Part shown: positions 1 through 64,000 of the stretch, in pieces | How the letters are laid out: every line of letters starts with the position of its first letter | How positions within the stretch are numbered: the stretch's first letter is position 1 | Origin: Flagellimonas okinawensis | GTDB taxonomy: Bacteria; Bacteroidota; Bacteroidia; Flavobacteriales; Flavobacteriaceae | Length of the DNA stretch: 64,000 nucleotides | Reading direction: 5' to 3' | Assembly: GCF_029194005.1 (NCBI RefSeq) | Contig: NZ_JARFVA010000002.1 | Span: forward strand, 744,001-808,000 | Notes under the pieces: model-generated | What the model saw: the letters and a program-made list of their open reading frames with translations, nothing else | Databases searched by the model: none | What the model was told of the DNA's origin: nothing | Made by a program: the position numbers and the translations under genes

Positions 1-1
1 T

Positions 2-877
2 TATAATTTTACTGCGCAAGTAGAAGAAGATTTTGATGAAATTGCTTCCGGTGATGAGGATTGGCAAGAAATGATGAAAAATTTCTATAACGATTTTCAT
101 CCTAATGTGTTGGAAGTAGAAGAGAATGCCGAACGTGCGAGCGGGGAACGTGTACTGGGTACCGATCCTAAATCTGGCAGGCAAGTATCCGTAAGATTGG
201 GCCGTTTTGGACCCATGGTACAAATTGGAACGGTGGACGATGAGGAAAAACCAGAATTCGCCAGTCTGTTGCCAGACCAATCCATTGGCACCATCACTTT
301 TGAAGAGGCCATGACGCTTTTTGAACTTCCAAGAAAATTGGGTGTATACGAAGGTGAAGAAGTTGAGGCCAATGTTGGGCGTTATGGACCTTATGTTCGA
401 TTTGGGAAAAAATTCATTTCCTTGGACAAGGGCGAAAGTGCTTTTGATGTGGATATGGACCGCGCCATAGAATTGATCAAAGCAAAGCAAAAAGCCGATG
501 CACCCATTGCTACATATGAAGGCAAGGAAGTGACCAAAGGTAAAGGCAGGTTCGGACCGTTTATCAAATGGGACGGCATGTTCATTAATGTGAACAAGAA
601 ATATGATTTTGATGATCTTTCCGAAGGGGATATCGCTGAGTTGATCGAGGCCAAAAAGAAGAAAGAAGCCGAAAAGCTGGTTCAAGAATGGCCCGAAGAA
701 AAAATCAGGATAGAAAAAGCCCGTTGGGGAAGACACAATATAATAAAAGGTAGGGTCAAGGTAGAGCTTTCCAAGGATGTGGATGCCACAAAAATTACTT
801 TGGAAGAAGCACAGGCCCTATTGGAAAAGAAAGCACCAAAGAAAAAAGCCAAGACAAAAGCAAAAGCTAAGAAATAG
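2..877 (+). CDS. topA: DNA topoisomerase I, C-terminal part (5' end outside window)
   Basis: Type IA topoisomerase that relaxes negatively supercoiled DNA in the cytoplasm. The reading frame is open from the first bases of the window, so the catalytic toprim and active-site tyrosine regions lie upstream and cannot be seen. What remains is the acidic end of the core (VEEDFDEIASGDEDW) followed by repeated topoisomerase C-terminal modules, each carrying a Gly-Arg-aromatic-Gly-Pro core: GRFGPMVQIG, GRYGPYVRFG, GRFGPFIKWDG and a weaker ARWGRHNII. The protein ends in a very lysine-rich tail (KKAPKKKAKTKAKAKK), which probably helps DNA binding. The next gene starts one base after the stop, so the two are probably co-transcribed. 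Confidence 0.93.
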   Translation, partial: YNFTAQVEEDFDEIASGDEDWQEMMKNFYNDFHPNVLEVEENAERASGERVLGTDPKSGRQVSVRLGRFGPMVQIGTVDDEEKPEFASLLPDQSIGTITFEEAMTLFELPRKLGVYEGEEVEANVGRYGPYVRFGKKFISLDKGESAFDVDMDRAIELIKAKQKADAPIATYEGKEVTKGKGRFGPFIKWDGMFINVNKKYDFDDLSEGDIAELIEAKKKKEAEKLVQEWPEEKIRIEKARWGRHNIIKGRVKVELSKDVDATKITLEEAQALLEKKAPKKKAKTKAKAKK

Positions 878-878
878 T

Positions 879-2036
879 ATGGCCTTCGATTTTCTGGTTC
901 CGGTCAAGGACAAGGTATTGGCACATTCCGAATTGTTGCCAGAACAAGCATTGGGAAAGAATATCCATATGCATACGGAGAAAGATGGGCTCCCGGTATT
1001 TGCCCATGCCGATGTTGCCATATTTGGCGTACTGGAATCCAGAAATGCTTTTGAGAAGAAACCAGAAAAACTTGATCTAGACGAGGTCCGCATACAGCTT
1101 TACCGTTTAATGATGGGCAATTGGAACTCCACCATCATTGATATTGGCGATGTGGAGGAAGGCGATACGGTCGAGGATACTTATTTTGTGGTAAAGGAAA
1201 TCGTGGCCGGATTGCTCGAGGAAAACATTATTCCCATAGTATTGGGGCTTACCCAGGATATTACCTTTCCAACTTACCGTGCTTTTGATAAGATTAAGAA
1301 TATGGTGAATCTAGTCTCCATCGATAGTCGTTTCGACTTTGGTGAGGACGATGAACTGATATCATCTCATTCTTATATGAGCAAGATAATCACGGACAAG
1401 CCGAATAACCTCTTCAATTTTTCCAATATAGGTTACCAGAGTTACTTCAATGCCCAAGAAGAGAAAGATCTTATGGAGCGGTTGTTCTTTGATGCCTATC
1501 GGTTGGGAGAGATAGTGGCCAATATAGAATTGGCCGAACCGGTATTGCGCAGTAGCGATATCGTAAGCTTGGACCTACGGGCCATAAGGGCCACCGAAAT
1601 GGGCGGTTCCAGAAATTTCTCGCCCAATGGTTTTACCGGAAGGGAAATATGCGCCATAGCCCGATATGCCGGTATTAGTGATAAGGTTTCCCTTTTTGGT
1701 ATCTACGAAGGGGAGAATTCCTATCAGGCATTCCAGATGATAGCACAGATCATTTGGTATTTTATAGAAGGGTTGAGCTTTAGAATAAAAGAGTACCCTA
1801 GCTCAAAGAGCGAAGACTTCACAAAGTTTACCGTGCCCACGGATACAGAGGAATTGGTCTTCTTCAAAAGCCATGTAACAGAAAGATGGTGGGTAGAAGT
1901 GCCAACAATTTTAGCTGAACATACTAAAACAAATTCGGTGGCGTTATTACCATGCACCGAAGAGGACTATTTGGATGCTTGCAACCAGAACATTCCTGAA
2001 AGGTGGTTCAAGGCCTATAGAAAAGGCCTGAACTAA
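879..2036 (+). CDS. Arginase/formimidoylglutamase-family protein with degenerate metal site
   Basis: A 385-residue protein of the ureohydrolase (arginase/agmatinase/formimidoylglutamase) fold. The open frame extends further upstream, but the ATG at 879 is preferred because it lies one base after the topA stop and gives a normal N-terminus (MAFDFLVPVKDK). Family members hold two Mn ions through GGxH, DxHxD and SxDxDxxDP motifs. The matching places here read GLTQD, DSRFD and SLDLRAIRA, so most ligands (both histidines and part of the aspartates) are replaced. I infer that it is not a working ureohydrolase and may have a structural or regulatory role. It lies between topA and the gldKLMN secretion cluster, 123 bases before gldK. 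The family call is firm; the function is unknown. Confidence 0.8.
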   Translation: MAFDFLVPVKDKVLAHSELLPEQALGKNIHMHTEKDGLPVFAHADVAIFGVLESRNAFEKKPEKLDLDEVRIQLYRLMMGNWNSTIIDIGDVEEGDTVEDTYFVVKEIVAGLLEENIIPIVLGLTQDITFPTYRAFDKIKNMVNLVSIDSRFDFGEDDELISSHSYMSKIITDKPNNLFNFSNIGYQSYFNAQEEKDLMERLFFDAYRLGEIVANIELAEPVLRSSDIVSLDLRAIRATEMGGSRNFSPNGFTGREICAIARYAGISDKVSLFGIYEGENSYQAFQMIAQIIWYFIEGLSFRIKEYPSSKSEDFTKFTVPTDTEELVFFKSHVTERWWVEVPTILAEHTKTNSVALLPCTEEDYLDACNQNIPERWFKAYRKGLN

Positions 2037-2159
2037 ATAAATTAATTTTTGATCATTAATTGTTTTTACACAATATTTCATTCAAAAATCAGTTTTGAGA
2101 ATAATGAACCTGTGTAGCACAGTTATTTAAATCTTGAATCGAACAATTTAACCTAAAGT

Positions 2160-3536
2160 ATGAGAAAGCTATTCTTGTCATCTCTAGCACTTGTTTTTTT
2201 GCTTACCAGTTGTGGCTCTAAATCGAGGTCAAAAGGTGAACTAGTTGGGGTCAGTGGAAAAAAATGGCATCCAGAAAAACCCTATGGAATGGAATTGATT
2301 CCCCGCGGCGCCTTTGTTATGGGTAAAGCCGAGGAGGATCAAGCAAAAGTATTGAACGCTCCCACAAGAACGGTTACCGTACGTTCCTTTTATATGGACG
2401 ACACGGAAATCACCAATAGTGAGTATCGACAGTTTGTGGAGTGGGTCAAAGATTCCATAGTAAGAACAAGATTGGCCATTTTGGCCGATGAATTGGGCAT
2501 TAGCCCGGAAGATGAAGGTATTGGGGAGTATGCTTTTAAAGATACCGATACTACCGAACTTTCCGTATACGATAAGTATATGCTCGATAACTATGCGGGT
2601 CTTGGAGACACCGGATACGAAGGAAGAGCGTTGAATAAGGATGTGGATTTGGTTTGGGATACGTCTGAGTACCCAGATGAATACTATGCCGAAGTAATGG
2701 ATTCCATTTACCTTCCAGAGGAAGAAAGCTATAATGGCTTAAGAAGCATTGATGTGACCAAGCTCAAGTACAAATACAGCTGGATGGATATCGAAGCTGC
2801 TGCAAGGGCAAGGACCGGTAACAGAAAAGAGTTCATTAAGCAAGAGGAGTTGGAGATTTATCCCGATACAACCGTATGGATCAGAGATTTCGAATATAGC
2901 TACAATGAGCCGATGCACAACGATTACTTTTGGCACGATGCCTATAGTGATTACCCTGTTGTTGGTGTAAACTGGATGCAGGCCAAAGCTTTTTGCAACT
3001 GGAGGACAAAGTTTAAAAACGACGATCAAAAAAGTCGTGGAAAACAATTCGTGAACCAGTTTAGGTTACCTACCGAAGCCGAATGGGAATACGCAGCCCG
3101 CGGTGGAATCGAAGGTGGTAGCTATCCTTGGGGTGGTCCTTACGTAATCAGCGATACAGGTTGCTTTATGGCCAACTTTAAACCTCAGAGAGGGGATTAT
3201 GCAGCGGATGCGGCATTGTATACCGTGGAGGCAAAATCTTTTGAGCCGAACGACTATAACCTATACAACATGGCCGGTAACGTGGCAGAATGGACGAATT
3301 CCAGCTTTGACCCAGGAGCATACGAATACTTGTCTACTATGAACCCGAACATTGGTTCGCAGGATAACAAAAGAAAAGTGATCCGTGGAGGTTCTTGGAA
3401 AGATGTGGCTTACTTCCTTCAAGTAAGTACAAGGGATTATGAATATCAGGATTCCGCAAGAAGCTATATCGGATTCAGAACCGTACAAGATTATATGGGA
3501 GAAGAAGATTCAACCAACGGTAGAAGCGGACTTTAA
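2160..3536 (+). CDS. gldK: T9SS/gliding ring lipoprotein GldK
   Basis: Outer-membrane lipoprotein of the type IX secretion and gliding machine; with GldN it forms the periplasmic ring under the outer membrane. The sequence starts with a lipoprotein signal (hydrophobic stretch then LLTSC, lipidated Cys18). The rest is a formylglycine-generating-enzyme/SUMF1-like fold: MELIPRGAFVMGKAEEDQ near the start, MDDTEITNSEYRQFV, then FRLPTEAEWEYAARGG, YNLYNMAGNVAEWT and VIRGGSWKD. Length (458 aa) is as expected for GldK. It is the first gene of gldK-gldL-gldM-gldN, all on one strand with short gaps, the standard order in gliding Flavobacteriia. Confidence 0.95.
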   Translation: MRKLFLSSLALVFLLTSCGSKSRSKGELVGVSGKKWHPEKPYGMELIPRGAFVMGKAEEDQAKVLNAPTRTVTVRSFYMDDTEITNSEYRQFVEWVKDSIVRTRLAILADELGISPEDEGIGEYAFKDTDTTELSVYDKYMLDNYAGLGDTGYEGRALNKDVDLVWDTSEYPDEYYAEVMDSIYLPEEESYNGLRSIDVTKLKYKYSWMDIEAAARARTGNRKEFIKQEELEIYPDTTVWIRDFEYSYNEPMHNDYFWHDAYSDYPVVGVNWMQAKAFCNWRTKFKNDDQKSRGKQFVNQFRLPTEAEWEYAARGGIEGGSYPWGGPYVISDTGCFMANFKPQRGDYAADAALYTVEAKSFEPNDYNLYNMAGNVAEWTNSSFDPGAYEYLSTMNPNIGSQDNKRKVIRGGSWKDVAYFLQVSTRDYEYQDSARSYIGFRTVQDYMGEEDSTNGRSGL

Positions 3537-3619
3537 TAAAAAAACGAGAGAACATTATATAAATAACAGAAGAGTAGTAACCAAATACTTATTTATATAA
3601 CTTAATTAAAACTAGAATT

Positions 3620-4276
3620 ATGGCACAGTCAAAATCAACAAAAAAGCTGTTTAACATGGCCTACGGGCTTGGAGCATCGGTAGTAATTATTGGTGCATTG
3701 TTCAAGATCCTTCACTGGGAGTTTGGACCACTTACCGGTGGACTTCTTCTTGCAGTTGGACTTATTACTGAAGCATTGATCTTTGCAATCTCCGCATTTG
3801 AACCAGTGGATGATGAATTCGATTGGTCTTTGGTATACCCGGAATTGGCAGGAGGTGAGGCAAATGCTTCCAGAAAACAAGAGGCTAAGGATGCTCAAGA
3901 AGCGGAAGGTCTTCTTTCCAAGAAATTGGATAGTCTTCTTAAAGAAGCCAAAATCGATTCAGATCTTTTTGCCAACTTAGGTGAGAGTATCAAGAGTTTT
4001 GAAGGTGCTGCCAAAAATATCACTCCTACAACAGATGCTATTCAGCACACTAAAAAGTACTCTGAGGAATTGTCTCACGCAGCAGCTCAAATGGAATCTT
4101 TGAACAGCTTGTACAAAGTACAATTGGAAAGTGCTAGCAGACAAGCTTCCATCAATGAGGAAGTAGTACAGAATGCAGGTGCATTGAAAGACCAAATGGA
4201 GTCTTTGGCAACTAACCTATCTTCTTTGAACGGAGTATACGGTGGTATGCTTACAGCCATGGGTGGAAAAAACTAA
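3620..4276 (+). CDS. gldL: T9SS/gliding motor protein GldL
   Basis: Inner-membrane motor subunit that, with GldM, uses the proton gradient to drive type IX secretion and gliding. Two membrane helices occupy roughly residues 15-30 and 37-58. Lys29, His32 and Glu34 lie at the end of helix 1 and Glu51 lies inside helix 2 (GLITEALIFAIS). Glu51 appears to match the intramembrane glutamate known to be essential in the Flavobacterium johnsoniae protein. The C-terminal part is a long soluble, mainly helical domain rich in Gln, Glu and Ala. The gene is 83 bases after gldK and 67 before gldM. The length of 218 aa is typical. Confidence 0.95.
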   Translation: MAQSKSTKKLFNMAYGLGASVVIIGALFKILHWEFGPLTGGLLLAVGLITEALIFAISAFEPVDDEFDWSLVYPELAGGEANASRKQEAKDAQEAEGLLSKKLDSLLKEAKIDSDLFANLGESIKSFEGAAKNITPTTDAIQHTKKYSEELSHAAAQMESLNSLYKVQLESASRQASINEEVVQNAGALKDQMESLATNLSSLNGVYGGMLTAMGGKN

Positions 4277-4343
4277 TTAGAGGTTTTTAATCAACAGAAA
4301 ACAAAACCAAATCAAATTAATTATTAAATCTAATTAGAAAAAC

Positions 4344-5915
4344 ATGGCAGGAGGAAAACAAACACCACGTCAGAAGATGATCAACCTCATGTACTTGATC
4401 TTCATCGCGATGTTGGCACTTAATATGAGCAAGGAAGTACTTGCGGCATTCGGACTTATGAACGAAAAGTTGGAAACTTCCAACACGAACATGGACTCCA
4501 ACAACGCTAGTTTTTTCGCTAGCTTGGAGACCAAAGCTTCCGAAAATGCAGAAGAGTACGGTGAATTGTACGAAGATGCTCAGAAGGTAAAGGAACTTTC
4601 AGATGACTACTACAGCTATTTGGAAGGTTTGAAAAAAGAAATGACTGCGGACTTGGAAGACCCAAAAGACTACGTGGTTATGGATAAATCCGATTACTTG
4701 GACCAAAAATTCTTTCAAGGTGACAATTTGGGCCCAGAAGGAAAAAAGTTCATGGAATATATCGAAAATTACCGTGAAGGTGTGATCAATGCATTGCCAG
4801 AAGGTAAATTCGAATCTTTGAAATCAGCAGTTAAAACTCGTTTTGCAACTGGTGGTGAAGATGGTAAAGTTGAGAAAAGAGACGGTACACGTCAAGATTG
4901 GATCAACTATCACTACGAAGGATTCCCATTGGTGGCTTCTTTGACCAAGATGACCCAATTGCAAGCTGACATCAAAACTACCGAGCAAGAGGTATTGAAA
5001 ACCCTATTGGAAGGTGAGTTGACAGAAGCTGTGTCCTTGACCAACTTTGCAAGTTCTTTGTCCGCTCCCAAAACCGCTTATTACGCAGGTGAAAAATATG
5101 ATGGTAAAGTAATTGTTAGTAAAACTGACAAGACTTCCACTCCTGTAAAAGCTGAATTGACTTTGGACGGAAGACCATTGACAGAAGGTAAGGATTACGA
5201 ATTGGAAGCTGGTGGTATCAAAATGTTGATCAGTGCCGGTACTCCAGGTGACCACACCATTAAAGGAACCATGACGTTTATGCAGGACGGTGAAGAGGTG
5301 CCAGTAGAAGTGAACAATACTTTTGCAACAATCTCCATGCCTAACGCAGCAGTAATTTCTGCTGATAAAATGAACGTGGTTTACCGAGGTGTTTCCAACC
5401 CAATGACGATTTCCATTCCTGGTATTCCTGATAATAAGGTAACTGCAAATGCTCCTGGTTTGAGCAGAAGAAGCGGAAGCCAGTACGTTATGAACCCAGG
5501 TACAGGAAGATCTGTGACCATTACAGCTTCTGGTACATTGCCAGATGGTAAAGGTATCTCTACCAAGTCTGAGTTCCGTATCAAGGATATTCCAAGACCA
5601 AGCGGTACTGTGCGTGGAGAGTCCGGTAGCATTAAAATGCCAAGAAACAACCTAGAGATTTCTACGGTTAGCGCTATGTTGGAAGACTTTGATTTTGACT
5701 TGAACCTTGCTGTTAGCGAGTTCAAATTTAAAGTGCCAGGTCAACCTACAGTAGTGGTTAAAGGCAACAAATTGGATGCAAGGGCCAAATCTGCACTTAA
5801 AAGAGCAGGTAGAGGAGAGTCCGTACAGATATTCGATATCCAAGCTTACATCACCAACAACAAGAGCTACAAGTTGAAAAAAGTATCTCCTGTAGTGGTT
5901 GAGCTTACAAACTAA
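4344..5915 (+). CDS. gldM: T9SS/gliding motor protein GldM
   Basis: Partner of GldL in the type IX secretion motor: one N-terminal membrane helix in the inner membrane and a long periplasmic rod that reaches the GldK/GldN ring. The protein begins MAGGKQTPRQKMINLMYL, with the helix at about residues 13-32 (LMYLIFIAMLALNMSKEVL). A helical first periplasmic domain follows, then beta-rich Ig-like domains (for example YAGEKYDGKVIVSKTDKT and PNAAVISADKMNVVYRGVSN). Length is 523 aa, as in other Flavobacteriaceae. It is separated from gldN by only 26 bases, so the two are co-transcribed. Confidence 0.95.
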   Translation: MAGGKQTPRQKMINLMYLIFIAMLALNMSKEVLAAFGLMNEKLETSNTNMDSNNASFFASLETKASENAEEYGELYEDAQKVKELSDDYYSYLEGLKKEMTADLEDPKDYVVMDKSDYLDQKFFQGDNLGPEGKKFMEYIENYREGVINALPEGKFESLKSAVKTRFATGGEDGKVEKRDGTRQDWINYHYEGFPLVASLTKMTQLQADIKTTEQEVLKTLLEGELTEAVSLTNFASSLSAPKTAYYAGEKYDGKVIVSKTDKTSTPVKAELTLDGRPLTEGKDYELEAGGIKMLISAGTPGDHTIKGTMTFMQDGEEVPVEVNNTFATISMPNAAVISADKMNVVYRGVSNPMTISIPGIPDNKVTANAPGLSRRSGSQYVMNPGTGRSVTITASGTLPDGKGISTKSEFRIKDIPRPSGTVRGESGSIKMPRNNLEISTVSAMLEDFDFDLNLAVSEFKFKVPGQPTVVVKGNKLDARAKSALKRAGRGESVQIFDIQAYITNNKSYKLKKVSPVVVELTN

Positions 5916-5941
5916 GAAGTATAAAAAGTATACAAGTGATC

Positions 5942-6844
5942 ATGAATTGGAAAAACGCATTATTAATTGGATTGCTGGGCATACTGCCAGTATCTATGAT
6001 GGCTCAGGCAAATATTTTAAATGCCAAGTTGCCCGAAGATATCGGTAAGAAAACCCAAGCTCAAATTGAGTCGGATGCCGATGAACCGCTAGAGTACGGT
6101 TATGTGGATGATAGGGACATCCTATGGTCCAAGACCGTCTGGGAAATCGTTGATCTTGATGAGAGAGTTAACTTTCCATTATATTACCCGACCGATACCA
6201 TTGGTATTGGAAAGGACAGAAGGTCGCTGTACCATGTTTTGATGAAAAACATCAAAAATGGAAACCTTACCGAGGTTTATACAGATTCCTACTTTACCGA
6301 AAAAAGGAAGTTGGAAGACCTTTCTGCAACCTTGAGCAAAGTCGATACCACAGATTTAGGGTACGAACAATTGAATGCTGGAGAGCAGGTTTCCCCAGAG
6401 TTTATCAACAAAAGGGATCTGACTGCAGCTGATATTGAGGAGTACCGTATAAAAGGAATCTGGTATTTCGACAAGCGTCAAGGAGAACTTAAGTATCGTT
6501 TATTGGGGATTGCACCTGTTGCTCCTGATGTGAACTTCATCGATGATGAGTCCATTGATCCGGGAGAGAACAAAGTTGAATTGTTCTGGATTTGGTACCC
6601 TGCGGCACGTAAAATTTTACACGATGCCAAGGTGTACAACCAACGCAACTCCGCAAGACCAATTTCTTTTGATATGTTATTGAACGCACGTCGATTCAAT
6701 GGTGTTATCTATAAAGAGGAGAACGTACACGAAGATCGTGAGATAAGCGATTATATTTTCGATAATGCATTGTTCCAATTATTGGAGGCCCAAAGAATAA
6801 AAGAGGGTATCCGAGACAGGGAGCAGGATATGTGGGCTTATTAA
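5942..6844 (+). CDS. gldN: T9SS/gliding ring protein GldN
   Basis: Periplasmic protein that binds GldK to build the type IX secretion ring. A cleavable signal peptide is visible (MNWKNALLIGLLGILPVSMMAQA). An in-frame GTG lies at 5936, but the ATG at 5942 gives the cleaner signal peptide and is preferred. Family features include YGYVDDRDILWSKTVWEIVD, LDERVNFPLYYPTD and the C-terminal part with FWIWYPAARKILHDAKVYN. Length is 300 aa. It is the last gene of the gld operon; a strong hairpin terminator begins about 35 bases after the stop. Confidence 0.94.
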   Translation: MNWKNALLIGLLGILPVSMMAQANILNAKLPEDIGKKTQAQIESDADEPLEYGYVDDRDILWSKTVWEIVDLDERVNFPLYYPTDTIGIGKDRRSLYHVLMKNIKNGNLTEVYTDSYFTEKRKLEDLSATLSKVDTTDLGYEQLNAGEQVSPEFINKRDLTAADIEEYRIKGIWYFDKRQGELKYRLLGIAPVAPDVNFIDDESIDPGENKVELFWIWYPAARKILHDAKVYNQRNSARPISFDMLLNARRFNGVIYKEENVHEDREISDYIFDNALFQLLEAQRIKEGIRDREQDMWAY

Positions 6845-6876
6845 GAGTTCATAGAATATTTCCAATTCAATAAAGT

Positions 6877-6909
6877 AAAACGCCGCACTTAGTGCGGCGT
6901 TTTTTTTTG
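6877..6909 (+). terminator. Rho-independent terminator of the gldKLMN operon
   Basis: A perfect inverted repeat, ACGCCGCACT at 6880-6889 and AGTGCGGCGT at 6891-6900 (the inner bases form the loop), is preceded by AAA and followed by a run of nine T. It closes the gld operon before the flavoprotein gene, which therefore needs its own promoter. Confidence 0.93.
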
Positions 6910-6964
6910 TATTTATCCATACACCAGGTAGTCCTAAACTCGGCCAGATGTCTAATTTTGTATT

Positions 6965-8020
6965 ATGTTGGATTATATAGTAGTTGGATTAGGTTTGGCG
7001 GGAATCACTTTTAGTGAAGTCCTAGAAAAAAATGGAAAAACTTTCAAGGTGATTTCCGATGGTTCGCAACAGGCGTCACAAGTGGCGGGTGGTTTGTACA
7101 ATCCTGTTATCCTAAAGCGGTTTACAATGGCGTGGAACGCAAGAAACCAGTTGGAAACAGCTAAGCCATTTTATCAAAGTTTAGAGGAGAAATTAAGCGT
7201 AAAACTGGATTATGAACTTCCCGTTTTGCGAAAATTTGCATCCATTGAGGAGCAAAATTCATGGTTCGAAGCCGCTGACCGACCCGATTTGGATTATTTT
7301 TTGTCTGCCCGGATAATCCAGAACAACAACGCCGCGATTGATGCTCCATATGGTTTTGGTGAGGTGAAATATACGGGTAGAATTGATACCGGTGCGTTGG
7401 TGGATTCGTATAGATCCTACCTTATTGGCAAGGAACAATTTGCTTCCGAATCATTCGATTTTGATGCACTCTCCATTTCTGATGGATACGTAACTTATAA
7501 GGATATCACTGCGAAGCACATTGTATTTGCATGTGGTTACGGTCTCAAACAAAACCCTTATTTTGAATATTTGCCCTTAAATGGCACCAAAGGGGAATTG
7601 CTTATAATCCATGCTCCTGAGTATAAGGAAGAAAACGTCGTTAAATCTTCCGTTTTTACGATTCCCATGGAAAACGACAAATATCTGGTCGGTGCTACTT
7701 ACAAATGGAAAGATAAATCTAACGAGCCTACCGAGGAATCCAAGAATGAACTTTTAGAAAAACTAAAAACATTATTAAGATGTGATTTTAATGTTGTGGA
7801 TCACGTTGCAGGTATCCGACCTACCGTTGTGGACCGCAGACCGCTTTTGGGCAAGCACCCCAAGTATCAAAACCTGTATGTTTTGAATGGATTTGGATCT
7901 AGAGGGGTGATGATAGGTCCTTATGCCTCAACACAATTGTTCGATCATATCGAATATCAAAAGGAGTTGGACCCAGAAATGGATATCCAAAGGTTTACTA
8001 AAAAGTACTTTCGTGATTAG
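6965..8020 (+). CDS. DAO-family FAD-dependent oxidoreductase
   Basis: Flavoprotein of the D-amino-acid oxidase/glycine oxidase/MnmC-C superfamily. The N-terminus carries the FAD-binding Rossmann motif (IVVGLGLAGITFSEVLEK) followed by an acidic/polar turn. SQVAGGLYNPVILKRFT resembles the region that contacts the isoalloxazine ring in this superfamily. Near the C-terminus are VDHVAGIRPTVVDRRPLLG and NLYVLNGFGSRGVMIGP, the conserved second FAD-contacting segment of DAO proteins. There is no signal peptide, so it should be cytoplasmic. The substrate cannot be told. It has 351 aa, follows a terminator, and converges with the DUF983 gene, whose stop codon it overlaps by four bases. Confidence 0.85.
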   Translation: MLDYIVVGLGLAGITFSEVLEKNGKTFKVISDGSQQASQVAGGLYNPVILKRFTMAWNARNQLETAKPFYQSLEEKLSVKLDYELPVLRKFASIEEQNSWFEAADRPDLDYFLSARIIQNNNAAIDAPYGFGEVKYTGRIDTGALVDSYRSYLIGKEQFASESFDFDALSISDGYVTYKDITAKHIVFACGYGLKQNPYFEYLPLNGTKGELLIIHAPEYKEENVVKSSVFTIPMENDKYLVGATYKWKDKSNEPTEESKNELLEKLKTLLRCDFNVVDHVAGIRPTVVDRRPLLGKHPKYQNLYVLNGFGSRGVMIGPYASTQLFDHIEYQKELDPEMDIQRFTKKYFRD

Positions 8021-8418
8021 CCTTTAACGGCTTCATGCTTTTGAACGGAAGTAGGGTCGTATTTCACAAAAAAGTTGATCCAAATATTTCTGGACAACCT
8101 AATAATTACCGGCATAAACACAACCAATGTTCCTACAATGGCAATAAAGGTCGTAGGCAAAGAGGTACCCAAAAACAAAAATGAAATTACAAAAGCGGCA
8201 ACCGCAAAAGCAATGCCCACAGCGTAACTAACGTACATGGCACCATAAAAAAAGGAAGGTTCAATTTTGTATTTCAAACCACAATGCGAGCACCTTTCGT
8301 TCATACTGAAAATTTTGGATAACGCATATGGGTTGGACTTTTCGTACATGCTCTCCTCTTGGCATCTTGGACAGTTTCCTGTTAAAATGCTGTACATTTT
8401 GGTTCCTTTTTTTAACAT
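8017..8418 (-). CDS. DUF983 family membrane protein
   Basis: Small inner-membrane protein of the DUF983 family, function not known. The N-terminus has two CxxC pairs, CPRC in LTGNCPRCQEESMY and CSHC in NERCSHCGLKYKIEPSFFYG, which probably bind one zinc ion. Two membrane helices follow (SYAVGIAFAVAAFVISFLFL and IAIVGTLVVFMPVIIRLS). The longest open frame begins with a GTG at 8424; the ATG at 8418 (MLKKGTKMYSILTGN) is chosen because a TAnnTTTG box lies just upstream (8436-8443). It is convergent with the flavoprotein gene, sharing four bases. Confidence 0.85.
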   Translation of the reverse strand: MLKKGTKMYSILTGNCPRCQEESMYEKSNPYALSKIFSMNERCSHCGLKYKIEPSFFYGAMYVSYAVGIAFAVAAFVISFLFLGTSLPTTFIAIVGTLVVFMPVIIRLSRNIWINFFVKYDPTSVQKHEAVKG

Positions 8419-8435
8419 TTGCACCTAATTTGATG

Positions 8436-8443
8436 CAAAAATA
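8436..8443 (-). promoter_or_regulatory. Candidate Bacteroidota -7 box for the DUF983 gene
   Basis: On the minus strand the bases read TATTTTTG, an exact match to TAnnTTTG. Its distance to the ATG at 8418 fits a short leader. I see no clear TTTG at the -33 spacing, so this is only a partial promoter match. Confidence 0.35.
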
Positions 8444-8484
8444 AGGATTCGTCCAAATTTGTTGTGTAATTCAGGTCACATATA

Positions 8485-10398
8485 ATGTTAAACATTCATA
8501 ATCTTTCTGTAGCCTTTGGAGGTGAATATCTGTTCGAGGAAATATCATTTCGACTAAATGGAGGGGACAGGGTTGGTCTTATAGGAAAGAATGGTGCAGG
8601 TAAGTCTACCATGCTTAAGATCTTGGCCAAGGAAATGCCTTTGGATGAAGGCGCCATAGCTACCGAAAAGAATATCAAAATCGGATTTTTAAAGCAGGAT
8701 ATAGATTTTGAAGAGGGTCGTACCGTACTGGAAGAATCGTATCAGGCATTTTCCGAAATAAAGGACTTGGAAGAGCAACTGGACCGCATAAATACAGCCC
8801 TGGCAGAACGCACGGATTACGAAAGTGACGGATACCATCAATTAATGGTAGACCTGAACGATGTTACTCACCGATACGAAATCCTTGGTGGTTACAATTA
8901 TCAAGGTGATACGGAAAAGGTATTATTGGGTTTGGGTTTTAAGCGGGAAGATTTCAATAAGCTTACCGATACGTTTTCCGGTGGATGGAGAATGCGTATA
9001 GAGTTGGCCAAACTTTTGTTGCAGAGTAACGATGTGCTCCTTTTGGATGAGCCTACCAACCACCTGGATATTGAATCCATTATTTGGTTGGAACAGTTTC
9101 TTCGAAACTTCACTGGGGCGGTCGTCATCGTTTCCCACGATAAAATGTTCCTGGATAATGTTACCAATCGTACCATCGAAATTTCATTGGGGAGGATATA
9201 CGATTACAGTAAACCCTATTCGGAGTTTCTGGTCCATCGCAAGGAAATCAAGGAACAACAGCTCAGTGCCCAAAAGAACCAAGAAAAGCAGATTCAGCAA
9301 ACAGAGCGATTGATAGAAAAGTTCAGGGCAAAGTCCAGTAAGGCATCCATGGCCCAGTCATTGATCAAGAAGCTGGATAAAATGGAGCGTATTGAGGTGG
9401 ACGAAGAGGACAACAGTGTAATGAATCTCCGATTTCCTGTTTCTGTAAACCCGGGTAAGGTGGTGGCAGAACTTCAAGAAGTCTCAAAAAGTTATGGTCC
9501 CAAGAAAGTGTTGGAATCAATCGATCTAATGGTGGAACGTGGTAGCAAAACCGCGTTTGTGGGCCAAAACGGACAAGGGAAAACTACCTTGGCCAAAATA
9601 ATGGTCGGTGAACTCGATTATAAGGGTCACCTAAAAATTGGGCATAATGTACAACTGGGCTATTTTGCCCAAAACCAGGCCGAATATTTGGACGGGAACA
9701 AGACCATATTGGACACTATGATCGATGCCGCCAACGAAAGCAACCGTAGCAAGGTTAGAGACATTTTGGGTTCATTTTTGTTTAGGGGCGATGACGTGGA
9801 CAAATATGTAAAAGTACTATCGGGAGGTGAACGGAACCGACTGGCCTTGGCCAAGATGCTTTTACAGCCCTTTAATGTGTTGGTGATGGATGAGCCTACC
9901 AACCATTTGGACATTAAATCCAAGAATGTACTTAAACAGGCCCTACAAAATTTTGAGGGTACCTTGATATTGGTTTCTCACGATAGGGACTTTCTTCAAG
10001 GATTGACGGATAGGGTCTATGAATTCAAGGATGGAGGCATCAAAGAGTATCTTGGAGATATAGATTTTTATCTGGAACAACGAAAAATGGACGATTTCCG
10101 TAGTGTTGAGAAGGGTGACCAAAAGAAAGAGGAAAAACCCCAAGAGAAAAGTAAGGAAAGCGATTACCATACCCAAAAGAAGCAGAAGTCCTTAAAGAAC
10201 AAATTGAGTGGGGTCGAAAAAAGAATTTCCCAATTGGAAAAGGAAATTGCAGATATAGACCACGATTTATTGATGGACTACGATGCGACCATTGCAAAAC
10301 CAGACTTTTTCGACAAATATGAAGGAAAAAAGAAGGATTTGGAATCTTTAATGGAAGACTGGGAAAGCCTTTCCCACGACCTTGAGGCGCTCGATTAG
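8485..10398 (+). CDS. ABC-F family ATP-binding protein (Uup/EttA-like)
   Basis: Cytoplasmic ABC-F protein: two fused nucleotide-binding domains with no membrane part, a class that acts on ribosomes (translation factors or antibiotic resistance) rather than in transport. Domain 1 has Walker A GKNGAGKST (residues 34-42), signature FSGGWRMR and Walker B VLLLDEPTNHLD. Domain 2 has Walker A GQNGQGKTT, signature LSGGERNR and VLVMDEPTNHLD. A charged linker joins them (about residues 250-310), and the C-terminal 100 residues form a Lys/Glu-rich coiled coil (KQKSLKNKLSGVEKRISQLE), as in Uup-type members. The 637-aa length is normal. It is transcribed alone, divergently from the DUF983 gene. Confidence 0.92.
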   Translation: MLNIHNLSVAFGGEYLFEEISFRLNGGDRVGLIGKNGAGKSTMLKILAKEMPLDEGAIATEKNIKIGFLKQDIDFEEGRTVLEESYQAFSEIKDLEEQLDRINTALAERTDYESDGYHQLMVDLNDVTHRYEILGGYNYQGDTEKVLLGLGFKREDFNKLTDTFSGGWRMRIELAKLLLQSNDVLLLDEPTNHLDIESIIWLEQFLRNFTGAVVIVSHDKMFLDNVTNRTIEISLGRIYDYSKPYSEFLVHRKEIKEQQLSAQKNQEKQIQQTERLIEKFRAKSSKASMAQSLIKKLDKMERIEVDEEDNSVMNLRFPVSVNPGKVVAELQEVSKSYGPKKVLESIDLMVERGSKTAFVGQNGQGKTTLAKIMVGELDYKGHLKIGHNVQLGYFAQNQAEYLDGNKTILDTMIDAANESNRSKVRDILGSFLFRGDDVDKYVKVLSGGERNRLALAKMLLQPFNVLVMDEPTNHLDIKSKNVLKQALQNFEGTLILVSHDRDFLQGLTDRVYEFKDGGIKEYLGDIDFYLEQRKMDDFRSVEKGDQKKEEKPQEKSKESDYHTQKKQKSLKNKLSGVEKRISQLEKEIADIDHDLLMDYDATIAKPDFFDKYEGKKKDLESLMEDWESLSHDLEALD

Positions 10399-10469
10399 GC
10401 ATTAGTGCAAATTTTACACAACGCTTTTTTGTTAATTCACAACAATATCGAGCGTATTCAACGATTATT

Positions 10470-10501
10470 TTTGTAGGATGTTTCTTCTTTTTATTACTTT
10501 G
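10470..10501 (+). promoter_or_regulatory. Candidate Bacteroidota promoter for the LRR gene
   Basis: TTTG at 10470-10473, a 20-base spacer, then TTACTTTG at 10494-10501, one mismatch from TAnnTTTG. The predicted start of transcription lies about 25 bases ahead of the ATG at 10535. Confidence 0.45.
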
Positions 10502-10534
10502 TAGGTAAATTCCTTACAGTTAAATAAGTAATAA

Positions 10535-11422
10535 ATGATTCGTGTAGCTATATTTTTCTTTTACCTGATGTTCTCCACTGGGGTCACTTTAGCTAGTGGA
10601 CAGGTATCCCTCAAAGAAAAATCTGCTTTGGTAGATCTTTTCAATAGTACCAAAGGTGAGGATTGGAATACGTCATGGGATTTGAATGCCCCGGTAAACA
10701 CTTGGAAAGGTGTGGAGGTCAAAAATGGACATGTCGTTGGGATAACGCTTTTTATGAATAACCTAAACGGTTCACTTCCGGAGAGTATCGGAGATCTTAA
10801 ACATTTGGTCAATCTAAATTTGGCATTTAACCAAATAACCGGAGTTCTGCCTAAAGACATTGTTCAACTGGAAGAGTTAAAAGTATTCCGGTTGGAAATG
10901 AACAGAATTAAAGGCAACATACCTCAAGAAGTAGGAAATTTTAAAAAATTGGAGATTTTCTCCATGTTCAACAATTTCTTGACCGGACCTATTCCGGAAA
11001 CCTTTGGTGAACTCAAAAATTTAAAGGAACTCAACCTTTCGAGCAACAACTTAAAAGGGGCGATTCCAAAGTCCATTGGGAACCTTTCCAATTTAAAGGC
11101 ACTGGGTTTGTTCGAAAATATGTTGGAAGGTCAAATTCCATCAGAAATAGGGAATTTGGCCCAATTAAAGGAGCTGGTCTTGTCCAATAACAGGTTGGGC
11201 GGAGATATTCCCGAGGAGTTTGGGCAATTGGCAAGTTTGGAAATCCTACAACTTCAAAACAACCAGTTCAACTCCTTGAACGCACTTCACAAAATGGATA
11301 CGAAACAATTTTTGGTTTTTGATACCGACGATAAATCGTTAAATCCAAGATTCAAGGAAATACAATTTGAGCGCACTCGTATGGCAGATACCAAATTCGA
11401 GGACGAGAACGAAAACGAGTAG
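10535..11422 (+). CDS. Secreted leucine-rich-repeat protein
   Basis: Exported protein with a signal peptide (MIRVAIFFFYLMFSTGVTLASG) and a plant-type LRR domain. The N-terminal cap has DLFNSTKGEDWNTSWDL and NTWKGVEVKNGHVVGITL, the usual capping pattern of these proteins. At least six repeats of about 24 residues follow, of the form LxxLxxLxLxxNxLxGxIPxxxGNL (for example LKELNLSSNNLKGAIPKSIG and LKELVLSNNRLGGDIPEEFG). The C-terminal tail is acidic (DTKFEDENENE) with no type IX sorting domain, so final location is unclear (periplasm or surface). LRRs of this kind usually mediate protein binding; the partner is unknown. 295 aa, single gene. Confidence 0.85.
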   Translation: MIRVAIFFFYLMFSTGVTLASGQVSLKEKSALVDLFNSTKGEDWNTSWDLNAPVNTWKGVEVKNGHVVGITLFMNNLNGSLPESIGDLKHLVNLNLAFNQITGVLPKDIVQLEELKVFRLEMNRIKGNIPQEVGNFKKLEIFSMFNNFLTGPIPETFGELKNLKELNLSSNNLKGAIPKSIGNLSNLKALGLFENMLEGQIPSEIGNLAQLKELVLSNNRLGGDIPEEFGQLASLEILQLQNNQFNSLNALHKMDTKQFLVFDTDDKSLNPRFKEIQFERTRMADTKFEDENENE

Positions 11423-11520
11423 TTAGTTATTACTTTAGTTTGTTTGGTTTGGGGGTACAGGCGTGTATCCCCATTTTTTTTACAACAAAGTTTTTGTTGG
11501 ATTTTATGAAATATTTAACC

Positions 11521-11548
11521 ATTGCAAAAAATGTAGGGAATAGATTTG
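11521..11548 (+). promoter_or_regulatory. Candidate promoter of the RND efflux operon
   Basis: TAGATTTG at 11541-11548 is an exact TAnnTTTG match. ATTG at 11521-11524 stands 16 bases upstream as a possible -33 element, slightly shorter than the usual 17-23. The ATG of the adaptor gene follows at 11571, giving a short leader. Confidence 0.5.
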
Positions 11549-11570
11549 CAGTGATTAAACCAACTAACAA

Positions 11571-12692
11571 ATGCGAAAGCTTATTATATCGGCGGTTGCC
11601 GGTGGCGTCATAATTTTTGCATCCTTGTATTTTGCAGGGCTTATTGCAGATAGCAAGGACAACAGAAGACCCCCTTCCCAAAAGGTGGTGAAGACCGTTT
11701 TTGTGGATACGGTATCCAATACCACTGTTCCGATAATGGTTCCCGCCAATGGTAATCTTCGAGCTAAAAAACGCGTAGAGCTCTATTCCGAAGTACAGGG
11801 TGTCTTTAGACCTGGCAGTAAACTTTTCCGAACAGGACAAGAGTATTCCGCAGGGCAAACACTAATTAAAATAGATGCCAATGAGTACTATGCCTCGGTG
11901 CAATCTGCGAAGAGTAACCTATACAATCTACTTACTTCCATAATGCCCGATCTTAGACTGGATTATCCCGAAATCTATCCAAAATGGCAATCCTACCTCA
12001 ATGGGTTCGATTTGGAAAAAACGACCCCAGAGTTACCCAAAATGGAAAGTGAGAAAGAAAACTTCTTTATTACCGGAAGGGAAATAGTTTCCAACTATTA
12101 CAATGTGAAAAATTTGGAGCAGCGATTGTCCAAATATACCATTACAGCTCCTTTTACCGGAATTTTAACGGAAGCCTTGGTCACCGAAGGAACTTTGATA
12201 CGGACTGGGCAGAAACTGGGCGAGTTCATCAATACCGGTCTGTACGAGTTGGAAGTTTCCGTAAGTAAAACATATGCCGACTTTTTAAGGGTAGGAAAGA
12301 AAGTAGAGCTTTCCAATTTGGAGAAGACCAAGACCTATACCGGGCAAGTAACACGCGTCAATGGACGAGTGGACCAAAATTCGCAGACCATCACCGTTTA
12401 CATCGAAGTTCAGGGAGAAGATCTTAAAGAAGGGCAATATCTAGAAGCCAACTTGGAAGCCAAGGAAGAAAATGATGCTATAGAAATAGATCGTTCCCTA
12501 TTGTTGGAAAACAACCAGATTTTTGTGGTCAAGGACTCCATATTGGATTTGATGGATGTATCGCCCATATTCTTCACGGATAAGACCGTAGTGCTTAAAA
12601 ATGTTCCCGACGGAGAAGTAATAGTGGCCAAGCCCATTACCGGTGCATACGCAGGTATGTTGGTAAAGACTTTTGACGAAAGTAAATCCTAA
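11571..12692 (+). CDS. RND efflux periplasmic adaptor (HlyD/MFP family)
   Basis: Membrane-fusion subunit that links an inner-membrane RND pump to its outer-membrane channel. An N-terminal hydrophobic segment (LIISAVAGGVIIFASLYFAGL) anchors or exports it. The biotinyl-lipoyl half-motifs are seen around GNLRAKKRVELYSEVQG and YTITAPFTGILTEALVTEGT, separated by a short helical hairpin. The beta-barrel part follows (YELEVSVSKTYADFLRVGKK). The hairpin is short for the family, and the first lipoyl half holds a FRPGSKLFRTGQEYSAGQTL loop. It is the first gene of a three-gene efflux operon; the pump gene begins 12 bases later. 373 aa. Confidence 0.9.
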   Translation: MRKLIISAVAGGVIIFASLYFAGLIADSKDNRRPPSQKVVKTVFVDTVSNTTVPIMVPANGNLRAKKRVELYSEVQGVFRPGSKLFRTGQEYSAGQTLIKIDANEYYASVQSAKSNLYNLLTSIMPDLRLDYPEIYPKWQSYLNGFDLEKTTPELPKMESEKENFFITGREIVSNYYNVKNLEQRLSKYTITAPFTGILTEALVTEGTLIRTGQKLGEFINTGLYELEVSVSKTYADFLRVGKKVELSNLEKTKTYTGQVTRVNGRVDQNSQTITVYIEVQGEDLKEGQYLEANLEAKEENDAIEIDRSLLLENNQIFVVKDSILDLMDVSPIFFTDKTVVLKNVPDGEVIVAKPITGAYAGMLVKTFDESKS

Positions 12693-12704
12693 AAATCCTC
12701 AGCC

Positions 12705-15700
12705 GTGAGAAAGATCATCTCGTATTTTATTAAATACCACATGGCAGTGAATGTCTTTATATTGGCATTCTTTGTTTTTGGGATTGTGGGAATCTTTTCC
12801 CTGAAATCATCCTTTTTTCCACTCAATGAAGCTAGGAACATTACCATTGCCATAACTTACCCCGGTGCTTCACCACAAGAAATTGAAGAAGGTATTGTTC
12901 TAAAAATCGAGGATAACCTAAAGGGGTTGGAAGGAGTGGAAAGAGTAACATCTACCTCTCGAGAAAACAGCGGAACCATAAATGTTGAAATAGAGAAGGA
13001 AAGAAATGTGGATTTCATGCTGTTGGAGGTAAAGAACGCCGTAGACCGGGTACCTACCTTTCCAACGGGAATGGAACCTTTGATCGTGGCAAAACAAGAG
13101 CCGGTGCGTCCGACCATCAGTTTTGCAGTTAGCGGTAAGGATGTACCATTGGCCACCTTAAAACAAATTGGAAGACAAATAGAGAACGACCTTAGGGCGA
13201 TCGATGGTATTTCCCAGATTTCCATAGCGGGGTATCCGGATGAGGAAATCGAAATAGCAGTGGACGAAAATAGTCTACTGGCCTATAACCTTTCCTTTAG
13301 CGAGGTGGCCCAGGCAGTTTCCAACGCCAATATCCTGGTCACTGGAGGTAATATAAAGACCGTTACAGAAGAATATTTGATACGGGCCAATAACCGTTCG
13401 TATTATGGAGATGAGCTATCCAATATCGTAGTTAGGGGAGATGCCGCTGGCCGTGCTGTCAGGTTGAAGGACGTGGCCGTGATACGTGACAGGTTCTCAG
13501 AAACACCCAATGCCTCGTATTTTAACGATAAGCTCGCCGTAAACATTACCATAACCAGTACCAATACTGAAGATTTGATGGGTTCCGCCGAAAATGTACG
13601 CCAGTATATTCAGGAATTCAATGAAAAATATACCAACGTACAACTGGATGTTATAGACGATCGATCTACAACCTTGACCCAACGTACGGAACTGTTGACC
13701 GAAAATGCGATTGTAGGTATGATCCTGGTATTGGTCTTCCTATCGTTGTTCTTGAATACGCGTTTGGCATTTTGGGTAGCTTTTGGACTTCCCATTGCAT
13801 TTTTGGGAATGTTTGTGTTCGCACCTATGTTCAATGTGACCATTAATGTGCTTTCATTGTTCGGAATGATCATTGTTATCGGTATTCTGGTGGATGATGG
13901 GATTGTGATCGCAGAAAATATATATCAGCACTATGAGGATGGTAAACCTCCGGTAAAAGCAGCTATTGATGGGACCATGGAAGTGATTCCACCTATTATT
14001 TCGGCAATAATCACTACCATTCTGGCATTTTCTATTTTCCTTTTCTTGGATAGTAGGATCGGTGAATTCTTTAGTGAGGTTTCCGTAATCGTGATTTTGA
14101 CCCTTGTTGTTTCCTTGGTGGAGGCCTTGATAATTTTACCGGCTCACTTGGCGCATTCCAAGGCATTGCACAAACAGAGTGATAAACCCAAGACGGGAAT
14201 AGCAAAAGTGTTTGCCGAACTTAGGGCCATAAATAGGTTAGGGGACAGAATCATGAATTACATGAGGGACAAATGGTACAGTCCGGCCCTTAATTTTATG
14301 TTGAATTATAAGTTCCTCACCTTTGCGCTCTTTTTTATGGGACTGGCGCTTACCCTCGGATCTATCGGCGGAGGTGTTATTCGAACCTCTTTTTTCCCCA
14401 GGGTGGCCAGTGATCAGGTTTCCATAGAGCTGACCATGCCCAACGGAACCAACGAGAAGGTCACGGATTCCATAATAAGCTTGATACAGGACAAGGCACG
14501 TATCGTAAATCAAGAACTTACAGACAAGTATTTACAGGGTATGGATAAAATGCTCTATGTGAATATGATTAAGAATTTAGGACCAGGTTCGTCCTCAGCA
14601 AATTTGCAGATCAACCTTTTGCCAGGTGAAGAGAGACCGGATGGAATCAGAGCAGATATGGTGACCAACAGGCTCAGAGAATTGGTTGGACCTGTAATAG
14701 GTGTAGAAAGCTTGATCTATGGTTCCGGAGGAAATTTTGGAGGTAATCCCGTTTCCGTTTCCTTATTGGGCAATAATATTGCAGAACTTAAAGCCGCCAA
14801 GGAAGAACTTAAAGCTGCCATGGAGGCCAATGCCAATTTAAAGGATGTTGTGGACAACGACCCTGCGGGAATCAAGGAAATCAGATTGCAGCTTAAGGAG
14901 AATGCCTATTTGCTTGGATTGGATCTTAGAACGGTAATGAACCAAGTACGAGGTGGGTTCTTTGGGGCACAGGCACAACGATTTCAGAGAGGTCAGGATG
15001 AAATAAGGGTATGGGTGCGCTATGATAGAGAAAACCGATCGTCCATATCAGATTTGGATGAAATGAGGATTCTAGCTCCAAGTGGAGACCGTATCCCACT
15101 TAAGGAAATCGCTACATATACCATTGAAAGAGGAGATGTGGCCATCAATCACCTGGAAGGAAGAAGGGAAATCCAGGTATCTTCGGATTTGACCGATCCT
15201 GAAACAACCAGTGGAACCGATGCCATGTTATGGATAAGAAACGAGGTGTTGCCCGATATTCTTTCAAAATATCCGTCCATTTCACCTTCCTATGAAGGAC
15301 AGAACAGGGAAGCCAATAAACTCATAGGATCTCTTGGATTTGTGGGGCCTATTGTGATTTTCCTGATTTTTATAACCATTGCCTTTACCTTTAGGAGCAT
15401 CAGCCAGCCATTGCTTTTGATTTTTATGGTACCGTTCAGTTTAACTGCGGTGGCTTGGGGACATTATCTCCATGGTTTTCCAATCAATATACTCTCCATG
15501 TTGGGTATCATTGCCTTAATAGGGATCATGGTTAACGACGGCTTGGTTTTGATTGGTAAGTTCAATATCAATTTGAGGAACGGTATGAAATTCGATGATG
15601 CACTTTACGAAGCAGGACGTTCGCGTTTTAGGGCTATCTTTTTGACCTCCGTGACCACTATAGCAGGACTGGCGCCGTTGCTGTTGGAAAAGAGCCGTCA

Positions 15701-15998
15701 AGCCCAGTTCTTGAAGCCTATGGCCATATCCATCGCCTATGGTATTGCATTTGCTACGATATTGACATTGTTGATGTTGCCATTGCTATTATCCTTTGGT
15801 AATAGTGTAAAAGTATTTACCAAAAAATTATGGACAGGAGAAGAAGTGACGCCCGAAGAGGTGGAACGAGCTATTAGAGAGAAGCACGAAGAAGAGGAAA
15901 TGGAGGCAGAAAGTATGGAGCATTTAAATGGCACGGAGAACACTAATATGTCCCAAAATGGAGAAGAAAATTCAAAAGTTGTAGAAGAAACCACATAA
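12705..15998 (+). CDS. RND family efflux pump, inner-membrane subunit
   Basis: Proton-driven tripartite efflux pump of the AcrB/MexB (HAE) superfamily. It begins with a GTG codon at 12705 (MRKIISYFIKYHMAVNVF); no better ATG lies nearby. The architecture is standard: helix 1, a large periplasmic porter domain, helices 2-6, second periplasmic domain, helices 8-12. Helix 4 carries the proton-relay pair Asp-Asp (GILVDDGIVIAENIY). The repeat copy has GIMVNDGLVLIGKFN. The acidic C-terminus (EEEMEAESMEHLNG) is cytoplasmic. Length is 1097 aa, at the long end of the family. The substrate is unknown. Its stop overlaps the start of the channel gene by one base (TAATG). Confidence 0.93.
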   Translation: MRKIISYFIKYHMAVNVFILAFFVFGIVGIFSLKSSFFPLNEARNITIAITYPGASPQEIEEGIVLKIEDNLKGLEGVERVTSTSRENSGTINVEIEKERNVDFMLLEVKNAVDRVPTFPTGMEPLIVAKQEPVRPTISFAVSGKDVPLATLKQIGRQIENDLRAIDGISQISIAGYPDEEIEIAVDENSLLAYNLSFSEVAQAVSNANILVTGGNIKTVTEEYLIRANNRSYYGDELSNIVVRGDAAGRAVRLKDVAVIRDRFSETPNASYFNDKLAVNITITSTNTEDLMGSAENVRQYIQEFNEKYTNVQLDVIDDRSTTLTQRTELLTENAIVGMILVLVFLSLFLNTRLAFWVAFGLPIAFLGMFVFAPMFNVTINVLSLFGMIIVIGILVDDGIVIAENIYQHYEDGKPPVKAAIDGTMEVIPPIISAIITTILAFSIFLFLDSRIGEFFSEVSVIVILTLVVSLVEALIILPAHLAHSKALHKQSDKPKTGIAKVFAELRAINRLGDRIMNYMRDKWYSPALNFMLNYKFLTFALFFMGLALTLGSIGGGVIRTSFFPRVASDQVSIELTMPNGTNEKVTDSIISLIQDKARIVNQELTDKYLQGMDKMLYVNMIKNLGPGSSSANLQINLLPGEERPDGIRADMVTNRLRELVGPVIGVESLIYGSGGNFGGNPVSVSLLGNNIAELKAAKEELKAAMEANANLKDVVDNDPAGIKEIRLQLKENAYLLGLDLRTVMNQVRGGFFGAQAQRFQRGQDEIRVWVRYDRENRSSISDLDEMRILAPSGDRIPLKEIATYTIERGDVAINHLEGRREIQVSSDLTDPETTSGTDAMLWIRNEVLPDILSKYPSISPSYEGQNREANKLIGSLGFVGPIVIFLIFITIAFTFRSISQPLLLIFMVPFSLTAVAWGHYLHGFPINILSMLGIIALIGIMVNDGLVLIGKFNINLRNGMKFDDALYEAGRSRFRAIFLTSVTTIAGLAPLLLEKSRQAQFLKPMAISIAYGIAFATILTLLMLPLLLSFGNSVKVFTKKLWTGEEVTPEEVERAIREKHEEEEMEAESMEHLNGTENTNMSQNGEENSKVVEETT

Positions 15999-17323
15999 TG
16001 AAAAACTTTTTTTATACAACAACCCTGATTTTATTGTTTTATGGTCCGGTAATGTTCGCTCAGGACCAGCTACTTTCCAAACAGGAAGCCATAGATATGG
16101 TGTTGGAGAACAATCTTGATATCCTGGTTGCAAGGAATACTAGAATTATCGATGAAAATAATGCGGATATCCTAAATTCAGGTTATTTGCCATCGGTAAC
16201 AGGAAACGCAAGTGGGAGCATAGACAAACAAAATTCGGAAGGTGTCTTGGGAAATGGGGACACTAGGACAGCCGAGGGAGCGGAAACTAGAAGATACAGT
16301 GCTTCGGTAAATGTAAATTATACATTGTTCGATGGTCTCGGAAGATACTACAACTACAAAAGTTTTAAAGAAAGGTCCCAACAATCGGAATTGGAGGTGA
16401 GGCAGACCATTGAAACAACGATCTTACAGTTGTTCACGGTCTATTACGAAGCAGCGCGCTTAACCGAAAATACAGCAACACTTGAGCAGGCCTTGGCCAT
16501 TTCAAAGGATAGGCTAAAAAGAGCGGAGTACCAGTTCGAATTCGGACAAAATACCGGATTGGATGTATTGAATGCAGAAGTTGATATCAATACGGATAGT
16601 ATCAACCTTTTGAATTCCAGGCAGCTATTGCGAAATACCATGAGGGATCTGAACCTTATACTCAACAGGGACCTGTCGTCACAATTTTCAGCGGATACTA
16701 CGGTAACCTTTGTTCCCGAATTACGTATGGAAAGTATGTACAATGAGGCCAAGATGAACAATGTAAGGCTTCAAATAGTGGAAAAGGACCTTAATATGGG
16801 TCTGAACGATATTCGAGTGGCTCGAAGTGGTTATTTGCCGACAATAGGTTTAACAGGTACATATGGTTGGAACGAATCCAACAACAACAGCCCACTGGCG
16901 TTCGTTTTACAAAATACCTCCACAGGAGTAACGGGAACGGTGAACTTGACTTGGAACCTATTTGATGGTGGCACCACCATTACGGGAATTAAAAACGCCA
17001 AAATTGCCTACAAAAACCAAGAAATAGCTAAAAAACAGATTGAACTGGAGGTAGAACGTGATATCCGAAATGCATGGGACAGTTATACCAATGCACTTTA
17101 TGTACTAGAGGTACAGGAAAAAAACCTACAGACCAATCAAAATAACTTTAACAGAACTGACGAGCGCTATAAATTGGGTCAGGTGACCTCCATAGAATTT
17201 AGACAGGCGCAATTGAATCTGCTCAATGCTGAATTGGCCAAAAGTCAAGCTAAATACACCGCTAAATTGGCCGAATTACAAATGCTCCAAATTAGCGGAC
17301 AGTTACTTAATGTTGATTTTTAG
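15998..17323 (+). CDS. TolC-like outer-membrane efflux protein
   Basis: Outer-membrane exit duct of the preceding RND system. A signal peptide is visible (MKNFFYTTTLILLFYGPVMFAQ). The rest is the duplicated OEP pattern of long helices: LSKQEAIDMVLENNLDILVA at the start, then strands such as NVNYTLFDGLGRYYNYKS and its second copy NLTWNLFDGGTTITGIKNA. The second helical repeat includes LGQVTSIEFRQAQLNLLNAE. 441 aa is the usual size. The start codon shares one base with the pump gene stop, so the two are translationally coupled. Confidence 0.92.
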   Translation: MKNFFYTTTLILLFYGPVMFAQDQLLSKQEAIDMVLENNLDILVARNTRIIDENNADILNSGYLPSVTGNASGSIDKQNSEGVLGNGDTRTAEGAETRRYSASVNVNYTLFDGLGRYYNYKSFKERSQQSELEVRQTIETTILQLFTVYYEAARLTENTATLEQALAISKDRLKRAEYQFEFGQNTGLDVLNAEVDINTDSINLLNSRQLLRNTMRDLNLILNRDLSSQFSADTTVTFVPELRMESMYNEAKMNNVRLQIVEKDLNMGLNDIRVARSGYLPTIGLTGTYGWNESNNNSPLAFVLQNTSTGVTGTVNLTWNLFDGGTTITGIKNAKIAYKNQEIAKKQIELEVERDIRNAWDSYTNALYVLEVQEKNLQTNQNNFNRTDERYKLGQVTSIEFRQAQLNLLNAELAKSQAKYTAKLAELQMLQISGQLLNVDF

Positions 17324-17326
17324 GCC

Positions 17327-17509
17327 ATGTACGAGCATTTTTTTCAATGCCCGTACTGTTGGGAGGAAATTTCCTTTTTGTTGGATAACTCCATCGCCGA
17401 ACAGACTTATGTCGAGGATTGTGAAGTATGCTGTAATCCCATAGAGGCGACCGCAGGTTTTAGGAACCAAGAATTGGTGTTGTTCAATGCCAAAGAGCTT
17501 GGCCAATAA
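17327..17509 (+). CDS. CPXCG-motif cysteine-rich small protein
   Basis: A 60-residue cytoplasmic protein of the CPXCG-motif family, function unknown. Four cysteines form two pairs, CPYC near the N-terminus (FFQCPYCWEEISFLLD) and CEVCC in YVEDCEVCCNPIEA, a likely zinc ribbon. The ATG lies three bases after the tolC-like stop, so it rides on the efflux operon. It overlaps shadow frames, but the conserved cysteine pattern and the tight spacing make it real. Confidence 0.8.
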   Translation: MYEHFFQCPYCWEEISFLLDNSIAEQTYVEDCEVCCNPIEATAGFRNQELVLFNAKELGQ

Positions 17510-17537
17510 AAAAGCCGAAGACAAATGCTCCGGCTTT
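17507..17537 (-). terminator. Terminator of the GH16 / beta-glucan operon
   Basis: AAAGCCG at 17511-17517 pairs with CGGCTTT at 17531-17537. On the minus strand the hairpin is followed by a run of T, placing it about 90 bases after the GH16 stop. It overlaps the end of the convergent CPXCG gene and may weakly stop that transcript too. Confidence 0.7.
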
Positions 17538-17626
17538 GGTTGGAAATGCTCGATCTAAACCTTTCCAAGATCTTAAATTGATCAAATATCAGTAATCTAA
17601 CTCTATCGGTCCTTTATTGGACCTTA

Positions 17627-18772
17627 CTACTGATAAATTCGTACATAATCAATCTCAAAGGTATCCTCAGTAAAATTGGTAGGTACGTCACCTCCCAAGT
17701 TACCCCCGATGGCTACGTTGAGAATTAAATAGTGTTCTTCGTTAAACGGTTTATTGCTCGTATTCGGCAATTCAAAGACCAAAGTGTCGTCCACATAGGT
17801 CTTAATGCTGTTACCGTCCCATTCCATGGAATAGATGTGATATTCTCCGGAAGCATTTGCCACAGCGGTTTCACCTCCATCGTCCATATACTCCTCTGTG
17901 TTTAGATCGCCCCAATGAAAATGGGAAATAGTACTGTTCTTGTCCCATCCAGTTTGCTCCATAATATCGATTTCACCACAGAGCGGCCATCCAACGCTTC
18001 CGTATTGATCACCGAAGTAATTTCCCGTTTCATTTACATTGGCGCCCAAAGTCCAAATAGCGGGCCATGTACCAGCTGTGCTAGGAAGTTTGGCGCGTAC
18101 CTCCACACGTCCGTAGGTAAAGGCGAATTTTGTGTTCAACCTTGCGGAAGTATACTCTTTGGTGCTGCCGTTATACGAATACTGTTCTTTTTTGGCCTTA
18201 ATTTTTAAGGTTCCGTCACTTACAAAAGAATTGTCTTCACGATCGGTATAATGTTGAAGCTCCCCATTGTGCCAGCTTCCATTATTTGGCGGGATTATTT
18301 GATAATGCCATTTGTCACCATCTGGCCGCCCGGCACTTTCAAATTCATCGGAAAACACCAAAGTGGCAAATGCCTCATCAGACCTGTAAACCTCTACAGC
18401 ATAACTTTCGTTTATAAAAGAACCTGATTGTGAATAAGCCCATACCACAATATTGTAGGTATTGGTCCCATTTTGGTAGAAAGTGTGTTCGAGCGTACCC
18501 GATTCACTCTCAATTTGATCTCCGTTGCCTATTCGAAAGGCATATCTAACTGCATTGTTTGCCGATGCTGTTATCTCAACCCTTCCAGAGCCGTCGCCAT
18601 TTGGATTGTTTTCGTTGGCCCCGACAAGTGCAATGTCCACTGTTAAGTTGCTGGGTGTGGTGGCAGTATCGGAATCCCCGGAACTGCATGAAAGTGCAAA
18701 TAACAAGGATAATAGGGATATATTAAAAATGCTCATTTTAACTATTTGATGAATACTCATTTCGTTTTTCAT
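17627..18772 (-). CDS. GH16 endo-beta-1,3-glucanase (laminarinase-type) lipoprotein
   Basis: Predicted surface or periplasmic lipoprotein that cleaves beta-1,3-glucans such as laminarin. Lipobox ALSC gives lipidated Cys29; in-frame ATGs at 18760 and 18736 are alternative starts. A PKD-like domain (about 41-132, RVEITASANNAVRYAFRIGN) precedes a GH16 domain (137-381). The catalytic strand is GEIDIMEQTG with Glu267 nucleophile, Asp269 and Glu272 acid/base. The ExDxxE spacing is the beta-bulge form typical of laminarinases rather than lichenases. Substrate-cleft residues WHNGELQHYT and GTWPAIWTLG are present. It is the last gene of the locus, after susC, susD and the binding protein. Polysaccharide class is inferred from family and context. 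Confidence 0.9.
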   Translation of the reverse strand: MKNEMSIHQIVKMSIFNISLLSLLFALSCSSGDSDTATTPSNLTVDIALVGANENNPNGDGSGRVEITASANNAVRYAFRIGNGDQIESESGTLEHTFYQNGTNTYNIVVWAYSQSGSFINESYAVEVYRSDEAFATLVFSDEFESAGRPDGDKWHYQIIPPNNGSWHNGELQHYTDREDNSFVSDGTLKIKAKKEQYSYNGSTKEYTSARLNTKFAFTYGRVEVRAKLPSTAGTWPAIWTLGANVNETGNYFGDQYGSVGWPLCGEIDIMEQTGWDKNSTISHFHWGDLNTEEYMDDGGETAVANASGEYHIYSMEWDGNSIKTYVDDTLVFELPNTSNKPFNEEHYLILNVAIGGNLGGDVPTNFTEDTFEIDYVRIYQ

Positions 18773-18794
18773 AGAAAACCTGACTTGGATTTAT

Positions 18795-18820
18795 GCTCCT
18801 TTCCGCACAAAGAAAGGAGC
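18795..18820 (-). other. Intergenic hairpin between glycan-binding and GH16 genes
   Basis: GCTCCTTTC at 18795-18803 and GAAAGGAGC at 18812-18820 form a perfect nine-base stem with an eight-base loop. No T-run follows on the minus strand, so it looks like an mRNA-processing or stabilising element rather than a full terminator. It would let the upstream susC/susD/binding-protein message be more abundant than the GH16 message. Confidence 0.5.
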
Positions 18821-18876
18821 TCATCCGTTTGCTTAATTAACTAACTCAAATCAATTTAAGATTTGTTTTTTGTTCA

Positions 18877-21057
18877 CTATTTGTGGAAATAGACGTTGTC
18901 CACAAAAATGGTCATTGTTCCGGCCGGTTGTCCTGCATAGATCAGTTGTGCAATATTTGCCTTGGTGGTCAATCCTGCAAATTCCGATAGTGGGATGTCC
19001 AAAGAAATCCAAGTGTTTTGTTCGGGATTTGCAATGGTGATCTCGTGCTCAACGTCGTCACCGCCATCATAGGCCCCATCTGCTCCAAAATCTACGAGCT
19101 TTATTCTTATTTCCGTGGCATCGGCCGTCCAAACATCGGTATGTAAATGGGTCATTTCCGTTGCATCAATTTGATTGCCCACGGTTTCAACGCCCACAAA
19201 GTTCAGGTCACTGTACTTCTTCACATCATCACCTTCCACCAAAATATCCTCGAGGGTCGCAACGGACCAATCGGTTCTCCATGTATCCACAGGAACGTTG
19301 GTGTAAGCATTGCTGAAAAGGGATATTACATCTGCTTCGGCAAGGGCAGGGGTTGGAGCAGCCGCTGTTGGTTCCGTTGCAGGTGGTGAGTAGAAGTAGA
19401 TATTGTCGAAATATATGGTGCCGTTACCATCGAACTTCAACTGAATCACATCGGTTAAATCAACTATATCGGAGAATTCGGTCAATGGAATGTCAACACT
19501 TGCCCACTCACCATTTACTATATTAAATGCATATGGGGTTTCTACTGGCCCTGAACTTATTAGTGACAAGTTGAGTGCTGAGGAATCAGCGGTCCAATAA
19601 TCTACATGAACCATTGTCATTCCAGAAACATCCAATGGAGTCGCGAATTGTGTGCCTTGGTAGTTAAGGTTTTCGTATTTCAAAGTATTGTTGCCAGCAA
19701 TATCTTCTTGTGTCACTATAGTGGCTTGGCCCCAATTTGGGTTGAAATCTGTTCCGGCCACATCAGCATAGGCATCGCTGAATACGGATATTACATTGGA
19801 TTCCGGAATGGTTGGGTCGGGTGCTCCTGAAATAGGTGCGTTGGAAACACCCGCTTCGTTGTAGAAGAGTACATTATCCACATAAACAGTGTTAGCTCCT
19901 GAAGGTGCTCCCACAAAAATTAATTGAGCTATATGTCCTCTGGTGGTTAAACCTGTAAAGTCTGACAAAGGAATATCCAAGGTCACCCATTCTTGCTGGG
20001 CCGGTGCATCGAAAACCAATTCGTGCTCTACATCGTCACCGCCATCAAAAGCGCCATCTGCTCCGAAGTCTACCAATTTTATTCTGAATTCTGTGGCATC
20101 ACCGGTCCAAATATCGGTTCGGAAATGGGTCATATTGGTCGCATCAATAGGAGCGGATACCGCTTCAACACCCACAAAGCTCAATTCGCTATATTTTTTA
20201 GCGGCATTTCCTTGAATATCAACATCCTCCAATGTGGCATTGGACCAATCTGTTCTCCAAGTATCTACGGTTACATCTGTGTAAACATCACTGAACAGGG
20301 ATATTACTTCCATTGGGTCAATGGTTGGGTCGGGAGCAGGGGAAGTTGGTTCTCCGGTTGCTCCGGGTTCTTCCACCTCGCCACCTTCACTCATCACAAT
20401 GTCATCAAAATAATGTGTGCTTTCCGCGCTCTTTTCTCCATTAAAATCAAAGAAAAGTACCATTCTGTCAAATTTGTCGGAATCGCTTGGAGAGAATACA
20501 AAGGATAATTCTTCCCATTCATTGGCAACTGTTGTTGTAGCTTGTACTTCTTTGGCAATGGAGCCATCTGAGCTATCCTCGAACTTTAAAAGTACGATTT
20601 GATCGGCCGCGGGAGCGTAAACTTTTATTTTGATGGTCTGCATCACGGTAAAATCCACTTTACTCGCAAGATCAAAGAAGAAACCGGACCATGGTTCTAC
20701 ACTTGGTGTTTGGGTATATGCTACCACTGTTTCAGAGGTGTTGATGCCCGATGGGTCGGGGTTTTCAATATATTCCAATGTGAACGAACCATCAATCTCA
20801 CCGAAAAATTCTACTTCCGGTCCGCCGCATTCAAAATCCATTCCTTCGGAGAGTTCAGGAATTATGGTGGAAAAAGTACATCCTTCACCTGGTTCTGGCT
20901 CTGGTTCTGGTTCCGGTGCAACGTATGCCGAAGGAGGCGGTATATCGTCTTCCATCTCGCAGGATACAATGGAGCCCAAAATGCCTATGGCCATCAACAG
21001 GAACAAGATGGGCAATCTTGTGCTATTGAGGTTCTTATTGTTGTTATGCTTTTTCAT
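18877..21057 (-). CDS. Multi-module surface glycan-binding lipoprotein (SusE/SGBP-like)
   Basis: Surface-exposed lipoprotein probably capturing beta-glucan for the SusC/SusD pair. The signal ends in SIVSC (lipidated Cys33), followed by a flexible Glu-Pro linker (APEPEPEPEPGEG). Four beta-sandwich modules follow: one distinct CBM-like module (about 55-230) and three related repeats (about 245-408, 410-560, 565-726). Repeats 1 and 3 are nearly the same, sharing TWRTDWS, RIKLVDFGADGA and DGGDDVEHE; repeat 2 is more diverged. Each ends in a metal-site-like strand (VYVDNVLFYN, IYFDNIYFYS, IFVDNVYFHK), as in family 4/6-type carbohydrate-binding modules. No catalytic domain is seen. It sits 37 bases after susD. 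Confidence 0.8.
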   Translation of the reverse strand: MKKHNNNKNLNSTRLPILFLLMAIGILGSIVSCEMEDDIPPPSAYVAPEPEPEPEPGEGCTFSTIIPELSEGMDFECGGPEVEFFGEIDGSFTLEYIENPDPSGINTSETVVAYTQTPSVEPWSGFFFDLASKVDFTVMQTIKIKVYAPAADQIVLLKFEDSSDGSIAKEVQATTTVANEWEELSFVFSPSDSDKFDRMVLFFDFNGEKSAESTHYFDDIVMSEGGEVEEPGATGEPTSPAPDPTIDPMEVISLFSDVYTDVTVDTWRTDWSNATLEDVDIQGNAAKKYSELSFVGVEAVSAPIDATNMTHFRTDIWTGDATEFRIKLVDFGADGAFDGGDDVEHELVFDAPAQQEWVTLDIPLSDFTGLTTRGHIAQLIFVGAPSGANTVYVDNVLFYNEAGVSNAPISGAPDPTIPESNVISVFSDAYADVAGTDFNPNWGQATIVTQEDIAGNNTLKYENLNYQGTQFATPLDVSGMTMVHVDYWTADSSALNLSLISSGPVETPYAFNIVNGEWASVDIPLTEFSDIVDLTDVIQLKFDGNGTIYFDNIYFYSPPATEPTAAAPTPALAEADVISLFSNAYTNVPVDTWRTDWSVATLEDILVEGDDVKKYSDLNFVGVETVGNQIDATEMTHLHTDVWTADATEIRIKLVDFGADGAYDGGDDVEHEITIANPEQNTWISLDIPLSEFAGLTTKANIAQLIYAGQPAGTMTIFVDNVYFHK

Positions 21058-21094
21058 CTTTCAATGTTATAAGTTAATTCTAGTTTGTGCCTAA

Positions 21095-22711
21095 TTAGTT
21101 GTACCCATCGTTTTGTGGGTAATTTGGGCCTAAAAGGTCCATTTGCTGCTGTGGAATGGGCCAGTTTTGCATGTACTCTCTAAGAATATCTTTAGGATTT
21201 CCTTCAGGGTACGATTCGTTCATATTATCGTTGTTCATGTGGTCCAATAGGTAATCGAACAACAATCCGGTACGCTTTAGGGTGAACCAGCGCTGTCCTT
21301 CAAAAGCAAGTTCTCTGGCCCTTTCCTCTAAAATCGTCTCAAGGTCAATGCTGTTCACCGGAGCTGCGTTTGCCCTGGTGCGAACGGCATTTAGGTACTC
21401 CAAAGCCTTAGCGGAATTGTTCAGCATCATATGTGCTTCGGCACCAATGAGATAGGTTTCTGCCAAGCGATAGATCATAATGTTCTTGAAATGGTTCCTA
21501 TCGGTAGGTTCCACGGTATCATCAAAAAATTTGAGAATACCTGGGTTCTGTCTTCTATAGTACAGCATAAACTCGTTTTGGTCCGTTTCGCTGTTTTCAT
21601 AAAGATCTAGAGGGTCACCTAGTTCCTTACCTGCCGGCAAGGCTGTTTCATCGTTGTAGGCGTACTCAAAAATATAGTAGGTGTTGTCCTTTCTGTCATC
21701 ATTTGGATCTTCATTGAGAAGGTCGATCGTGTATTGGTTCAAAGAAATAAATCCTGCTCCCGCACCTCCGTTTTCAACGGATTGAATCAAACCTGGGGCA
21801 TCGGCATAGGATGAAACCATGTTCCAGTTCATGATATGTGGGCTACCCCCTCCGATGGTCTGCCTTTCAAAATTGATGGCAAAGAGTGTTTCCGAGTGGT
21901 TGAGCTCACCTGCAAATACTTCTGCTGTGGTTGAGGTCAAGCTATGACTTCCACTGGTGATCAATGCATCGGTTTGGGCCGCAGCCTCGGTCCAATCGTT
22001 TTCCCACATGGCCACTTTGGCCCTAAGGTGTCTAGCTGCTCCTTGTCCCCATCTTCCAAATTGGGCTGGGGCATAGTCCAAATTGGCTATGGCGAAGTCC
22101 AAATCGGAACGAAGTAGTGAGAATATCTCTTCCACAGACGATTTATCCTGAGGTACATCGAATGCATTTTCTGGTGTAGTAGGTTCCGTGGTAATGAAGA
22201 TATTGTTGAACATACGGTAAAGCGTGAAGAAGGAATTGGCCCTCATACATTTGGCTTCAGCAATAATCTGGTTCCTTCTGCTTTCTTCAATATCCTCCAA
22301 GTTCTCTGCGCCTTGGATGATTGCATTGGCCCGGTCAACGATTCTATAGTAGTGTACCCAATGTGCGTTTATACCGGAAGTTGTTCCGTAGTCCCCTAAA
22401 CTGGCACCCCATAACAGACGGCTATAAAGGGAAACCTCTCCGGTAATTCCAACTCCCAAATCGCTCTTGGCCTGTGGAATAAGTGGGTAAGTACCGTTAA
22501 GGCTCAAATCTTGATAAATGTTTCTGTTAAGGGTATACAGGCCGACCACTGCATTTTCCAATCCTTCAGGATTGGTGTACAAAAAGTCCACAGAGGTGTC
22601 GGACAATAGTTCGTCTTCCAACAGGTCTTTTTCACACGATGTGAATGTAGCAAGGACAAGGAGTATTGTCAGTGCCTTTTTTGATGTTATGTATTGAAAT
22701 ATATTTTTCAT
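21095..22711 (-). CDS. SusD/RagB family nutrient-binding outer-membrane lipoprotein
   Basis: Lid-like lipoprotein that binds oligosaccharide at the cell surface and closes over its SusC transporter. The lipobox is FTSC (Cys26). Typical SusD features are the N-terminal EDELLSDTSVDFLYTNPEG, TPR-like helices (NQIIAEAKCMRANSFFTLYR), and C-terminal LAETYLIGAEAHMMLNNSAK followed by LEYLNAVRTRANAAPV and ERARELAFEGQRWFTLKRTG. 538 aa is normal. It lies ten bases after susC and 37 before the binding protein, as expected of a polysaccharide-utilisation operon. Confidence 0.93.
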   Translation of the reverse strand: MKNIFQYITSKKALTILLVLATFTSCEKDLLEDELLSDTSVDFLYTNPEGLENAVVGLYTLNRNIYQDLSLNGTYPLIPQAKSDLGVGITGEVSLYSRLLWGASLGDYGTTSGINAHWVHYYRIVDRANAIIQGAENLEDIEESRRNQIIAEAKCMRANSFFTLYRMFNNIFITTEPTTPENAFDVPQDKSSVEEIFSLLRSDLDFAIANLDYAPAQFGRWGQGAARHLRAKVAMWENDWTEAAAQTDALITSGSHSLTSTTAEVFAGELNHSETLFAINFERQTIGGGSPHIMNWNMVSSYADAPGLIQSVENGGAGAGFISLNQYTIDLLNEDPNDDRKDNTYYIFEYAYNDETALPAGKELGDPLDLYENSETDQNEFMLYYRRQNPGILKFFDDTVEPTDRNHFKNIMIYRLAETYLIGAEAHMMLNNSAKALEYLNAVRTRANAAPVNSIDLETILEERARELAFEGQRWFTLKRTGLLFDYLLDHMNNDNMNESYPEGNPKDILREYMQNWPIPQQQMDLLGPNYPQNDGYN

Positions 22712-22721
22712 GACAATTTTT

Positions 22722-25697
22722 TTAGAATCCTAATTTTACACCTAGGGTTATATTTCTGGTCTCTGGGAAGGCCGATCCATTTTGATCGTTCGCCAATGGA
22801 GTTTGTTCCGGACTGTACGACCTGAAATCGGTAAAAGTGAACAGGTTGGTTCCCGTAACATATACCTTTGCCCTTTGCAGTCCCAATTTGGAGAATGCAT
22901 CCTTTGGAATATTATATCCCAGGGTAAGTGTCCTCAACCTCAAATAGGAGGCATCTCTAACCGCAAAAGGAAACAGGTGAAGATGCGTATCCGGTTTTGG
23001 CCTTGGATATTCGGTCGATGGATATTCCGGTGTGTAATATTTGGTTCTGATACCGTTTATGGCACCTTTCCAAAGTTCACCGTTGGCAAGTACAGGATTT
23101 AACCTGGTAGCTCCCTGAACTATGTAAATATCCGCAAACAGGTCAAAATTCTTATAGGTAATGGTATTGGTGATAGAACCGTACCAATCTGGGTCGGTAT
23201 TGGTGAACACGTTGTCCCTGTCATCAATCTGTCCGTTGCCATCTTGGTCGATTACACGAACGTCACCAGGTTGTGCCAATGGGTTACCAGATCCAGCGAT
23301 GTCGTCACCTTCTTGATAGATGCCATCATATTTGGGCAACCAGATATTATTGATGGATTGTCCAATGGACAACCTTCTACCTGATGTATCGGTAATATCG
23401 ATCGGGTTACCTTGATCGTCGGTCTCTCCGGTAAGGGAAATTACTTTGTTCCTGTTTCTGGAGAAAACCAATCCCAAGGACCAGCTAAAATCATCTTTTC
23501 TGATAATATTCGAAGTCAAAGAGGCTTCAATACCTTGGTTTTGTAATTCACCTGAGTTAAAACGAATCACATTGAAACCAGTGGTTCCCGCAATAGATCT
23601 ATCCAATAAAAGGTCGGTAGTATTTGCTTTGTAGTATTCGAACGTTCCTTGGAAAAAGTTATTGAACAACCTAAAATCAACACCAGCGTTGAGGGTGGTT
23701 GTAGTCTCCCATTTTAGGTTCGGGTTGGGCAGACGGGAAGATGCTGTGGCACCTGCAACGGTTTCATCCCCAAATACATAGGGTAAATTGTCCGCTACCC
23801 CTAAAGATTCCAACGGATTGATTCCCTGGTTCCCTGTAGCACCATAGCTCACCCTAAATTTCATTTCGTTGATGGCATCTACATTTTCCATGAATGGTTC
23901 CATGTGCATTTTCCATGCTAAGGATACCGCGGGAAAGAACCCCCATTTGTTGTTCTCGGCAAATACGGATGCACCATCGGCACGAGCTGTGGCTTCCAAA
24001 AGGTATCTGTCCAGGTAGCCGTATCTCACCCTTCCGAGGAATGATAAAAGTCTACGTTGGGATACATTGCGAATATTGTTCAACAGTTCTGTGGCATCCC
24101 CATTGAACTTCAACGCATCATTGGTGAAGCCGGATTTATCCAATTGGGTGTATTCAGTTCTTTGCTCATCAAAAGCTTGAACAGCTGTAAGGTCCAGGCT
24201 ATGGTCGTCGCTGATCTGTGGTGTGTAATTCAAGATGTTTTCCACCAACACCTGTTTAAACAATGTGTTGGACAACACCCCGATTCCATCGATTCCCTCA
24301 TCACCTGCGGAGTGAAGTGAAGATCTATAAACGCCTTGGTTAGTGTTACGGTTCCTTAAAAAGGTTTTAAGGGTATAGCTTAGGTTCGGTGCAATATCGT
24401 AAATCAAGCTCAGGTTAACATCCGTAAGGTTGATTTTGGTCTCGTCCACGGATTCCCTTTGGTCCCATAATGGGTTTACCGCTGTGTTTGATGGGCCCAA
24501 ATAAAATTTCTGTAGGTCGCCATCGGCAGTATAGGGTTGTGCAAGGGGTGTTATTGTGGTGAAGTTGATTCCTCCCGTTTCTCGGTCTTGTTTTGCATTT
24601 TGATAGTTGATGATTCCTCTGAACATCAATTTATCTGAAAGTTTTTGTTCTATGTTTAGTTTGAATGTGCCTCTGTCAAAACCTGAGTTCGGAATAATAC
24701 CTTCTTGGGAAAAGTAGTTAACACTGGAGAACACCTTTGTTTTTTCGCTACCTGCAGAAAAACTCAAGGAATGGCTCTGGATAATCGCATCTTGAAGGAC
24801 CAAATCTTCCCAATCCACGAAATTTTGGTTTTCAATGGCTTCCAGTTCAAATGGTGAGAATATGTTCTCATCACTTAAATAATCTCCAGTGAACCTATTT
24901 CTGTTCGCCTCTCTTCTAAGATCGATGAATTGTTGGCCGGTGTATTGATTGAAGTTTTTGGTCAACGATTGTACAGTGGTAAAGCCATGGTAATCTATGG
25001 TTGCTTTACCTTCTTTACCTCTTTTGGTTGTCACCAAAATTACCCCGTTTGATGCCCGGGAACCATAAATTGCAGTGGATGATGCATCCTTTAGGATTTC
25101 GATGTTTGCGATATCGTCAGGTGCAACATCATTAAGGTTGTCAAATGGCAGACCGTCCACAATAATCAAGGGAGAATTCCCTCCCGGAGCAACAGAAACG
25201 TTACCCCTGATTACAATGTTAGAGGTACCACCGGGTCGTGCATCTCCCAAATTTACCTGTACACCTGCGGCTCGCCCCCGTAACATTTCCGATACGTTTG
25301 TGGTGGGCACGTTGGTAGCTTCTTCAACTTCAACGCTCGCCACGGAGCCAATTACATTACTTTTCTTTTGGGTACCATAACCAACGACAACTACTTCGTC
25401 AAGAGCTTGGGTGTCTTCTTGGAGAACAATGTCGATTTGTTCTTGGGTACCAACGGGCACTTCTTGGGTCAGGAACCCAACATAGCTGAATACCAGTGTA
25501 TCGCTGTTGGAAACATCATCAATGGTGAATTCTCCATCAAAATTGGTGACCACCCCATTGGTGGTTCCCTTTACAAGTACGTTTACACCCGGCATGGGCC
25601 CCATATTGTCAGAGACGGTACCGGTAACGGTTTTTCTTTGTGAATATCCATATGCGGTACATAAAAGCACCACTAGGGTTAAAATGCCATATCTCAT
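22722..25697 (-). CDS. SusC/RagA family TonB-dependent outer-membrane transporter
   Basis: TonB-dependent importer of glycan fragments across the outer membrane. A signal peptide (MRYGILTLVVLLCTAYGYSQ) precedes a CarboxypepD-regulatory-like domain (TVTGTVSDNMGPMPGVNVLV), a TonB-box region (ALDEVVVVGYGTQKKSNVIG), the plug (ASSTAIYGSRASNGVILVTT) and a 22-strand barrel ending in ITLGVKLGF. 991 aa is typical. It is the first gene of the susC-susD-binding-protein-GH16 operon, and the regulator gene lies 274 bases upstream on the same strand. I found no convincing TAnnTTTG box in that gap. Confidence 0.94.
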   Translation of the reverse strand: MRYGILTLVVLLCTAYGYSQRKTVTGTVSDNMGPMPGVNVLVKGTTNGVVTNFDGEFTIDDVSNSDTLVFSYVGFLTQEVPVGTQEQIDIVLQEDTQALDEVVVVGYGTQKKSNVIGSVASVEVEEATNVPTTNVSEMLRGRAAGVQVNLGDARPGGTSNIVIRGNVSVAPGGNSPLIIVDGLPFDNLNDVAPDDIANIEILKDASSTAIYGSRASNGVILVTTKRGKEGKATIDYHGFTTVQSLTKNFNQYTGQQFIDLRREANRNRFTGDYLSDENIFSPFELEAIENQNFVDWEDLVLQDAIIQSHSLSFSAGSEKTKVFSSVNYFSQEGIIPNSGFDRGTFKLNIEQKLSDKLMFRGIINYQNAKQDRETGGINFTTITPLAQPYTADGDLQKFYLGPSNTAVNPLWDQRESVDETKINLTDVNLSLIYDIAPNLSYTLKTFLRNRNTNQGVYRSSLHSAGDEGIDGIGVLSNTLFKQVLVENILNYTPQISDDHSLDLTAVQAFDEQRTEYTQLDKSGFTNDALKFNGDATELLNNIRNVSQRRLLSFLGRVRYGYLDRYLLEATARADGASVFAENNKWGFFPAVSLAWKMHMEPFMENVDAINEMKFRVSYGATGNQGINPLESLGVADNLPYVFGDETVAGATASSRLPNPNLKWETTTTLNAGVDFRLFNNFFQGTFEYYKANTTDLLLDRSIAGTTGFNVIRFNSGELQNQGIEASLTSNIIRKDDFSWSLGLVFSRNRNKVISLTGETDDQGNPIDITDTSGRRLSIGQSINNIWLPKYDGIYQEGDDIAGSGNPLAQPGDVRVIDQDGNGQIDDRDNVFTNTDPDWYGSITNTITYKNFDLFADIYIVQGATRLNPVLANGELWKGAINGIRTKYYTPEYPSTEYPRPKPDTHLHLFPFAVRDASYLRLRTLTLGYNIPKDAFSKLGLQRAKVYVTGTNLFTFTDFRSYSPEQTPLANDQNGSAFPETRNITLGVKLGF

Positions 25698-25971
25698 TTT
25701 TGAGTCAATTTAATTTGAGATAAATGTAATCGGCTTAACGTATTCTTAACAAAGGATTCACCTCTATAAAAAATCTACATTGGTAATTTAAAAGTGTTAA
25801 AATTGAGTTTTTGCTATTTAAACCCTATAAAATATGAGGATATGTAAATTTTTCCACAGTGTTTATACAACCTTGAAACATGTTGTAAAAGTGGGTTTTT
25901 ATGCTTTTGTAGTGTTGATGTAGGGGTAATTTTAAGAATTGTAGGGGACTGATGTATAAAAGTAGAGCTAC

Positions 25972-28767
25972 TTAAAAGTTCAATATGTAGTCTATAAGGT
26001 TATCGTGGTGTGGAAGGTCGAATTTTTTACGCAGTCTGTAGCGCTTCATTTCCACACTTTTTACCGATATATTGAGCAAAGGTGCTATTTCTTTGGAAGA
26101 AAGGTTCAACCTTAAATATGCACATAATCTGAGGTCGTTGTTCGTTAGGCTATCATGTTTAGTCTTGATCCTTTTTAGAAAATCTTTGTCGGCATTGTTA
26201 AACGCATCCTCAAAGAACTTCCAATCGTCTTCACTATTGATATTACGATCGATCTCTTTGATTACCGATTTTATGTTTTTGTCTTTGTTGGGTACCTCTT
26301 TTAATTGTGATTTTAAGGAAGAAAGGAATTTGTTTTTCTTTACCAAACTCATGGTGGATATGGCCAGCTCACGATTTTTATTGTCAATTTCATTTTGTAG
26401 TTTCTCTGTCTGAATTTGAGCAATACGTTCTTTCTCCTCTAGCTCTCGTCGCTCGAGTTCTTTTTGGTTCTTCTTTATTAGTGATTGTTGTTTTCGTTTG
26501 TAGTAGGACTTGTAAATTCTGTGCACCAGTATAAATAAAGTGAATAGAATAAGAATGTAGATAACAACAGCAATATTGGAGAGGTACCACGGTCGTGATA
26601 TGGTGAAAGTATAGGAAGCTTGGTTTTCACAAATATAATTGCCCACCATCGCCCTTACGGTGAACGTATAATCGCCAAAGGTCAAGTTTTTGAATATGGC
26701 CTCGGAAGATTCGGACCATTCACTCCATTCATCATAGAGATTTTCCATTTTATACTGGTACCGGACTTCTGTGTATTTATCAAATTCTGGTACACTGAAC
26801 TCAAATTTGATGTTGTTGTTCGAATATTTGAACGTGCCTGTTGAGGTAATCGGAGTTTTCGCTAAAAATTCTTGATAACCACCATAATAAATGGAATTGA
26901 TAAATACTTCACTGCTAGATGGTGATACCTTGGTAAGGTCCAATGAAACATATCCGTTCGAACTTCCGATCAAATATTTGTAATCATCTATCTTGGAAAT
27001 GTTCTCAAATCCGGATACCCCCAAGTTGGTCCTGATATCCTGCGGTATGGAAATATTTGAACTACTCAATTTATTGCTCAAGGTACTTTGGGTAACATAT
27101 TGAAGACCTGAATTGGTGAAGAACCACAAACGCTGCTCGGATTTTTCAGGAATAACAATACTTACTTGTCCATTGTTGTTGTCGAGCACCATGGAGGTCA
27201 AGGTACTGTCCACTGTAATGGTCCTATCATTTTTTATGCGATAAATTCCAGTATTGGTCTTATAGTAAATGTTGTTCTCAAAACTAAAAATATTGGAGCT
27301 ATGGCCAAATGGATCCTTGTTCACAACTTGTTTTACCTTTGAGTAATCCGGTTCCAATTCAATAAAATACAAGCCTTTTTGTTCGTGGTTCACGACCACT
27401 TCCAACCCATCCATTTCAAAAAATCGGCTGGAAATATTGAACCCATCAATGGTGTTCCTGAATTGCCATTTGCCCTGTGATTTTTCAAGTATGCTTAGGC
27501 CATTGTAATTGCCCTGCAGCAGTAAGTTGTTTTTACCAGCAATTGGTTTTACAGCCCAAGTTCCGGGGAATGATGAAATTAATTCTGCATTCAAGTTTTC
27601 CAAAACAAAAGTACCGCTGTTATGGCCACAGAAGATAGTGTCGTCCACCAGTTGCAGATTCCAAACCTGTCCCTCTGTCCCCTCGATTATGCGAAAGGTG
27701 TCCTGCGAATCGATTTTTCGATAAAAAAGACCTTGATTGGTCCCCAAGTATAGTATGCCTTCGTGGCTCAATGCGGCATATACCAGCCCCAGATTTCCCA
27801 ATTTATCAACATATTCGTTAAAGGGAGAGTATAGGTTTATTACACTGACACCGTTGTCCAGACCTAACCAAAGATTATTTTCTGAATCTTCAAAAAGGGA
27901 TAAAACAGTATTGTTGTTCAATCCTTTTTCTTGGTCGATATTTTGAATTAAGCTCTTACCATCTGCCGAAATGTGATATAGTCCATTAGAGATACTTCCC
28001 AGAGCAAAAGTTCCATCCTTAAGTTGAATGCTACTATATAGTCTTACATTCAAAGAATCCAAAACCGTATTCCACGGTGTAAGGGTGCCCGAATCGAATC
28101 TGTAAAATTGTGAGCTTTCCGTTATTACGGCAAGTTCATTGTCCAAGGCATATAGACCAACAACGGATTGATCTTTAAATATGGATTCGTTGCTGACCAG
28201 CTCTGCATTTCCGTTTTGAATCGTAAATAGGCCTTCTCCCGCTATTTGGAAATACACATTGTTGTTGACCATACTTAGGTTGGCCTTATCCGAATTGGCT
28301 TTGATCATTTTAAAAGATTTCTCTGCCGTATCGTATATATAAATTCTGTCCAATGATTGGAAGAGAACCCATTGGTCAAGAACCAAAATGTCCCAAAACT
28401 CCTCATCTTCGGCCATGGATATATCCATTTGCTGTGAAAGGGAGTTATATGCCAAATCCCTATTGTCCGTTTTTGTCCAATAGCCAAATTCCCGATAAGA
28501 ACCGGTATATATTTTATTCTCTACCGCTTGTACAGATCTAATGATGGGAGATGTTGGAAGTTTATACTGATGCCATCTACTGCCATCAAATTCCAAAAGA
28601 CTGGTATGGTTTGCAATAAAGATATTCTTGGAGGGAGATTGGGTTATGCCCCAATTTTGGAACTCCCCATTATATTCTTTGGTGGTATAGTTCCGAATAG
28701 GGGGAAGTTCTTGGCCCATTAGGGTTGAACAAAAAAACAACAAGCACAATAGTAAATGGGGCTTCAA
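25972..28767 (-). CDS. Membrane-spanning sensor with Y_Y_Y and LuxR-type DNA-binding domain
   Basis: A one-protein signal system: periplasmic sensor and cytoplasmic DNA-binding domain joined by one membrane helix, without histidine-kinase or receiver domains. No ATG fits; the TTG at 28767 gives a clean signal peptide (MKPHLLLCLLFFCSTLMGQ), with TTG 28776 as alternative. Residues about 25-640 form beta-propeller-like repeats (NNNTVLSLFEDSENNLWLGL is the Reg_prop type). A triple-tyrosine domain follows (VRYQYKMENLYDEWSEWS), then a helix near 730-752 (IAVVIYILILFTLFILVHRI), a long coiled coil, and a C-terminal LuxR/GerE helix-turn-helix (LSSKEIAPLLNISVKSVEMK). Position implies control of the adjacent susC operon, probably induced by beta-glucan oligosaccharides. 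Confidence 0.88.
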   Translation of the reverse strand: MKPHLLLCLLFFCSTLMGQELPPIRNYTTKEYNGEFQNWGITQSPSKNIFIANHTSLLEFDGSRWHQYKLPTSPIIRSVQAVENKIYTGSYREFGYWTKTDNRDLAYNSLSQQMDISMAEDEEFWDILVLDQWVLFQSLDRIYIYDTAEKSFKMIKANSDKANLSMVNNNVYFQIAGEGLFTIQNGNAELVSNESIFKDQSVVGLYALDNELAVITESSQFYRFDSGTLTPWNTVLDSLNVRLYSSIQLKDGTFALGSISNGLYHISADGKSLIQNIDQEKGLNNNTVLSLFEDSENNLWLGLDNGVSVINLYSPFNEYVDKLGNLGLVYAALSHEGILYLGTNQGLFYRKIDSQDTFRIIEGTEGQVWNLQLVDDTIFCGHNSGTFVLENLNAELISSFPGTWAVKPIAGKNNLLLQGNYNGLSILEKSQGKWQFRNTIDGFNISSRFFEMDGLEVVVNHEQKGLYFIELEPDYSKVKQVVNKDPFGHSSNIFSFENNIYYKTNTGIYRIKNDRTITVDSTLTSMVLDNNNGQVSIVIPEKSEQRLWFFTNSGLQYVTQSTLSNKLSSSNISIPQDIRTNLGVSGFENISKIDDYKYLIGSSNGYVSLDLTKVSPSSSEVFINSIYYGGYQEFLAKTPITSTGTFKYSNNNIKFEFSVPEFDKYTEVRYQYKMENLYDEWSEWSESSEAIFKNLTFGDYTFTVRAMVGNYICENQASYTFTISRPWYLSNIAVVIYILILFTLFILVHRIYKSYYKRKQQSLIKKNQKELERRELEEKERIAQIQTEKLQNEIDNKNRELAISTMSLVKKNKFLSSLKSQLKEVPNKDKNIKSVIKEIDRNINSEDDWKFFEDAFNNADKDFLKRIKTKHDSLTNNDLRLCAYLRLNLSSKEIAPLLNISVKSVEMKRYRLRKKFDLPHHDNLIDYILNF

Positions 28768-28862
28768 ACTGAACAATTTTTATGGACAAGGCAACTTGCC
28801 AAGGATAAAGTTAAGCACTAAAATTAAAATCAGCCTTTTAAATCAAAGTGGGACATAAAAAA

Positions 28863-28887
28863 TCAAGGGGCAGTGGATGCCCCTTGA
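28863..28887 (-). terminator. Terminator region after the regulator-facing spacer (outer-membrane gene side)
   Basis: TCAAGGGGC at 28863-28871 and GCCCCTTGA at 28879-28887 make a perfect nine-base stem with a seven-base loop. On the minus strand it is followed by a TTTTTT run (bases 28857-28862), so it ends transcripts arriving from the outer-membrane-protein gene at 28906. Confidence 0.9.
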
Positions 28888-28905
28888 GTTGTTTTAGGTG
28901 TTTTG

Positions 28906-29763
28906 CTATTTATGTTTTGGTTCCCAAATAAGCCTTAAAAACGAACTGAACCGCTCATTTTCCCTATTTACAGGTATACCGGCTATAATACCGATCATCA
29001 TGTTGTCGGCAATGCCCAGTCGCATTTGTGGTCGCATGGTCATATCAAAATCGCTGCTTTCCCAGGTTTTATTGAACTCCACACCTATAAAGTTCCGAGT
29101 TCCAGGAATCATATAATGGAAACTGGTATTTACATCATAAGCTGTATGGACTTCGCCACTTTGGTATTCGTGACCGATCATGGGCCCTGTGTACACCAAG
29201 GAATGGAAATTGTTTCCCCAACGCTTGGCAATCACTAAAAACGGATTATATACATTTCCCGATATCAATGGTTTTCCAAAGTTTCTAAAATCGGAGAGCT
29301 CGAACTCATTTATATAGCCGATGGCCATGGATGTTGCCATCCGCTCATTTACAAAAAACGACCACTGTGTGGCGATCTTGATACTGTTCAAGCTGTTCGA
29401 AGGTGTTAGAGTATCTCCATTGCCACTTAGGGGAGAGTAAAATGTAAAAGGTAGTTCCACTTCTAACCCCAACCTGTCCATTGGAGCCCATTCGTACTCT
29501 ATCAACGCTTCATAAGAGTCAAAGGTGAGTTCGTCGGTCAAACCAATCCCCAAGTTCCATTCTCTTTCCCCTTTTCGGGCACCTAGATCGCGTATAAGAT
29601 CTATGTACAGGGGTTCGGCATGTAATACCTTGGCAGGTTGTTTCTTGTCCTCGACCTGAGCAATATACAGGCTGTCTTTTTCCGTTTTACTGATTTGGGC
29701 AAAGGATAGGGTGGATGATGCCAATAGCATGATCGGCATCAAAAAAAATATGTTTTTTTTCAT
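28906..29763 (-). CDS. Outer-membrane beta-barrel-like protein of unknown function
   Basis: Exported 285-residue protein with a signal peptide (MKKNIFFLMPIMLLASSTLSFAQ). A near-invariant segment near the N-terminus of the mature protein (HAEPLYIDLIRDLGARKGE) is one I associate with a family widespread in Flavobacteriia, sometimes misnamed as a purine-synthesis enzyme; no such domain is visible. The rest is made of alternating amphipathic strands (WNLGIGLTDELTFDSYEALI, EVELPFTFYSPLSG, FDMTMRPQMRLGIADNMMIG) and ends in an aromatic-rich strand (SSFLRLIWEPKHK), as in small outer-membrane barrels. Function is unknown. A terminator follows, and the 129-residue gene upstream is 79 bases away on the same strand. 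Confidence 0.7.
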   Translation of the reverse strand: MKKNIFFLMPIMLLASSTLSFAQISKTEKDSLYIAQVEDKKQPAKVLHAEPLYIDLIRDLGARKGEREWNLGIGLTDELTFDSYEALIEYEWAPMDRLGLEVELPFTFYSPLSGNGDTLTPSNSLNSIKIATQWSFFVNERMATSMAIGYINEFELSDFRNFGKPLISGNVYNPFLVIAKRWGNNFHSLVYTGPMIGHEYQSGEVHTAYDVNTSFHYMIPGTRNFIGVEFNKTWESSDFDMTMRPQMRLGIADNMMIGIIAGIPVNRENERFSSFLRLIWEPKHK

Positions 29764-29842
29764 GTGTTTTGATTTATTCGTTGAAAATGTAGCATCCCCG
29801 AGCCTTATTTAAATAAGGAAGGGCATTTGTGAAAGGAATAAA

Positions 29843-30232
29843 TCAAACTTCGGGGGGCGGAGTGTCTTTTTGATAATGGTGTTGGATCAGCTCCGATGGG
29901 TATTCGGGGAACTTTTTTTTCTTTCTGTATGAGAGCATGATATTTGCTTCCGGACCAGCATCAGTAAAGAAGGTCAGCTGTATTTTAAAACTGCTGCCTC
30001 CATTGTGGTCTTCCTTGTCAGGGTCATCGTATTCTACGAAAACATCACCAAGTCCCATTACTTTTTCCACTAAGATCTCTATAACACTCTCTTGATCGTT
30101 GATGGATAGGTTTTCAGGAATGTAATCGGGGTACCTGTCCGGGGAGTCCACACTTACGTTCAATAGGTAGAGTCCCATTAAACACCAGAAATATTTTATT
30201 AAGGAGCTATTTCGTAAAAAGCGCATCACCAT
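29843..30232 (-). CDS. Small hypothetical protein, likely membrane-anchored
   Basis: Unrecognised 129-residue protein. A single hydrophobic N-terminal stretch (YFWCLMGLYLLNVSVDSP) may be a signal anchor or uncleaved signal. The body holds LSINDQESVIEILVEKVMGL, an acidic Asp/Glu-rich loop (EYDDPDKEDHNGG) and a Lys-rich C-terminal part (SYRKKKKFPEYPSELIQH) ending TPPPEV. It lies six bases after the MFS gene and 79 before the barrel-like gene, so all three may be one transcript. Composition and clean frame favour a real gene; no function can be given. Confidence 0.65.
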   Translation of the reverse strand: MVMRFLRNSSLIKYFWCLMGLYLLNVSVDSPDRYPDYIPENLSINDQESVIEILVEKVMGLGDVFVEYDDPDKEDHNGGSSFKIQLTFFTDAGPEANIMLSYRKKKKFPEYPSELIQHHYQKDTPPPEV

Positions 30233-30238
30233 GTAAAA

Positions 30239-31435
30239 CTACGATTCTTTTTTTCTTTTGGAATGTTTGTCCATATAAAGAATTGCAATTCCAATACACG
30301 CCCCGATGCAGGCCAGAATGCCTCCGACAACGCTGGCATAATTGAATCCGAGTCCATATACCATGGGAAGGCCACCAAAATAAGCTCCCGATGCATTACC
30401 CATGTTAAAGGCACTTTGGTTCATTGATGAGCCTAGTTTTTCTGCTCCTTTAGCCGCTTTTATTATGGCTATTTGGATAGGGGCCGTAATTGAAAAAGTA
30501 ATTACGCCTACGATAAAGCTCAATATAAAAATAGCAATGTCACTACTGGCAAAAATGGCATTCAGTATTAGAATGGTAGTCATGCAAAGCATGCTTAGAA
30601 CAACAGATTTTACTGGATTGAGTATTTCCACCATCCGAGCGCCAAGAAAGTTACCGAAGAACATACCAAGTCCAGCAACGATCATTACGTATCCAACATT
30701 GGCTTCAGGCAGTTTGGTTACATTGATTACCAGTGGGGCAATGTAGCTATACCAAGCAAAAAAGCCTCCAGTGCCCACAGTGGTCAAAACTATTAGTGCC
30801 CATAATTTTTTGTTCCTTAACCCTGGTGAAGCACCTTGGGTCTGAGGACTGTCCGCTTCCTCCAATTCCTTTTTAGGCATCCAAAAATATAAACTTGCCA
30901 GTGTGGCTATACCTGCAAAGCCTACAAGTATAAAGGAATAGCTCCAGTGTAATTCCTGACCAATGTACGTGCCCAAAGGAACCCCTAAGATATTGGCAAC
31001 GGTTAATCCAGAAAACATAATGGCCATGGCCTGTGCTGCCTTATCCGGTTTTGCCAGATAGCCGGAGACAACCGCACCAATGCCAAAAAATGCACCATGT
31101 GGCATTCCCGATAAAAATCGGAATAGCATCATGATCCAATAATTTGGTGAAAACGCAGATAGCGTGTTAAAGAGGGTAAACCATAACATTAAGAACAGTA
31201 ATGTTCTTTTGGGATTGAGGTTGTTTGTGATGCGGGCCATTATTGGAGCGCCCACCACAACGCCAAGTGCATAAATTGCAATGAAATGGCCAGCTTTTGG
31301 GATTGATATTTCCAAGGAATTGGCAATATTGGGCAAAATTCCCATGATAACGAATTCCGTAAGTCCAATTCCAAAACCGCCTATGGCGAGGGATAAAAGT
31401 GCTTTTTTGTTGGTTGATCGTGAAGTGTTGTTCAA
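30239..31435 (-). CDS. MFS transporter, AraJ/DHA1-type exporter
   Basis: Inner-membrane major-facilitator protein with about 12 helices. The first helix reads ALLSLAIGGFGIGLTEFVIM, followed by the DHA1-type motif region between helices 2 and 3 (VGAPIMARITNNLNPKRTLL). Helix 5 carries the antiporter motif region (VANILGVPLGTYIGQELHW). Such proteins export sugars, amino acids or drugs; the substrate is not evident. The open frame starts with TTG at 31456, but that codon lies inside a TACCTTTG promoter box, so translation must begin later; TTG at 31435 (MNNTSRSTNKKALL) is the best choice. It is next to, but not part of, the second SusC/SusD locus. Confidence 0.85.
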   Translation of the reverse strand: MNNTSRSTNKKALLSLAIGGFGIGLTEFVIMGILPNIANSLEISIPKAGHFIAIYALGVVVGAPIMARITNNLNPKRTLLFLMLWFTLFNTLSAFSPNYWIMMLFRFLSGMPHGAFFGIGAVVSGYLAKPDKAAQAMAIMFSGLTVANILGVPLGTYIGQELHWSYSFILVGFAGIATLASLYFWMPKKELEEADSPQTQGASPGLRNKKLWALIVLTTVGTGGFFAWYSYIAPLVINVTKLPEANVGYVMIVAGLGMFFGNFLGARMVEILNPVKSVVLSMLCMTTILILNAIFASSDIAIFILSFIVGVITFSITAPIQIAIIKAAKGAEKLGSSMNQSAFNMGNASGAYFGGLPMVYGLGFNYASVVGGILACIGACIGIAILYMDKHSKRKKES

Positions 31436-31453
31436 GCTTGTTTTCTTAAGGTG

Positions 31454-31486
31454 CAAAGGTACATCCTAAAGAATGAAGGGAGCACA
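31454..31486 (-). promoter_or_regulatory. Promoter of the MFS gene (decides its start)
   Basis: On the minus strand: TTG (31486-31484), 22-base spacer, TACCTTTG (31461-31454), an exact TAnnTTTG match. Transcription should begin near 31447, inside the longest open frame, which rules out the first possible start codon at 31456. Confidence 0.5.
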
Positions 31487-31787
31487 AGGATTTTTACTTA
31501 ATTCTATTATGTATTACCCTGTAAAAATTAAAACAGCCTTGAAGATTGGACTAATTCAAATACACTCAAAAAATGAAACAAATAACTTTTGAAAGGATAT
31601 TTTCGGGATCAAGGCTGTTTGTAAGAGGATTATGTTTTATATCCACTAAACTACATTGGTCTCCGTATTTTTTGGGAAATCCTCAACTACAAGTACCATT
31701 CCCGTTATATTAGAACCATATTTAGTAAAACGTAAAAGGCCCGATCCAATGGATCCGGGCCTTTTATTGAACAATATGTAAAAAAAA
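31457..31787. other. Intergenic region with long inverted repeat and terminator
   Basis: This 331-base gap holds the MFS promoter, a 12-base perfect inverted repeat (AAACAGCCTTGA at 31531-31542 and TCAAGGCTGTTT at 31609-31620, 66 bases apart) and the terminator of the lipoprotein gene (31734-31765). I see no further gene. Confidence 0.6.
31734..31765 (-). terminator. Terminator of the second SusC/SusD operon
   Basis: AAAAGGCCCGATCC at 31734-31747 pairs with GGATCCGGGCCTTTT at 31751-31765 (one bulged C). On the minus strand it ends in a T-run. It lies 23 bases after the stop of the small lipoprotein gene. Confidence 0.9.
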
Positions 31788-32588
31788 TCAATTGATACAG
31801 GGGGCAGGATTAGGGCCAAACGGACCTAATACCTCACCATCCGGTGTTTCAATCGTGTAGACATGCTCTTCTTCAAAAGCTCCACTGGTGTATGAGATTA
31901 CTAAAGAGCCCGTACCTTCTGGGACATCCACGTTAAATGTGGCGGCGTCACCTGCGGTAAAGGTATAGTCCGTAGCTACACCATCAATTTCAAACGTTAC
32001 AAAGGCACCGTCCCATCCATCTCCGAACAGGTCTTGCATTTCTATGACCCAGGTTCCCGGTACCGTAGTTCCGGAAATAGGAGAGCATTTTACCAAAACT
32101 ATAAAATTGAATGCCTGCAATTGTTCCGGTTGTCCGGTTACAGTGGCGCTATAGTTTTCTGCGGTGGTTTCCCTTCCGTCAACACCAGTGGATTTTCCTA
32201 AGAACCTTATAAAATCCCCACCGGAAATGTCATCCACGGTAATCCCGAGCGCACTTGCTATATCGGTGTATGGAATGGAAATATCACTGGGGAAATCTGT
32301 TATGGTGGCCAATTGTACCGTGTCGGAAGATACACCGCCCGATTCCAAGGTAACGCTGAGTTCCCATGAAGCCACATTGTCGCTAGGGTCATCCACTGTT
32401 CCAGATAAGGATGAGGTGGCCAAATCGCCTTTGGCAACAATAGTTTCGTCCAACAGAATTCGAACGTAAGGAGCCGCGGAATCTTCCAGTTCGAATACAT
32501 TGAGCGGGTTTTTATCCTTGTCCTCGCATGCCGCAATTCCCAAAGTCAGGAGAACAAGACCGAATATATATTTAAAATTACTTTTCAT
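31788..32588 (-). CDS. Small lipoprotein linked to SusC/SusD (SusE-like position)
   Basis: Outer-membrane lipoprotein of 266 aa; lipobox IAAC (Cys20). Two beta-rich parts can be seen: an N-terminal domain with SGTVDDPSDNVASWELSVTL, and a C-terminal domain with WVIEMQDLFGDGWDGAFVTF, where the DGWDGA turn resembles a small sandwich domain found in surface proteins of Bacteroidota. It fills the place of a SusE-type surface binding protein, last in the susC-susD operon and 22 bases after susD. The ligand is unknown. Confidence 0.7.
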   Translation of the reverse strand: MKSNFKYIFGLVLLTLGIAACEDKDKNPLNVFELEDSAAPYVRILLDETIVAKGDLATSSLSGTVDDPSDNVASWELSVTLESGGVSSDTVQLATITDFPSDISIPYTDIASALGITVDDISGGDFIRFLGKSTGVDGRETTAENYSATVTGQPEQLQAFNFIVLVKCSPISGTTVPGTWVIEMQDLFGDGWDGAFVTFEIDGVATDYTFTAGDAATFNVDVPEGTGSLVISYTSGAFEEEHVYTIETPDGEVLGPFGPNPAPCIN

Positions 32589-32610
32589 CTGTATTGTTTT
32601 TAATTATGAA

Positions 32611-34326
32611 TCAATCAACGAATCCTTCGGAGTTGGTATCCCAGAACACAGGAGTACTCGGAGCACTTTTCTGTGTAATATTGGTGTTGCTGTCCGCAGC
32701 AGTTTGTGAATACCACATTGATCTTAGGAATGGTCCTGGATCACTTGTGGTAAATGCTGGAGTTAGGTTATCCGGTTGACCGGTTCTTCTATAGGTGTTG
32801 TATGCCTCGATTCCATTGCACCAAAGGGCTATAAAATATTGCTCTGCAATGATGCGGAGCTTGTCCGTGTCGTCACCGGCATCATAGTTGGCCAATATTT
32901 CAGCTACATGATTATCAATGGCCGTTGAAGTCGGTACAAATCCGGAGCCGCTTGCCAAGGATGATCCAAAGTTTGTTACGGTACCAATGGATTGTCTTAT
33001 TCCTGTTTCCAGATAATCTCTAGCGCTACCTGTGGTATTCAGTGTCAAGGCCGCTTCGGACAACATAAAATAAGTGTAGGAAGACATAAGTATGGGCGAG
33101 ATGCCAGCTCCTGCCAACCCTTCGCTTACCGCACCGGAACCGGACACGTTTCTATAGGAATTGTCATCGAACGGTCCTCCAACCGGGTAGGTTCCATGTA
33201 ATGTCCTAAAGGCATCATCTGGCGGAATACCATCGTCATCCAAGTGGTTTCTTCCCCAATAGCCGCTTAAACCATTGGTGGCCGGTACCAGGCAATAAGG
33301 CTCGGAGGGATCCCACCAGGCAGGTAGGGAAATTTCGGTGACACATTCCTTGGTGACCACATCGGCACCTGAGAAATCCTCTTGTTGACGGTAAAAGTAA
33401 TATCTGATCCTAGGATCGGGCTCACTGTATTGATTGGCCATCAGGTTCATGTAATAATTACTGGTGTAGAAATCTGAACTTGGCCCAGCCCCATCATAAT
33501 TTGCATCAAAATATGGATGTCTACTATCTGGCGAGGCATTGTTGGTGCCCCATTGAAAGAAGAAATCGTCCGATGCGTCCAAAATCAATTGGTTCCCGCT
33601 GATCAACTCATTGATACGGGCTGTAGAAACCGATGCGCCAAAACCATCTGCACTGGCCAAGCGGGTTTGCAAGTACAGTTTTAGTCGCATGGTATTGGCT
33701 ACTTTTCTCCATTGGCTTTCATCACCATTATAAAAAAGATCATCTGTTGGCAGGGCAGTTTCGTTCTTGTTCAAATTGGCGATGGCTTCTATCAATAATT
33801 GATCTGCAGCTTGATAAATGGAAGCTCCCGAATCAACGGAAGGGTTAAGGATACCTTCTCCACCCGAAACTGCTTCAGAATACGGAACATCACCAAAGAA
33901 GTCCACCATGGACATCATAATATATGCTTCCAAAATCTGCCCTATGGCAATATGGGTGTGCTGTTCAGCTTCTTCCGCCAATGGGTTCATTGTTCTGATA
34001 TCTATCAACGCCCTTGCATAAACATTGTCCCAAACCCTATCAAAATCCGATGGGTCGTAGTTCTCACGGTAGGTAGGCCCAAATCCGTGTTGCATTCTAA
34101 CGGGTTCCATTCCAAATTGGCTAAGGCCATTTTCGTTTCGACCTTCTTCGCCAGAATGTATTTGAGCTGTCATAAGCTGAATTTGATTCAGAAAGAAATC
34201 AACACTCGCTTGCGACGGGTTTAATGCATTCGGACTCTCCACAACATCCAAGGATGTGGTCTCACAGCCCAACATGATAGTCAGTGCAGCGATTACGAGA
34301 CTTAGTATATTTGATATTTTTTTCAT
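32611..34326 (-). CDS. SusD/RagB family lipoprotein (SusD-like_2 type)
   Basis: Surface binding subunit of the second SusC/SusD pair. Lipobox MLGC gives lipidated Cys21; the mature start TTSLDVVESPNALNPSQAS is typical of the SusD-like_2 branch, which often serves peptides or non-glycan nutrients as well as glycans. Further features are the helix ARALIDIRTMNPLAEEAE, QILEAYIMMSMVDFFGDVPYSEA and the C-terminal EQYFIALWCNGIEAYNTYRR. 571 aa. The gene is 30 bases after its susC partner. No CAZyme or peptidase is encoded in this operon, so the substrate cannot be inferred. Confidence 0.92.
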   Translation of the reverse strand: MKKISNILSLVIAALTIMLGCETTSLDVVESPNALNPSQASVDFFLNQIQLMTAQIHSGEEGRNENGLSQFGMEPVRMQHGFGPTYRENYDPSDFDRVWDNVYARALIDIRTMNPLAEEAEQHTHIAIGQILEAYIMMSMVDFFGDVPYSEAVSGGEGILNPSVDSGASIYQAADQLLIEAIANLNKNETALPTDDLFYNGDESQWRKVANTMRLKLYLQTRLASADGFGASVSTARINELISGNQLILDASDDFFFQWGTNNASPDSRHPYFDANYDGAGPSSDFYTSNYYMNLMANQYSEPDPRIRYYFYRQQEDFSGADVVTKECVTEISLPAWWDPSEPYCLVPATNGLSGYWGRNHLDDDGIPPDDAFRTLHGTYPVGGPFDDNSYRNVSGSGAVSEGLAGAGISPILMSSYTYFMLSEAALTLNTTGSARDYLETGIRQSIGTVTNFGSSLASGSGFVPTSTAIDNHVAEILANYDAGDDTDKLRIIAEQYFIALWCNGIEAYNTYRRTGQPDNLTPAFTTSDPGPFLRSMWYSQTAADSNTNITQKSAPSTPVFWDTNSEGFVD

Positions 34327-34356
34327 AATATATTTTTTGATTCTAGTTAGCTGCTA

Positions 34357-37300
34357 TTAAAATGATGCTCTTACGGTAAGTCCATACCTTCTAGTGGACG
34401 GTCCGGTAAAGAAATCGATTCCTTGTCCGTTTCCTACCCCTGTACTGGACGAGTTGGTATCGTAACGTACATCATCCGGGAAGTTCACCGCTTTGTACCA
34501 TAGGTTGGAGCCAGAAACTGTTAATGAAAGACTGCCAAATGGTGTTTTGTCCAACATTTTCTTTGGTAGGGAATACCCTAGTGATGCCTCTTGCAACCTG
34601 ATTGTGGTTCCGTCAAAAATGTTCACTTCGTTTATACCTCCGGCAAAGAATGTGTTGAATCCGAACTCGGTGGAAGATATGGCAACATCGTTAGGACTGC
34701 CATCTGCAAAAACACCGGGCAGCACATAATTGGACTCCCTGTGAATCGGGTCATCGGTGTCCACAACGCCACGACCAATCAGACCTGCAGTGGTAACGGA
34801 GTAAACATCTCCTCCATGTCGGTATTGCAAGTTGGCTGAAAGGGTGAAATTCTTGAATGAGATGGTCGGAATCAGTGCAGTAGTCCAGTCAGGGTTGGGG
34901 TCACCTATTTCGGTGATGTTGTTGTCGACTAAATAGCGACCGTTGCTTCCCACTACCTTATTTCCATTGTCATCTCTTTGTATAGTGCTCCCCAATAGTA
35001 CACCAAAGGGTCTTCCTTCCACTGCATAGTTTGCAGCTTCACCGGAAACAGCAAATGTCAGCAGAATATTATTGGTCCCTTCGGCCAAATCGGTTACGGT
35101 TGTTTCACTTGCTGTAAAGTTTCCTGCTAGGTTAATACCGATTCCGGCTTCGCTCTCCCTTAATAAGGTAAGGTCATAATCAGCCTCAATACCTTTGGTC
35201 TCCACCTCACCAATGTTCACAAAAGTGGAACGGAAACCTGTTGAGCTATCCAAGGTTCTGTTGGTAATAAGGTCGGTGGTTGATTTTTGGTAAAGGCTCA
35301 GATTAAAGTTGAGCCTGTTGAACAAGCGTGTGTCCAGACCAACTTCCAATTCCTGTACTCTTTCAGGTGATAGATCACGGTTACCCAATACATCGGAAAC
35401 TGTATTTCCTGATACTACATTACCATTGGCGTCCACAAAGGTTCTTGCCCCCAAAGAAAGTACATCCCTGGTGTTGAAAGGCGTTGGGAAACCGGCAGAT
35501 GAACCGTATCCCAGCCTAAGTTTGGCGTAGTTGAGTACATTGCCCTGTAATGCAGGGAACGCTGTTGTGGGAATAAAGGAAAGACTGGCACCAGGATAAA
35601 ACAAGGAATTGTTCTCTCTTTCCAAGGTGGAAGACCAATCGTTTCTGCCCACCACATTTAGGTAAAGCAAATCTTTATAGGATAACGTGGCATCCAAATA
35701 CACACCAACCAGGTTTTCCTCAAAGTTCTGGTTCAAATTGGAACCGGAAAAGGAGTTGACCGATGATGGTGTTGTAAAGTTATAGTGCTCCAATACCCCA
35801 AAGACCAATTGCCCTTGACTTTCAATACCATCTTGTGCGTAAGTGTCCCTTCGACTGTTGGCTCCCAAAGTTGCCGTTAGGTTTAAATCATCTGAAAGAC
35901 TTTTTTCTGCACTCAAAATAATATCGTGGTTCCAAATGGAGTTTCTAACGGAAGTTGTTCTCAAGATGCCCAAGGTTGGTCCATCTACACCTCCTTTATT
36001 CTGTCCATAGGAATTTAATTCCGTATAGGTGTCCAAACCTACCCGATAGGTAAGGTTCATCCAATCGTTTATAGCATAGCTCATGGAAACGTTTCCGGTA
36101 AATCGGTCGGTTTCCTGAGATGTTTTTGAATTGGCCACCGTCCAATAAGGGTTTTGGATATCGTTACCGGAACGATAATACAGACTTCTACCGTCTGCAG
36201 CTTGGAACGGAATATTTGTTAGGTCTACACTCCTTGGAGTATAAAGAACATCCCCGAATATAGCCGAACCATTAAAGGCAGCACCACTACCGGTACTAAC
36301 AGCGTTCGGAGGAGATTTGTAACCAGTTCTTGCAAAATTGAAGACTCCGGACACCGTAAAGTTGTTGGATAAAACCGCATTGCCACCTAAACTAAAATTA
36401 TTACGTAGTAATCTGTTGCCTGGTGTAACCCCAATATCCTCGGTACGTCCGTAATTGGCATTGAAATTGACTTTTTCCGAACCTCCTCTAACATTAATGG
36501 AAGTACTGTAAACGTATCCTGTTCTAAAGAATTCTTCAACGCCGTTATATGGTTTGTACGGGTATTCGTCATCCAATAGGTCTTCGTAGCCTGCAATTAA
36601 TGAAGGATCTGCAATATAATTGAACGGGTGTCGAAGAAGTGCTACGCCATTGGGTCCTGTTCTAATGAATTGTCCCGCTGTGGCCACACCATCATCATCG
36701 GTTCGGTCAAAGCGTGGTCCCCAGTTACTGAAGAAAAATCCGAACCCTTGGTGGAAACCACCACCATAATTATCTTGGAATTTGGGAAGCACTGCATTGG
36801 ACATAAATACGGATTGTGTTACGGAAACTTCCGTTTTAGATGGTGCATCACCACTGGCCGCTCCTTTTGTTGTTATAAGGATAACACCATTTCTACCTCG
36901 GTTACCATATAGTACAGTTGCGCTCAATCCTTTTAATACACTTACACTTTCAATGTTGTTGGGGTCTAGGTCCAAGAATCGACTGGACTCTGTATTCCCA
37001 TCCAAAAAGTTGGTTTGTGTGTTTGTTCCAGAATCAAACGGAATCCCATCAACAATAAACAAAGGTTGATTGGATTGGGTGGCAGAGGAGTAGCCCCTAA
37101 TGATAATATTGGTTCCCGAACCGGACATTCCATTGTTGGAGGTGATGTTGACCCCCGCAACTTTTCCGTTCAGAACACGGGCGACATCGGCTTCTGGTCT
37201 GGATTCCACTTTTTCGGATTCCACTGTGGTCACGGAATACCCGAGAGAGCGTTTTTCCCTTACAATACCTTGCGCGGTCACTACAACTTCTTCAAGTTGT

Positions 37301-37599
37301 GAAGCGTCTTCCTCTAATTGTACATTAATTGTACTTGCGGTGCCTACACTTTGTTCCTGTGTTCTTTGGCCCAAATAGGAAAATACAAGGACATCTCCTT
37401 GATTGGCTTGAATGGCATAGTTGCCATCAAAATCGGATTGTGTACCGCGAACGGTTCCCTTGACAACGATATTTACACCGGGTAAGGGTACACCTTCTTG
37501 GTCGGTGACCGTTCCGGTAACCGTTTTTTCTTGAGCATGGGCATATGCAATCGATAAACACATCGCCAACAGAGCTCCAAACAGTTTCTTTACTTTCAT
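34357..37599 (-). CDS. SusC/RagA family TonB-dependent transporter (second locus)
   Basis: Full-length 1080-residue importer. Signal peptide (MKVKKLFGALLAMCLSIAYA), CarboxypepD-regulatory-like domain (TVTGTVTDQEGVPLPGVNIV), TonB-box region (QLEEVVVTAQGIVREKRSLG), plug (LFIVDGIPFDSGTN, ATVLYGNRGRNGVILITTKG) and a barrel that ends TRRYGLTVRASF. First gene of a three-gene operon with a SusD-like_2 protein and a small lipoprotein. The AraC-type regulators lie upstream on the same strand after a 354-base gap, and are the likely controllers. Confidence 0.94.
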   Translation of the reverse strand: MKVKKLFGALLAMCLSIAYAHAQEKTVTGTVTDQEGVPLPGVNIVVKGTVRGTQSDFDGNYAIQANQGDVLVFSYLGQRTQEQSVGTASTINVQLEEDASQLEEVVVTAQGIVREKRSLGYSVTTVESEKVESRPEADVARVLNGKVAGVNITSNNGMSGSGTNIIIRGYSSATQSNQPLFIVDGIPFDSGTNTQTNFLDGNTESSRFLDLDPNNIESVSVLKGLSATVLYGNRGRNGVILITTKGAASGDAPSKTEVSVTQSVFMSNAVLPKFQDNYGGGFHQGFGFFFSNWGPRFDRTDDDGVATAGQFIRTGPNGVALLRHPFNYIADPSLIAGYEDLLDDEYPYKPYNGVEEFFRTGYVYSTSINVRGGSEKVNFNANYGRTEDIGVTPGNRLLRNNFSLGGNAVLSNNFTVSGVFNFARTGYKSPPNAVSTGSGAAFNGSAIFGDVLYTPRSVDLTNIPFQAADGRSLYYRSGNDIQNPYWTVANSKTSQETDRFTGNVSMSYAINDWMNLTYRVGLDTYTELNSYGQNKGGVDGPTLGILRTTSVRNSIWNHDIILSAEKSLSDDLNLTATLGANSRRDTYAQDGIESQGQLVFGVLEHYNFTTPSSVNSFSGSNLNQNFEENLVGVYLDATLSYKDLLYLNVVGRNDWSSTLERENNSLFYPGASLSFIPTTAFPALQGNVLNYAKLRLGYGSSAGFPTPFNTRDVLSLGARTFVDANGNVVSGNTVSDVLGNRDLSPERVQELEVGLDTRLFNRLNFNLSLYQKSTTDLITNRTLDSSTGFRSTFVNIGEVETKGIEADYDLTLLRESEAGIGINLAGNFTASETTVTDLAEGTNNILLTFAVSGEAANYAVEGRPFGVLLGSTIQRDDNGNKVVGSNGRYLVDNNITEIGDPNPDWTTALIPTISFKNFTLSANLQYRHGGDVYSVTTAGLIGRGVVDTDDPIHRESNYVLPGVFADGSPNDVAISSTEFGFNTFFAGGINEVNIFDGTTIRLQEASLGYSLPKKMLDKTPFGSLSLTVSGSNLWYKAVNFPDDVRYDTNSSSTGVGNGQGIDFFTGPSTRRYGLTVRASF

Positions 37600-37953
37600 A
37601 CGAATAAAGTTTTGTTAGTAATTTGAAATGAGTTAGGGCAACTGAGAAAGGTGGACGGAGCTAGGAATATGATAGCTAATTCAAATAATACTTCTGGGAA
37701 GTGAACAAAACTCAATGGATTTTGTCTTTTAAAGAAGTAGAGCCTCTCACCGCCCTACCTTTACAATTGCATAGCAAATCAACCAATTAGTGGTGTGTGA
37801 CAGGTACTCGTTAAACGGCAAGAACCTTAAAATACACGGCGCCCAACGGGAAGTACTGTTTTTAACAGCTGTGAAAGATGACTATAGGACATTAAAAAAC
37901 CCCCTGATATCCAAGAGGTTTTTGTAAATAGCCTTCACGATTTAATGGGAGTG
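37600..37953. other. Intergenic region upstream of the second susC
   Basis: 354 bases between the short AraC gene and susC. It holds a terminator-like hairpin near the AraC stop and presumably the susC promoter, but I found no exact TAnnTTTG match. No open frame of interest. Confidence 0.5.
37894..37923 (-). terminator. Probable terminator after the short AraC gene
   Basis: AAAAAACC and GGTTTTT arms (about 37894-37902 and 37917-37923) enclose a GATATCC-containing loop, with a T-rich tail on the minus strand, about 30 bases after the AraC stop. The stem is modest. Confidence 0.6.
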
Positions 37954-38436
37954 CTACGCCAGCTGTACTTCGTGTTGCCCTACGAATTCCATATTTGCGG
38001 CATTCCGATAATCGTTTGGGCTACACCCAGTAATTTTCTTAAAAGCGCTGTAAAAGCTGTTTTTACTATTGTAACCAACTTCGTACATGATCGCCTTTAC
38101 ACTAAGTGAAGGGTCGGAAACCAAAAGATACTTGGCCTCTTCTATTCTATATTCGTTCAAGAATGAATAGAAGTTCTTGGAGAAGTAAGTGTTGATCACC
38201 TGGGAAACCTTATAACGATTGTCCTCGATATGGTCAGAAAGGTCGTCGAGGCCAAGTGTATTGTTCCTGTAAATCTTGTCCTCTTCAAAGGCTTTTCTGA
38301 TTTTTCCCCGAATAGAGCGTGCTTCGTCCTCCGTTAATCCGGACTTCCTGTACTTTTCATGACTGTTTGTTGGGGCCAATGTCCGTTCTTGCGACCCAAC
38401 ATACTTGAAAACGAATTGTTTTAGTAGTCGTTTCAT
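37954..38436 (-). CDS. Short AraC-family regulator, DNA-binding domain only
   Basis: A 160-residue cytoplasmic transcription factor consisting of little more than an AraC helix-turn-helix domain. ATG 38436 (MKRLLKQFVFKY) is preferred to 38475 because it gives a compact protein after a leader. The DNA-binding part (about 60-150) has NRYKVSQVINTYFSKNFYSF, EYRIEEAKYLLV, AIMYEVGYNSKNSFYSAFKK and TGCSPNDYR. It aligns clearly with the C-terminus of the neighbouring 506-residue sensor, sharing KSGLTE, the VSQVIN/ASQLIN helix and EVGYN, but has no sensor or membrane part. It is probably a truncated duplicate able to act on the same DNA sites. Confidence 0.85.
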   Translation of the reverse strand: MKRLLKQFVFKYVGSQERTLAPTNSHEKYRKSGLTEDEARSIRGKIRKAFEEDKIYRNNTLGLDDLSDHIEDNRYKVSQVINTYFSKNFYSFLNEYRIEEAKYLLVSDPSLSVKAIMYEVGYNSKNSFYSAFKKITGCSPNDYRNAANMEFVGQHEVQLA

Positions 38437-38498
38437 ATGATTGATGATTTTTGATTGATGACTACTAGTTAGCAAGAAAACCTTTGTATATCGGTGTT

Positions 38499-38514
38499 CC
38501 CGATAAGAGTTTAC
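38499..38514 (-). repeat. Repeat ahead of the short AraC gene (copy 1)
   Basis: CCCGATAAGAGTTTAC (plus strand), matching copy 2 at 40115-40130 in 15 of 16 bases. It overlaps the stop of the upstream sensor gene and stands 63 bases before the ATG at 38436. A second shared string, ATTTTTGATTGATGA, lies closer to each gene start. Confidence 0.6.
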
Positions 38515-40031
38515 CCTTGTTTTAGGTGGTTCAGGTATTGGCTAGGGGTAAGTTGAGTGTCTTTTTTGAATGCTTTATTGAAAGATACCTTGTTGTTGTA
38601 GCCGACCTCGTAAGCGATATCGATAATATTGAGTTCGTTTTCCTTTTCAAGAAGTTCTTTGGCTTCTTGAATGCGGTGCGAGTTCACAAATTCACGAAAA
38701 CTCATTTTAAAATGTTCATTGATAAGTTGTGAAGCATTGTGTCTTGTTGTGTCCAGTTTCTCCGCGACCATATCAAGGTTAATATCGTTTTTCCGATATA
38801 ACTTCTCTTTTAGGAACAAGTCGTTCAGATTTTGTTTCAGTTCATGGGATAGGCTTTCTGTTAACCCTGACTTTACATATTTGGGAAATAATCGATTTAT
38901 GTAAGCATATTGTCCACTGAACACATCGGGCTGAACATTCGCTGCATAGCCTATATATATAACCATTGCACTCATAAGAACAATAGGGGCTTGATAAAAT
39001 ATGCCGCTGTTGATACCGGAAATAATGTAGGCGCCATAAATCATGTAGACCACTACATAGCTCACATGGATCAGATAGATGTTATTCTGCCAGATTCTGG
39101 TTTTTTTGTTCAAATCCGATTTATGCTTTTTTAAAATTAAATGCACAAAAAAAGCATAAACGGCCAATGAGATTGCTTTTAAGGATACCAAAAGCAATAG
39201 CTTGGTCGAATCACCGGGATTAAGACCCTCTTCCAATCTCTGCAACATTTGGTTTACTTTTTCGGTTCCGGTAAACCCATAGACGGTAAATATGAGATAT
39301 ACCGTTAAGACTATAGTAGGGAAGAAATGCCAAAGGTCTTTTTTGTCCAACTCTGTAGGTTTGGACACTCGTTTAAAGTAAAGGAACAATAAGGGGCCAT
39401 ATAAAAATGAAGACCATGTGGACATAAGGTAGGTGTGGGGAAACTCGAAAACATAATTGGTCTGGTTCACACATATATTCAAAATGAACAAGGAATGTAT
39501 GAATACAAAAGATGCAATAAGTATCCTTGCCTGTTTGTCAATTTTCTTATTGATCAAAAGCACAAAAGTGACATAAAAGCCTATCAGTGAAACAAAAAAA
39601 TAAAAAACGGACCAAGCAGTAATTTTAGGAAGTACAGTGCCGGAAAGTTTTGCGAATTTTTCATTCTCCCTGATTAAATCAAAATCCTCGTGTAAAAGAA
39701 AGGCGGGATGAAAGTCTATTTTAAAATAGTCATATATATAGTTAATGGACTCCTCGGGCTCTTGTAGCGCTGCCTGGCTCAAAGCCAGTTTTTTTAGGAT
39801 GTGTATTTTTTCCTCGCGATCAGAGTATTCAAGATTTTTCTTGTATAAGGGTACAGCCTCCTTGAACCGGTGGATGTTATAATAATAGTCTGCCCAGTCC
39901 AGAGAGTCTTTAAAGGTTTCCGAATTAGGTAAAGGGAAACCTCCATAGCCAACAATAGAAGTTGTGCTATAGGCCACCGAGAGGTTGAACCATAGAAATA
40001 GCAAGACAATATATTTGGTAGATTGTCTCAT
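38511..40031 (-). CDS. Membrane sensor with C-terminal AraC DNA-binding domain
   Basis: A 506-residue one-protein regulator. A signal or first helix (KYIVLLFLWFNLSVAYSTT) is followed by a TPR-like periplasmic part (DSLDWADYYYNIHRFKEAVP, KILKKLALSQAALQEPEESI). About seven membrane helices cover residues 145-385 (for example WSVFYFFVSLIGFYVTFVLL, ILIASFVFIHSLFILNICV, APIVLMSAMVIYIGYAANV). The C-terminus is an AraC domain (HNASQLINEHFKMSFREFVN, IIDIAYEVGYNNKVSFNKAF, TPSQYLNHL). No kinase or receiver domain is present. Likely regulator of the SusC/SusD operon downstream. Its leader shares two repeats with that of the short AraC gene, suggesting shared control. Confidence 0.85.
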   Translation of the reverse strand: MRQSTKYIVLLFLWFNLSVAYSTTSIVGYGGFPLPNSETFKDSLDWADYYYNIHRFKEAVPLYKKNLEYSDREEKIHILKKLALSQAALQEPEESINYIYDYFKIDFHPAFLLHEDFDLIRENEKFAKLSGTVLPKITAWSVFYFFVSLIGFYVTFVLLINKKIDKQARILIASFVFIHSLFILNICVNQTNYVFEFPHTYLMSTWSSFLYGPLLFLYFKRVSKPTELDKKDLWHFFPTIVLTVYLIFTVYGFTGTEKVNQMLQRLEEGLNPGDSTKLLLLVSLKAISLAVYAFFVHLILKKHKSDLNKKTRIWQNNIYLIHVSYVVVYMIYGAYIISGINSGIFYQAPIVLMSAMVIYIGYAANVQPDVFSGQYAYINRLFPKYVKSGLTESLSHELKQNLNDLFLKEKLYRKNDINLDMVAEKLDTTRHNASQLINEHFKMSFREFVNSHRIQEAKELLEKENELNIIDIAYEVGYNNKVSFNKAFKKDTQLTPSQYLNHLKQG

Positions 40032-40114
40032 TTTTGATTGATGATGAATTAGGCATCAACAATTTATGAAAATAAGGTGTTAAAAACGTTAACGAACTAT
40101 TAAAGTAGGTAAGC

Positions 40115-40130
40115 CCCGATAAAAGTTTAC
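40115..40130 (-). repeat. Repeat ahead of the AraC sensor gene (copy 2)
   Basis: CCCGATAAAAGTTTAC (plus strand), 84 bases before the ATG at 40031. One mismatch from copy 1. Either an AraC binding site for shared or auto-regulation, or a remnant of the duplication that produced the two genes. Confidence 0.6.
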
Positions 40131-40173
40131 TCCTTGGAAACGGCTAAAACAGTGTGATTTGGAATTGAAGCAT

Positions 40174-40207
40174 AAAAAAAGCCGAGAAAATTTTCTCGGC
40201 TTTTTTT
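40174..40207 (-). terminator. Terminator of the initiator tRNA transcript
   Basis: A perfect palindrome: AAAAAAAGCCGAGAAAA (40174-40190) and its complement TTTTCTCGGCTTTTTTT (40191-40207). It lies just beyond the 3' end of the minus-strand tRNA and works in both directions. Confidence 0.93.
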
Positions 40208-40215
40208 CTTTCTAG

Positions 40216-40288
<73 letters not shown>

Positions 40289-40680
40289 GTTTTATAACTT
40301 TTTAACTGACAGTTAGTTAATATTTGCTCTGATTTCATCAATTGCCTGCTCCGTATGCGTTTCCGTATGCGTACAGGACAACAAAAATACCACAAATAGT
40401 TGGAATTCAAAAGAGTTTTAGGGTCATTAAATAAACAGCTTGACATTGATTATGGATTTGACTAGGTTTTGTTAATCTGGAAAAGCAATAAGAATGTTGA
40501 CAACTTGTAACTTTATGCATACAAAGTATTGGTAGTATATATAAGAAAAGGTTTTATTACTGAATTCGTGTAAATCTCCAACCATGAGTGGACCGGACTT
40601 GGTCTAAAGATAAGTGATGGTTTTGTTATCTTCAAGGCTAGCCTTGAAGATGGATTCATTAACCTTTTAAATCACTTAAA
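40289..40680. other. Intergenic region with a 24-base palindrome
   Basis: 392 bases between the tRNA and the transposase fragment. The notable element is a perfect palindrome at 40628-40651 (arms ATCTTCAAGGCT / AGCCTTGAAGAT), about 30 bases before the orfA start. No gene is seen; the rest probably belongs to the upstream end of a decayed mobile element. Confidence 0.5.
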
Positions 40681-40776
40681 ATGGCAAAGAAGAAGAACAC
40701 GGAATCAATCGTAAAGGACATCAAGAGAAAGACAAGGCGGAAGTTCTCCGTAGAGGAAAAGATCATTTGTCAATGA
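40681..40776 (+). mobile_element. Truncated IS3-family orfA (transposase) remnant
   Basis: ATG at 40681 opens a 31-codon frame, MAKKKNTESIVKDIKRKTRR then KFSVEEKIICQ and a stop. The KRKTRRKFSxEEKI pattern is the start of IS3-type orfA proteins common in Flavobacteriia; the helix-turn-helix and the whole orfB catalytic part are missing. The frame stops exactly where the TraN-like sequence starts, so another sequence has been joined to this IS fragment. Confidence 0.75.
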
Positions 40777-41460
40777 ACACCAGATAGTGGTGCTGTTTTT
40801 TCCCAGTCCCATACAAAAGGCCGTTACCGGGAATGAACGTTTTGTTTTTTCCTATGATAGGGAAGAGACTGGACATCTTGGTCTGTTGCAACGAATGGAT
40901 GGGGTGGATAGCAATCTTTTGGTCATCACCACCGACGGAAAGATGTATGCCCATATCATTTCATATACAGCGTCCCTTCCCAAGATGAACTACTTTATTA
41001 ATGAAGGGGAACAATAGGGATAAAGGGTAATGCCAGGAAATGACAGCTTGACAAATGCTCCAACCCTTATAAGGGACTATCTAAGCTGCTTCTGGATAGA
41101 GTACCTAAGAATTTGGGTACTGTGCGCAGCGGTGGAATTCGACTTCGATTGGAGGAATTGGTCTACCATTGGGGTGAGGTGTACCTGCTTGTAGGTATTG
41201 GAAATCGTTCCGATATCGATTCTCAAATGAAGCGCTTGGACATCCTTCGGGTCAATGGCAGTATGAGGCGAAAGGCCTCCTCCTATTAGGGAATTTACCT
41301 TGAGCCAATATATTCAAGTGCCAAGTCTACCTTGATTCATTGTGGGAAGGAGACGAGGTTGGTGTATGTGCTGCCCAAATTTGTATTGGGGAAAGGGGAA
41401 TCACTAAAGCTGGTTCTTGAGGAAGTGGGAGGGAACAGGCGAGTGGTCCTTGTGAAGTAG
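40772..41460 (+). pseudogene. TraN-like (DUF4138) conjugation protein, broken
   Basis: Remains of a conjugative-transposon TraN-type protein. The first part (40772-41017) reads NEHQIVVLFFPSPIQKAVTG and later SNLLVITTDGKMYAHIISY, the typical N-terminal start of TraN. The frame then shifts. The second part (41056-41460, other frame) gives NLGTVRSGGIRLRLEELVYH, EVYLLVGIGNRSDID, an in-frame TAG at 41287, then EPIYSSAKSTLIHCGKETRL and the family ending VYVLPKFVLGKGESLKLVLE. The order matches TraN, but at least one frameshift and one stop make it non-functional. It marks a past integrative conjugative element. Confidence 0.7.
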
Positions 41461-41706
41461 TTGGTCATGCGAAATTTTGTAAAAAAAATCAAATCAGGAT
41501 GGATATGGGTGCAATTAGAAAGCCGATAATTGTTTTTCAAGGTCGTACCTGAAGTGATTTAGTTTTTTACTAAGTGTTTCGACCATGGGTTTTTCCCGGT
41601 TTTTCAGGTCTTCCTGGGTACTTTTTTGTTAATTTAAGGATAGGGGGGTGGCTTTGGTCGTTCGCATATTCGATATCTTTGGAATATAGTATCTTAAACA
41701 CTATAT
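41461..41706. other. Gap with patatin promoter and possible minus-strand gene scrap
   Basis: Contains the promoter at 41653-41681. On the minus strand bases about 41521-41628 read as 35 coding-like residues (NREKPMVETLSKKLNHFRYD then LEKQLSAF and a stop), too short to be called a gene and probably another element remnant. Confidence 0.35.
41653..41681 (+). promoter_or_regulatory. Promoter of the patatin-type gene
   Basis: TTTG at 41653-41656, 17-base spacer, TATCTTTG at 41674-41681: both halves of the Bacteroidota consensus match exactly. Transcription should begin near 41688, 19 bases before the ATG at 41707. Confidence 0.65.
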
Positions 41707-44082
41707 ATGTATTCAAAGCACAAATGTCATGGCCTTAATTTATCTTATGGTCAGGACGACTTTAAATTGAAAACTTTTTGCTTAATCGTTCTGTTTCTTT
41801 CAATGGGTCAGTTGCTTGCCCAAGCCCAAGTGCAGCAAAGGCCAAAGGTGGCTTTGGTGCTTAGTGGAGGCGGAGCAAAGGGATTGGCCCACATTCCCCT
41901 TTTACAGGCACTGGATTCCTTGGGAATCGTTCCGGACATTGTAATCGGAAATAGTATGGGCAGTATTGTTGGGGGGCTTTATGCAATGGGCTATTCCGGT
42001 GATAGCATCTCTCGGATTGCCCAAAATGCGGATTGGGATAAGCTCATGGGCGGCACCATTTCTATGCGGAATGTAGGTGTGGAAGAAAAAAGTGAATTCA
42101 ATCGCTATCTGGTCAATTTTGACCAACAAAATGGTAAAATAAAAATGAGTCCCTATATCCTTAACGATCATTATCTTAGGGTGTTTTTATCGGATTTGAC
42201 CTATCCCGTAAATAACATTACCGATTTTGATGACTTACCCATTTCATTTCGTGCAGTGGCCACAGATATCGTGAACGGGAAAGAGGTGATTTTGGACCGT
42301 GGCAGTCTTACTCAGGCATTGAGGTCCAGCATGTCCATACCCGGTGTGTTTTATCCGGTTCCTTATAAGAACACCTTATTGGTGGATGGGGGGGTGCTCA
42401 ACAATTTTCCGGCAAATATAGCTCATGAAATGGGTGCGGATATCATTATCGGTAGCGATGTTGGAGGGGGGATGGAACCCAAAGAGAAATTAAACGATAT
42501 TATGGTGCTTCTTTTTCAAACGGGAATGTTACACAGTAATCTGCGTAATCCAGAGAACAGGGCATTCTGCGATATCCTTTTGGACCACGTTCCAAATCTC
42601 ACATATTCAACTGGTGATTTTAACGATAGTGATGCCATTTATGAAGAGGGTAAAATTGCTACGCTCACCAATATCGATGGACTGTCGGCACTAGCTAAAC
42701 GATTGAAACCATTCCATCATGAAAGACCGCATCTGCCCAAAGTGAAGGATAGTATAGTGCTTGATACCATTATTTATAAACGGATCAGTAAGGAGAATAT
42801 GGCTTTAGTTGAGGCCCGGACCGAACTGGTCGCGCATGAGAAATATGCAAAGAAGGACATACTTGATCGGCTCGACCGTGCCGTGGGGACCACTCTTTTC
42901 AGCCATATAACTTTTGATTCGTACCAAGGAAAAAAATCAGGCCTTGTTCTTAGTGGATTTGAACGATCCAAAAATATCGTAAAGGGATCGCTGCATTATG
43001 ATAGCTATAATGGTGTGGGAATTATTCTGAACCTTACCGGTCGGAATATCCTGGGCCAGGCTTCACGTACTCTTATGACCTTGGATATAGCGGAAGAACC
43101 TCGATTTAGATTACAGCACCAAAAGAACTTTGGATGGAGAAAAAATTGGTGGTGGCGCTCCGAGGCCTATGGCCAATTTACAGAAGAAAGTATCTTTATT
43201 GAGGGACAGGATGTGGACAAATTCCGCTATCGACATTTTATCTTCGATAACCAGCTCAATTTAAACATAACTCCTTTACGAAGCTATTTCGGAATTGGGG
43301 TGAAATATCAAAATGATTATCTGACACCCAGGGTGGACCCCGAAATTGAAGATAACCCCTATGGTGTGGAAGAGTCCAAATTCAATACCATAGAACTTTC
43401 GACCCATTATGTATACAATAGCTTGGATACCCCGTTTTATGCAACCTTTGGGTCATATTTCAGAGGTAGGTTGAGTCGTTCATTGTACAGCAGTGCCAAT
43501 GCATTATTCTACAGACCGGATGCTCCGGACTTCAAAGGGGAGACCAATCTATATAGTAAACTGGAGATGCGGTTTGAAAAAAGGATGTTGATGAATGAAA
43601 GGTTGACTACCATTTTGGGCCTCTCCGGGGGATTATTGTGGGAGGACAAGGATGACGGTGAAGACATTTCCGCCAATGATTATGGAATCGGTGCGGCCTA
43701 CTTCCTTGGCGGTGCCCAAGAACAGCACAGTCCAAGAAATTACGTAATGCCGGGTCTGAAGGAGGGAGAGCTCATCACGAATCAATTTATAAAAGTTAAT
43801 GTTGGGATCCAATACAAGCTCTTTGGCAAAACGTATATCACACCCCATTTGAATCTGGCAGTTGTAGGTTTTGGAGAGGTCGACACATTTCTACAGAACA
43901 TTTTTTCAAACAATAACAATTGGGATGACCGACTGGAAACCAGTATGGTGATGTCCTCGGGTGTCATCTTTTCGAACAATTCCCTGTTGGGACCAATAGA
44001 TATTGATATTTCCTGGATCAATGGTGTCGACAAAATAAGAATGTTTTTAGGGGTAGGCTATCGTTTTAATATTTCCGACTAA
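41707..44082 (+). CDS. Patatin-like phospholipase with C-terminal outer-membrane barrel
   Basis: Type-Vd-like (PlpD/FplA-type) protein: an exported patatin lipase joined to a BamA-type barrel. After the signal segment (LKTFCLIVLFLSMGQLLAQA) come the oxyanion loop SGGGAKG, the nucleophile elbow GNSMG (catalytic Ser) and the DGG motif with catalytic Asp (LLVDGGVLNNFPANIAHEMG). A linker with a POTRA-like part (about 380-450) leads to strands such as GVGIILNLTGRNIL and the final MFLGVGYRFNISD. 791 aa. The ATG at 41707 gives 20 extra residues before the signal; TTG at 41767 would give a standard signal peptide and is an alternative. Predicted substrate: membrane phospholipids. It lies alone, between decayed genes, with its own promoter. 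Confidence 0.88.
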   Translation: MYSKHKCHGLNLSYGQDDFKLKTFCLIVLFLSMGQLLAQAQVQQRPKVALVLSGGGAKGLAHIPLLQALDSLGIVPDIVIGNSMGSIVGGLYAMGYSGDSISRIAQNADWDKLMGGTISMRNVGVEEKSEFNRYLVNFDQQNGKIKMSPYILNDHYLRVFLSDLTYPVNNITDFDDLPISFRAVATDIVNGKEVILDRGSLTQALRSSMSIPGVFYPVPYKNTLLVDGGVLNNFPANIAHEMGADIIIGSDVGGGMEPKEKLNDIMVLLFQTGMLHSNLRNPENRAFCDILLDHVPNLTYSTGDFNDSDAIYEEGKIATLTNIDGLSALAKRLKPFHHERPHLPKVKDSIVLDTIIYKRISKENMALVEARTELVAHEKYAKKDILDRLDRAVGTTLFSHITFDSYQGKKSGLVLSGFERSKNIVKGSLHYDSYNGVGIILNLTGRNILGQASRTLMTLDIAEEPRFRLQHQKNFGWRKNWWWRSEAYGQFTEESIFIEGQDVDKFRYRHFIFDNQLNLNITPLRSYFGIGVKYQNDYLTPRVDPEIEDNPYGVEESKFNTIELSTHYVYNSLDTPFYATFGSYFRGRLSRSLYSSANALFYRPDAPDFKGETNLYSKLEMRFEKRMLMNERLTTILGLSGGLLWEDKDDGEDISANDYGIGAAYFLGGAQEQHSPRNYVMPGLKEGELITNQFIKVNVGIQYKLFGKTYITPHLNLAVVGFGEVDTFLQNIFSNNNNWDDRLETSMVMSSGVIFSNNSLLGPIDIDISWINGVDKIRMFLGVGYRFNISD

Positions 44083-44342
44083 AGGCCGGCTTTTCGGAGG
44101 AGATGGGCAATAATATTTTTATTTGGTTTCCAAATGTCAGGGTACGTGCAAGAATATGGATTTTTGAATGTCTTACGCTGTGGGGATTTGTTGATATTGG
44201 TATATGGGCACCGAAAAATTCAATTCAGAATTCCATGAAGATGTATAGTACCATGAAATGTTCGGCTACATACTTTTCTTCCATTGCTAAATCCTGCATC
44301 ATGTGAGTTTGGTCTTTTAGGCAGAGGTATTGTTGCCTAGAT

Positions 44343-44654
44343 TGCATTGTTTTATGGTCCACTATATTTTTTGTCGGGGATTTGGACATATGGTTGGGGA
44401 ACAGAACCGTTACCGAGTTCTTCCAAGGGAAGAAGGTTGTTGGGTTCTATAATCGATTGTTATGATATTCCCTGGTCCGAAAAGTGGACCGTTTGGAAGT
44501 CTTGCGTGCCAAAAGATGGGCATCCTATCAGGAAATCCCCTTGGAGCCCGTCCATGGGTATGGTGTTCCTATTGGATTCAGGGATAAGGAGATGGTCCGA
44601 TTTGTCCATACGCCTTCTCCCGCAATCCTTCCAAGACCTTGGAAGAAAATGTAA
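44343..44654 (+). pseudogene. Unidentified broken gene
   Basis: One frame reads as ordinary protein apart from a single TGA at 44463: before it IFFVGDLDIWLGNRTVTEFF and QGKKVVGFYNRLL, after it YSLVRKVDRLEVLRAKRWAS, YQEIPLEPVHGYGVPIGFRD and VRFVHTPSPAILPRPWKKM, then TAA. I do not recognise the family. Because it stands near the TraN relic it may come from the same element, but that is only a guess. Confidence 0.35.
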
Positions 44655-44796
44655 GAGGAGCCTATTGCCCAGATTCGTTGAGATGCATTATTTTGGAGTA
44701 GGGGACATCTGGTATACGGGACATAAATAATTGGGTTGTTGTTTAAATCGGTTATTTGGAGGTCACACGTCCTATTTGAATGCTGAAAAAGAAAGA

Positions 44797-44824
44797 CGGG
44801 TTGAATTTATAAAAATCCAACCCG
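44797..44824 (-). terminator. Terminator of the lipocalin-type gene
   Basis: CGGGTTG at 44797-44803 and CAACCCG at 44818-44824, with an extended ATTT/AAAT inner stem, followed on the minus strand by a T-rich run. About 33 bases after the stop of the lipocalin-type gene. Confidence 0.8.
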
Positions 44825-44856
44825 GTCAGACATTTTATGAGGAGATACACGGAGAA

Positions 44857-45870
44857 TCAGAACATTCTGTCCTTGTTCCAGTTGCCCACCATTTCAACAA
44901 GGTTATAGCCTGTTACGGGTTTTCCCCTGAAAGTTCCGGTAATATTGCATAAGCCTTCGTATTTAGGTAAAATGTCAGAAGGTACCTCCTGTTCTTTTTT
45001 GATTGCCCTTACGATCAGTTCAGCCTCCAGTTCGGGTATCTTGACGACCCAATTGGTCGGATAGCGTTGCCCCATAGGGCTTATCCAGAACTCGCTTGCA
45101 GATTCGGCAAGAGGTTCGACATTTGCAACGATATGGGAACCATCCGGTTCTGCCATGGTCACCCAGCTGGATTGCTTTCCATAAAGATAGATATCCCATA
45201 AACCCAATACATCTCCGTTATCGAGTGTAAGGTTCATCCATGTCCAGTACATGTCCTGTTCCTGAAAGGTTCCTTTCATTGGCTTTTCTTTGTTTCCAAA
45301 GAAATCATGGCGCCAGAACCATTGCCTGTCATACCATGTTTTGCCAAAAACCTTATGTGTCTCGCCGTTGAAGTTTAAAGTGCCACTGCCCAGTCCTTTG
45401 GTTACAGAGTATTGCCCTGTGGGAATATTGCCCACAAAATTAAAGACCCCGGTCCCGCCGTTGTAAATAACCTCACCGGGAAATTGCATGTCGAGTTCCA
45501 CCGAACCCCAGTCGAAATTGGCAGAGGCCTTGATGGCGTGCAAATCCCCACTTATTTTGCTATTCGGCATTTCAATGTACATGCTGTCTGTTTCGTATGT
45601 TACCTCTTCCTCCGAATGTATGATCTCATCACTTTTAAAGGTCCCATTATCGATATCGAACACATTGAAAATACTCAGAAATTTTCGTGGAACCCCAGCA
45701 GGTGCCGGTACTTCGAGTTGGTGGATAAGAATGTTGAATTTTCTGCCTTCTTCTGTTTCAACATCGGCAATGGCAAAGAAGGAATTGGTGCCCATCTCGG
45801 GTTTAAAGGCCAAATCACGTTCGGCGTCTATCAAATGGGGGATACTTAATTTTCTTGAACCTGTTTTCAT
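44857..45870 (-). CDS. AttH/CrtC lipocalin-like domain protein
   Basis: A 337-residue protein of the AttH/carotenoid-hydratase-like family, made of two lipocalin-like barrels. Visible family features include NSFFAIADVETEEGRKFNIL, GNIPTGQYSVTKGLGSGTLN and the signature stretch FGKTWYDRQWFWRHDFFGN, followed by WTWMNLTLDNGDVLGLWDIY. Members hydrate or hydrolyse lipophilic compounds, but the activity here is unknown. There is no signal peptide, so it is probably cytoplasmic. The open frame begins at 45933, but a TAnnTTTG box at 45897-45904 lies inside that extension, so ATG 45870 (MKTGSRKLSIPH) is chosen. The Crp-like regulator gene is directly upstream. Confidence 0.8.
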   Translation of the reverse strand: MKTGSRKLSIPHLIDAERDLAFKPEMGTNSFFAIADVETEEGRKFNILIHQLEVPAPAGVPRKFLSIFNVFDIDNGTFKSDEIIHSEEEVTYETDSMYIEMPNSKISGDLHAIKASANFDWGSVELDMQFPGEVIYNGGTGVFNFVGNIPTGQYSVTKGLGSGTLNFNGETHKVFGKTWYDRQWFWRHDFFGNKEKPMKGTFQEQDMYWTWMNLTLDNGDVLGLWDIYLYGKQSSWVTMAEPDGSHIVANVEPLAESASEFWISPMGQRYPTNWVVKIPELEAELIVRAIKKEQEVPSDILPKYEGLCNITGTFRGKPVTGYNLVEMVGNWNKDRMF

Positions 45871-45896
45871 TTTTAATGCTTTTAAAGGGTTATGCT

Positions 45897-45904
45897 CAAA
45901 AGTA
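45897..45904 (-). promoter_or_regulatory. Candidate -7 box of the lipocalin-type gene
   Basis: TACTTTTG on the minus strand, an exact TAnnTTTG match, about 27 bases before ATG 45870. No clear -33 TTTG. It supports the shorter protein start. Confidence 0.45.
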
Positions 45905-45936
45905 AAATGCCCAAGTCCCCCTTTTTTTGACATATA

Positions 45937-46503
45937 TCAAAAAAAAGTATTGACCCTGATCCTGCTCAATGTTTCTTGGGTGATGTTCAAAAGATTGGCA
46001 ATGTGTTGAAGGCTTACCCTTTGAAGAATCTCCGGATACCTTTCGACTAGTATCTTATATTTATTGGAAGCCGTGTTTTCCATGATCCTTATTTTTTCTT
46101 CAAGAAAGATGCAATATTCCTCGGCTACTTTTCTTCTGTAAGTTTCCATTTCCGGGTATTTTTCATAGAGCACTGTCAAATCCTTGTTGGGAATGAGTTC
46201 AATCGTCGAGTGTTCCAGGAATTGGGCGTTGTCAATGGCCGGTTGATTAAAGAAAACACTGGCGGTGGAACCAAAAATGATGTTTTCCAAAATGATGGAA
46301 GTGTTTTTCTCTTTCCCATTTTTATGATAAAATGTCCTCAAGCATCCTTTTGTTATCAAATAAACACTATCGGGAAACTGATTTTCCCTGTATAAAAAAT
46401 CCCCCTTTCTTTTATGGAGCACTCTTATTTTTGATGAAATTTCCCTTTCTATTTCCAGGGGAACGGGTTTCAATTCATTGAATTTTTTGATAAAGCTTGT
46501 CAT
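45937..46503 (-). CDS. Crp/Fnr family transcription regulator
   Basis: A 188-residue cytoplasmic regulator: cyclic-nucleotide-binding-type barrel (about 10-110, with KRKGDFLYRENQFPDSVYLI and GCLRTFYHKNGKEKNTSIIL), a dimer helix, and a short helix-turn-helix at the C-terminus (VSLQHIANLLNITQETLSRI). The usual cAMP-contacting RxS pair is not visible, so the effector is probably not cAMP. ATG 46503 is preferred over the longer frame from 46554. The lipocalin-type gene starts 67 bases after its stop and is the obvious candidate target. Confidence 0.85.
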   Translation of the reverse strand: MTSFIKKFNELKPVPLEIEREISSKIRVLHKRKGDFLYRENQFPDSVYLITKGCLRTFYHKNGKEKNTSIILENIIFGSTASVFFNQPAIDNAQFLEHSTIELIPNKDLTVLYEKYPEMETYRRKVAEEYCIFLEEKIRIMENTASNKYKILVERYPEILQRVSLQHIANLLNITQETLSRIRVNTFF

Positions 46504-46995
46504 ATCCGGTTGTATATATTTATGGCTCGATCCTCGAAGTTGCCATAAGTTCAATTTTTTATAAAAAAACTCTTTTTTTGAATTTGAAAATGTATCCCTG
46601 TTGTTCCATTTGAAATGAATTCGCCATCTGTGTCCGGTTCATGTCGGCAACAGAGGATTCCTTTTGAACGTAAAGTAAAGGGTCTTTTTTGTTTATCGGT
46701 TTATTTCACGATCTGATCATGGATAGCCATGACCTCTGTTTACAAGGATCACTTTACAATTTTAGCTTTGAATGTATAAAATAGTCCTTTTTACCGTTAA
46801 GGAAAAACCACCTTTTTTAGTGACGGTCCAAGAACTCCGTTCAATGCCCTACCCATTGTCCGGTCACTGGACTTGCCTGTTTCGGTGATTGTGTGGTCTT
46901 TCCCATACCTTGCCCCACATGGGTCTCGGTACATCGACTTTTTTCAGGGCTCTAAATTTATGGATAGGACCGGGCATTGATACCATTTGACGAAA

Positions 46996-47028
46996 AAGGC
47001 GCAGCCTACCTGATGAGTACTGCGCCTT
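46996..47028 (-). terminator. Terminator of the phosphatase operon
   Basis: AAGGCGCAG at 46996-47004 pairs with CTGCGCCTT at 47020-47028; on the minus strand TTTTT follows. It is about 255 bases after the metallophosphatase stop, leaving room for the small frame at 47085-47192. Confidence 0.85.
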
Positions 47029-47084
47029 ATCGCAAATTAAACAAACAAACTAATTCAAATCTTTTCTTCTTTTTGCATCAGAAA

Positions 47085-47192
47085 CTATCCATGTGGATAC
47101 TTGCTTTTCAAATAATCGATGAGACCTAGTGATGGGGCATCCCCAATGTTAAGGATAGGTTTCACGGTAAATTGAATTTGGTTCAAAAACAT
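47085..47192 (-). CDS. Possible small protein or gene remnant
   Basis: ATG at 47192 opens 35 codons: MFLNQIQFTVKPILNIGDAP then SLGLIDYLKSKYPHG and a stop. The residue choice looks like real protein, and the frame stays open for about 17 more codons upstream. No family is recognised. It could be a tiny gene in the phosphatase operon, which ends in the terminator just beyond it, or the tail of a lost gene. Confidence 0.25.
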   Translation of the reverse strand: MFLNQIQFTVKPILNIGDAPSLGLIDYLKSKYPHG

Positions 47193-47282
47193 AATGGTTG
47201 AGGGGGAAGCAAAAAGTAATATTGGACATTGGTTTATTGCGCATTAGGTTTCAAACCGCACTTTAATGGTATTTTTTTATGT

Positions 47283-48218
47283 TCATTTAAGTCGGCTTTC
47301 CCATTTATTATCAATGTACTTCCAAGAGATGCTATCATTTTTCACCCGTATGACCATAAACCCTTCTTCATCATAATGTATACCATCACCCCGATCATCT
47401 TTCCTTCTCCAGCTAGGCCTTCCGGCAACGGACCCGCCCGTGATGAAACGTGTCCTGTTCTGAAGGTTGATGTCTTCAACCCAGTGCATATGGCCCTGTA
47501 GGACCAATCTCAAATCATGCTTATGGAACAGCTTTAAAATCTCATCCCTATTATGAATCCAAAGTTCGTTGGGTACTTCTTTGATCTTGTTTTTTGGGTA
47601 CCGTTGATTGTAAGTTGAAATAAGGGGGATGTGGGTGGATATGACTATTGGTGTATTGACATCCAATTGGGAGATGTCTTTTTTTAACCATTCGAGCTGC
47701 TCATCATCAATTAAACCAATATATTTTTGATTCTTTTCTTCGATGGAGCACAATGATATAAAATGCCATCCCTTGTGGTCGAAGGAATAAAATCTTTTTC
47801 CCAAATAACGCTCATACATTCCATATTTATAATCTGGATGATCTTTTTGGATATCACTTTCCTTATAAATCCCAAACAATTCATGGTTACCAATGGTGTT
47901 ATGGACAGGTACATTGAACTGTTTTATAGTATTGCTATAGGTGTGGAACAATGAGTCTGAGCGATTGAAATTGCCCCTAAGTACATCATACACCAAATCG
48001 CCCCCGGTAATCACAAAATCAATATTGAGTTTGTTGACCGTATCGATCACTTTTTGAAAGGCTTCCTGTGCCCCATGTTCGGGTTGCAGGTGGATATCGG
48101 TCACAAAGACAAAGGAAAAATCCTCTTGATCTTTATAAGTTGTGGCGGTTGGCGCAGTGTTTTGGGCATTAATGCCCAATTCAACAAATAGCAGTACTGA
48201 TAAAAATAGGGCTCTCAT
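47283..48218 (-). CDS. Secreted calcineurin-like metallophosphoesterase
   Basis: Exported phosphatase or phosphodiesterase with a two-metal centre. The open frame reaches 48407, but ATG 48218 gives a signal peptide (MRALFLSVLLFVELGINAQ) and lies five bases after the stop of the preceding gene. All metal-site motifs are present: DIH in FVFVTDIHLQPEHG, GDLVYD, GNHE (HNTIGNHELFG), the histidine of VISTHIPL and GHMHW. 311 aa. The substrate is not evident. It is tightly coupled to the PAP-like gene upstream and lies in one operon with a SusC/SusD pair, which hints at scavenging of phosphorylated compounds. Confidence 0.88.
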   Translation of the reverse strand: MRALFLSVLLFVELGINAQNTAPTATTYKDQEDFSFVFVTDIHLQPEHGAQEAFQKVIDTVNKLNIDFVITGGDLVYDVLRGNFNRSDSLFHTYSNTIKQFNVPVHNTIGNHELFGIYKESDIQKDHPDYKYGMYERYLGKRFYSFDHKGWHFISLCSIEEKNQKYIGLIDDEQLEWLKKDISQLDVNTPIVISTHIPLISTYNQRYPKNKIKEVPNELWIHNRDEILKLFHKHDLRLVLQGHMHWVEDINLQNRTRFITGGSVAGRPSWRRKDDRGDGIHYDEEGFMVIRVKNDSISWKYIDNKWESRLK

Positions 48219-48222
48219 GGTT

Positions 48223-49575
48223 CTACTCTTTTTTTCTTTGAAGATATTTGATTCTATCCGCTTCATAGCTTTTGACCAGTTCCCTATCATAGCGCTTTTC
48301 AAAATCCTTGGTGGGAACGAGGGATTCAGCGGGTAGGTTCGGAACTTCTTCAAACTGCAATTCACCATTTGATCTTTTGGTGATGGTAAACGCATCATAT
48401 ACATCACCCAAAACCGTTTTGGATACGTATTTCAATTGGTTTTCGGAAACATGTATTTCCTGATACAGTTGCATTGTGGTACCAGCACGCTCGATCCAAT
48501 CACTGAACTGTATCGCATTTTGATAGGGACCGGCAACGGACACTGCATAGATTGGAAAATCAGCTCCCATCCTACCCCTTGCGTAGAGATGTTCATGTCC
48601 GGTCAATACCATTGGTACCTTATATTTCTCCAACAGTGCCTTGATTTCAGGGAAACGGATATCGGGATTGCGATTTCTTGCCAAACCCGCCATGGCGTGA
48701 TGAAATGTCACGAATATCCAATCCCCATCGAACTCCTTGAGGACCTTTTCCAACCACACATAGGTTTCCTGTTGCTGGGCAGCTGTTATTTTGGCCGAAG
48801 TGTCCAATGAGATGATCCTGATATTGTTATAATCCACATAATAGGTTTGTTCCTCCTGTCCTTTGGGACCATTTTTAGGGAAGGCGAAGTTAAGGTTCCA
48901 AAGGGGTGTGATCTCTTTGGTCTCTTTGGCCACCCATGTATGCTCATGGTTCCCTGGTGTGGCCATAATAGGGATATTTTGAAAGGCCCATCCCCCAGCA
49001 GGGAAAAATTCATTCCAATTTTCGGTGTTCAGACCTCCCCTATGGATCAAGTCTCCGGCAAAGAGCATAAACTTAGCATCCGGGTTGGCCAAAACCGCTT
49101 GTCGCAAGGTTCTGCTTCCCAAGGAGTGGATGTAGCGCTGTACATCACCAAAATATAAAAACTTGAACGGTTCGTTCTGTCCCGTAGCTGTTTTAAATTC
49201 TGACCACTCAGACCATAGGTCCTTATTGCCAACACGATAAGAATACGGGGTATTCGGCTTTAAATTCTGAAGATTTACCGAATGATAGTACCATATCCCA
49301 TCCTCTGATGTATATGATCGGGAAATGGCTTGTACTTTTTTTATGTGCTCTTCAAAAAAAGGAGAGGCTGTGGCTTCCACATATTCAATATAACCTTTTG
49401 GTTCATCGGCTCGCGTCCTCCATGTGACCGCTTGACTGGTTTCTGGGGCAGTCTCCCATGACAGTTTGATATGATGGGGCAACTGTTCCAAAAGACTGTT
49501 GTTCTCTTTTATCTGTCCTTGACAATGGAAGGCAAGGATTAAAAACGGGATCACTAAAGCAATGCTTTTTTTCAT
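48223..49575 (-). CDS. Purple-acid-phosphatase-like metallophosphoesterase with FnIII domain
   Basis: Secreted 450-residue enzyme: signal peptide (MKKSIALVIPFLILAFHCQG), an N-terminal fibronectin-III-like domain (about 30-135, HHIKLSWETAPETSQAVTWR) and a metallophosphoesterase domain with FLYFGDVQ, FAGDLIHRGG, TPGNHEHT, VTFHHAMAG and LTGHEHLYARG. This is the layout of plant-type purple acid phosphatases, but the GDxxY motif that supplies the iron-binding tyrosine reads GDLIH, so the purple Fe(III)-Tyr bond is probably absent. A hairpin separates it from susD upstream. Confidence 0.87.
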   Translation of the reverse strand: MKKSIALVIPFLILAFHCQGQIKENNSLLEQLPHHIKLSWETAPETSQAVTWRTRADEPKGYIEYVEATASPFFEEHIKKVQAISRSYTSEDGIWYYHSVNLQNLKPNTPYSYRVGNKDLWSEWSEFKTATGQNEPFKFLYFGDVQRYIHSLGSRTLRQAVLANPDAKFMLFAGDLIHRGGLNTENWNEFFPAGGWAFQNIPIMATPGNHEHTWVAKETKEITPLWNLNFAFPKNGPKGQEEQTYYVDYNNIRIISLDTSAKITAAQQQETYVWLEKVLKEFDGDWIFVTFHHAMAGLARNRNPDIRFPEIKALLEKYKVPMVLTGHEHLYARGRMGADFPIYAVSVAGPYQNAIQFSDWIERAGTTMQLYQEIHVSENQLKYVSKTVLGDVYDAFTITKRSNGELQFEEVPNLPAESLVPTKDFEKRYDRELVKSYEADRIKYLQRKKE

Positions 49576-49593
49576 TCTACTATGGGATTAAAA

Positions 49594-49621
49594 GCCCCTA
49601 CCTCTATAAGCAAGTAGGGGC
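49594..49621 (-). terminator. Hairpin between susD and the phosphatase genes
   Basis: GCCCCTAC at 49594-49601 and GTAGGGGC at 49614-49621, eight-base stem, followed on the minus strand by only TTTT. Probably a partial terminator or attenuator, in the same place as the hairpin after the binding-protein gene of the beta-glucan locus. Confidence 0.65.
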
Positions 49622-49630
49622 ATTTGTACT

Positions 49631-51292
49631 TTAGAAGCCCGGATTTTGAGGCATCTCTTTCTCTAAATTGGAATCTATGACAGACTGTGGAATGGGAAGT
49701 AATATATCACGCTTCGGGTCAATGGTACTTGATCCGTGGTTGTTGTACTTCATGGTACGTTCGGCCCATTTGCCGGTTCGCAATAGGGTATACCTTCTGG
49801 GCTCTTCGGCCATCAGTTCCCGGGCACGTTCATCCAGTATAAAATCAATGTCAATATCACTTACCGTAATATTGGAAGCATGGCTTCTTGCCCTGAGGAT
49901 GTTGATGGTATTGGCCGCAGCTCCTACATCCCCCAACTTAAATTCCGCCTCGGCTTTGAGCAGATAGGTGTCGGCGGCCCGAAGATAGATCTGATCGTAA
50001 AACGATTCCCTGTTCCCAATGGGATCCACGGGGTCGGCCCAGTCATATTTTCTGCTGAAGGGCCATTCCTCAATACCGTTATGGTCATCGGTGATATCCT
50101 CACTCCAATCCAAATAGATTTTATCCCCATAGTTTTTACCCTCGGGTAGGTTGTCGGCCGGGTAGGGGGCATTTCCTGCCGCGTCCCGGTAAGTGAAGGA
50201 TTTTCGAATGGCATATTCAGAAAAGCGATCATCATTGGGGTCATCAAAATTGTCCAAGGCCCATTTGGTCAAGGAAGAGCGGCCATTTCCATACCCGCCC
50301 CGGTCAGCAGTAACGGTCAAGTCCAGGTCACCACTCCTATACCTCGAGGTATGGTGCATTGCCATAATGGGATATTCCCCGCCACCAAGGACATTGTTCT
50401 TAAACTGGAAAACCCACAAGGCTTCTGAATTTCCTTCTTCACGATTGGTGTTCCCGGCCTTGAACATATCCATAAAGGCAATACCTGCCTGATCCACTTG
50501 CACGCCATAACGTTCGGTGATAAGGGCATAGGCGGGGTTGTTGACCACTTTGTTCGCCCAGAACAGTGTACTGTCCGGTTTGTTCAATGTCAGATAGAGT
50601 TCCGCAAGATAGTGTTGCACTGCTCCTTTGGTGATTCTTCCGGTCAAGGAGCCCTCTTCAGGGATGATGGGTTCAGCAAAGAGAAGGTCTTTGACAACCT
50701 GCTGGCGTACCTCATTTACAGGGGTCCTTTCCCAATCTGTTCTGATGATTCCATCGCTTGATGGATTCAGGTTCAGTGGAACATCGCCCCAAAGATACGA
50801 TAGATGGCGGTAGGCGAATGCCCTTGCTACCCTTGCTTCGGCAAGGATCAGGTTCCTGTTCTCAGTTTCACTCAATTCATTGCCACTCCAATCGATATCC
50901 TCCCTTTCCTCGACATTTTTTATGATTTCATTGGACGAGTTGACAATTTCATATAGCCATAGAAAGACTCCTTCATATACATCATAATCCGGCCTGTTTC
51001 TGGCAGTCCAATCCACCGATACCCGAGAGACCCCGTTGCCGCTGTGGTTGGCGGCAAACATATCGGTGCCGGACATGGTCACATCCGTTATAAGGGAAGA
51101 ACTGGCATTCAATCCTTCCCGTTCATAGCGCATTAGGGAATAAAGACCATTTATTCCCGCTTCCAGCCCAGATAGATCAGAGTACAAATTCTCTGCATAA
51201 ATCACATTGGGCGGATTTTCGTTCAACAGATCGTCACTGCAGCTGCTTATAAGCAATATTGAGCTTACAAGGCATGTTATTAGTTTTTTCAT
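49631..51292 (-). CDS. SusD/RagB family lipoprotein (third locus)
   Basis: 553-residue surface lipoprotein; lipobox LISSC (Cys18). SusD features: NENPPNVIYAENLYSDLSGL, the TPR helix ARAFAYRHLSYLWGDVPLNL, GAVQHYLAELYLTLNKPDST, LRAADTYLLKAEAEFKLGDV and RARELMAEEPRRYTLLRTG. It appears intact, but its SusC partner immediately upstream has lost the N-terminal half, so the pair cannot work as a normal transporter unless another SusC replaces it. Confidence 0.92.
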   Translation of the reverse strand: MKKLITCLVSSILLISSCSDDLLNENPPNVIYAENLYSDLSGLEAGINGLYSLMRYEREGLNASSSLITDVTMSGTDMFAANHSGNGVSRVSVDWTARNRPDYDVYEGVFLWLYEIVNSSNEIIKNVEEREDIDWSGNELSETENRNLILAEARVARAFAYRHLSYLWGDVPLNLNPSSDGIIRTDWERTPVNEVRQQVVKDLLFAEPIIPEEGSLTGRITKGAVQHYLAELYLTLNKPDSTLFWANKVVNNPAYALITERYGVQVDQAGIAFMDMFKAGNTNREEGNSEALWVFQFKNNVLGGGEYPIMAMHHTSRYRSGDLDLTVTADRGGYGNGRSSLTKWALDNFDDPNDDRFSEYAIRKSFTYRDAAGNAPYPADNLPEGKNYGDKIYLDWSEDITDDHNGIEEWPFSRKYDWADPVDPIGNRESFYDQIYLRAADTYLLKAEAEFKLGDVGAAANTINILRARSHASNITVSDIDIDFILDERARELMAEEPRRYTLLRTGKWAERTMKYNNHGSSTIDPKRDILLPIPQSVIDSNLEKEMPQNPGF

Positions 51293-51306
51293 TTTGTATT
51301 TTTTTC

Positions 51307-53007
51307 TTAAAATTCTAGTGTTAAACCAAAGGTGATCTCACGTTGGAGCGGTAGAATCCCGGCTTGGCTACTTGGGAGTTCCAGTTCCGGATCTCCGGCC
51401 GTCCAATCCGTAATGGTGAGCAGGTTTCTACCGGATGCAAACAATTGAAGTTTTTCCAATTTTATTTTCGACAGAACCTTTTTGGGAAAATTATAGGAGA
51501 CCGTAATGTCCTTCAACCTGACAAAACTGGCATCCTCATAGATGGAACCCCCCTTTACCTGATCATTGTTCCTGAAATATTCATTGGTGGGATTGTCCGG
51601 GGTCCACCAGTTCTTTTTTAGGACATTTCGTCTAATTTCAGCAGCGGTATTGTCCCTCAACAGGTTGTTGTGCCTGGTTGCCCCGTGGGATCCTATAAAA
51701 AATACTTCCAAACCAAAGTTCTTATACTGAAATGCATTGCTCAATCCCCAAGTGTATTTAGGGTCTCTCTGCCCAATGATCTGGCGGTCCTTGTCATCCA
51801 GCACCCCATTATTGTCCACATCCTCTATCTTGGCATCACCGGGGACCCTGTCATATACAGCGGCCTCTTCCTCTTCCCCCAATTGCCAGACCCCGATCAT
51901 CTTTTGGTCAAAGTTGACACGTATGGGTTCACCCACGAACCAGGCATTGGCCAAATCATTGATTTCTGACCCGTCTTCCTGTAGATAACCATATAGGGAA
52001 ACTATCTTATTTTTGTTGGTGGCAAAGTTTCCCGATATCTTCCAATTGAAGTCTTGGGTCACCCAGGGGACAACGGATAGGGATAGTTCCAGTCCCCGGG
52101 TTTGTGTTTCGCCGATGTTCTGGGTCACTTGGTTTATTCCATGAACGGATGAGATGGTCCTGTTCAACAATAGATCGGAGGTGTTGGTCTCATACAGGTT
52201 CAGATCACCGAAGACCCTGTTGTTGAAAAGTCCAAAATCCAATCCCAAATTATAGGTTTCACTGGACTCCCATCCCAAATCCTTATCACCAATGACACTT
52301 GGAACATAACCTACCAAGGATTGTTCGCCGGACAAGGTGTTCCTGTCCCGCAACCTGGTGATCGATGAATAGGGATCGACTGCTTGGTTTCCATTGATGC
52401 CCCACGATAACCTTAGTTTTAATTGGTTTATGGTGGTCGAATTTTCCAAGAAAGGTTCCCTCGAAATGTTCCAGCCCAAGGCGACTGAGGGAAAAACACC
52501 CCATTTGTTATCCGGTCCAAAACCGGAAAAACCATCCCGTCTTCCGGTCAAGGTCAACAAATAGGTGTTGTTGAACGAATAATTAAGTCGCAACATTTGT
52601 GAAATGAGCGCGGTACGTTGGTAGTCGTTTTGGGATTCTATGGAAGAGGCTTGGGAAATTCCAAAATAGGTGAATTCGTCATTGGGAAAATTGATTGCCG
52701 TGAGTTCCTCAAAATACTGTTCGTTCTCTTCATAGCTATAGACCCCGGTAAGAAAAACATTGTGCTTGCCAAACTCTTTGTTGAAGGTCAGGATGTTCTC
52801 GACTACATTGTTTTTAAATTCCGTACTGGAAAGATATGCCTGGCCGGAGTTGGCTATACCTACCACCGTGTTGCTCCCGGCATAGGTTTTCCGTTCGGAC
52901 CATCTTCTTCGTATCCCCGTGTTCAATCTATAATTAAGTCCTTTCAAAAATGGGAAGGTTACATTGATATAGTTGTTTGATACGATTTGATTGGAATAAT
53001 CCTCATC
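51307..53007 (-). pseudogene. SusC-type transporter, N-terminal half missing
   Basis: Only the C-terminal barrel half of a SusC protein remains. The frame begins after a TAG at 53008-53010; its first residues, DYSNQIVSNNYINVTFPFLK, already lie in the middle of the barrel, and the usual signal peptide, CarboxypepD-like domain, TonB box and plug are absent. The rest looks normal (LKLRLSWGINGNQAVDPYSS, ARHNNLL-type region near 440, final REITFGLTLEF). A TTG at 52947 is the first possible start, but it would give a 546-residue protein with no signal peptide. Upstream bases show no SusC sequence, so a deletion or rearrangement has removed about 450 codons. Confidence 0.85.
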
Positions 53008-53272
53008 CTAGGGGGTATACTGTATTGGCCTTTTTGATTAAGGGAGCACGTGGGTGGTATGTAACGGATTTGGCCAATGGGCGTAAGTTGCTCTGATAAT
53101 CGATCGTATGTTATCAGAACAGAATGCTCATGTGGGTAAGCCGTAATGACCAATAGGGTCCCAAGGATTTTGGGTCATGGCCCAAGAGGATCCCGACTTT
53201 ATGGCTATTGCCAATGATAGGATCGTTCCATATTGGCCTATTTCTCTTCTCCAGTGGGGGGTAGTTCAGTTA
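53008..53272. other. Boundary region between the decayed SusC and the PP2C operon
   Basis: 265 bases with no recognisable gene. This is the break point of the susC truncation and the end of the decayed stretch that starts after the tRNA. Confidence 0.4.
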
Positions 53273-54031
53273 TCAGGAATTTTTTGATGTTGTTTTCTGT
53301 ATTTTGACTATATACATGGAATAATTGTCTTTTGTCACACCTTTGGCCTTGTTCACTATATATGATTTGATTTTTTCAACGGAAGCTTGTTCTGTACAGC
53401 TCAAGGCGATTATTTCATCGTTGATTGTCTCTAAAATACCATCGGTGCAAAGAAAGAAGAAATCATTTTTCTTGATATCAGTGATGATTTTCTGATCAAT
53501 TCTTGTGGGATAGGTTCCGTTGACGGCCCTGGTAATAATATTTCGTTTGGGATGGGTCAAGGCCTCCTCTTCGGTAATTTCCCCCATTTCCACCATTCCC
53601 TGCACTATACTGTGATCTTTTGTTTGATAAAGGATTTGGCCATCCCGGATGTGGTATGCCCTACTGTCCCCAACCCAACCGATCAATGCCTTTTCATCCT
53701 CATCTGAGATTTTCAAAAAAGTGAGCGTAGTGGCCATGCCCTTCGCTTCGGGATGGGTTTCGAGATATGTGCCCAAATTTTGTTCGACACTTTGCAGGGC
53801 CAAAGGTAAATATGTTTCATCTTCAATATCCTCCATTGGATTTTCAGAGAGATACTTGGAAAATCCTTGACAGGTCAAGGAAGAGGCCACTTCGCCCTTG
53901 GCCTGCCCCCCAACACCATCACATACCATGAACAAACGGGAATCCTCTGTTGGTGTCACGGGGTATATGGCATCCTCGTTTGACTCCCTTAGGCCTATTT
54001 CATTACAATGCACTGGTAGGTGGATCTTCAT
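53273..54031 (-). CDS. PP2C-type protein serine/threonine phosphatase
   Basis: Cytoplasmic metal-dependent phosphatase of 252 aa, the expected opponent of the kinase encoded just before it. PP2C motifs are complete: NEIGLRESNEDAIY (motif with the first metal Asp), FMVCDGVGGQAKGEVASS, GMATTLTFLK, GWVGDSRAYHIRDGQ, FFLCTDGILETI and DNYSMYIV (last metal Asp). The frame could start at TTG 54040, overlapping the kinase stop; ATG 54031, five bases after that stop, is chosen. It is the last gene of the signalling cluster. Confidence 0.92.
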   Translation of the reverse strand: MKIHLPVHCNEIGLRESNEDAIYPVTPTEDSRLFMVCDGVGGQAKGEVASSLTCQGFSKYLSENPMEDIEDETYLPLALQSVEQNLGTYLETHPEAKGMATTLTFLKISDEDEKALIGWVGDSRAYHIRDGQILYQTKDHSIVQGMVEMGEITEEEALTHPKRNIITRAVNGTYPTRIDQKIITDIKKNDFFFLCTDGILETINDEIIALSCTEQASVEKIKSYIVNKAKGVTKDNYSMYIVKIQKTTSKNS

Positions 54032-54036
54032 TTTCT

Positions 54037-56808
54037 TCAATATCGTTTAGCGATAATATCACAGGCATTTTTATACCCCTTCTCACAGGATTTTTGGTAC
54101 CAAGTTTTTGCCAAATAGGTGTTTTTGACCGTTCCAATGCCACTATGGTAGCAAGAGGCCAGATTGTACATGCCGACACTATCCCCATTGGTTGCGGACT
54201 TCTTATATAGTTCAAATGCCTTGTCTAAGTTTTTCGGACCTCCTAGGCCCCTGTCGTACATATAGCCGAGATAACTTTGGGCACTGGCATGATTTCGGTC
54301 AGCCGCTATTTGGAACCATTTTTTGGCAGCATAATAATATTTTCCTTTGTAATACATCACGGCCACTCTATATTGGCTGTGCAGGTCCCCTTGTTCTGCT
54401 GCTTTCAAATACCACTGTGTAGCCTTTGCTTTTTTGTCCTTGCCCAACTTAAGGTTGTAATAAAGATCGCCCAATTTTTTTTGGGCCTGGAGTTGCCCTT
54501 TGGTCGCTGCCTTGAGATACTTTCTTTCGGCTTCCAGATAATCTACCGGTCCAGCTGCCCCGGTTTCCGCCATGTAGCCCAACATATAGTCCGCAGTACT
54601 CATGTCTTGGGCCGCTGCCCTGACAAAAAAATCCTTGGCCTTGATGAGATCCTTCTTTTTTCCTTTACCGTCATAATGCAATCTACCCAAAGCGTACAAA
54701 GCGGAACTTTGATTTTGTTTTGCTGCAAGCTCATAGTATACTATCGCTTCCGATACGTTCGGGTTCCCATCCGCTTCCCCGTACTCAAGGATCTTTCCGG
54801 TCATGTATTGGGAATTTGCATATCCTTTATCAGCGGCCCGTTGGTACCAATCTTTGGCAAGTTTTACATCCTTTTCCACACCCCATCCATCATAGTACAA
54901 AAGACCCATATTGTGCATACCAAAGGTGTTTCCTTTATCAGCGGCCAATTGGAACCAGTTTTTGGCCTCTAGGTAGTTCTTCTCATTGAAATATAAAGTG
55001 CCCAATTCATTTTGAGCCCCCAAATGTCCTTTATCGGCAGCTTTGGTCAACCACTGAACCGACTTTATACGATCTTTTTTGGCCAATACACCATTTTTAT
55101 AGAATATCCCTAAGTTGAACTGGGACAGGAGGTCACCGTTCTCGGCAGCAATTGTATATTGTTCCAGGGCCTTAACGGTATCCCTGGGGACGTATTGACC
55201 GAACCTGTACATGTTGGCCATGCCCCGATATCCCGAATACCTTCCGATGGACGTGCATTTCTCATATCCTTCAAATGCTTCCTTATAGTTCTTTTCTGAT
55301 ACATTGAGGATCGCCAGGTTTTCGATGGCCGCAGGGTGGCCTTTGCTGGAGGCTTTTTCATAGTACAGTTTTGCCTTGCTTGCGTCCTTTTCCATTACAT
55401 AGCCGAAATAGTGCATCAATCCCCTTAGGTTGTTTGCCTCTGGGTTGCCGTCATCACTCAAGGCCACAATGCTGCTCTTTGCCTTTTCATAGAATTTCTT
55501 GGCCTGGACCGTGTCCCTGTCCACACCAAGATTGTTTTGATAGGCCCATCCATGGTTAAAGTTTGCCAGGTCATATCCATCATCAATGGCCCTATCGGCA
55601 TATTCAAACCCTTTTTGATAATCCACATCGGTTCCATAACCATTTTGGTTGAACCTTGACAGAAAATAAAAGGCCTCCCCGGATCCATAGCCTGATGCTT
55701 TTTCATAGGCCTCATAAGCTTCTTTGAACTTCCCTTCTTTGTAAAGGCTCCAGCCGTCTGCCAACAACACATTTATCTTGGTGGAGCGATAAAAGGCATA
55801 TCCCCCATATCCGGCACCCAAGATCAAAACAGTGGCCAACAAAACGGGCCAGGCTTTTTTCTTCTTTTTGGGCTTGGGTTGTGGTGCGGAAAATTGTGTT
55901 TCATTTCCTCCCAAGAACACGGTGCCACTTTCATTGCTTTCCCCATTCACTTCGCGGATGAAATCGGAAACGGAGGCATACCTATCCGAAGCATTTTTCT
56001 GCAAACAAGTCTTTATGCAATTCTTAAATCTTTCGGGCACCCCGGAATAATTGGGCTCTTCCCCAACGATACCATCCCGAATGAGTTCATAGTCCTTCTT
56101 GTCATGTCCAAAAGGCAACTTTCCGGTCAATATTTTGTAGAACATGATGCCAAGGGCCCAGATATCGGTACGCTCACTGATATCCCCATTCAGTCCGAAT
56201 TTCTTTTTAAAGAATTGCTCCGGAGCCATGTAGTGAGGTGTTCCCACACCTTCGGTCATGGACTGTTGTATGGTCTTGTCGGATAGAATATCCTGACTGA
56301 TCCCAAAATCGGTCACCTTTGAAACGATGTTCCCCTTTCGGTCTTTTGAAAACAGTACATTTCCAGGTTTTAAATCCCTGTGGACAATGCCCTGTTTGTG
56401 GAGATAATCCACCGCTTGGGCCACTTCCACAATAATGTTCTTCCCTTCTTCCAAAGAGAGCTTTCGGTGTATCGCTTGGCCCAAGGTTCCTTCACCGGCA
56501 TACTCTATGATCAACACAGGGTAATTCACGTTTCTGCCCATGGCATCCGTGTGGGTGATATATTCCAGACCATAATAGGTGATAAGATGGGTATGTGACA
56601 GCCCATCTATTTTGGAAAACTCCTGTTCCAAGCTGTATTTTTTCTGTCCAGTGCTCCCGGATGTACCTCTTGAAACAGCTTCTTTATAGATTTTGAGGGC
56701 CACATATCTTCCTTCGGCATTGAGGTCCTTGGCCCTGAACACTTCGGCGAACCCGCCCTCAGCTATAAGGTCTTTTTCTGGATCCCACTGGTAATGTGAT
56801 AGTTTCAT
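54037..56808 (-). CDS. Transmembrane Hanks-type Ser/Thr kinase with Sel1 repeats
   Basis: 923-residue kinase spanning the inner membrane. The N-terminal catalytic domain (1-285) has all key residues: glycine-loop EGGFAEVFRAKD, Lys39 (VALKIY), HRDLKPGN with Asp145, DFG at 167-169 and APE at 195-197, so it should be active. A juxtamembrane tail (290-318) contains TVFLGGNETQFS, then a helix at 319-340 (WPVLLATVLILGAGYGGYAF). Residues 350-920 are about 15 Sel1 repeats (AxxGxxxAxxxLGxxYxxG type), outside the cytoplasm, a protein-binding scaffold. Upstream is a second Sel1 protein, downstream the PP2C phosphatase. Sensing by the Sel1 part is inference. Confidence 0.93.
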   Translation of the reverse strand: MKLSHYQWDPEKDLIAEGGFAEVFRAKDLNAEGRYVALKIYKEAVSRGTSGSTGQKKYSLEQEFSKIDGLSHTHLITYYGLEYITHTDAMGRNVNYPVLIIEYAGEGTLGQAIHRKLSLEEGKNIIVEVAQAVDYLHKQGIVHRDLKPGNVLFSKDRKGNIVSKVTDFGISQDILSDKTIQQSMTEGVGTPHYMAPEQFFKKKFGLNGDISERTDIWALGIMFYKILTGKLPFGHDKKDYELIRDGIVGEEPNYSGVPERFKNCIKTCLQKNASDRYASVSDFIREVNGESNESGTVFLGGNETQFSAPQPKPKKKKKAWPVLLATVLILGAGYGGYAFYRSTKINVLLADGWSLYKEGKFKEAYEAYEKASGYGSGEAFYFLSRFNQNGYGTDVDYQKGFEYADRAIDDGYDLANFNHGWAYQNNLGVDRDTVQAKKFYEKAKSSIVALSDDGNPEANNLRGLMHYFGYVMEKDASKAKLYYEKASSKGHPAAIENLAILNVSEKNYKEAFEGYEKCTSIGRYSGYRGMANMYRFGQYVPRDTVKALEQYTIAAENGDLLSQFNLGIFYKNGVLAKKDRIKSVQWLTKAADKGHLGAQNELGTLYFNEKNYLEAKNWFQLAADKGNTFGMHNMGLLYYDGWGVEKDVKLAKDWYQRAADKGYANSQYMTGKILEYGEADGNPNVSEAIVYYELAAKQNQSSALYALGRLHYDGKGKKKDLIKAKDFFVRAAAQDMSTADYMLGYMAETGAAGPVDYLEAERKYLKAATKGQLQAQKKLGDLYYNLKLGKDKKAKATQWYLKAAEQGDLHSQYRVAVMYYKGKYYYAAKKWFQIAADRNHASAQSYLGYMYDRGLGGPKNLDKAFELYKKSATNGDSVGMYNLASCYHSGIGTVKNTYLAKTWYQKSCEKGYKNACDIIAKRY

Positions 56809-56855
56809 AATGGTCAGTGTAGTCGAATTTGGTTACTGTTTGGTGTTGATTTTAA

Positions 56856-57629
56856 TTAACTGGCCTGTTGTATATGGGTCACCATTTTGCAGGCATCGGC
56901 ATGTCCCTGATCACAGGCCTTTTTGTACCAAGCCTCGGCGCTGCCAAGGTCTTTGGTTACTTCACTGCCATTGTAATAGAGGTTTCCCAGTGTTACATTG
57001 GCATCAACATATCCTAGTTTGGAGGCTTTTTTCAGAAATTCCATGGCCTTGTCCACATTCTTCTCGGTACCCTGGGCCGAGAGATGCATGACCCCAAGGT
57101 TGAACACGGCCGGACCATATTCTTTTTTGGCCGATTTTTCAAAATAGCGCATGGCCTTTGGGTAATTTACCGGAGTGTTCTTGCCGAAATAATATTTACA
57201 TCCTCGTGCAAAAAGGGCTTCTTTATTCTTTGGGAAGAACCAAATTATGGCCAGAACGGCAAGCAGTATCCATAGGGCATATCCCCATAGCCATTCAGTG
57301 AATTCTATTTTATAGGGTGGAAGGGGAGTGGGCAAAGCTCCGCTGGCCTGAAATTTTTTTATCTGCTCTTCATCCAGGTCATAATAGGTATTGATACTTC
57401 CTTTTACCCCCAAAACATAACCATCGTCCGTCATGTAGGCCCCCATAAAAATGTACAGGGAAGTTGTTTTGTGGGCAAGATAAAGGTCTTCGCCATTGGC
57501 ACCTTTAATATCGACGTCAGTAATTTTATGGATTCGTTCGCTTTTTCCAAAAAGTCCTCCGATACGTCTTGCAGATGCAAGGTTGGGAACCAAGGAAAGC
57601 AAGGCGATCAGTAGTAGTAATTTTTTCAT
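56856..57629 (-). CDS. Membrane protein with C-terminal Sel1 repeats
   Basis: 257 residues: signal peptide (MKKLLLLIALLSLVPNLASA), an unrecognised N-terminal domain (about 20-105, EDLYLAHKTTSLYIFMGAYM), a membrane helix (WLWGYALWILLAVLAIIWFF, about 112-132), then three or four Sel1 repeats (YPKAMRYFEKSAKKEYGPAV, NVDKAMEFLKKASKLGYVDA, AEAWYKKACDQGHADACK). With a cleaved signal and one helix, the repeats would face the cytoplasm. The final repeat closely resembles the last one of the kinase (YQKSCEKGYKNACDIIAK), so the two genes may share an ancestor. It precedes the kinase by 47 bases. Confidence 0.8.
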   Translation of the reverse strand: MKKLLLLIALLSLVPNLASARRIGGLFGKSERIHKITDVDIKGANGEDLYLAHKTTSLYIFMGAYMTDDGYVLGVKGSINTYYDLDEEQIKKFQASGALPTPLPPYKIEFTEWLWGYALWILLAVLAIIWFFPKNKEALFARGCKYYFGKNTPVNYPKAMRYFEKSAKKEYGPAVFNLGVMHLSAQGTEKNVDKAMEFLKKASKLGYVDANVTLGNLYYNGSEVTKDLGSAEAWYKKACDQGHADACKMVTHIQQAS

Positions 57630-57806
57630 TTTGTGATGAAGTGTTAAGGTTGAAAGTAATGATATATCTTCTTGTACCTGAACCTATTCGACAGTTAGCA
57701 TTAAAAATAGGTATATGAAACTTTTTATGCCAACATTTTTAGACCTTGGTGTCAAATATGTTTTGGATTTATGAAATAGCCATATCGTGACTGGGTTATT
57801 TACGGA

Positions 57807-58142
57807 TTATTCAGCCTTGGTTGGCAGTCTAACCGCAATGTTGTTTTCTCCCATGGAGGTTACCTGAAAAGGCCCCCTTACATTTTCGGATAACTCTTGC
57901 CAAATGCTCCCCACTTTTTCAACGGTTTCCTTGGCACCTTCAATGGTGCTGTCAATACCCTCCACCGTTTGGTCAATGTCTTTGCTGGTTTTCTGGACAG
58001 TTTGGTCCACTTGATCTACTTGTTCCGCAGTCTTAGCGATTGTTCCCCGGTCTCTTCTTTTAGTGATTTCTGAACTTTGGGCGCTTACAAAACCGCAAAA
58101 CAAGCTAATAAGAATAATGGTGTGTACTTTTTTGGATGTCAT
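57807..58142 (-). CDS. Small exported coiled-coil protein
   Basis: Unrecognised 111-residue protein with a signal peptide (KKVHTIILISLFCGFVSAQ). The centre (about 30-85) is a regular helix with repeated D/E-x-x-V-x-x-I/V pattern (VDQVDQTVQKTSKDIDQTVE, GIDSTIEGAKETVEKVG), probably a coiled coil. The C-terminus is a short beta-like stretch (GPFQVTSMGENNIAVRLPTK). It lies 77 bases after the anti-sigma-like gene and 177 before the Sel1 gene, inside the signalling cluster. A role as periplasmic partner of the Sel1 proteins is possible but unproven. Confidence 0.6.
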   Translation of the reverse strand: MTSKKVHTIILISLFCGFVSAQSSEITKRRDRGTIAKTAEQVDQVDQTVQKTSKDIDQTVEGIDSTIEGAKETVEKVGSIWQELSENVRGPFQVTSMGENNIAVRLPTKAE

Positions 58143-58219
58143 TTTTAATCGTTTTGGTTATACTTTCTATGGGTATATAACCGCAGATTGGCGATGTCAT
58201 CTTTTTTTGATGATTTTTT

Positions 58220-59335
58220 CTAAAAAATTATTTCGTAAACACCTTTCGGAAAGGATGGCCGGTCCATGAACATACGGGTTTCATTGTTTTTGGTGAAATC
58301 GATTTCTTCTAGTGAGGTGGTTTCAGTAGTGTCAATGTTTAGGGGATAGAGCTCATTTTTATGAATAAGGTAATAAGAGTTCCCTTCGCTTTTTGAAACA
58401 ACCATGACCGTAATGGAATCAATATCCATATTGGCATTAATGACCAACTGTTTTTTTTCATTCTGTTCCAAAAAGAAATAATTTTTATCCATGGATGAGT
58501 TCTCCGAAACCGATACGGTAAAACCGGAATAGGGCTGCGAATTTGCAATGAGGGGCATTACTTTCACTTGCACGCTCTCATCCTGTATTCCCCCAAAAGT
58601 GTAACTTGTCTGGACTTCTTCCAATGGATTTATGGTCGATGAAATGGCCAGATTGAACAATTTATCCCCATATTTTAAGTAATAGTTGCCTTTTTGATCT
58701 TTACCCATTTGTAATTGAAGGCCTGAAATCCCTGAATCCCCATATAAGACCAGTTCTTGGCCATTAAAAGTGTGGGTGAGCGATGAGGGCTGCCTAACCT
58801 GACGTATGGATTCCGATGGAAGTGATTTTCCATTGGAGAAAGCAAATTGTGTTTCGTCTTGCGGGCTGCCATCCAATTCATCTTCTGGCAGTTCTTCTTT
58901 CTCTGTAACTTGTATATTGTTCTTTTTCAAAACGAGGCTATCCGCTGGCTGCGTTCGAACAGAATCCACACCGACCACATTGGGGGCGTCGTTACTAAGG
59001 GGACCATCACCCTTTGATTTAAAGACATAGAAAAGTATTCCCAAAACAATGCATGCTGCCGCGGCACCACTGTAAATAATCAGTCTGCGGTACAGACCTT
59101 TTGGCTTTTGCTCTCCAGACGCCCTATATTCGGCATACAAAAGGTCTAGCTTGGCCCTTAGTTTTTGGTCCTCCTTTGATTCAATGCCCGTGTAGATCTT
59201 TTTATATACCTCAAGCTCCTTTGCAAATTCTTTGTCTTCAGCTAACAGTCGTTCCACCTCACTTTTTTCATCGTCATTAAGATGGCCGGTCAGGTGTTTG
59301 TCAATCAAATCAATATGTCTCAATTCTTCCCTCAT
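58220..59335 (-). CDS. Anti-sigma-factor-like membrane protein
   Basis: 371-residue single-pass membrane protein. The N-terminal 75 residues are charged and helical (IDLIDKHLTGHLNDDEKSEV, VERLLAEDKEFAKELEVYKK), the usual look of a Bacteroidota anti-sigma domain. A membrane helix follows at about 84-104 (RLIIYSGAAAACIVLGILFY), then a periplasmic part with a disordered linker and beta-rich segments (LTHTFNGQELVLYGDSGISG, YFLEQNEKKQLVINANMDID). It begins two bases after the sigma-factor stop, strongly supporting a sigma/anti-sigma pair. Its sequestering action is inferred from order and layout. Confidence 0.75.
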   Translation of the reverse strand: MREELRHIDLIDKHLTGHLNDDEKSEVERLLAEDKEFAKELEVYKKIYTGIESKEDQKLRAKLDLLYAEYRASGEQKPKGLYRRLIIYSGAAAACIVLGILFYVFKSKGDGPLSNDAPNVVGVDSVRTQPADSLVLKKNNIQVTEKEELPEDELDGSPQDETQFAFSNGKSLPSESIRQVRQPSSLTHTFNGQELVLYGDSGISGLQLQMGKDQKGNYYLKYGDKLFNLAISSTINPLEEVQTSYTFGGIQDESVQVKVMPLIANSQPYSGFTVSVSENSSMDKNYFFLEQNEKKQLVINANMDIDSITVMVVSKSEGNSYYLIHKNELYPLNIDTTETTSLEEIDFTKNNETRMFMDRPSFPKGVYEIIF

Positions 59336-59337
59336 GG

Positions 59338-59898
59338 CTATTTTAAACGGATTATGACATCATAGGAGACTTCGCCCCTTAGCTTTTGAAGACACCGTAA
59401 TTTCTGTTGGCTGGCGGAACGGGCACTGGAGTAATTGAATCTTTTGGCTATGTCCTCCATGCGCATCCCCAAAAATATGGTTGCCTCCAAAACAGATTTA
59501 CAGGGTTCCCCGACCTTTGCTAGAGCTTTTTCAAGGTATTCCCGGAGGTTTGGGCCCTTTCGGGTGATTTCTGGGTTTATGGATTCATGGTCTCTTTGAG
59601 AGATGCCTACCTCACTCTGCCGGTTTTCATATTTTTTTCTTCGATTGAGCTGGTTGAGCCACTGTCGCTTTGAAATTTCGAACAGATAGGTGCTTATTTT
59701 GCTTCGGAGTTCATAGTTCCCTGCCATTACATTTTTATAGAACACGATGATGGCTTCCTGAAAAACATCCAAAGCGTCATCTTCATTACCGTTATTCTGT
59801 TCCACCCAACTTTTTACCATGCCGATGTGCTGGTACAGTTGCTGCAGACAATTCTCGTTTCCTTTCTTTAATTGATCTATCAGTTCTTGGTCGGTCAT
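59338..59898 (-). CDS. ECF-type RNA polymerase sigma factor
   Basis: 186-residue sigma-70 family protein of the extracytoplasmic-function group. Region 2 includes DQELIDQLKKGNENCLQQLY, EDDALDVFQEAIIVFYKN and the DNA-melting region ISTYLFEISKRQWLNQLNRR. Region 4 is PCKSVLEATIFLGMRMEDIA followed by KRFNYSSARSASQQKLRC. A TTG at 59901 precedes the chosen ATG. It lies 16 bases after the LEA14-like gene in transcription order and two before the anti-sigma-like gene. It likely controls this cluster and perhaps other envelope genes. Confidence 0.88.
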   Translation of the reverse strand: MTDQELIDQLKKGNENCLQQLYQHIGMVKSWVEQNNGNEDDALDVFQEAIIVFYKNVMAGNYELRSKISTYLFEISKRQWLNQLNRRKKYENRQSEVGISQRDHESINPEITRKGPNLREYLEKALAKVGEPCKSVLEATIFLGMRMEDIAKRFNYSSARSASQQKLRCLQKLRGEVSYDVIIRLK

Positions 59899-59917
59899 CA
59901 AGGTTTTTCTGAAATGG

Positions 59918-60772
59918 CTATAATCCTATTTCCACACGGTCCTTTATGGGCACATTGAATTCGTACTCCTGAATTTTTATTTGGGCCTCGCCTAAAATAG
60001 TGAAATTCGCTTTTTGGTCGGTCAGCCAAGAGAACTTCATCTGTTTTAAAATATCAAAATTGCTCAAGGTAACATCAATGGGAATAGTAGTGGATTTTAG
60101 TGCTTCTTGGTAAAATGGTTCATCCATGGTCCACTCCGCCACTTTCCCTTTGTTTTCATCCAAATAGAATTCAAGTTTCATGGTATTGATGGTATAGGCA
60201 ATAGGCAATCTGTTCAGGGTCTCAACACCTAATTTTAACCGGGTTTTGCTCAGTGAGGGCAATTTATTGCTGGAAATGGACCGAATTTTAAAATTATTGC
60301 CGTAATCCAAATTTTTGCTGATTTCCTCCAAAATGGCCTTTTTGGTGTTCAGATGTATCTTGTCATCCAGTGCAATGGTGAAGGAATTCAGCAGAAAGCT
60401 CACCTTTCCATTGCCCTTGAGGGCGAATTCGGTGGAATCTGATGCCAATAATTCAGGATAAAAGGCATTAAGATTTTTGAGTGCTATTTCGCAGGTTACC
60501 GGTATTCGTATGGTATCATTGGCTGCCAGACTCATCTGTTCGTTTAAAAATCCCTTTCCCACCAAAGAATCCTTATAAAAAATCTCCATGCTGGATTGCC
60601 TCAGTTTTGTTTTTACATTGTTGGGGTTGTATACAATGTAATCCAATCCCACCACCAATGCATCTTCCGTGAGTCCTTTAATGGTAACATGGTCTATGGC
60701 AACAAATTCTGGTTTTTTGCTGCATGAGGTAAAAAAAAGAAGTGCTCCAAATACTAGGGTTATTTTTTTCAT
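59918..60772 (-). CDS. LEA14-like (LEA_2 / WHy) lipoprotein
   Basis: Periplasmic or outer-membrane lipoprotein with lipobox FTSC (Cys17). ATG 60772 (MKKITLVFGALLFFTSCSKK) is preferred over the longer frame from 60814 that overlaps the ABC gene. Two LEA14-type beta-sandwich domains are suggested by ALVVGLDYIVYNPNNVKTKL (the typical NPN turn) and KLGVETLNRLPIAYTINTMK. Such proteins bind ligands or partners in envelopes; no enzyme function is expected. It lies ten bases after the FHA-ABC gene and 19 before the sigma-factor start. Confidence 0.75.
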   Translation of the reverse strand: MKKITLVFGALLFFTSCSKKPEFVAIDHVTIKGLTEDALVVGLDYIVYNPNNVKTKLRQSSMEIFYKDSLVGKGFLNEQMSLAANDTIRIPVTCEIALKNLNAFYPELLASDSTEFALKGNGKVSFLLNSFTIALDDKIHLNTKKAILEEISKNLDYGNNFKIRSISSNKLPSLSKTRLKLGVETLNRLPIAYTINTMKLEFYLDENKGKVAEWTMDEPFYQEALKSTTIPIDVTLSNFDILKQMKFSWLTDQKANFTILGEAQIKIQEYEFNVPIKDRVEIGL

Positions 60773-60782
60773 AGTGTCGGGT

Positions 60783-63137
60783 TTAAATACTGTCCTTCTT
60801 TTTAAGTGAAACATAGATCAAGACATAAAACATAACATTGAGTGCTACGATGACCACCACGTTCATATCAAAACTGTTGAAGACATCACCGATCAACGTT
60901 CCTTCATCCACCAATTTTTCATTGTACAGGTCGAGAAGTTGCACTGCTGAGGTTGAGGCGGTCTGCGTACCCACTTCGGGTGCGGGCAGTGGAACAGTGG
61001 TCAAAACAGCCTGAACCGTGTCTGGATTGAATTCAGAGGCGGGGGAGGCATCGTCCTGTAATCGGGCAAAGCCCTCGGTGCCCCATCGGCCCAAAGTGAA
61101 AAAGCTCAAGATTTCCACCAAGGTATTGTTGATTTTTGTCATTACCCCGGCCAACATAATCTGTGGCATCAATGCAATGGGCACTACGGTCATTACTTTC
61201 TCTGTGGTATTGAAGGCAGATGAAAGCCACAATCCAATCAGGGAGGCAGAAACCGAAATATAGAACATGAACAGCATGCTCTGGCCAAAAGGCCGTAGGT
61301 ACACTTCTTCAAAACCTTCAAAAGTGTTCAATTTGAAATTGAGGTAGATGATACTCACAAACAATATGGTCTGCACCAGGGCAATCAAGGAAAGTACCAA
61401 CCATTTGGAAAGAATATAGGTGTTGATATTAAGGTTGAACATACGCTCCCTTTTGTATACCGTAAGCTCACCTACAATCTCCTTTGCAGCATTGCTTACC
61501 CCAAACCAAACAGCAGAAATGGCCATCAAGAACATGACCCCAATCTGAAATTTGTTGAATACCAAGCAGACCAATCCCGCAATGATTACGGGTTGTGCCA
61601 ATAACAAGGCCAAATTTTCCTTGTCATTGAGTTTGATGTTGAAATATCTTGAAACCAACCAATACAATTGCAGCCAGTACGAGTCTGGCTTTTCTTTTTT
61701 TACGTCGGGGTTATTAACGGCCTTATACCCAACTTTGCTGGGCTTTTGGTAATAGGAGGTTACCGTGCCGATATCACTCATTTTACTATAGACCTCCACA
61801 ATGTTTTGGGCTTCAAAATGGGAAGTCAATAGGTTGGCCGGGCCTTGAAATACCAAATGCCCTTGAACGCCCAAAAATATAGCCTGGTCCACATAGTTGA
61901 GGTCTTCGGGTTTGTGGGTCACCATTACAATTGTAGTTCCCGAATGGGCCAACTTTTTAAGACTCTTCAGAAAACTTTCAATGGTCTCGGGATCTAGTGG
62001 AGAAGTGGGTTCATCCAAAAACAGAATAGTGGGCTCGGTCAAAAGTTCCACCGCAATGGACACGCGTTTGCGCTGTCCACCAGAGAGATTCCCCACTTTT
62101 ATGGTCCTGATGTCCTTTTCCTTATCTTGGTCCAAATTTAGGTCGTTGATGACCTTATCAATCCTTTGGTTGATCTCTGAAACGGCTGTATCATCGGGTA
62201 AGCGGAGCTTTGCTGCGTAGAACAAGGTCTTGTATACCGTCAATTCCTTATGGATGATATCATCTTGGGGAACATAGCCGATTTTTTTCTTGATCAGACT
62301 AAAGTTGTCTGCCAATGAAAGTCCGTGAATGAACACTTCTCCAGAAGTAGCCGGATTTTCACCGTTCAAACATTTCAACAAGGTGGATTTTCCACAACCC
62401 GAGGGGCCCATCAATGCCACAAAAGTGGAATGGGGAATGTTCAGGGACATATCCTGCAATCCAATCTTGTTGTTGGGATATTCTTTCTGAATGGCCAATG
62501 CCTTTATGGCACTACGTTCTTTACGGAGATCCTTAGCCCCATTCTTAAGGGTAATGCTGTAAAATGAAATGGTGACCGTATCGCTGTCCTTGAACTTGGC
62601 CTTGGATTTTAACTCCTTTCCATTGAGATAGGTCTTATTGGTGGAACCCAGGTCCTCGATCCAAAATTCACCCTGCGAATAGGAAATTATGGCGTGTTCC
62701 CGGGTCACCGTGGGATCGTCCAGAACAATGTCATTATTTTCCAAGCGGCCAATTTTATAAGCACCTTTGGAAACGATTTTTTGTTTGAATCCGTTGAACT
62801 CCTTTTGGGATTCTGAGGGTTTTGGAACCTTTTCTTTTTGGTTTTCAGTAACTACTTGCAGCTTTTGCGATGCAATAGTGAAAATCTCGTCAGGTGGAAT
62901 CTTGACCCATGTATTTGGGGCTATCGGCTGTTCTTTGACCATGGTCCCATTGGAGCTTTCAAGGTCCATGATGTAGATTCCGTCCGTCCTGGCTTCAATT
63001 TGGGCATGTTTTCTCGAAGCAAGTCTACTGTCTATCTCAACTTGGGCGCCATGACCTTTTCTTCCAATCGTAACAATTTCATTTTTAGACAGGGGAACAG
63101 ACTGTCCGTTGCAGATGAGGTGCATTTCCGGTATCAT
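60783..63137 (-). CDS. Double-FHA ABC transporter (ATPase and permease in one chain)
   Basis: 784-residue half-transporter of the ABCG/ABC-2 type with two N-terminal FHA domains. FHA1 (about 10-90): TIGRKG, SRKHAQIEA, SSNGT. FHA2 (about 115-195): IGRLENNDIVLDD, TREHAII, GSTNKTYLNG. Both keep the Arg, Ser/Thr and Asn that hold phosphothreonine. The ATPase has Walker A MGPSGCGKST, signature NLSGGQRKR and Walker B ILFLDEPTSPLD. The C-terminal 280 residues have about six helices (LLLAQPVIIAGLVCLVFNKF, SMLFMFYISVSASLIGLWLS). ATG 63137 is one base after the protease stop. I infer control by phosphorylation through the kinase of the same cluster; the substrate is unknown. Confidence 0.9.
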   Translation of the reverse strand: MIPEMHLICNGQSVPLSKNEIVTIGRKGHGAQVEIDSRLASRKHAQIEARTDGIYIMDLESSNGTMVKEQPIAPNTWVKIPPDEIFTIASQKLQVVTENQKEKVPKPSESQKEFNGFKQKIVSKGAYKIGRLENNDIVLDDPTVTREHAIISYSQGEFWIEDLGSTNKTYLNGKELKSKAKFKDSDTVTISFYSITLKNGAKDLRKERSAIKALAIQKEYPNNKIGLQDMSLNIPHSTFVALMGPSGCGKSTLLKCLNGENPATSGEVFIHGLSLADNFSLIKKKIGYVPQDDIIHKELTVYKTLFYAAKLRLPDDTAVSEINQRIDKVINDLNLDQDKEKDIRTIKVGNLSGGQRKRVSIAVELLTEPTILFLDEPTSPLDPETIESFLKSLKKLAHSGTTIVMVTHKPEDLNYVDQAIFLGVQGHLVFQGPANLLTSHFEAQNIVEVYSKMSDIGTVTSYYQKPSKVGYKAVNNPDVKKEKPDSYWLQLYWLVSRYFNIKLNDKENLALLLAQPVIIAGLVCLVFNKFQIGVMFLMAISAVWFGVSNAAKEIVGELTVYKRERMFNLNINTYILSKWLVLSLIALVQTILFVSIIYLNFKLNTFEGFEEVYLRPFGQSMLFMFYISVSASLIGLWLSSAFNTTEKVMTVVPIALMPQIMLAGVMTKINNTLVEILSFFTLGRWGTEGFARLQDDASPASEFNPDTVQAVLTTVPLPAPEVGTQTASTSAVQLLDLYNEKLVDEGTLIGDVFNSFDMNVVVIVALNVMFYVLIYVSLKKKDSI

Positions 63138-63138
63138 T

Positions 63139-63969
63139 TTATTGGTCGATATAGGATTGGATGCATTTTTTACGATGTTCCGCAAAAGGATGCGTGGAAG
63201 TCAATTTTTTTATGAGGTCTTGCTTTTGATAGCGTTCCAATTTCCTGAAGAAATCCGCAAATCGGTTCACATCATATCCAGCCGCTTGGGCCAATTCAAA
63301 CCCGACCTTGTCGGCCTCATATTCATCAATTTGATCAAAGGGGGGCGAAAAGGTCCTATTGATCTTATTGGCAATATCGGTAAAGCCTTCCATACGGGTC
63401 ATTCCCTCAAGGTCTGTGGAGAGCGTGAGTTTTGTTACTTTCCTTTGGGTGTGGAGTTTGTCCTCATGGGCCACTTCATGTCCTATGATGAACGCCAATT
63501 CATCATAAGAATCAACGAAATTGAGCAAGCCCGTGGTAATGTATAGGTAACCGCCCAAAGTGGCAAAAGCATTTATTTCCTCGGATTTAAGGATGCTTAT
63601 TCGGTAGGATACATCGTTTCGGGACACATTTTTAACGATACGTTGAAGTATTTCCTCTACCTTTGGTTTGGCAAAATGGTTGTTGTCCAATTGGCCAAGG
63701 GCAACATACCTGTTATACATATCCCTTCCAATATTTTTTTTGGAATCACTGGAGATGTTCAGTGCAAAGTCCAACCAATTGTTCTCCACCTGTTTGTAAA
63801 AAAAAGCGGGTCCATCAAGGGCATGGCCACAATCTTGGAGAACAGTGGCATGTTCTATTTTTGTCGTGTAATCAGAAAGGGCCTCTTCCAATTTTTCAAC
63901 GGAGATTTCCTGTGCCAAAGAAATTTGTAAGAAGCAACAGAAGAAAATGGACGATAATGCGTGTCTCAT
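63139..63969 (-). CDS. Exported M48-family zinc metalloprotease
   Basis: 276-residue protease with a signal peptide (MRHALSSIFFCCFLQISLAQ). The zinc motif HEVAH is in FIIGHEVAHEDKLHTQRK and the third ligand is the Glu of EYEADKVGFELAQAAGYDVN, so it should be active; a final STHPFAEHRK is typical of M48 (BepA/LoiP-like) proteins. Family members act in outer-membrane quality control. It is the first gene of the signalling cluster and overlaps no neighbour; the FHA-ABC gene starts one base after its stop. A TAnnTTTG box lies upstream at the window edge. Confidence 0.9.
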   Translation of the reverse strand: MRHALSSIFFCCFLQISLAQEISVEKLEEALSDYTTKIEHATVLQDCGHALDGPAFFYKQVENNWLDFALNISSDSKKNIGRDMYNRYVALGQLDNNHFAKPKVEEILQRIVKNVSRNDVSYRISILKSEEINAFATLGGYLYITTGLLNFVDSYDELAFIIGHEVAHEDKLHTQRKVTKLTLSTDLEGMTRMEGFTDIANKINRTFSPPFDQIDEYEADKVGFELAQAAGYDVNRFADFFRKLERYQKQDLIKKLTSTHPFAEHRKKCIQSYIDQ

Positions 63970-63991
63970 GATGTTTTTTAGTGTATATAAC

Positions 63992-63999
63992 CAAAAATA
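63992..63999 (-). promoter_or_regulatory. Candidate -7 box of the protease-FHA-kinase cluster
   Basis: TATTTTTG on the minus strand matches TAnnTTTG exactly and stands about 22 bases before the protease ATG. The -33 element would lie past the window end and cannot be checked. Confidence 0.4.
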
Positions 64000-64000
64000 A

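Follow-up and report, generated by a model that had tools for sequence, protein, structure and literature searches.

Among described systems, those closest to the locus analysed here are the phosphate utilisation systems (PUS) found in Flavobacterium johnsoniae. In the published account of these systems (PMC8115612), PUSI comprises a SusC-SusD pair (SusCD) together with two phosphodiesterases, one of which is listed as Metallophos, and an ECF sigma factor, and one enzyme is annotated as CpdA; an ECF sigma or FecR gene is listed for PUSI, PUSII and PUSIII, and the PUS examples given are induced by phosphate depletion. Among the matches listed from the open-access PMC literature (title and start of abstract), we recognised no description of a locus pairing SusCD with a purple acid phosphatase (PAP), or of the present locus.

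The stretch of DNA that we analysed (the window, 64,000 nucleotides) comes from the marine bacterium Muricauda (Flagellimonas) okinawensis and holds a minus-strand cluster at 47283-53009, which consists of the 3' part of susC, susD, a PAP-like gene and a metallophosphoesterase gene. This gene set probably imports and breaks down phosphate-bearing molecules. On balance, we favour the reading that the ancestral locus was a six-gene, TonB-driven scavenging system of PUS type for phosphate esters, which later suffered a deletion in this strain. The features of the window on which the argument draws are as follows.

40213..64000, no strand: window part of a shared block, ~83 kb in total, 99.95-100% identical to M. 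yonaguniensis 334s03
47283..48218, minus strand: calcineurin-type metallophosphoesterase (MPE), 311 aa; Pfam Metallophos 2.4e-14 on 47286-48218
48223..49575, minus strand: purple-acid-phosphatase-like (PAP-like) enzyme, 450 aa; Pfam Pur_ac_phosph_N and Metallophos on 48226-49575
49594..49621, minus strand: 10-pair terminator-like hairpin separating susD from the PAP-like gene, consensus match
49631..51292, minus strand: susD-like surface lipoprotein, 553 aa; Pfam SusD_RagB 8.6e-31 and SusD-like_3 on 49634-51292
51307..53009, minus strand: 3' part of susC: the final 566 of the ancestral gene's 1,089 codons
53009..53010, no strand: junction of a 3,808-bp deletion with one-base overlap, relative to the intact copy of M. 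yonaguniensis

The first-pass annotation had described four genes in one direction with no glycoside hydrolase among them; Pfam and NCBIfam calls agree with the former, and the absence of a glycoside hydrolase from the window cluster is confirmed. The close packing that it reported also stands, but its spacing of 8 to 60 bases does not: the MPE gene most likely starts at the ATG at 48218, because a signal-peptide-like stretch comes after it, and the spacings therefore become 14, 55 and 4 bases. The hairpin located after susD may reduce expression of the two enzyme genes that follow it; terminator-like sites in the region number 7 against a shuffle mean of 9.1, i.e. not above shuffles.

What was the locus before it was broken? 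The order ECF-FecR-SusC-SusD-PAP-like-MPE is intact in all five relatives found (M. yonaguniensis, F. oceanensis, Maribacter sp. PR1, Flavobacteriaceae F08102 and G179), and none of the five has a glycosidase or other carbohydrate-active enzyme among the six genes. The genes that flank the set, read from open reading frames with a Pfam scan on part of them, vary between loci. The first-pass annotation had called for relatives with an intact SusC and the same two phosphatases, and had named two results that would speak against phosphate-ester uptake: intact loci with glycosidases in place of the phosphatases, or a lack of response to phosphate or phosphoesters. Both phosphoesterases are present in every intact locus, and no glycosidase lies in any of these clusters; the proposal thus passes the first half of that test.

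With the intact loci in hand, the likeness to PUS can be stated gene by gene. SusCD lies in one cluster with phosphomono- or diesterases (SusC is a fragment in the window and intact in the five relatives), carbohydrate-active enzymes are absent, and an ECF sigma or FecR gene is present in the intact relatives and deleted in the window. Compared with PUSI-like loci that are not F. johnsoniae's own, SusC shows 29-32% identity to the SusC proteins encoded beside PI-PLC genes and SusD is only weakly similar; the comparison found no orthology to these SusCD pairs, which adjoin a PI-PLC gene (PF16670) and a large Metallophos protein. The likeness to PUSII and to F. johnsoniae itself rests on description, the sequence comparison being with the PUSI-like loci. 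In architecture the locus resembles the PUS of F. johnsoniae, and by sequence it is not orthologous to the PUSI-like loci. A Pho-box had been suggested upstream of intact versions; across the five intact loci, ten regions preceding the ECF or susC gene gave one match with 4 mismatches, no more than shuffles, to an E. coli consensus that may not apply here.

The break in susC is sharply defined. SusC homology extends to 53009, where the frame meets a TAG (53010-53008) that is the deletion junction. The fragment matches NCBIfam TIGR04056 above cut-off at model positions 427-981 of 981, gives no match in Pfam, and is without the signal peptide, STN-like domain, CarboxypepD_reg domain and plug. 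M. yonaguniensis carries an intact copy that is otherwise 99.99% identical around the break, and beyond the deleted stretch the identity to that copy is 99.99-100%, for the locus as well as for its neighbours. What was lost in the 3,808 bp is the N-terminal half of SusC, the FecR anti-sigma factor and the ECF sigma factor; that the missing part takes in two regulator genes is visible once relatives are compared. Judged from these alignments, the break is a single clean recent deletion, and the 'decay' proposed in the first-pass annotation is one fresh event, not a gradual process. Frameshift and slow decay of SusC were accordingly rejected as candidates. No 12-mer is shared within 300 bases of the two deletion ends. 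The deleted DNA is not present in the rest of the genome, where it matches only six short segments, all inside other SusC genes and at 70-83% identity; a missing half placed elsewhere and a reversible inversion were both rejected on this ground. That the strain uses another SusC, as had also been suggested, is unlikely because no other SusC protein of the genome comes closer to the fragment than 35-36% identity.

The intact and deleted copies lie in a much larger region of near-identity. M. okinawensis 81s02 and M. yonaguniensis are two species with 81-86% ANI (PMC10301316), yet ~83 kb is nearly identical between them, with a sharp onset at window position 40213; the locus therefore lies within a recently shared chromosomal block. 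By eye, a terminator-like hairpin lies directly left of 40213. Open reading frames inspected by eye from 40 kb to the contig end include no recognised conjugation genes of a conjugative element, and chromosomal-type genes are found instead. Could mis-assembly, or cross-contamination of two genomes handled in one laboratory, have produced both the loss of half of SusC and the near-identical block? Both genomes do come from the same study (PMC10301316), near-identity over ~83 kb is surprising for species this far apart, and a shared 603-bp repeat ends both contigs. We regard an artefact as very unlikely: in both assemblies (contigs of 853 kb and 969 kb) the block is joined to the species' own left flank, these flanks being 80% identical, and the stated coverage is 347x and 294x (PMC10301316). 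Additionally, 11 single-base changes, three gaps and two larger absences separate the two copies, which are therefore distinct molecules.

Two other substrates deserve weighing against a general phosphate ester. A serious rival, which we rate as rather unlikely, is that the genes form a small carbohydrate utilisation locus whose target, a glycan that is phosphorylated or bridged by phosphodiesters, serves as carbon source; here the phosphoesterases would uncap or split imported oligosaccharides, glycosidases encoded elsewhere would finish them, and the regulator would sense the glycan and not phosphate. The closest non-orthologous SusCD (51%/54%) adjoins two NAGPA phosphodiester glycosidases, a SASA acetylesterase and an amidohydrolase; the same cousin, with its NAGPA phosphodiester glycosidases, was also counted for the phosphoester reading. 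PAP paralogues (36-40% identity) close a SusCD-GH92 locus in both Muricauda genomes (G000, G013), and sulfatase or GH2 genes are called by Pfam in three of six loci with a more distant SusD (36-45%), so that a phosphorylated glycan is possible. The other three of these six loci comprise one with a DUF4886 protein and two outside the Pfam scan. In another genome (G193), a PAP relative is followed by a GH43-like gene that falls below the Pfam cut-off. ECF/FecR control usually senses the imported substrate, which would suit a glycan sensor. Against this stand the F. johnsoniae PUS loci, for which ECF or FecR genes are listed and induction by phosphate depletion is nevertheless reported (PMC8115612), and the intact loci themselves, with no glycosidase in the set and with changing neighbours.

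Import of nucleotides, cyclic nucleotides or nucleic-acid fragments seems to us less probable still. Here, the MPE would be a cyclic nucleotide phosphodiesterase of CpdA/SpdA type and the PAP-like enzyme a nucleotidase. The MPE is weakly similar to the NCBIfam SpdA and CpdA models, far below cut-off, the PAP-like enzyme weakly matches diphosphonucleotide phosphatase 1 (3zk4), and the CpdA annotation in PUSI points the same way, but both similarities are superfamily-wide and the six genes include no nuclease or nucleoside gene. An EEP-family gene does occur in F. oceanensis, in a second set (SusC-SusD-MPE-EEP) that adjoins the locus and has a PF01663 phosphodiesterase beside its SusC; this neighbouring set also speaks for the phosphoester reading.

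If scavenging of phosphate esters is the correct reading, we envisage the following. In the intact locus, an STN-like domain at the N-terminus of SusC would signal to the FecR anti-sigma factor and the ECF sigma factor, switching on SusC-SusD, which would carry a phosphate ester or phosphodiester through the outer membrane. Located at that membrane or in the periplasm, the PAP-like enzyme would cleave the imported ester together with a periplasmic MPE, probably diester then monoester, or else two different esters, yielding phosphate and a carbon or nitrogen moiety. The MPE has a signal-peptide-like start and all five metal-binding motifs, which the five intact orthologues keep (DIH or DVH, GGDLV, GNHE, THIP, and GHMH or GHLH). 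Predicted structures of the two enzymes are of low confidence (mean pLDDT 44.5 and 55.2; four sequences only). In this strain, the locus would have arrived in, or been shared through, the ~83 kb block, and the 3.8-kb deletion would have followed; with the sigma factor, anti-sigma factor and SusC N-half gone, uptake should be dead, leaving susD and the enzyme genes intact. Thus, the first-pass proposal of a phospho-compound uptake locus survives in part: the five intact relatives, the same two phosphoesterases and an architecture like that of PUS (PMC8115612) speak for it, without the gradual decay or the substitute SusC.

The intact loci also differ from one another. In two of the five, the sigma factor, anti-sigma factor and SusC N-terminus are unrelated, and the remainder is 72-88% identical; by sequence comparison, the regulator module is swapped, at least once. 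The cassette moves between genera and is a horizontally shared gene set. Four of the five SusC N-termini match an STN domain (E 0.0013 to 2.5e-5, all below the Pfam cut-off), and F08102 gives none. A further genome (G254) has the same gene order with a different SusD family, its PAP and MPE being 39% and 25% identical, and this counts for the scavenging reading. We tentatively hypothesize that SusCD, the PAP-like enzyme and the MPE may spread among marine Flavobacteriaceae as a transport-and-enzyme module, and that an input module (ECF sigma, FecR and the SusC signalling domain) may be exchanged as one unit by crossover inside susC, placing the same nutrient under different sensors. In M. okinawensis, a joint deletion would then have taken out the input module and the plug, so that susD and the enzymes now lie downstream of a kinase/phosphatase operon.

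If true, these proposals enlarge the small group of SusCD systems known for organic phosphorus by a PAP-type one, and carry the concept beyond soil Flavobacterium to bacteria of marine sediment. The five orthologous loci bear two signalling modules that are unrelated, and so offer a natural test of whether a SusC signalling domain can be exchanged between transporters along with its sigma/anti-sigma pair. The two otherwise near-identical blocks, one with the intact locus and one with the deleted, provide a natural knockout, ready for use in the search for the substrate.

How, then, does the locus stand among known systems? Like PUSI and PUSII (PusCD1 and PusCD2; PMC8115612), it combines SusCD and an ECF or FecR regulator with phosphoesterases, not glycosidases; a PAP-like enzyme takes the place of PI-PLC (PUSI) or PhoA (PUSII). 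Its enzyme shares with purple acid phosphatases, e.g. that of kidney bean (1kbp), a PAP N-terminal domain, a metallophosphoesterase domain and the GD, GD, GNHE, HH and GHxH motifs, but differs at the Tyr ligand that makes these enzymes purple: His178 aligns there, all five orthologues read GDLIHRG in the second GD motif (His for Tyr, not GDxxY), and Asn stands at this place in all nine more distant relatives aligned. With polysaccharide utilisation loci (PULs) it has in common the SusC-SusD core, ECF/FecR regulation and some distant SusCD relatives that come with sulfatases or glycosidases, but neither a glycoside hydrolase nor a polysaccharide lyase is among the six genes of any intact locus. 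Finally, the intact locus has the parts of FecIRA-type cell-surface signalling, i.e. an ECF sigma factor, a FecR anti-sigma factor and a TonB transducer with a putative N-terminal STN-like extension; it differs in that this strain has lost all three and in that, from genome to genome, one and the same uptake module is served by either of two unrelated versions of the signalling module.

The locus of M. okinawensis 81s02 is real, is probably a variant of the phosphate utilisation systems (PUS) known from Flavobacterium johnsoniae, and has probably been inactivated by one recent deletion. The genome comprises 4,020,037 bases in 14 contigs (C7, which holds the window, has 852,588 bases and C1 has 1,216,753), and in it the clustering in one direction described in the first-pass annotation is borne out by profile search (Pfam and NCBIfam) and by the sequence:

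47283-53009, minus strand: SusC fragment, SusD, protein with purple acid phosphatase (PAP) N-terminal and Metallophos matches, and second Metallophos protein (metallophosphoesterase, MPE)

The SusC fragment matches NCBIfam TIGR04056 over model positions 427-981 of 981; the Pfam search called no family in it. In an alignment of five intact orthologues, the metal-binding motifs of the PAP-like enzyme and MPE are kept. As read from the sequence, the N-termini of MPE and of the relatives' intact SusC resemble signal peptides, and the start of SusD is lipoprotein-like.

The break is defined by comparison with M. yonaguniensis 334s03: the 12,124 bases that end at 53009 differ in one position, the 3,070 bases beyond the break are identical, and 3,808 bases between these two matching stretches are missing from the window. 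The deletion ends overlap by one base and have no 12-mer in common within 300 bases of them. With the missing DNA went codons 1-523 of a SusC of 1,089 aa and the genes for a FecR protein and for an ECF sigma factor; this DNA is not found elsewhere in the genome, where its sole matches are six short stretches (70-83% identity) within other SusC genes. SusC is indeed broken, as first proposed, but gradual decay is not supported for a locus with one recent deletion that is otherwise near-identical to its counterpart. The further suggestion that another SusC may be used is unlikely, since the best other SusC proteins of the genome are only 35-36% identical to the fragment.

The leftover SusC part is without signal peptide and plug, and SusD and both enzymes are unaltered and now lie downstream of a kinase-PP2C pair on the same strand. 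A terminator scan found none on the minus strand from PP2C to the deletion junction, so read-through from this pair into SusD and the enzymes may be possible. The minus strand of 53273-64029 carries a Ser/Thr kinase with Sel1 repeats, the PP2C phosphatase and, named by eye, an apparent FHA protein and an apparent sigma factor.

The near-identity extends well beyond the locus. The two strains have a reported ANIb of 81.4-81.5% and ANIm of 85.5-85.6% (PMC10301316), and left of the locus their genomes are 75-90% identical where alignable; about 18.4-30.2 kb of the window does not align, and 30244-40250 is 80% identical. From 40213, which adjoins a terminator-like hairpin, identity leaps to almost 100% as far as both contig ends; right of the deletion, 55,600 aligned bases hold 8 mismatches and three gaps. 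The same 603-bp stretch closes both contigs; it recurs near 44790 and also closes contig C4, which carries the identity on in two stretches, one of 1,636 bases without a mismatch and one of 12,904 bases with two. We infer that C7 joins C4, giving a block of about 83 kb (40213 to the contig end at G000:C7:852588, then G000:C4), of which about 82 kb aligns, with 11 single-base differences in all. Between the two C4 stretches lies another difference: M. yonaguniensis has 8,351 bases there that M. okinawensis lacks (G000:C4, locus L138, reverse complement 2112-2115, versus G013:C6 1637-9987, locus L139), and the junction has gained or kept two additional bases. The block is best read as a recent transfer of a chromosomal piece, with the SusC deletion later still. 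No conjugation genes were recognised among its ORFs, read by eye from 40 kb to the contig end. A CrtC/Lipocalin_9 gene region (44790-46021 and the ends of G000:C7 and G000:C4) is present in several copies (95% and 73%), which interrupt both assemblies at the same place.

Relatives with an intact SusC and the same two phosphatases, which the first-pass annotation had proposed seeking, do exist: in all five found (M. yonaguniensis, F. oceanensis, Maribacter sp. PR1, Flavobacteriaceae F08102 and genome G179), the order ECF-FecR-SusC-SusD-PAP-MPE is intact, and the flanking genes vary. The locus is rare. The PAP-like enzyme occurs at at least 78% identity in 2/35 same-genus genomes and, besides M. 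okinawensis, in one genome of a family sample of 397; among 84,980 species a pattern-based scan, which detects close relatives only, gave four loci, two being the same-genus ones. This patchy spread and the similarity of the Maribacter genes to those of Muricauda (80-94% identity) fit horizontal movement.

The five relatives fall into two groups by their regulators. Sigma factors of M. yonaguniensis, F. oceanensis and PR1 are 75-81% identical (FecR, 71-77%), those of F08102 and G179 are 71% identical (FecR, 60%), and between the groups the values are 29-31% and 29-32%, respectively. The first 120 residues of the F08102 and G179 SusC are 20-23% identical to M. yonaguniensis SusC, whereas from residue 241 each 60-residue bin is 67-90% identical between the groups; for SusD, PAP and MPE the figure is 76-88%. 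A crossover within susC that swapped the whole input module would explain this combination of divergent sigma factor, FecR and SusC N-terminus with a conserved remainder; fast co-divergence of the module is the weaker alternative. Two other FecR proteins of G179 are nearer to M. yonaguniensis FecR (47-48%) than is that of its own orthologous locus. At E 1e-45 or better, G179 FecR has matches in 7/189 family genomes, its own included, and M. yonaguniensis FecR in 54/189.

What does the locus import? Several comparisons count as evidence that it would take up phosphoesters. The pair of phosphoesterases is constant across intact loci; genome G254 has an identical layout with a different SusD family (PAP 39% and MPE 25% identical); genomes G354 and G193 have ECF-FecR-TonB receptor-PAP sets; and F. 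oceanensis has a second SusCD-MPE-EEP set with a PF01663 enzyme adjoining. A Pho-box, which the first-pass annotation had suggested looking for, did not appear above chance upstream of ECF or susC in the five intact loci in a scan with the E. coli consensus, which may not apply here. A glycan may be involved: the nearest SusCD cousin adjoins two phosphodiester glycosidases; SusD is 36-45% identical in six further loci, and of the four of these that were scanned three have sulfatase or GH2 genes and one has a DUF4886 protein; and PAP paralogues adjoin GH92 in both Muricauda genomes. The cousin (locus L062 of genome G200, 5424-14291; SusCD 51%/54% identical, two NAGPA phosphodiester glycosidases, an acetylesterase and an amidohydrolase) is possibly a locus for phosphodiester-linked glycans, and the SusCD-GH92-PAP locus of both Muricauda genomes (L031 and L036, with a Pfam DUF218 gene in M. 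yonaguniensis) possibly one for phosphomannan. The M. okinawensis contig C14 that carries the latter also bears conjugation-set-like genes (by eye, L037).

The PUS loci of F. johnsoniae (PMC8115612) also count as evidence for phosphoester uptake. Where true PAPs have Tyr, the PAP-like enzyme has His. A family search of 397 genomes found PI-PLC (PF16670) in 31 and none in M. okinawensis. We compared the PI-PLC loci of 16 of these genomes, one per genome: seven have a SusC 29-32% identical to the window's, with PI-PLC adjoining the SusCD set or its regulators in six and two GH92-like genes intervening in the seventh; the remaining nine have matches of the GH92-like kind, of SusD, of both kinds or of neither. 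Two loci, L096 and L084, are PUSI-like: each has adjacent genes for SusCD, PI-PLC and a Metallophos protein (604-649 aa), the Metallophos gene of L084 being on the opposite strand.
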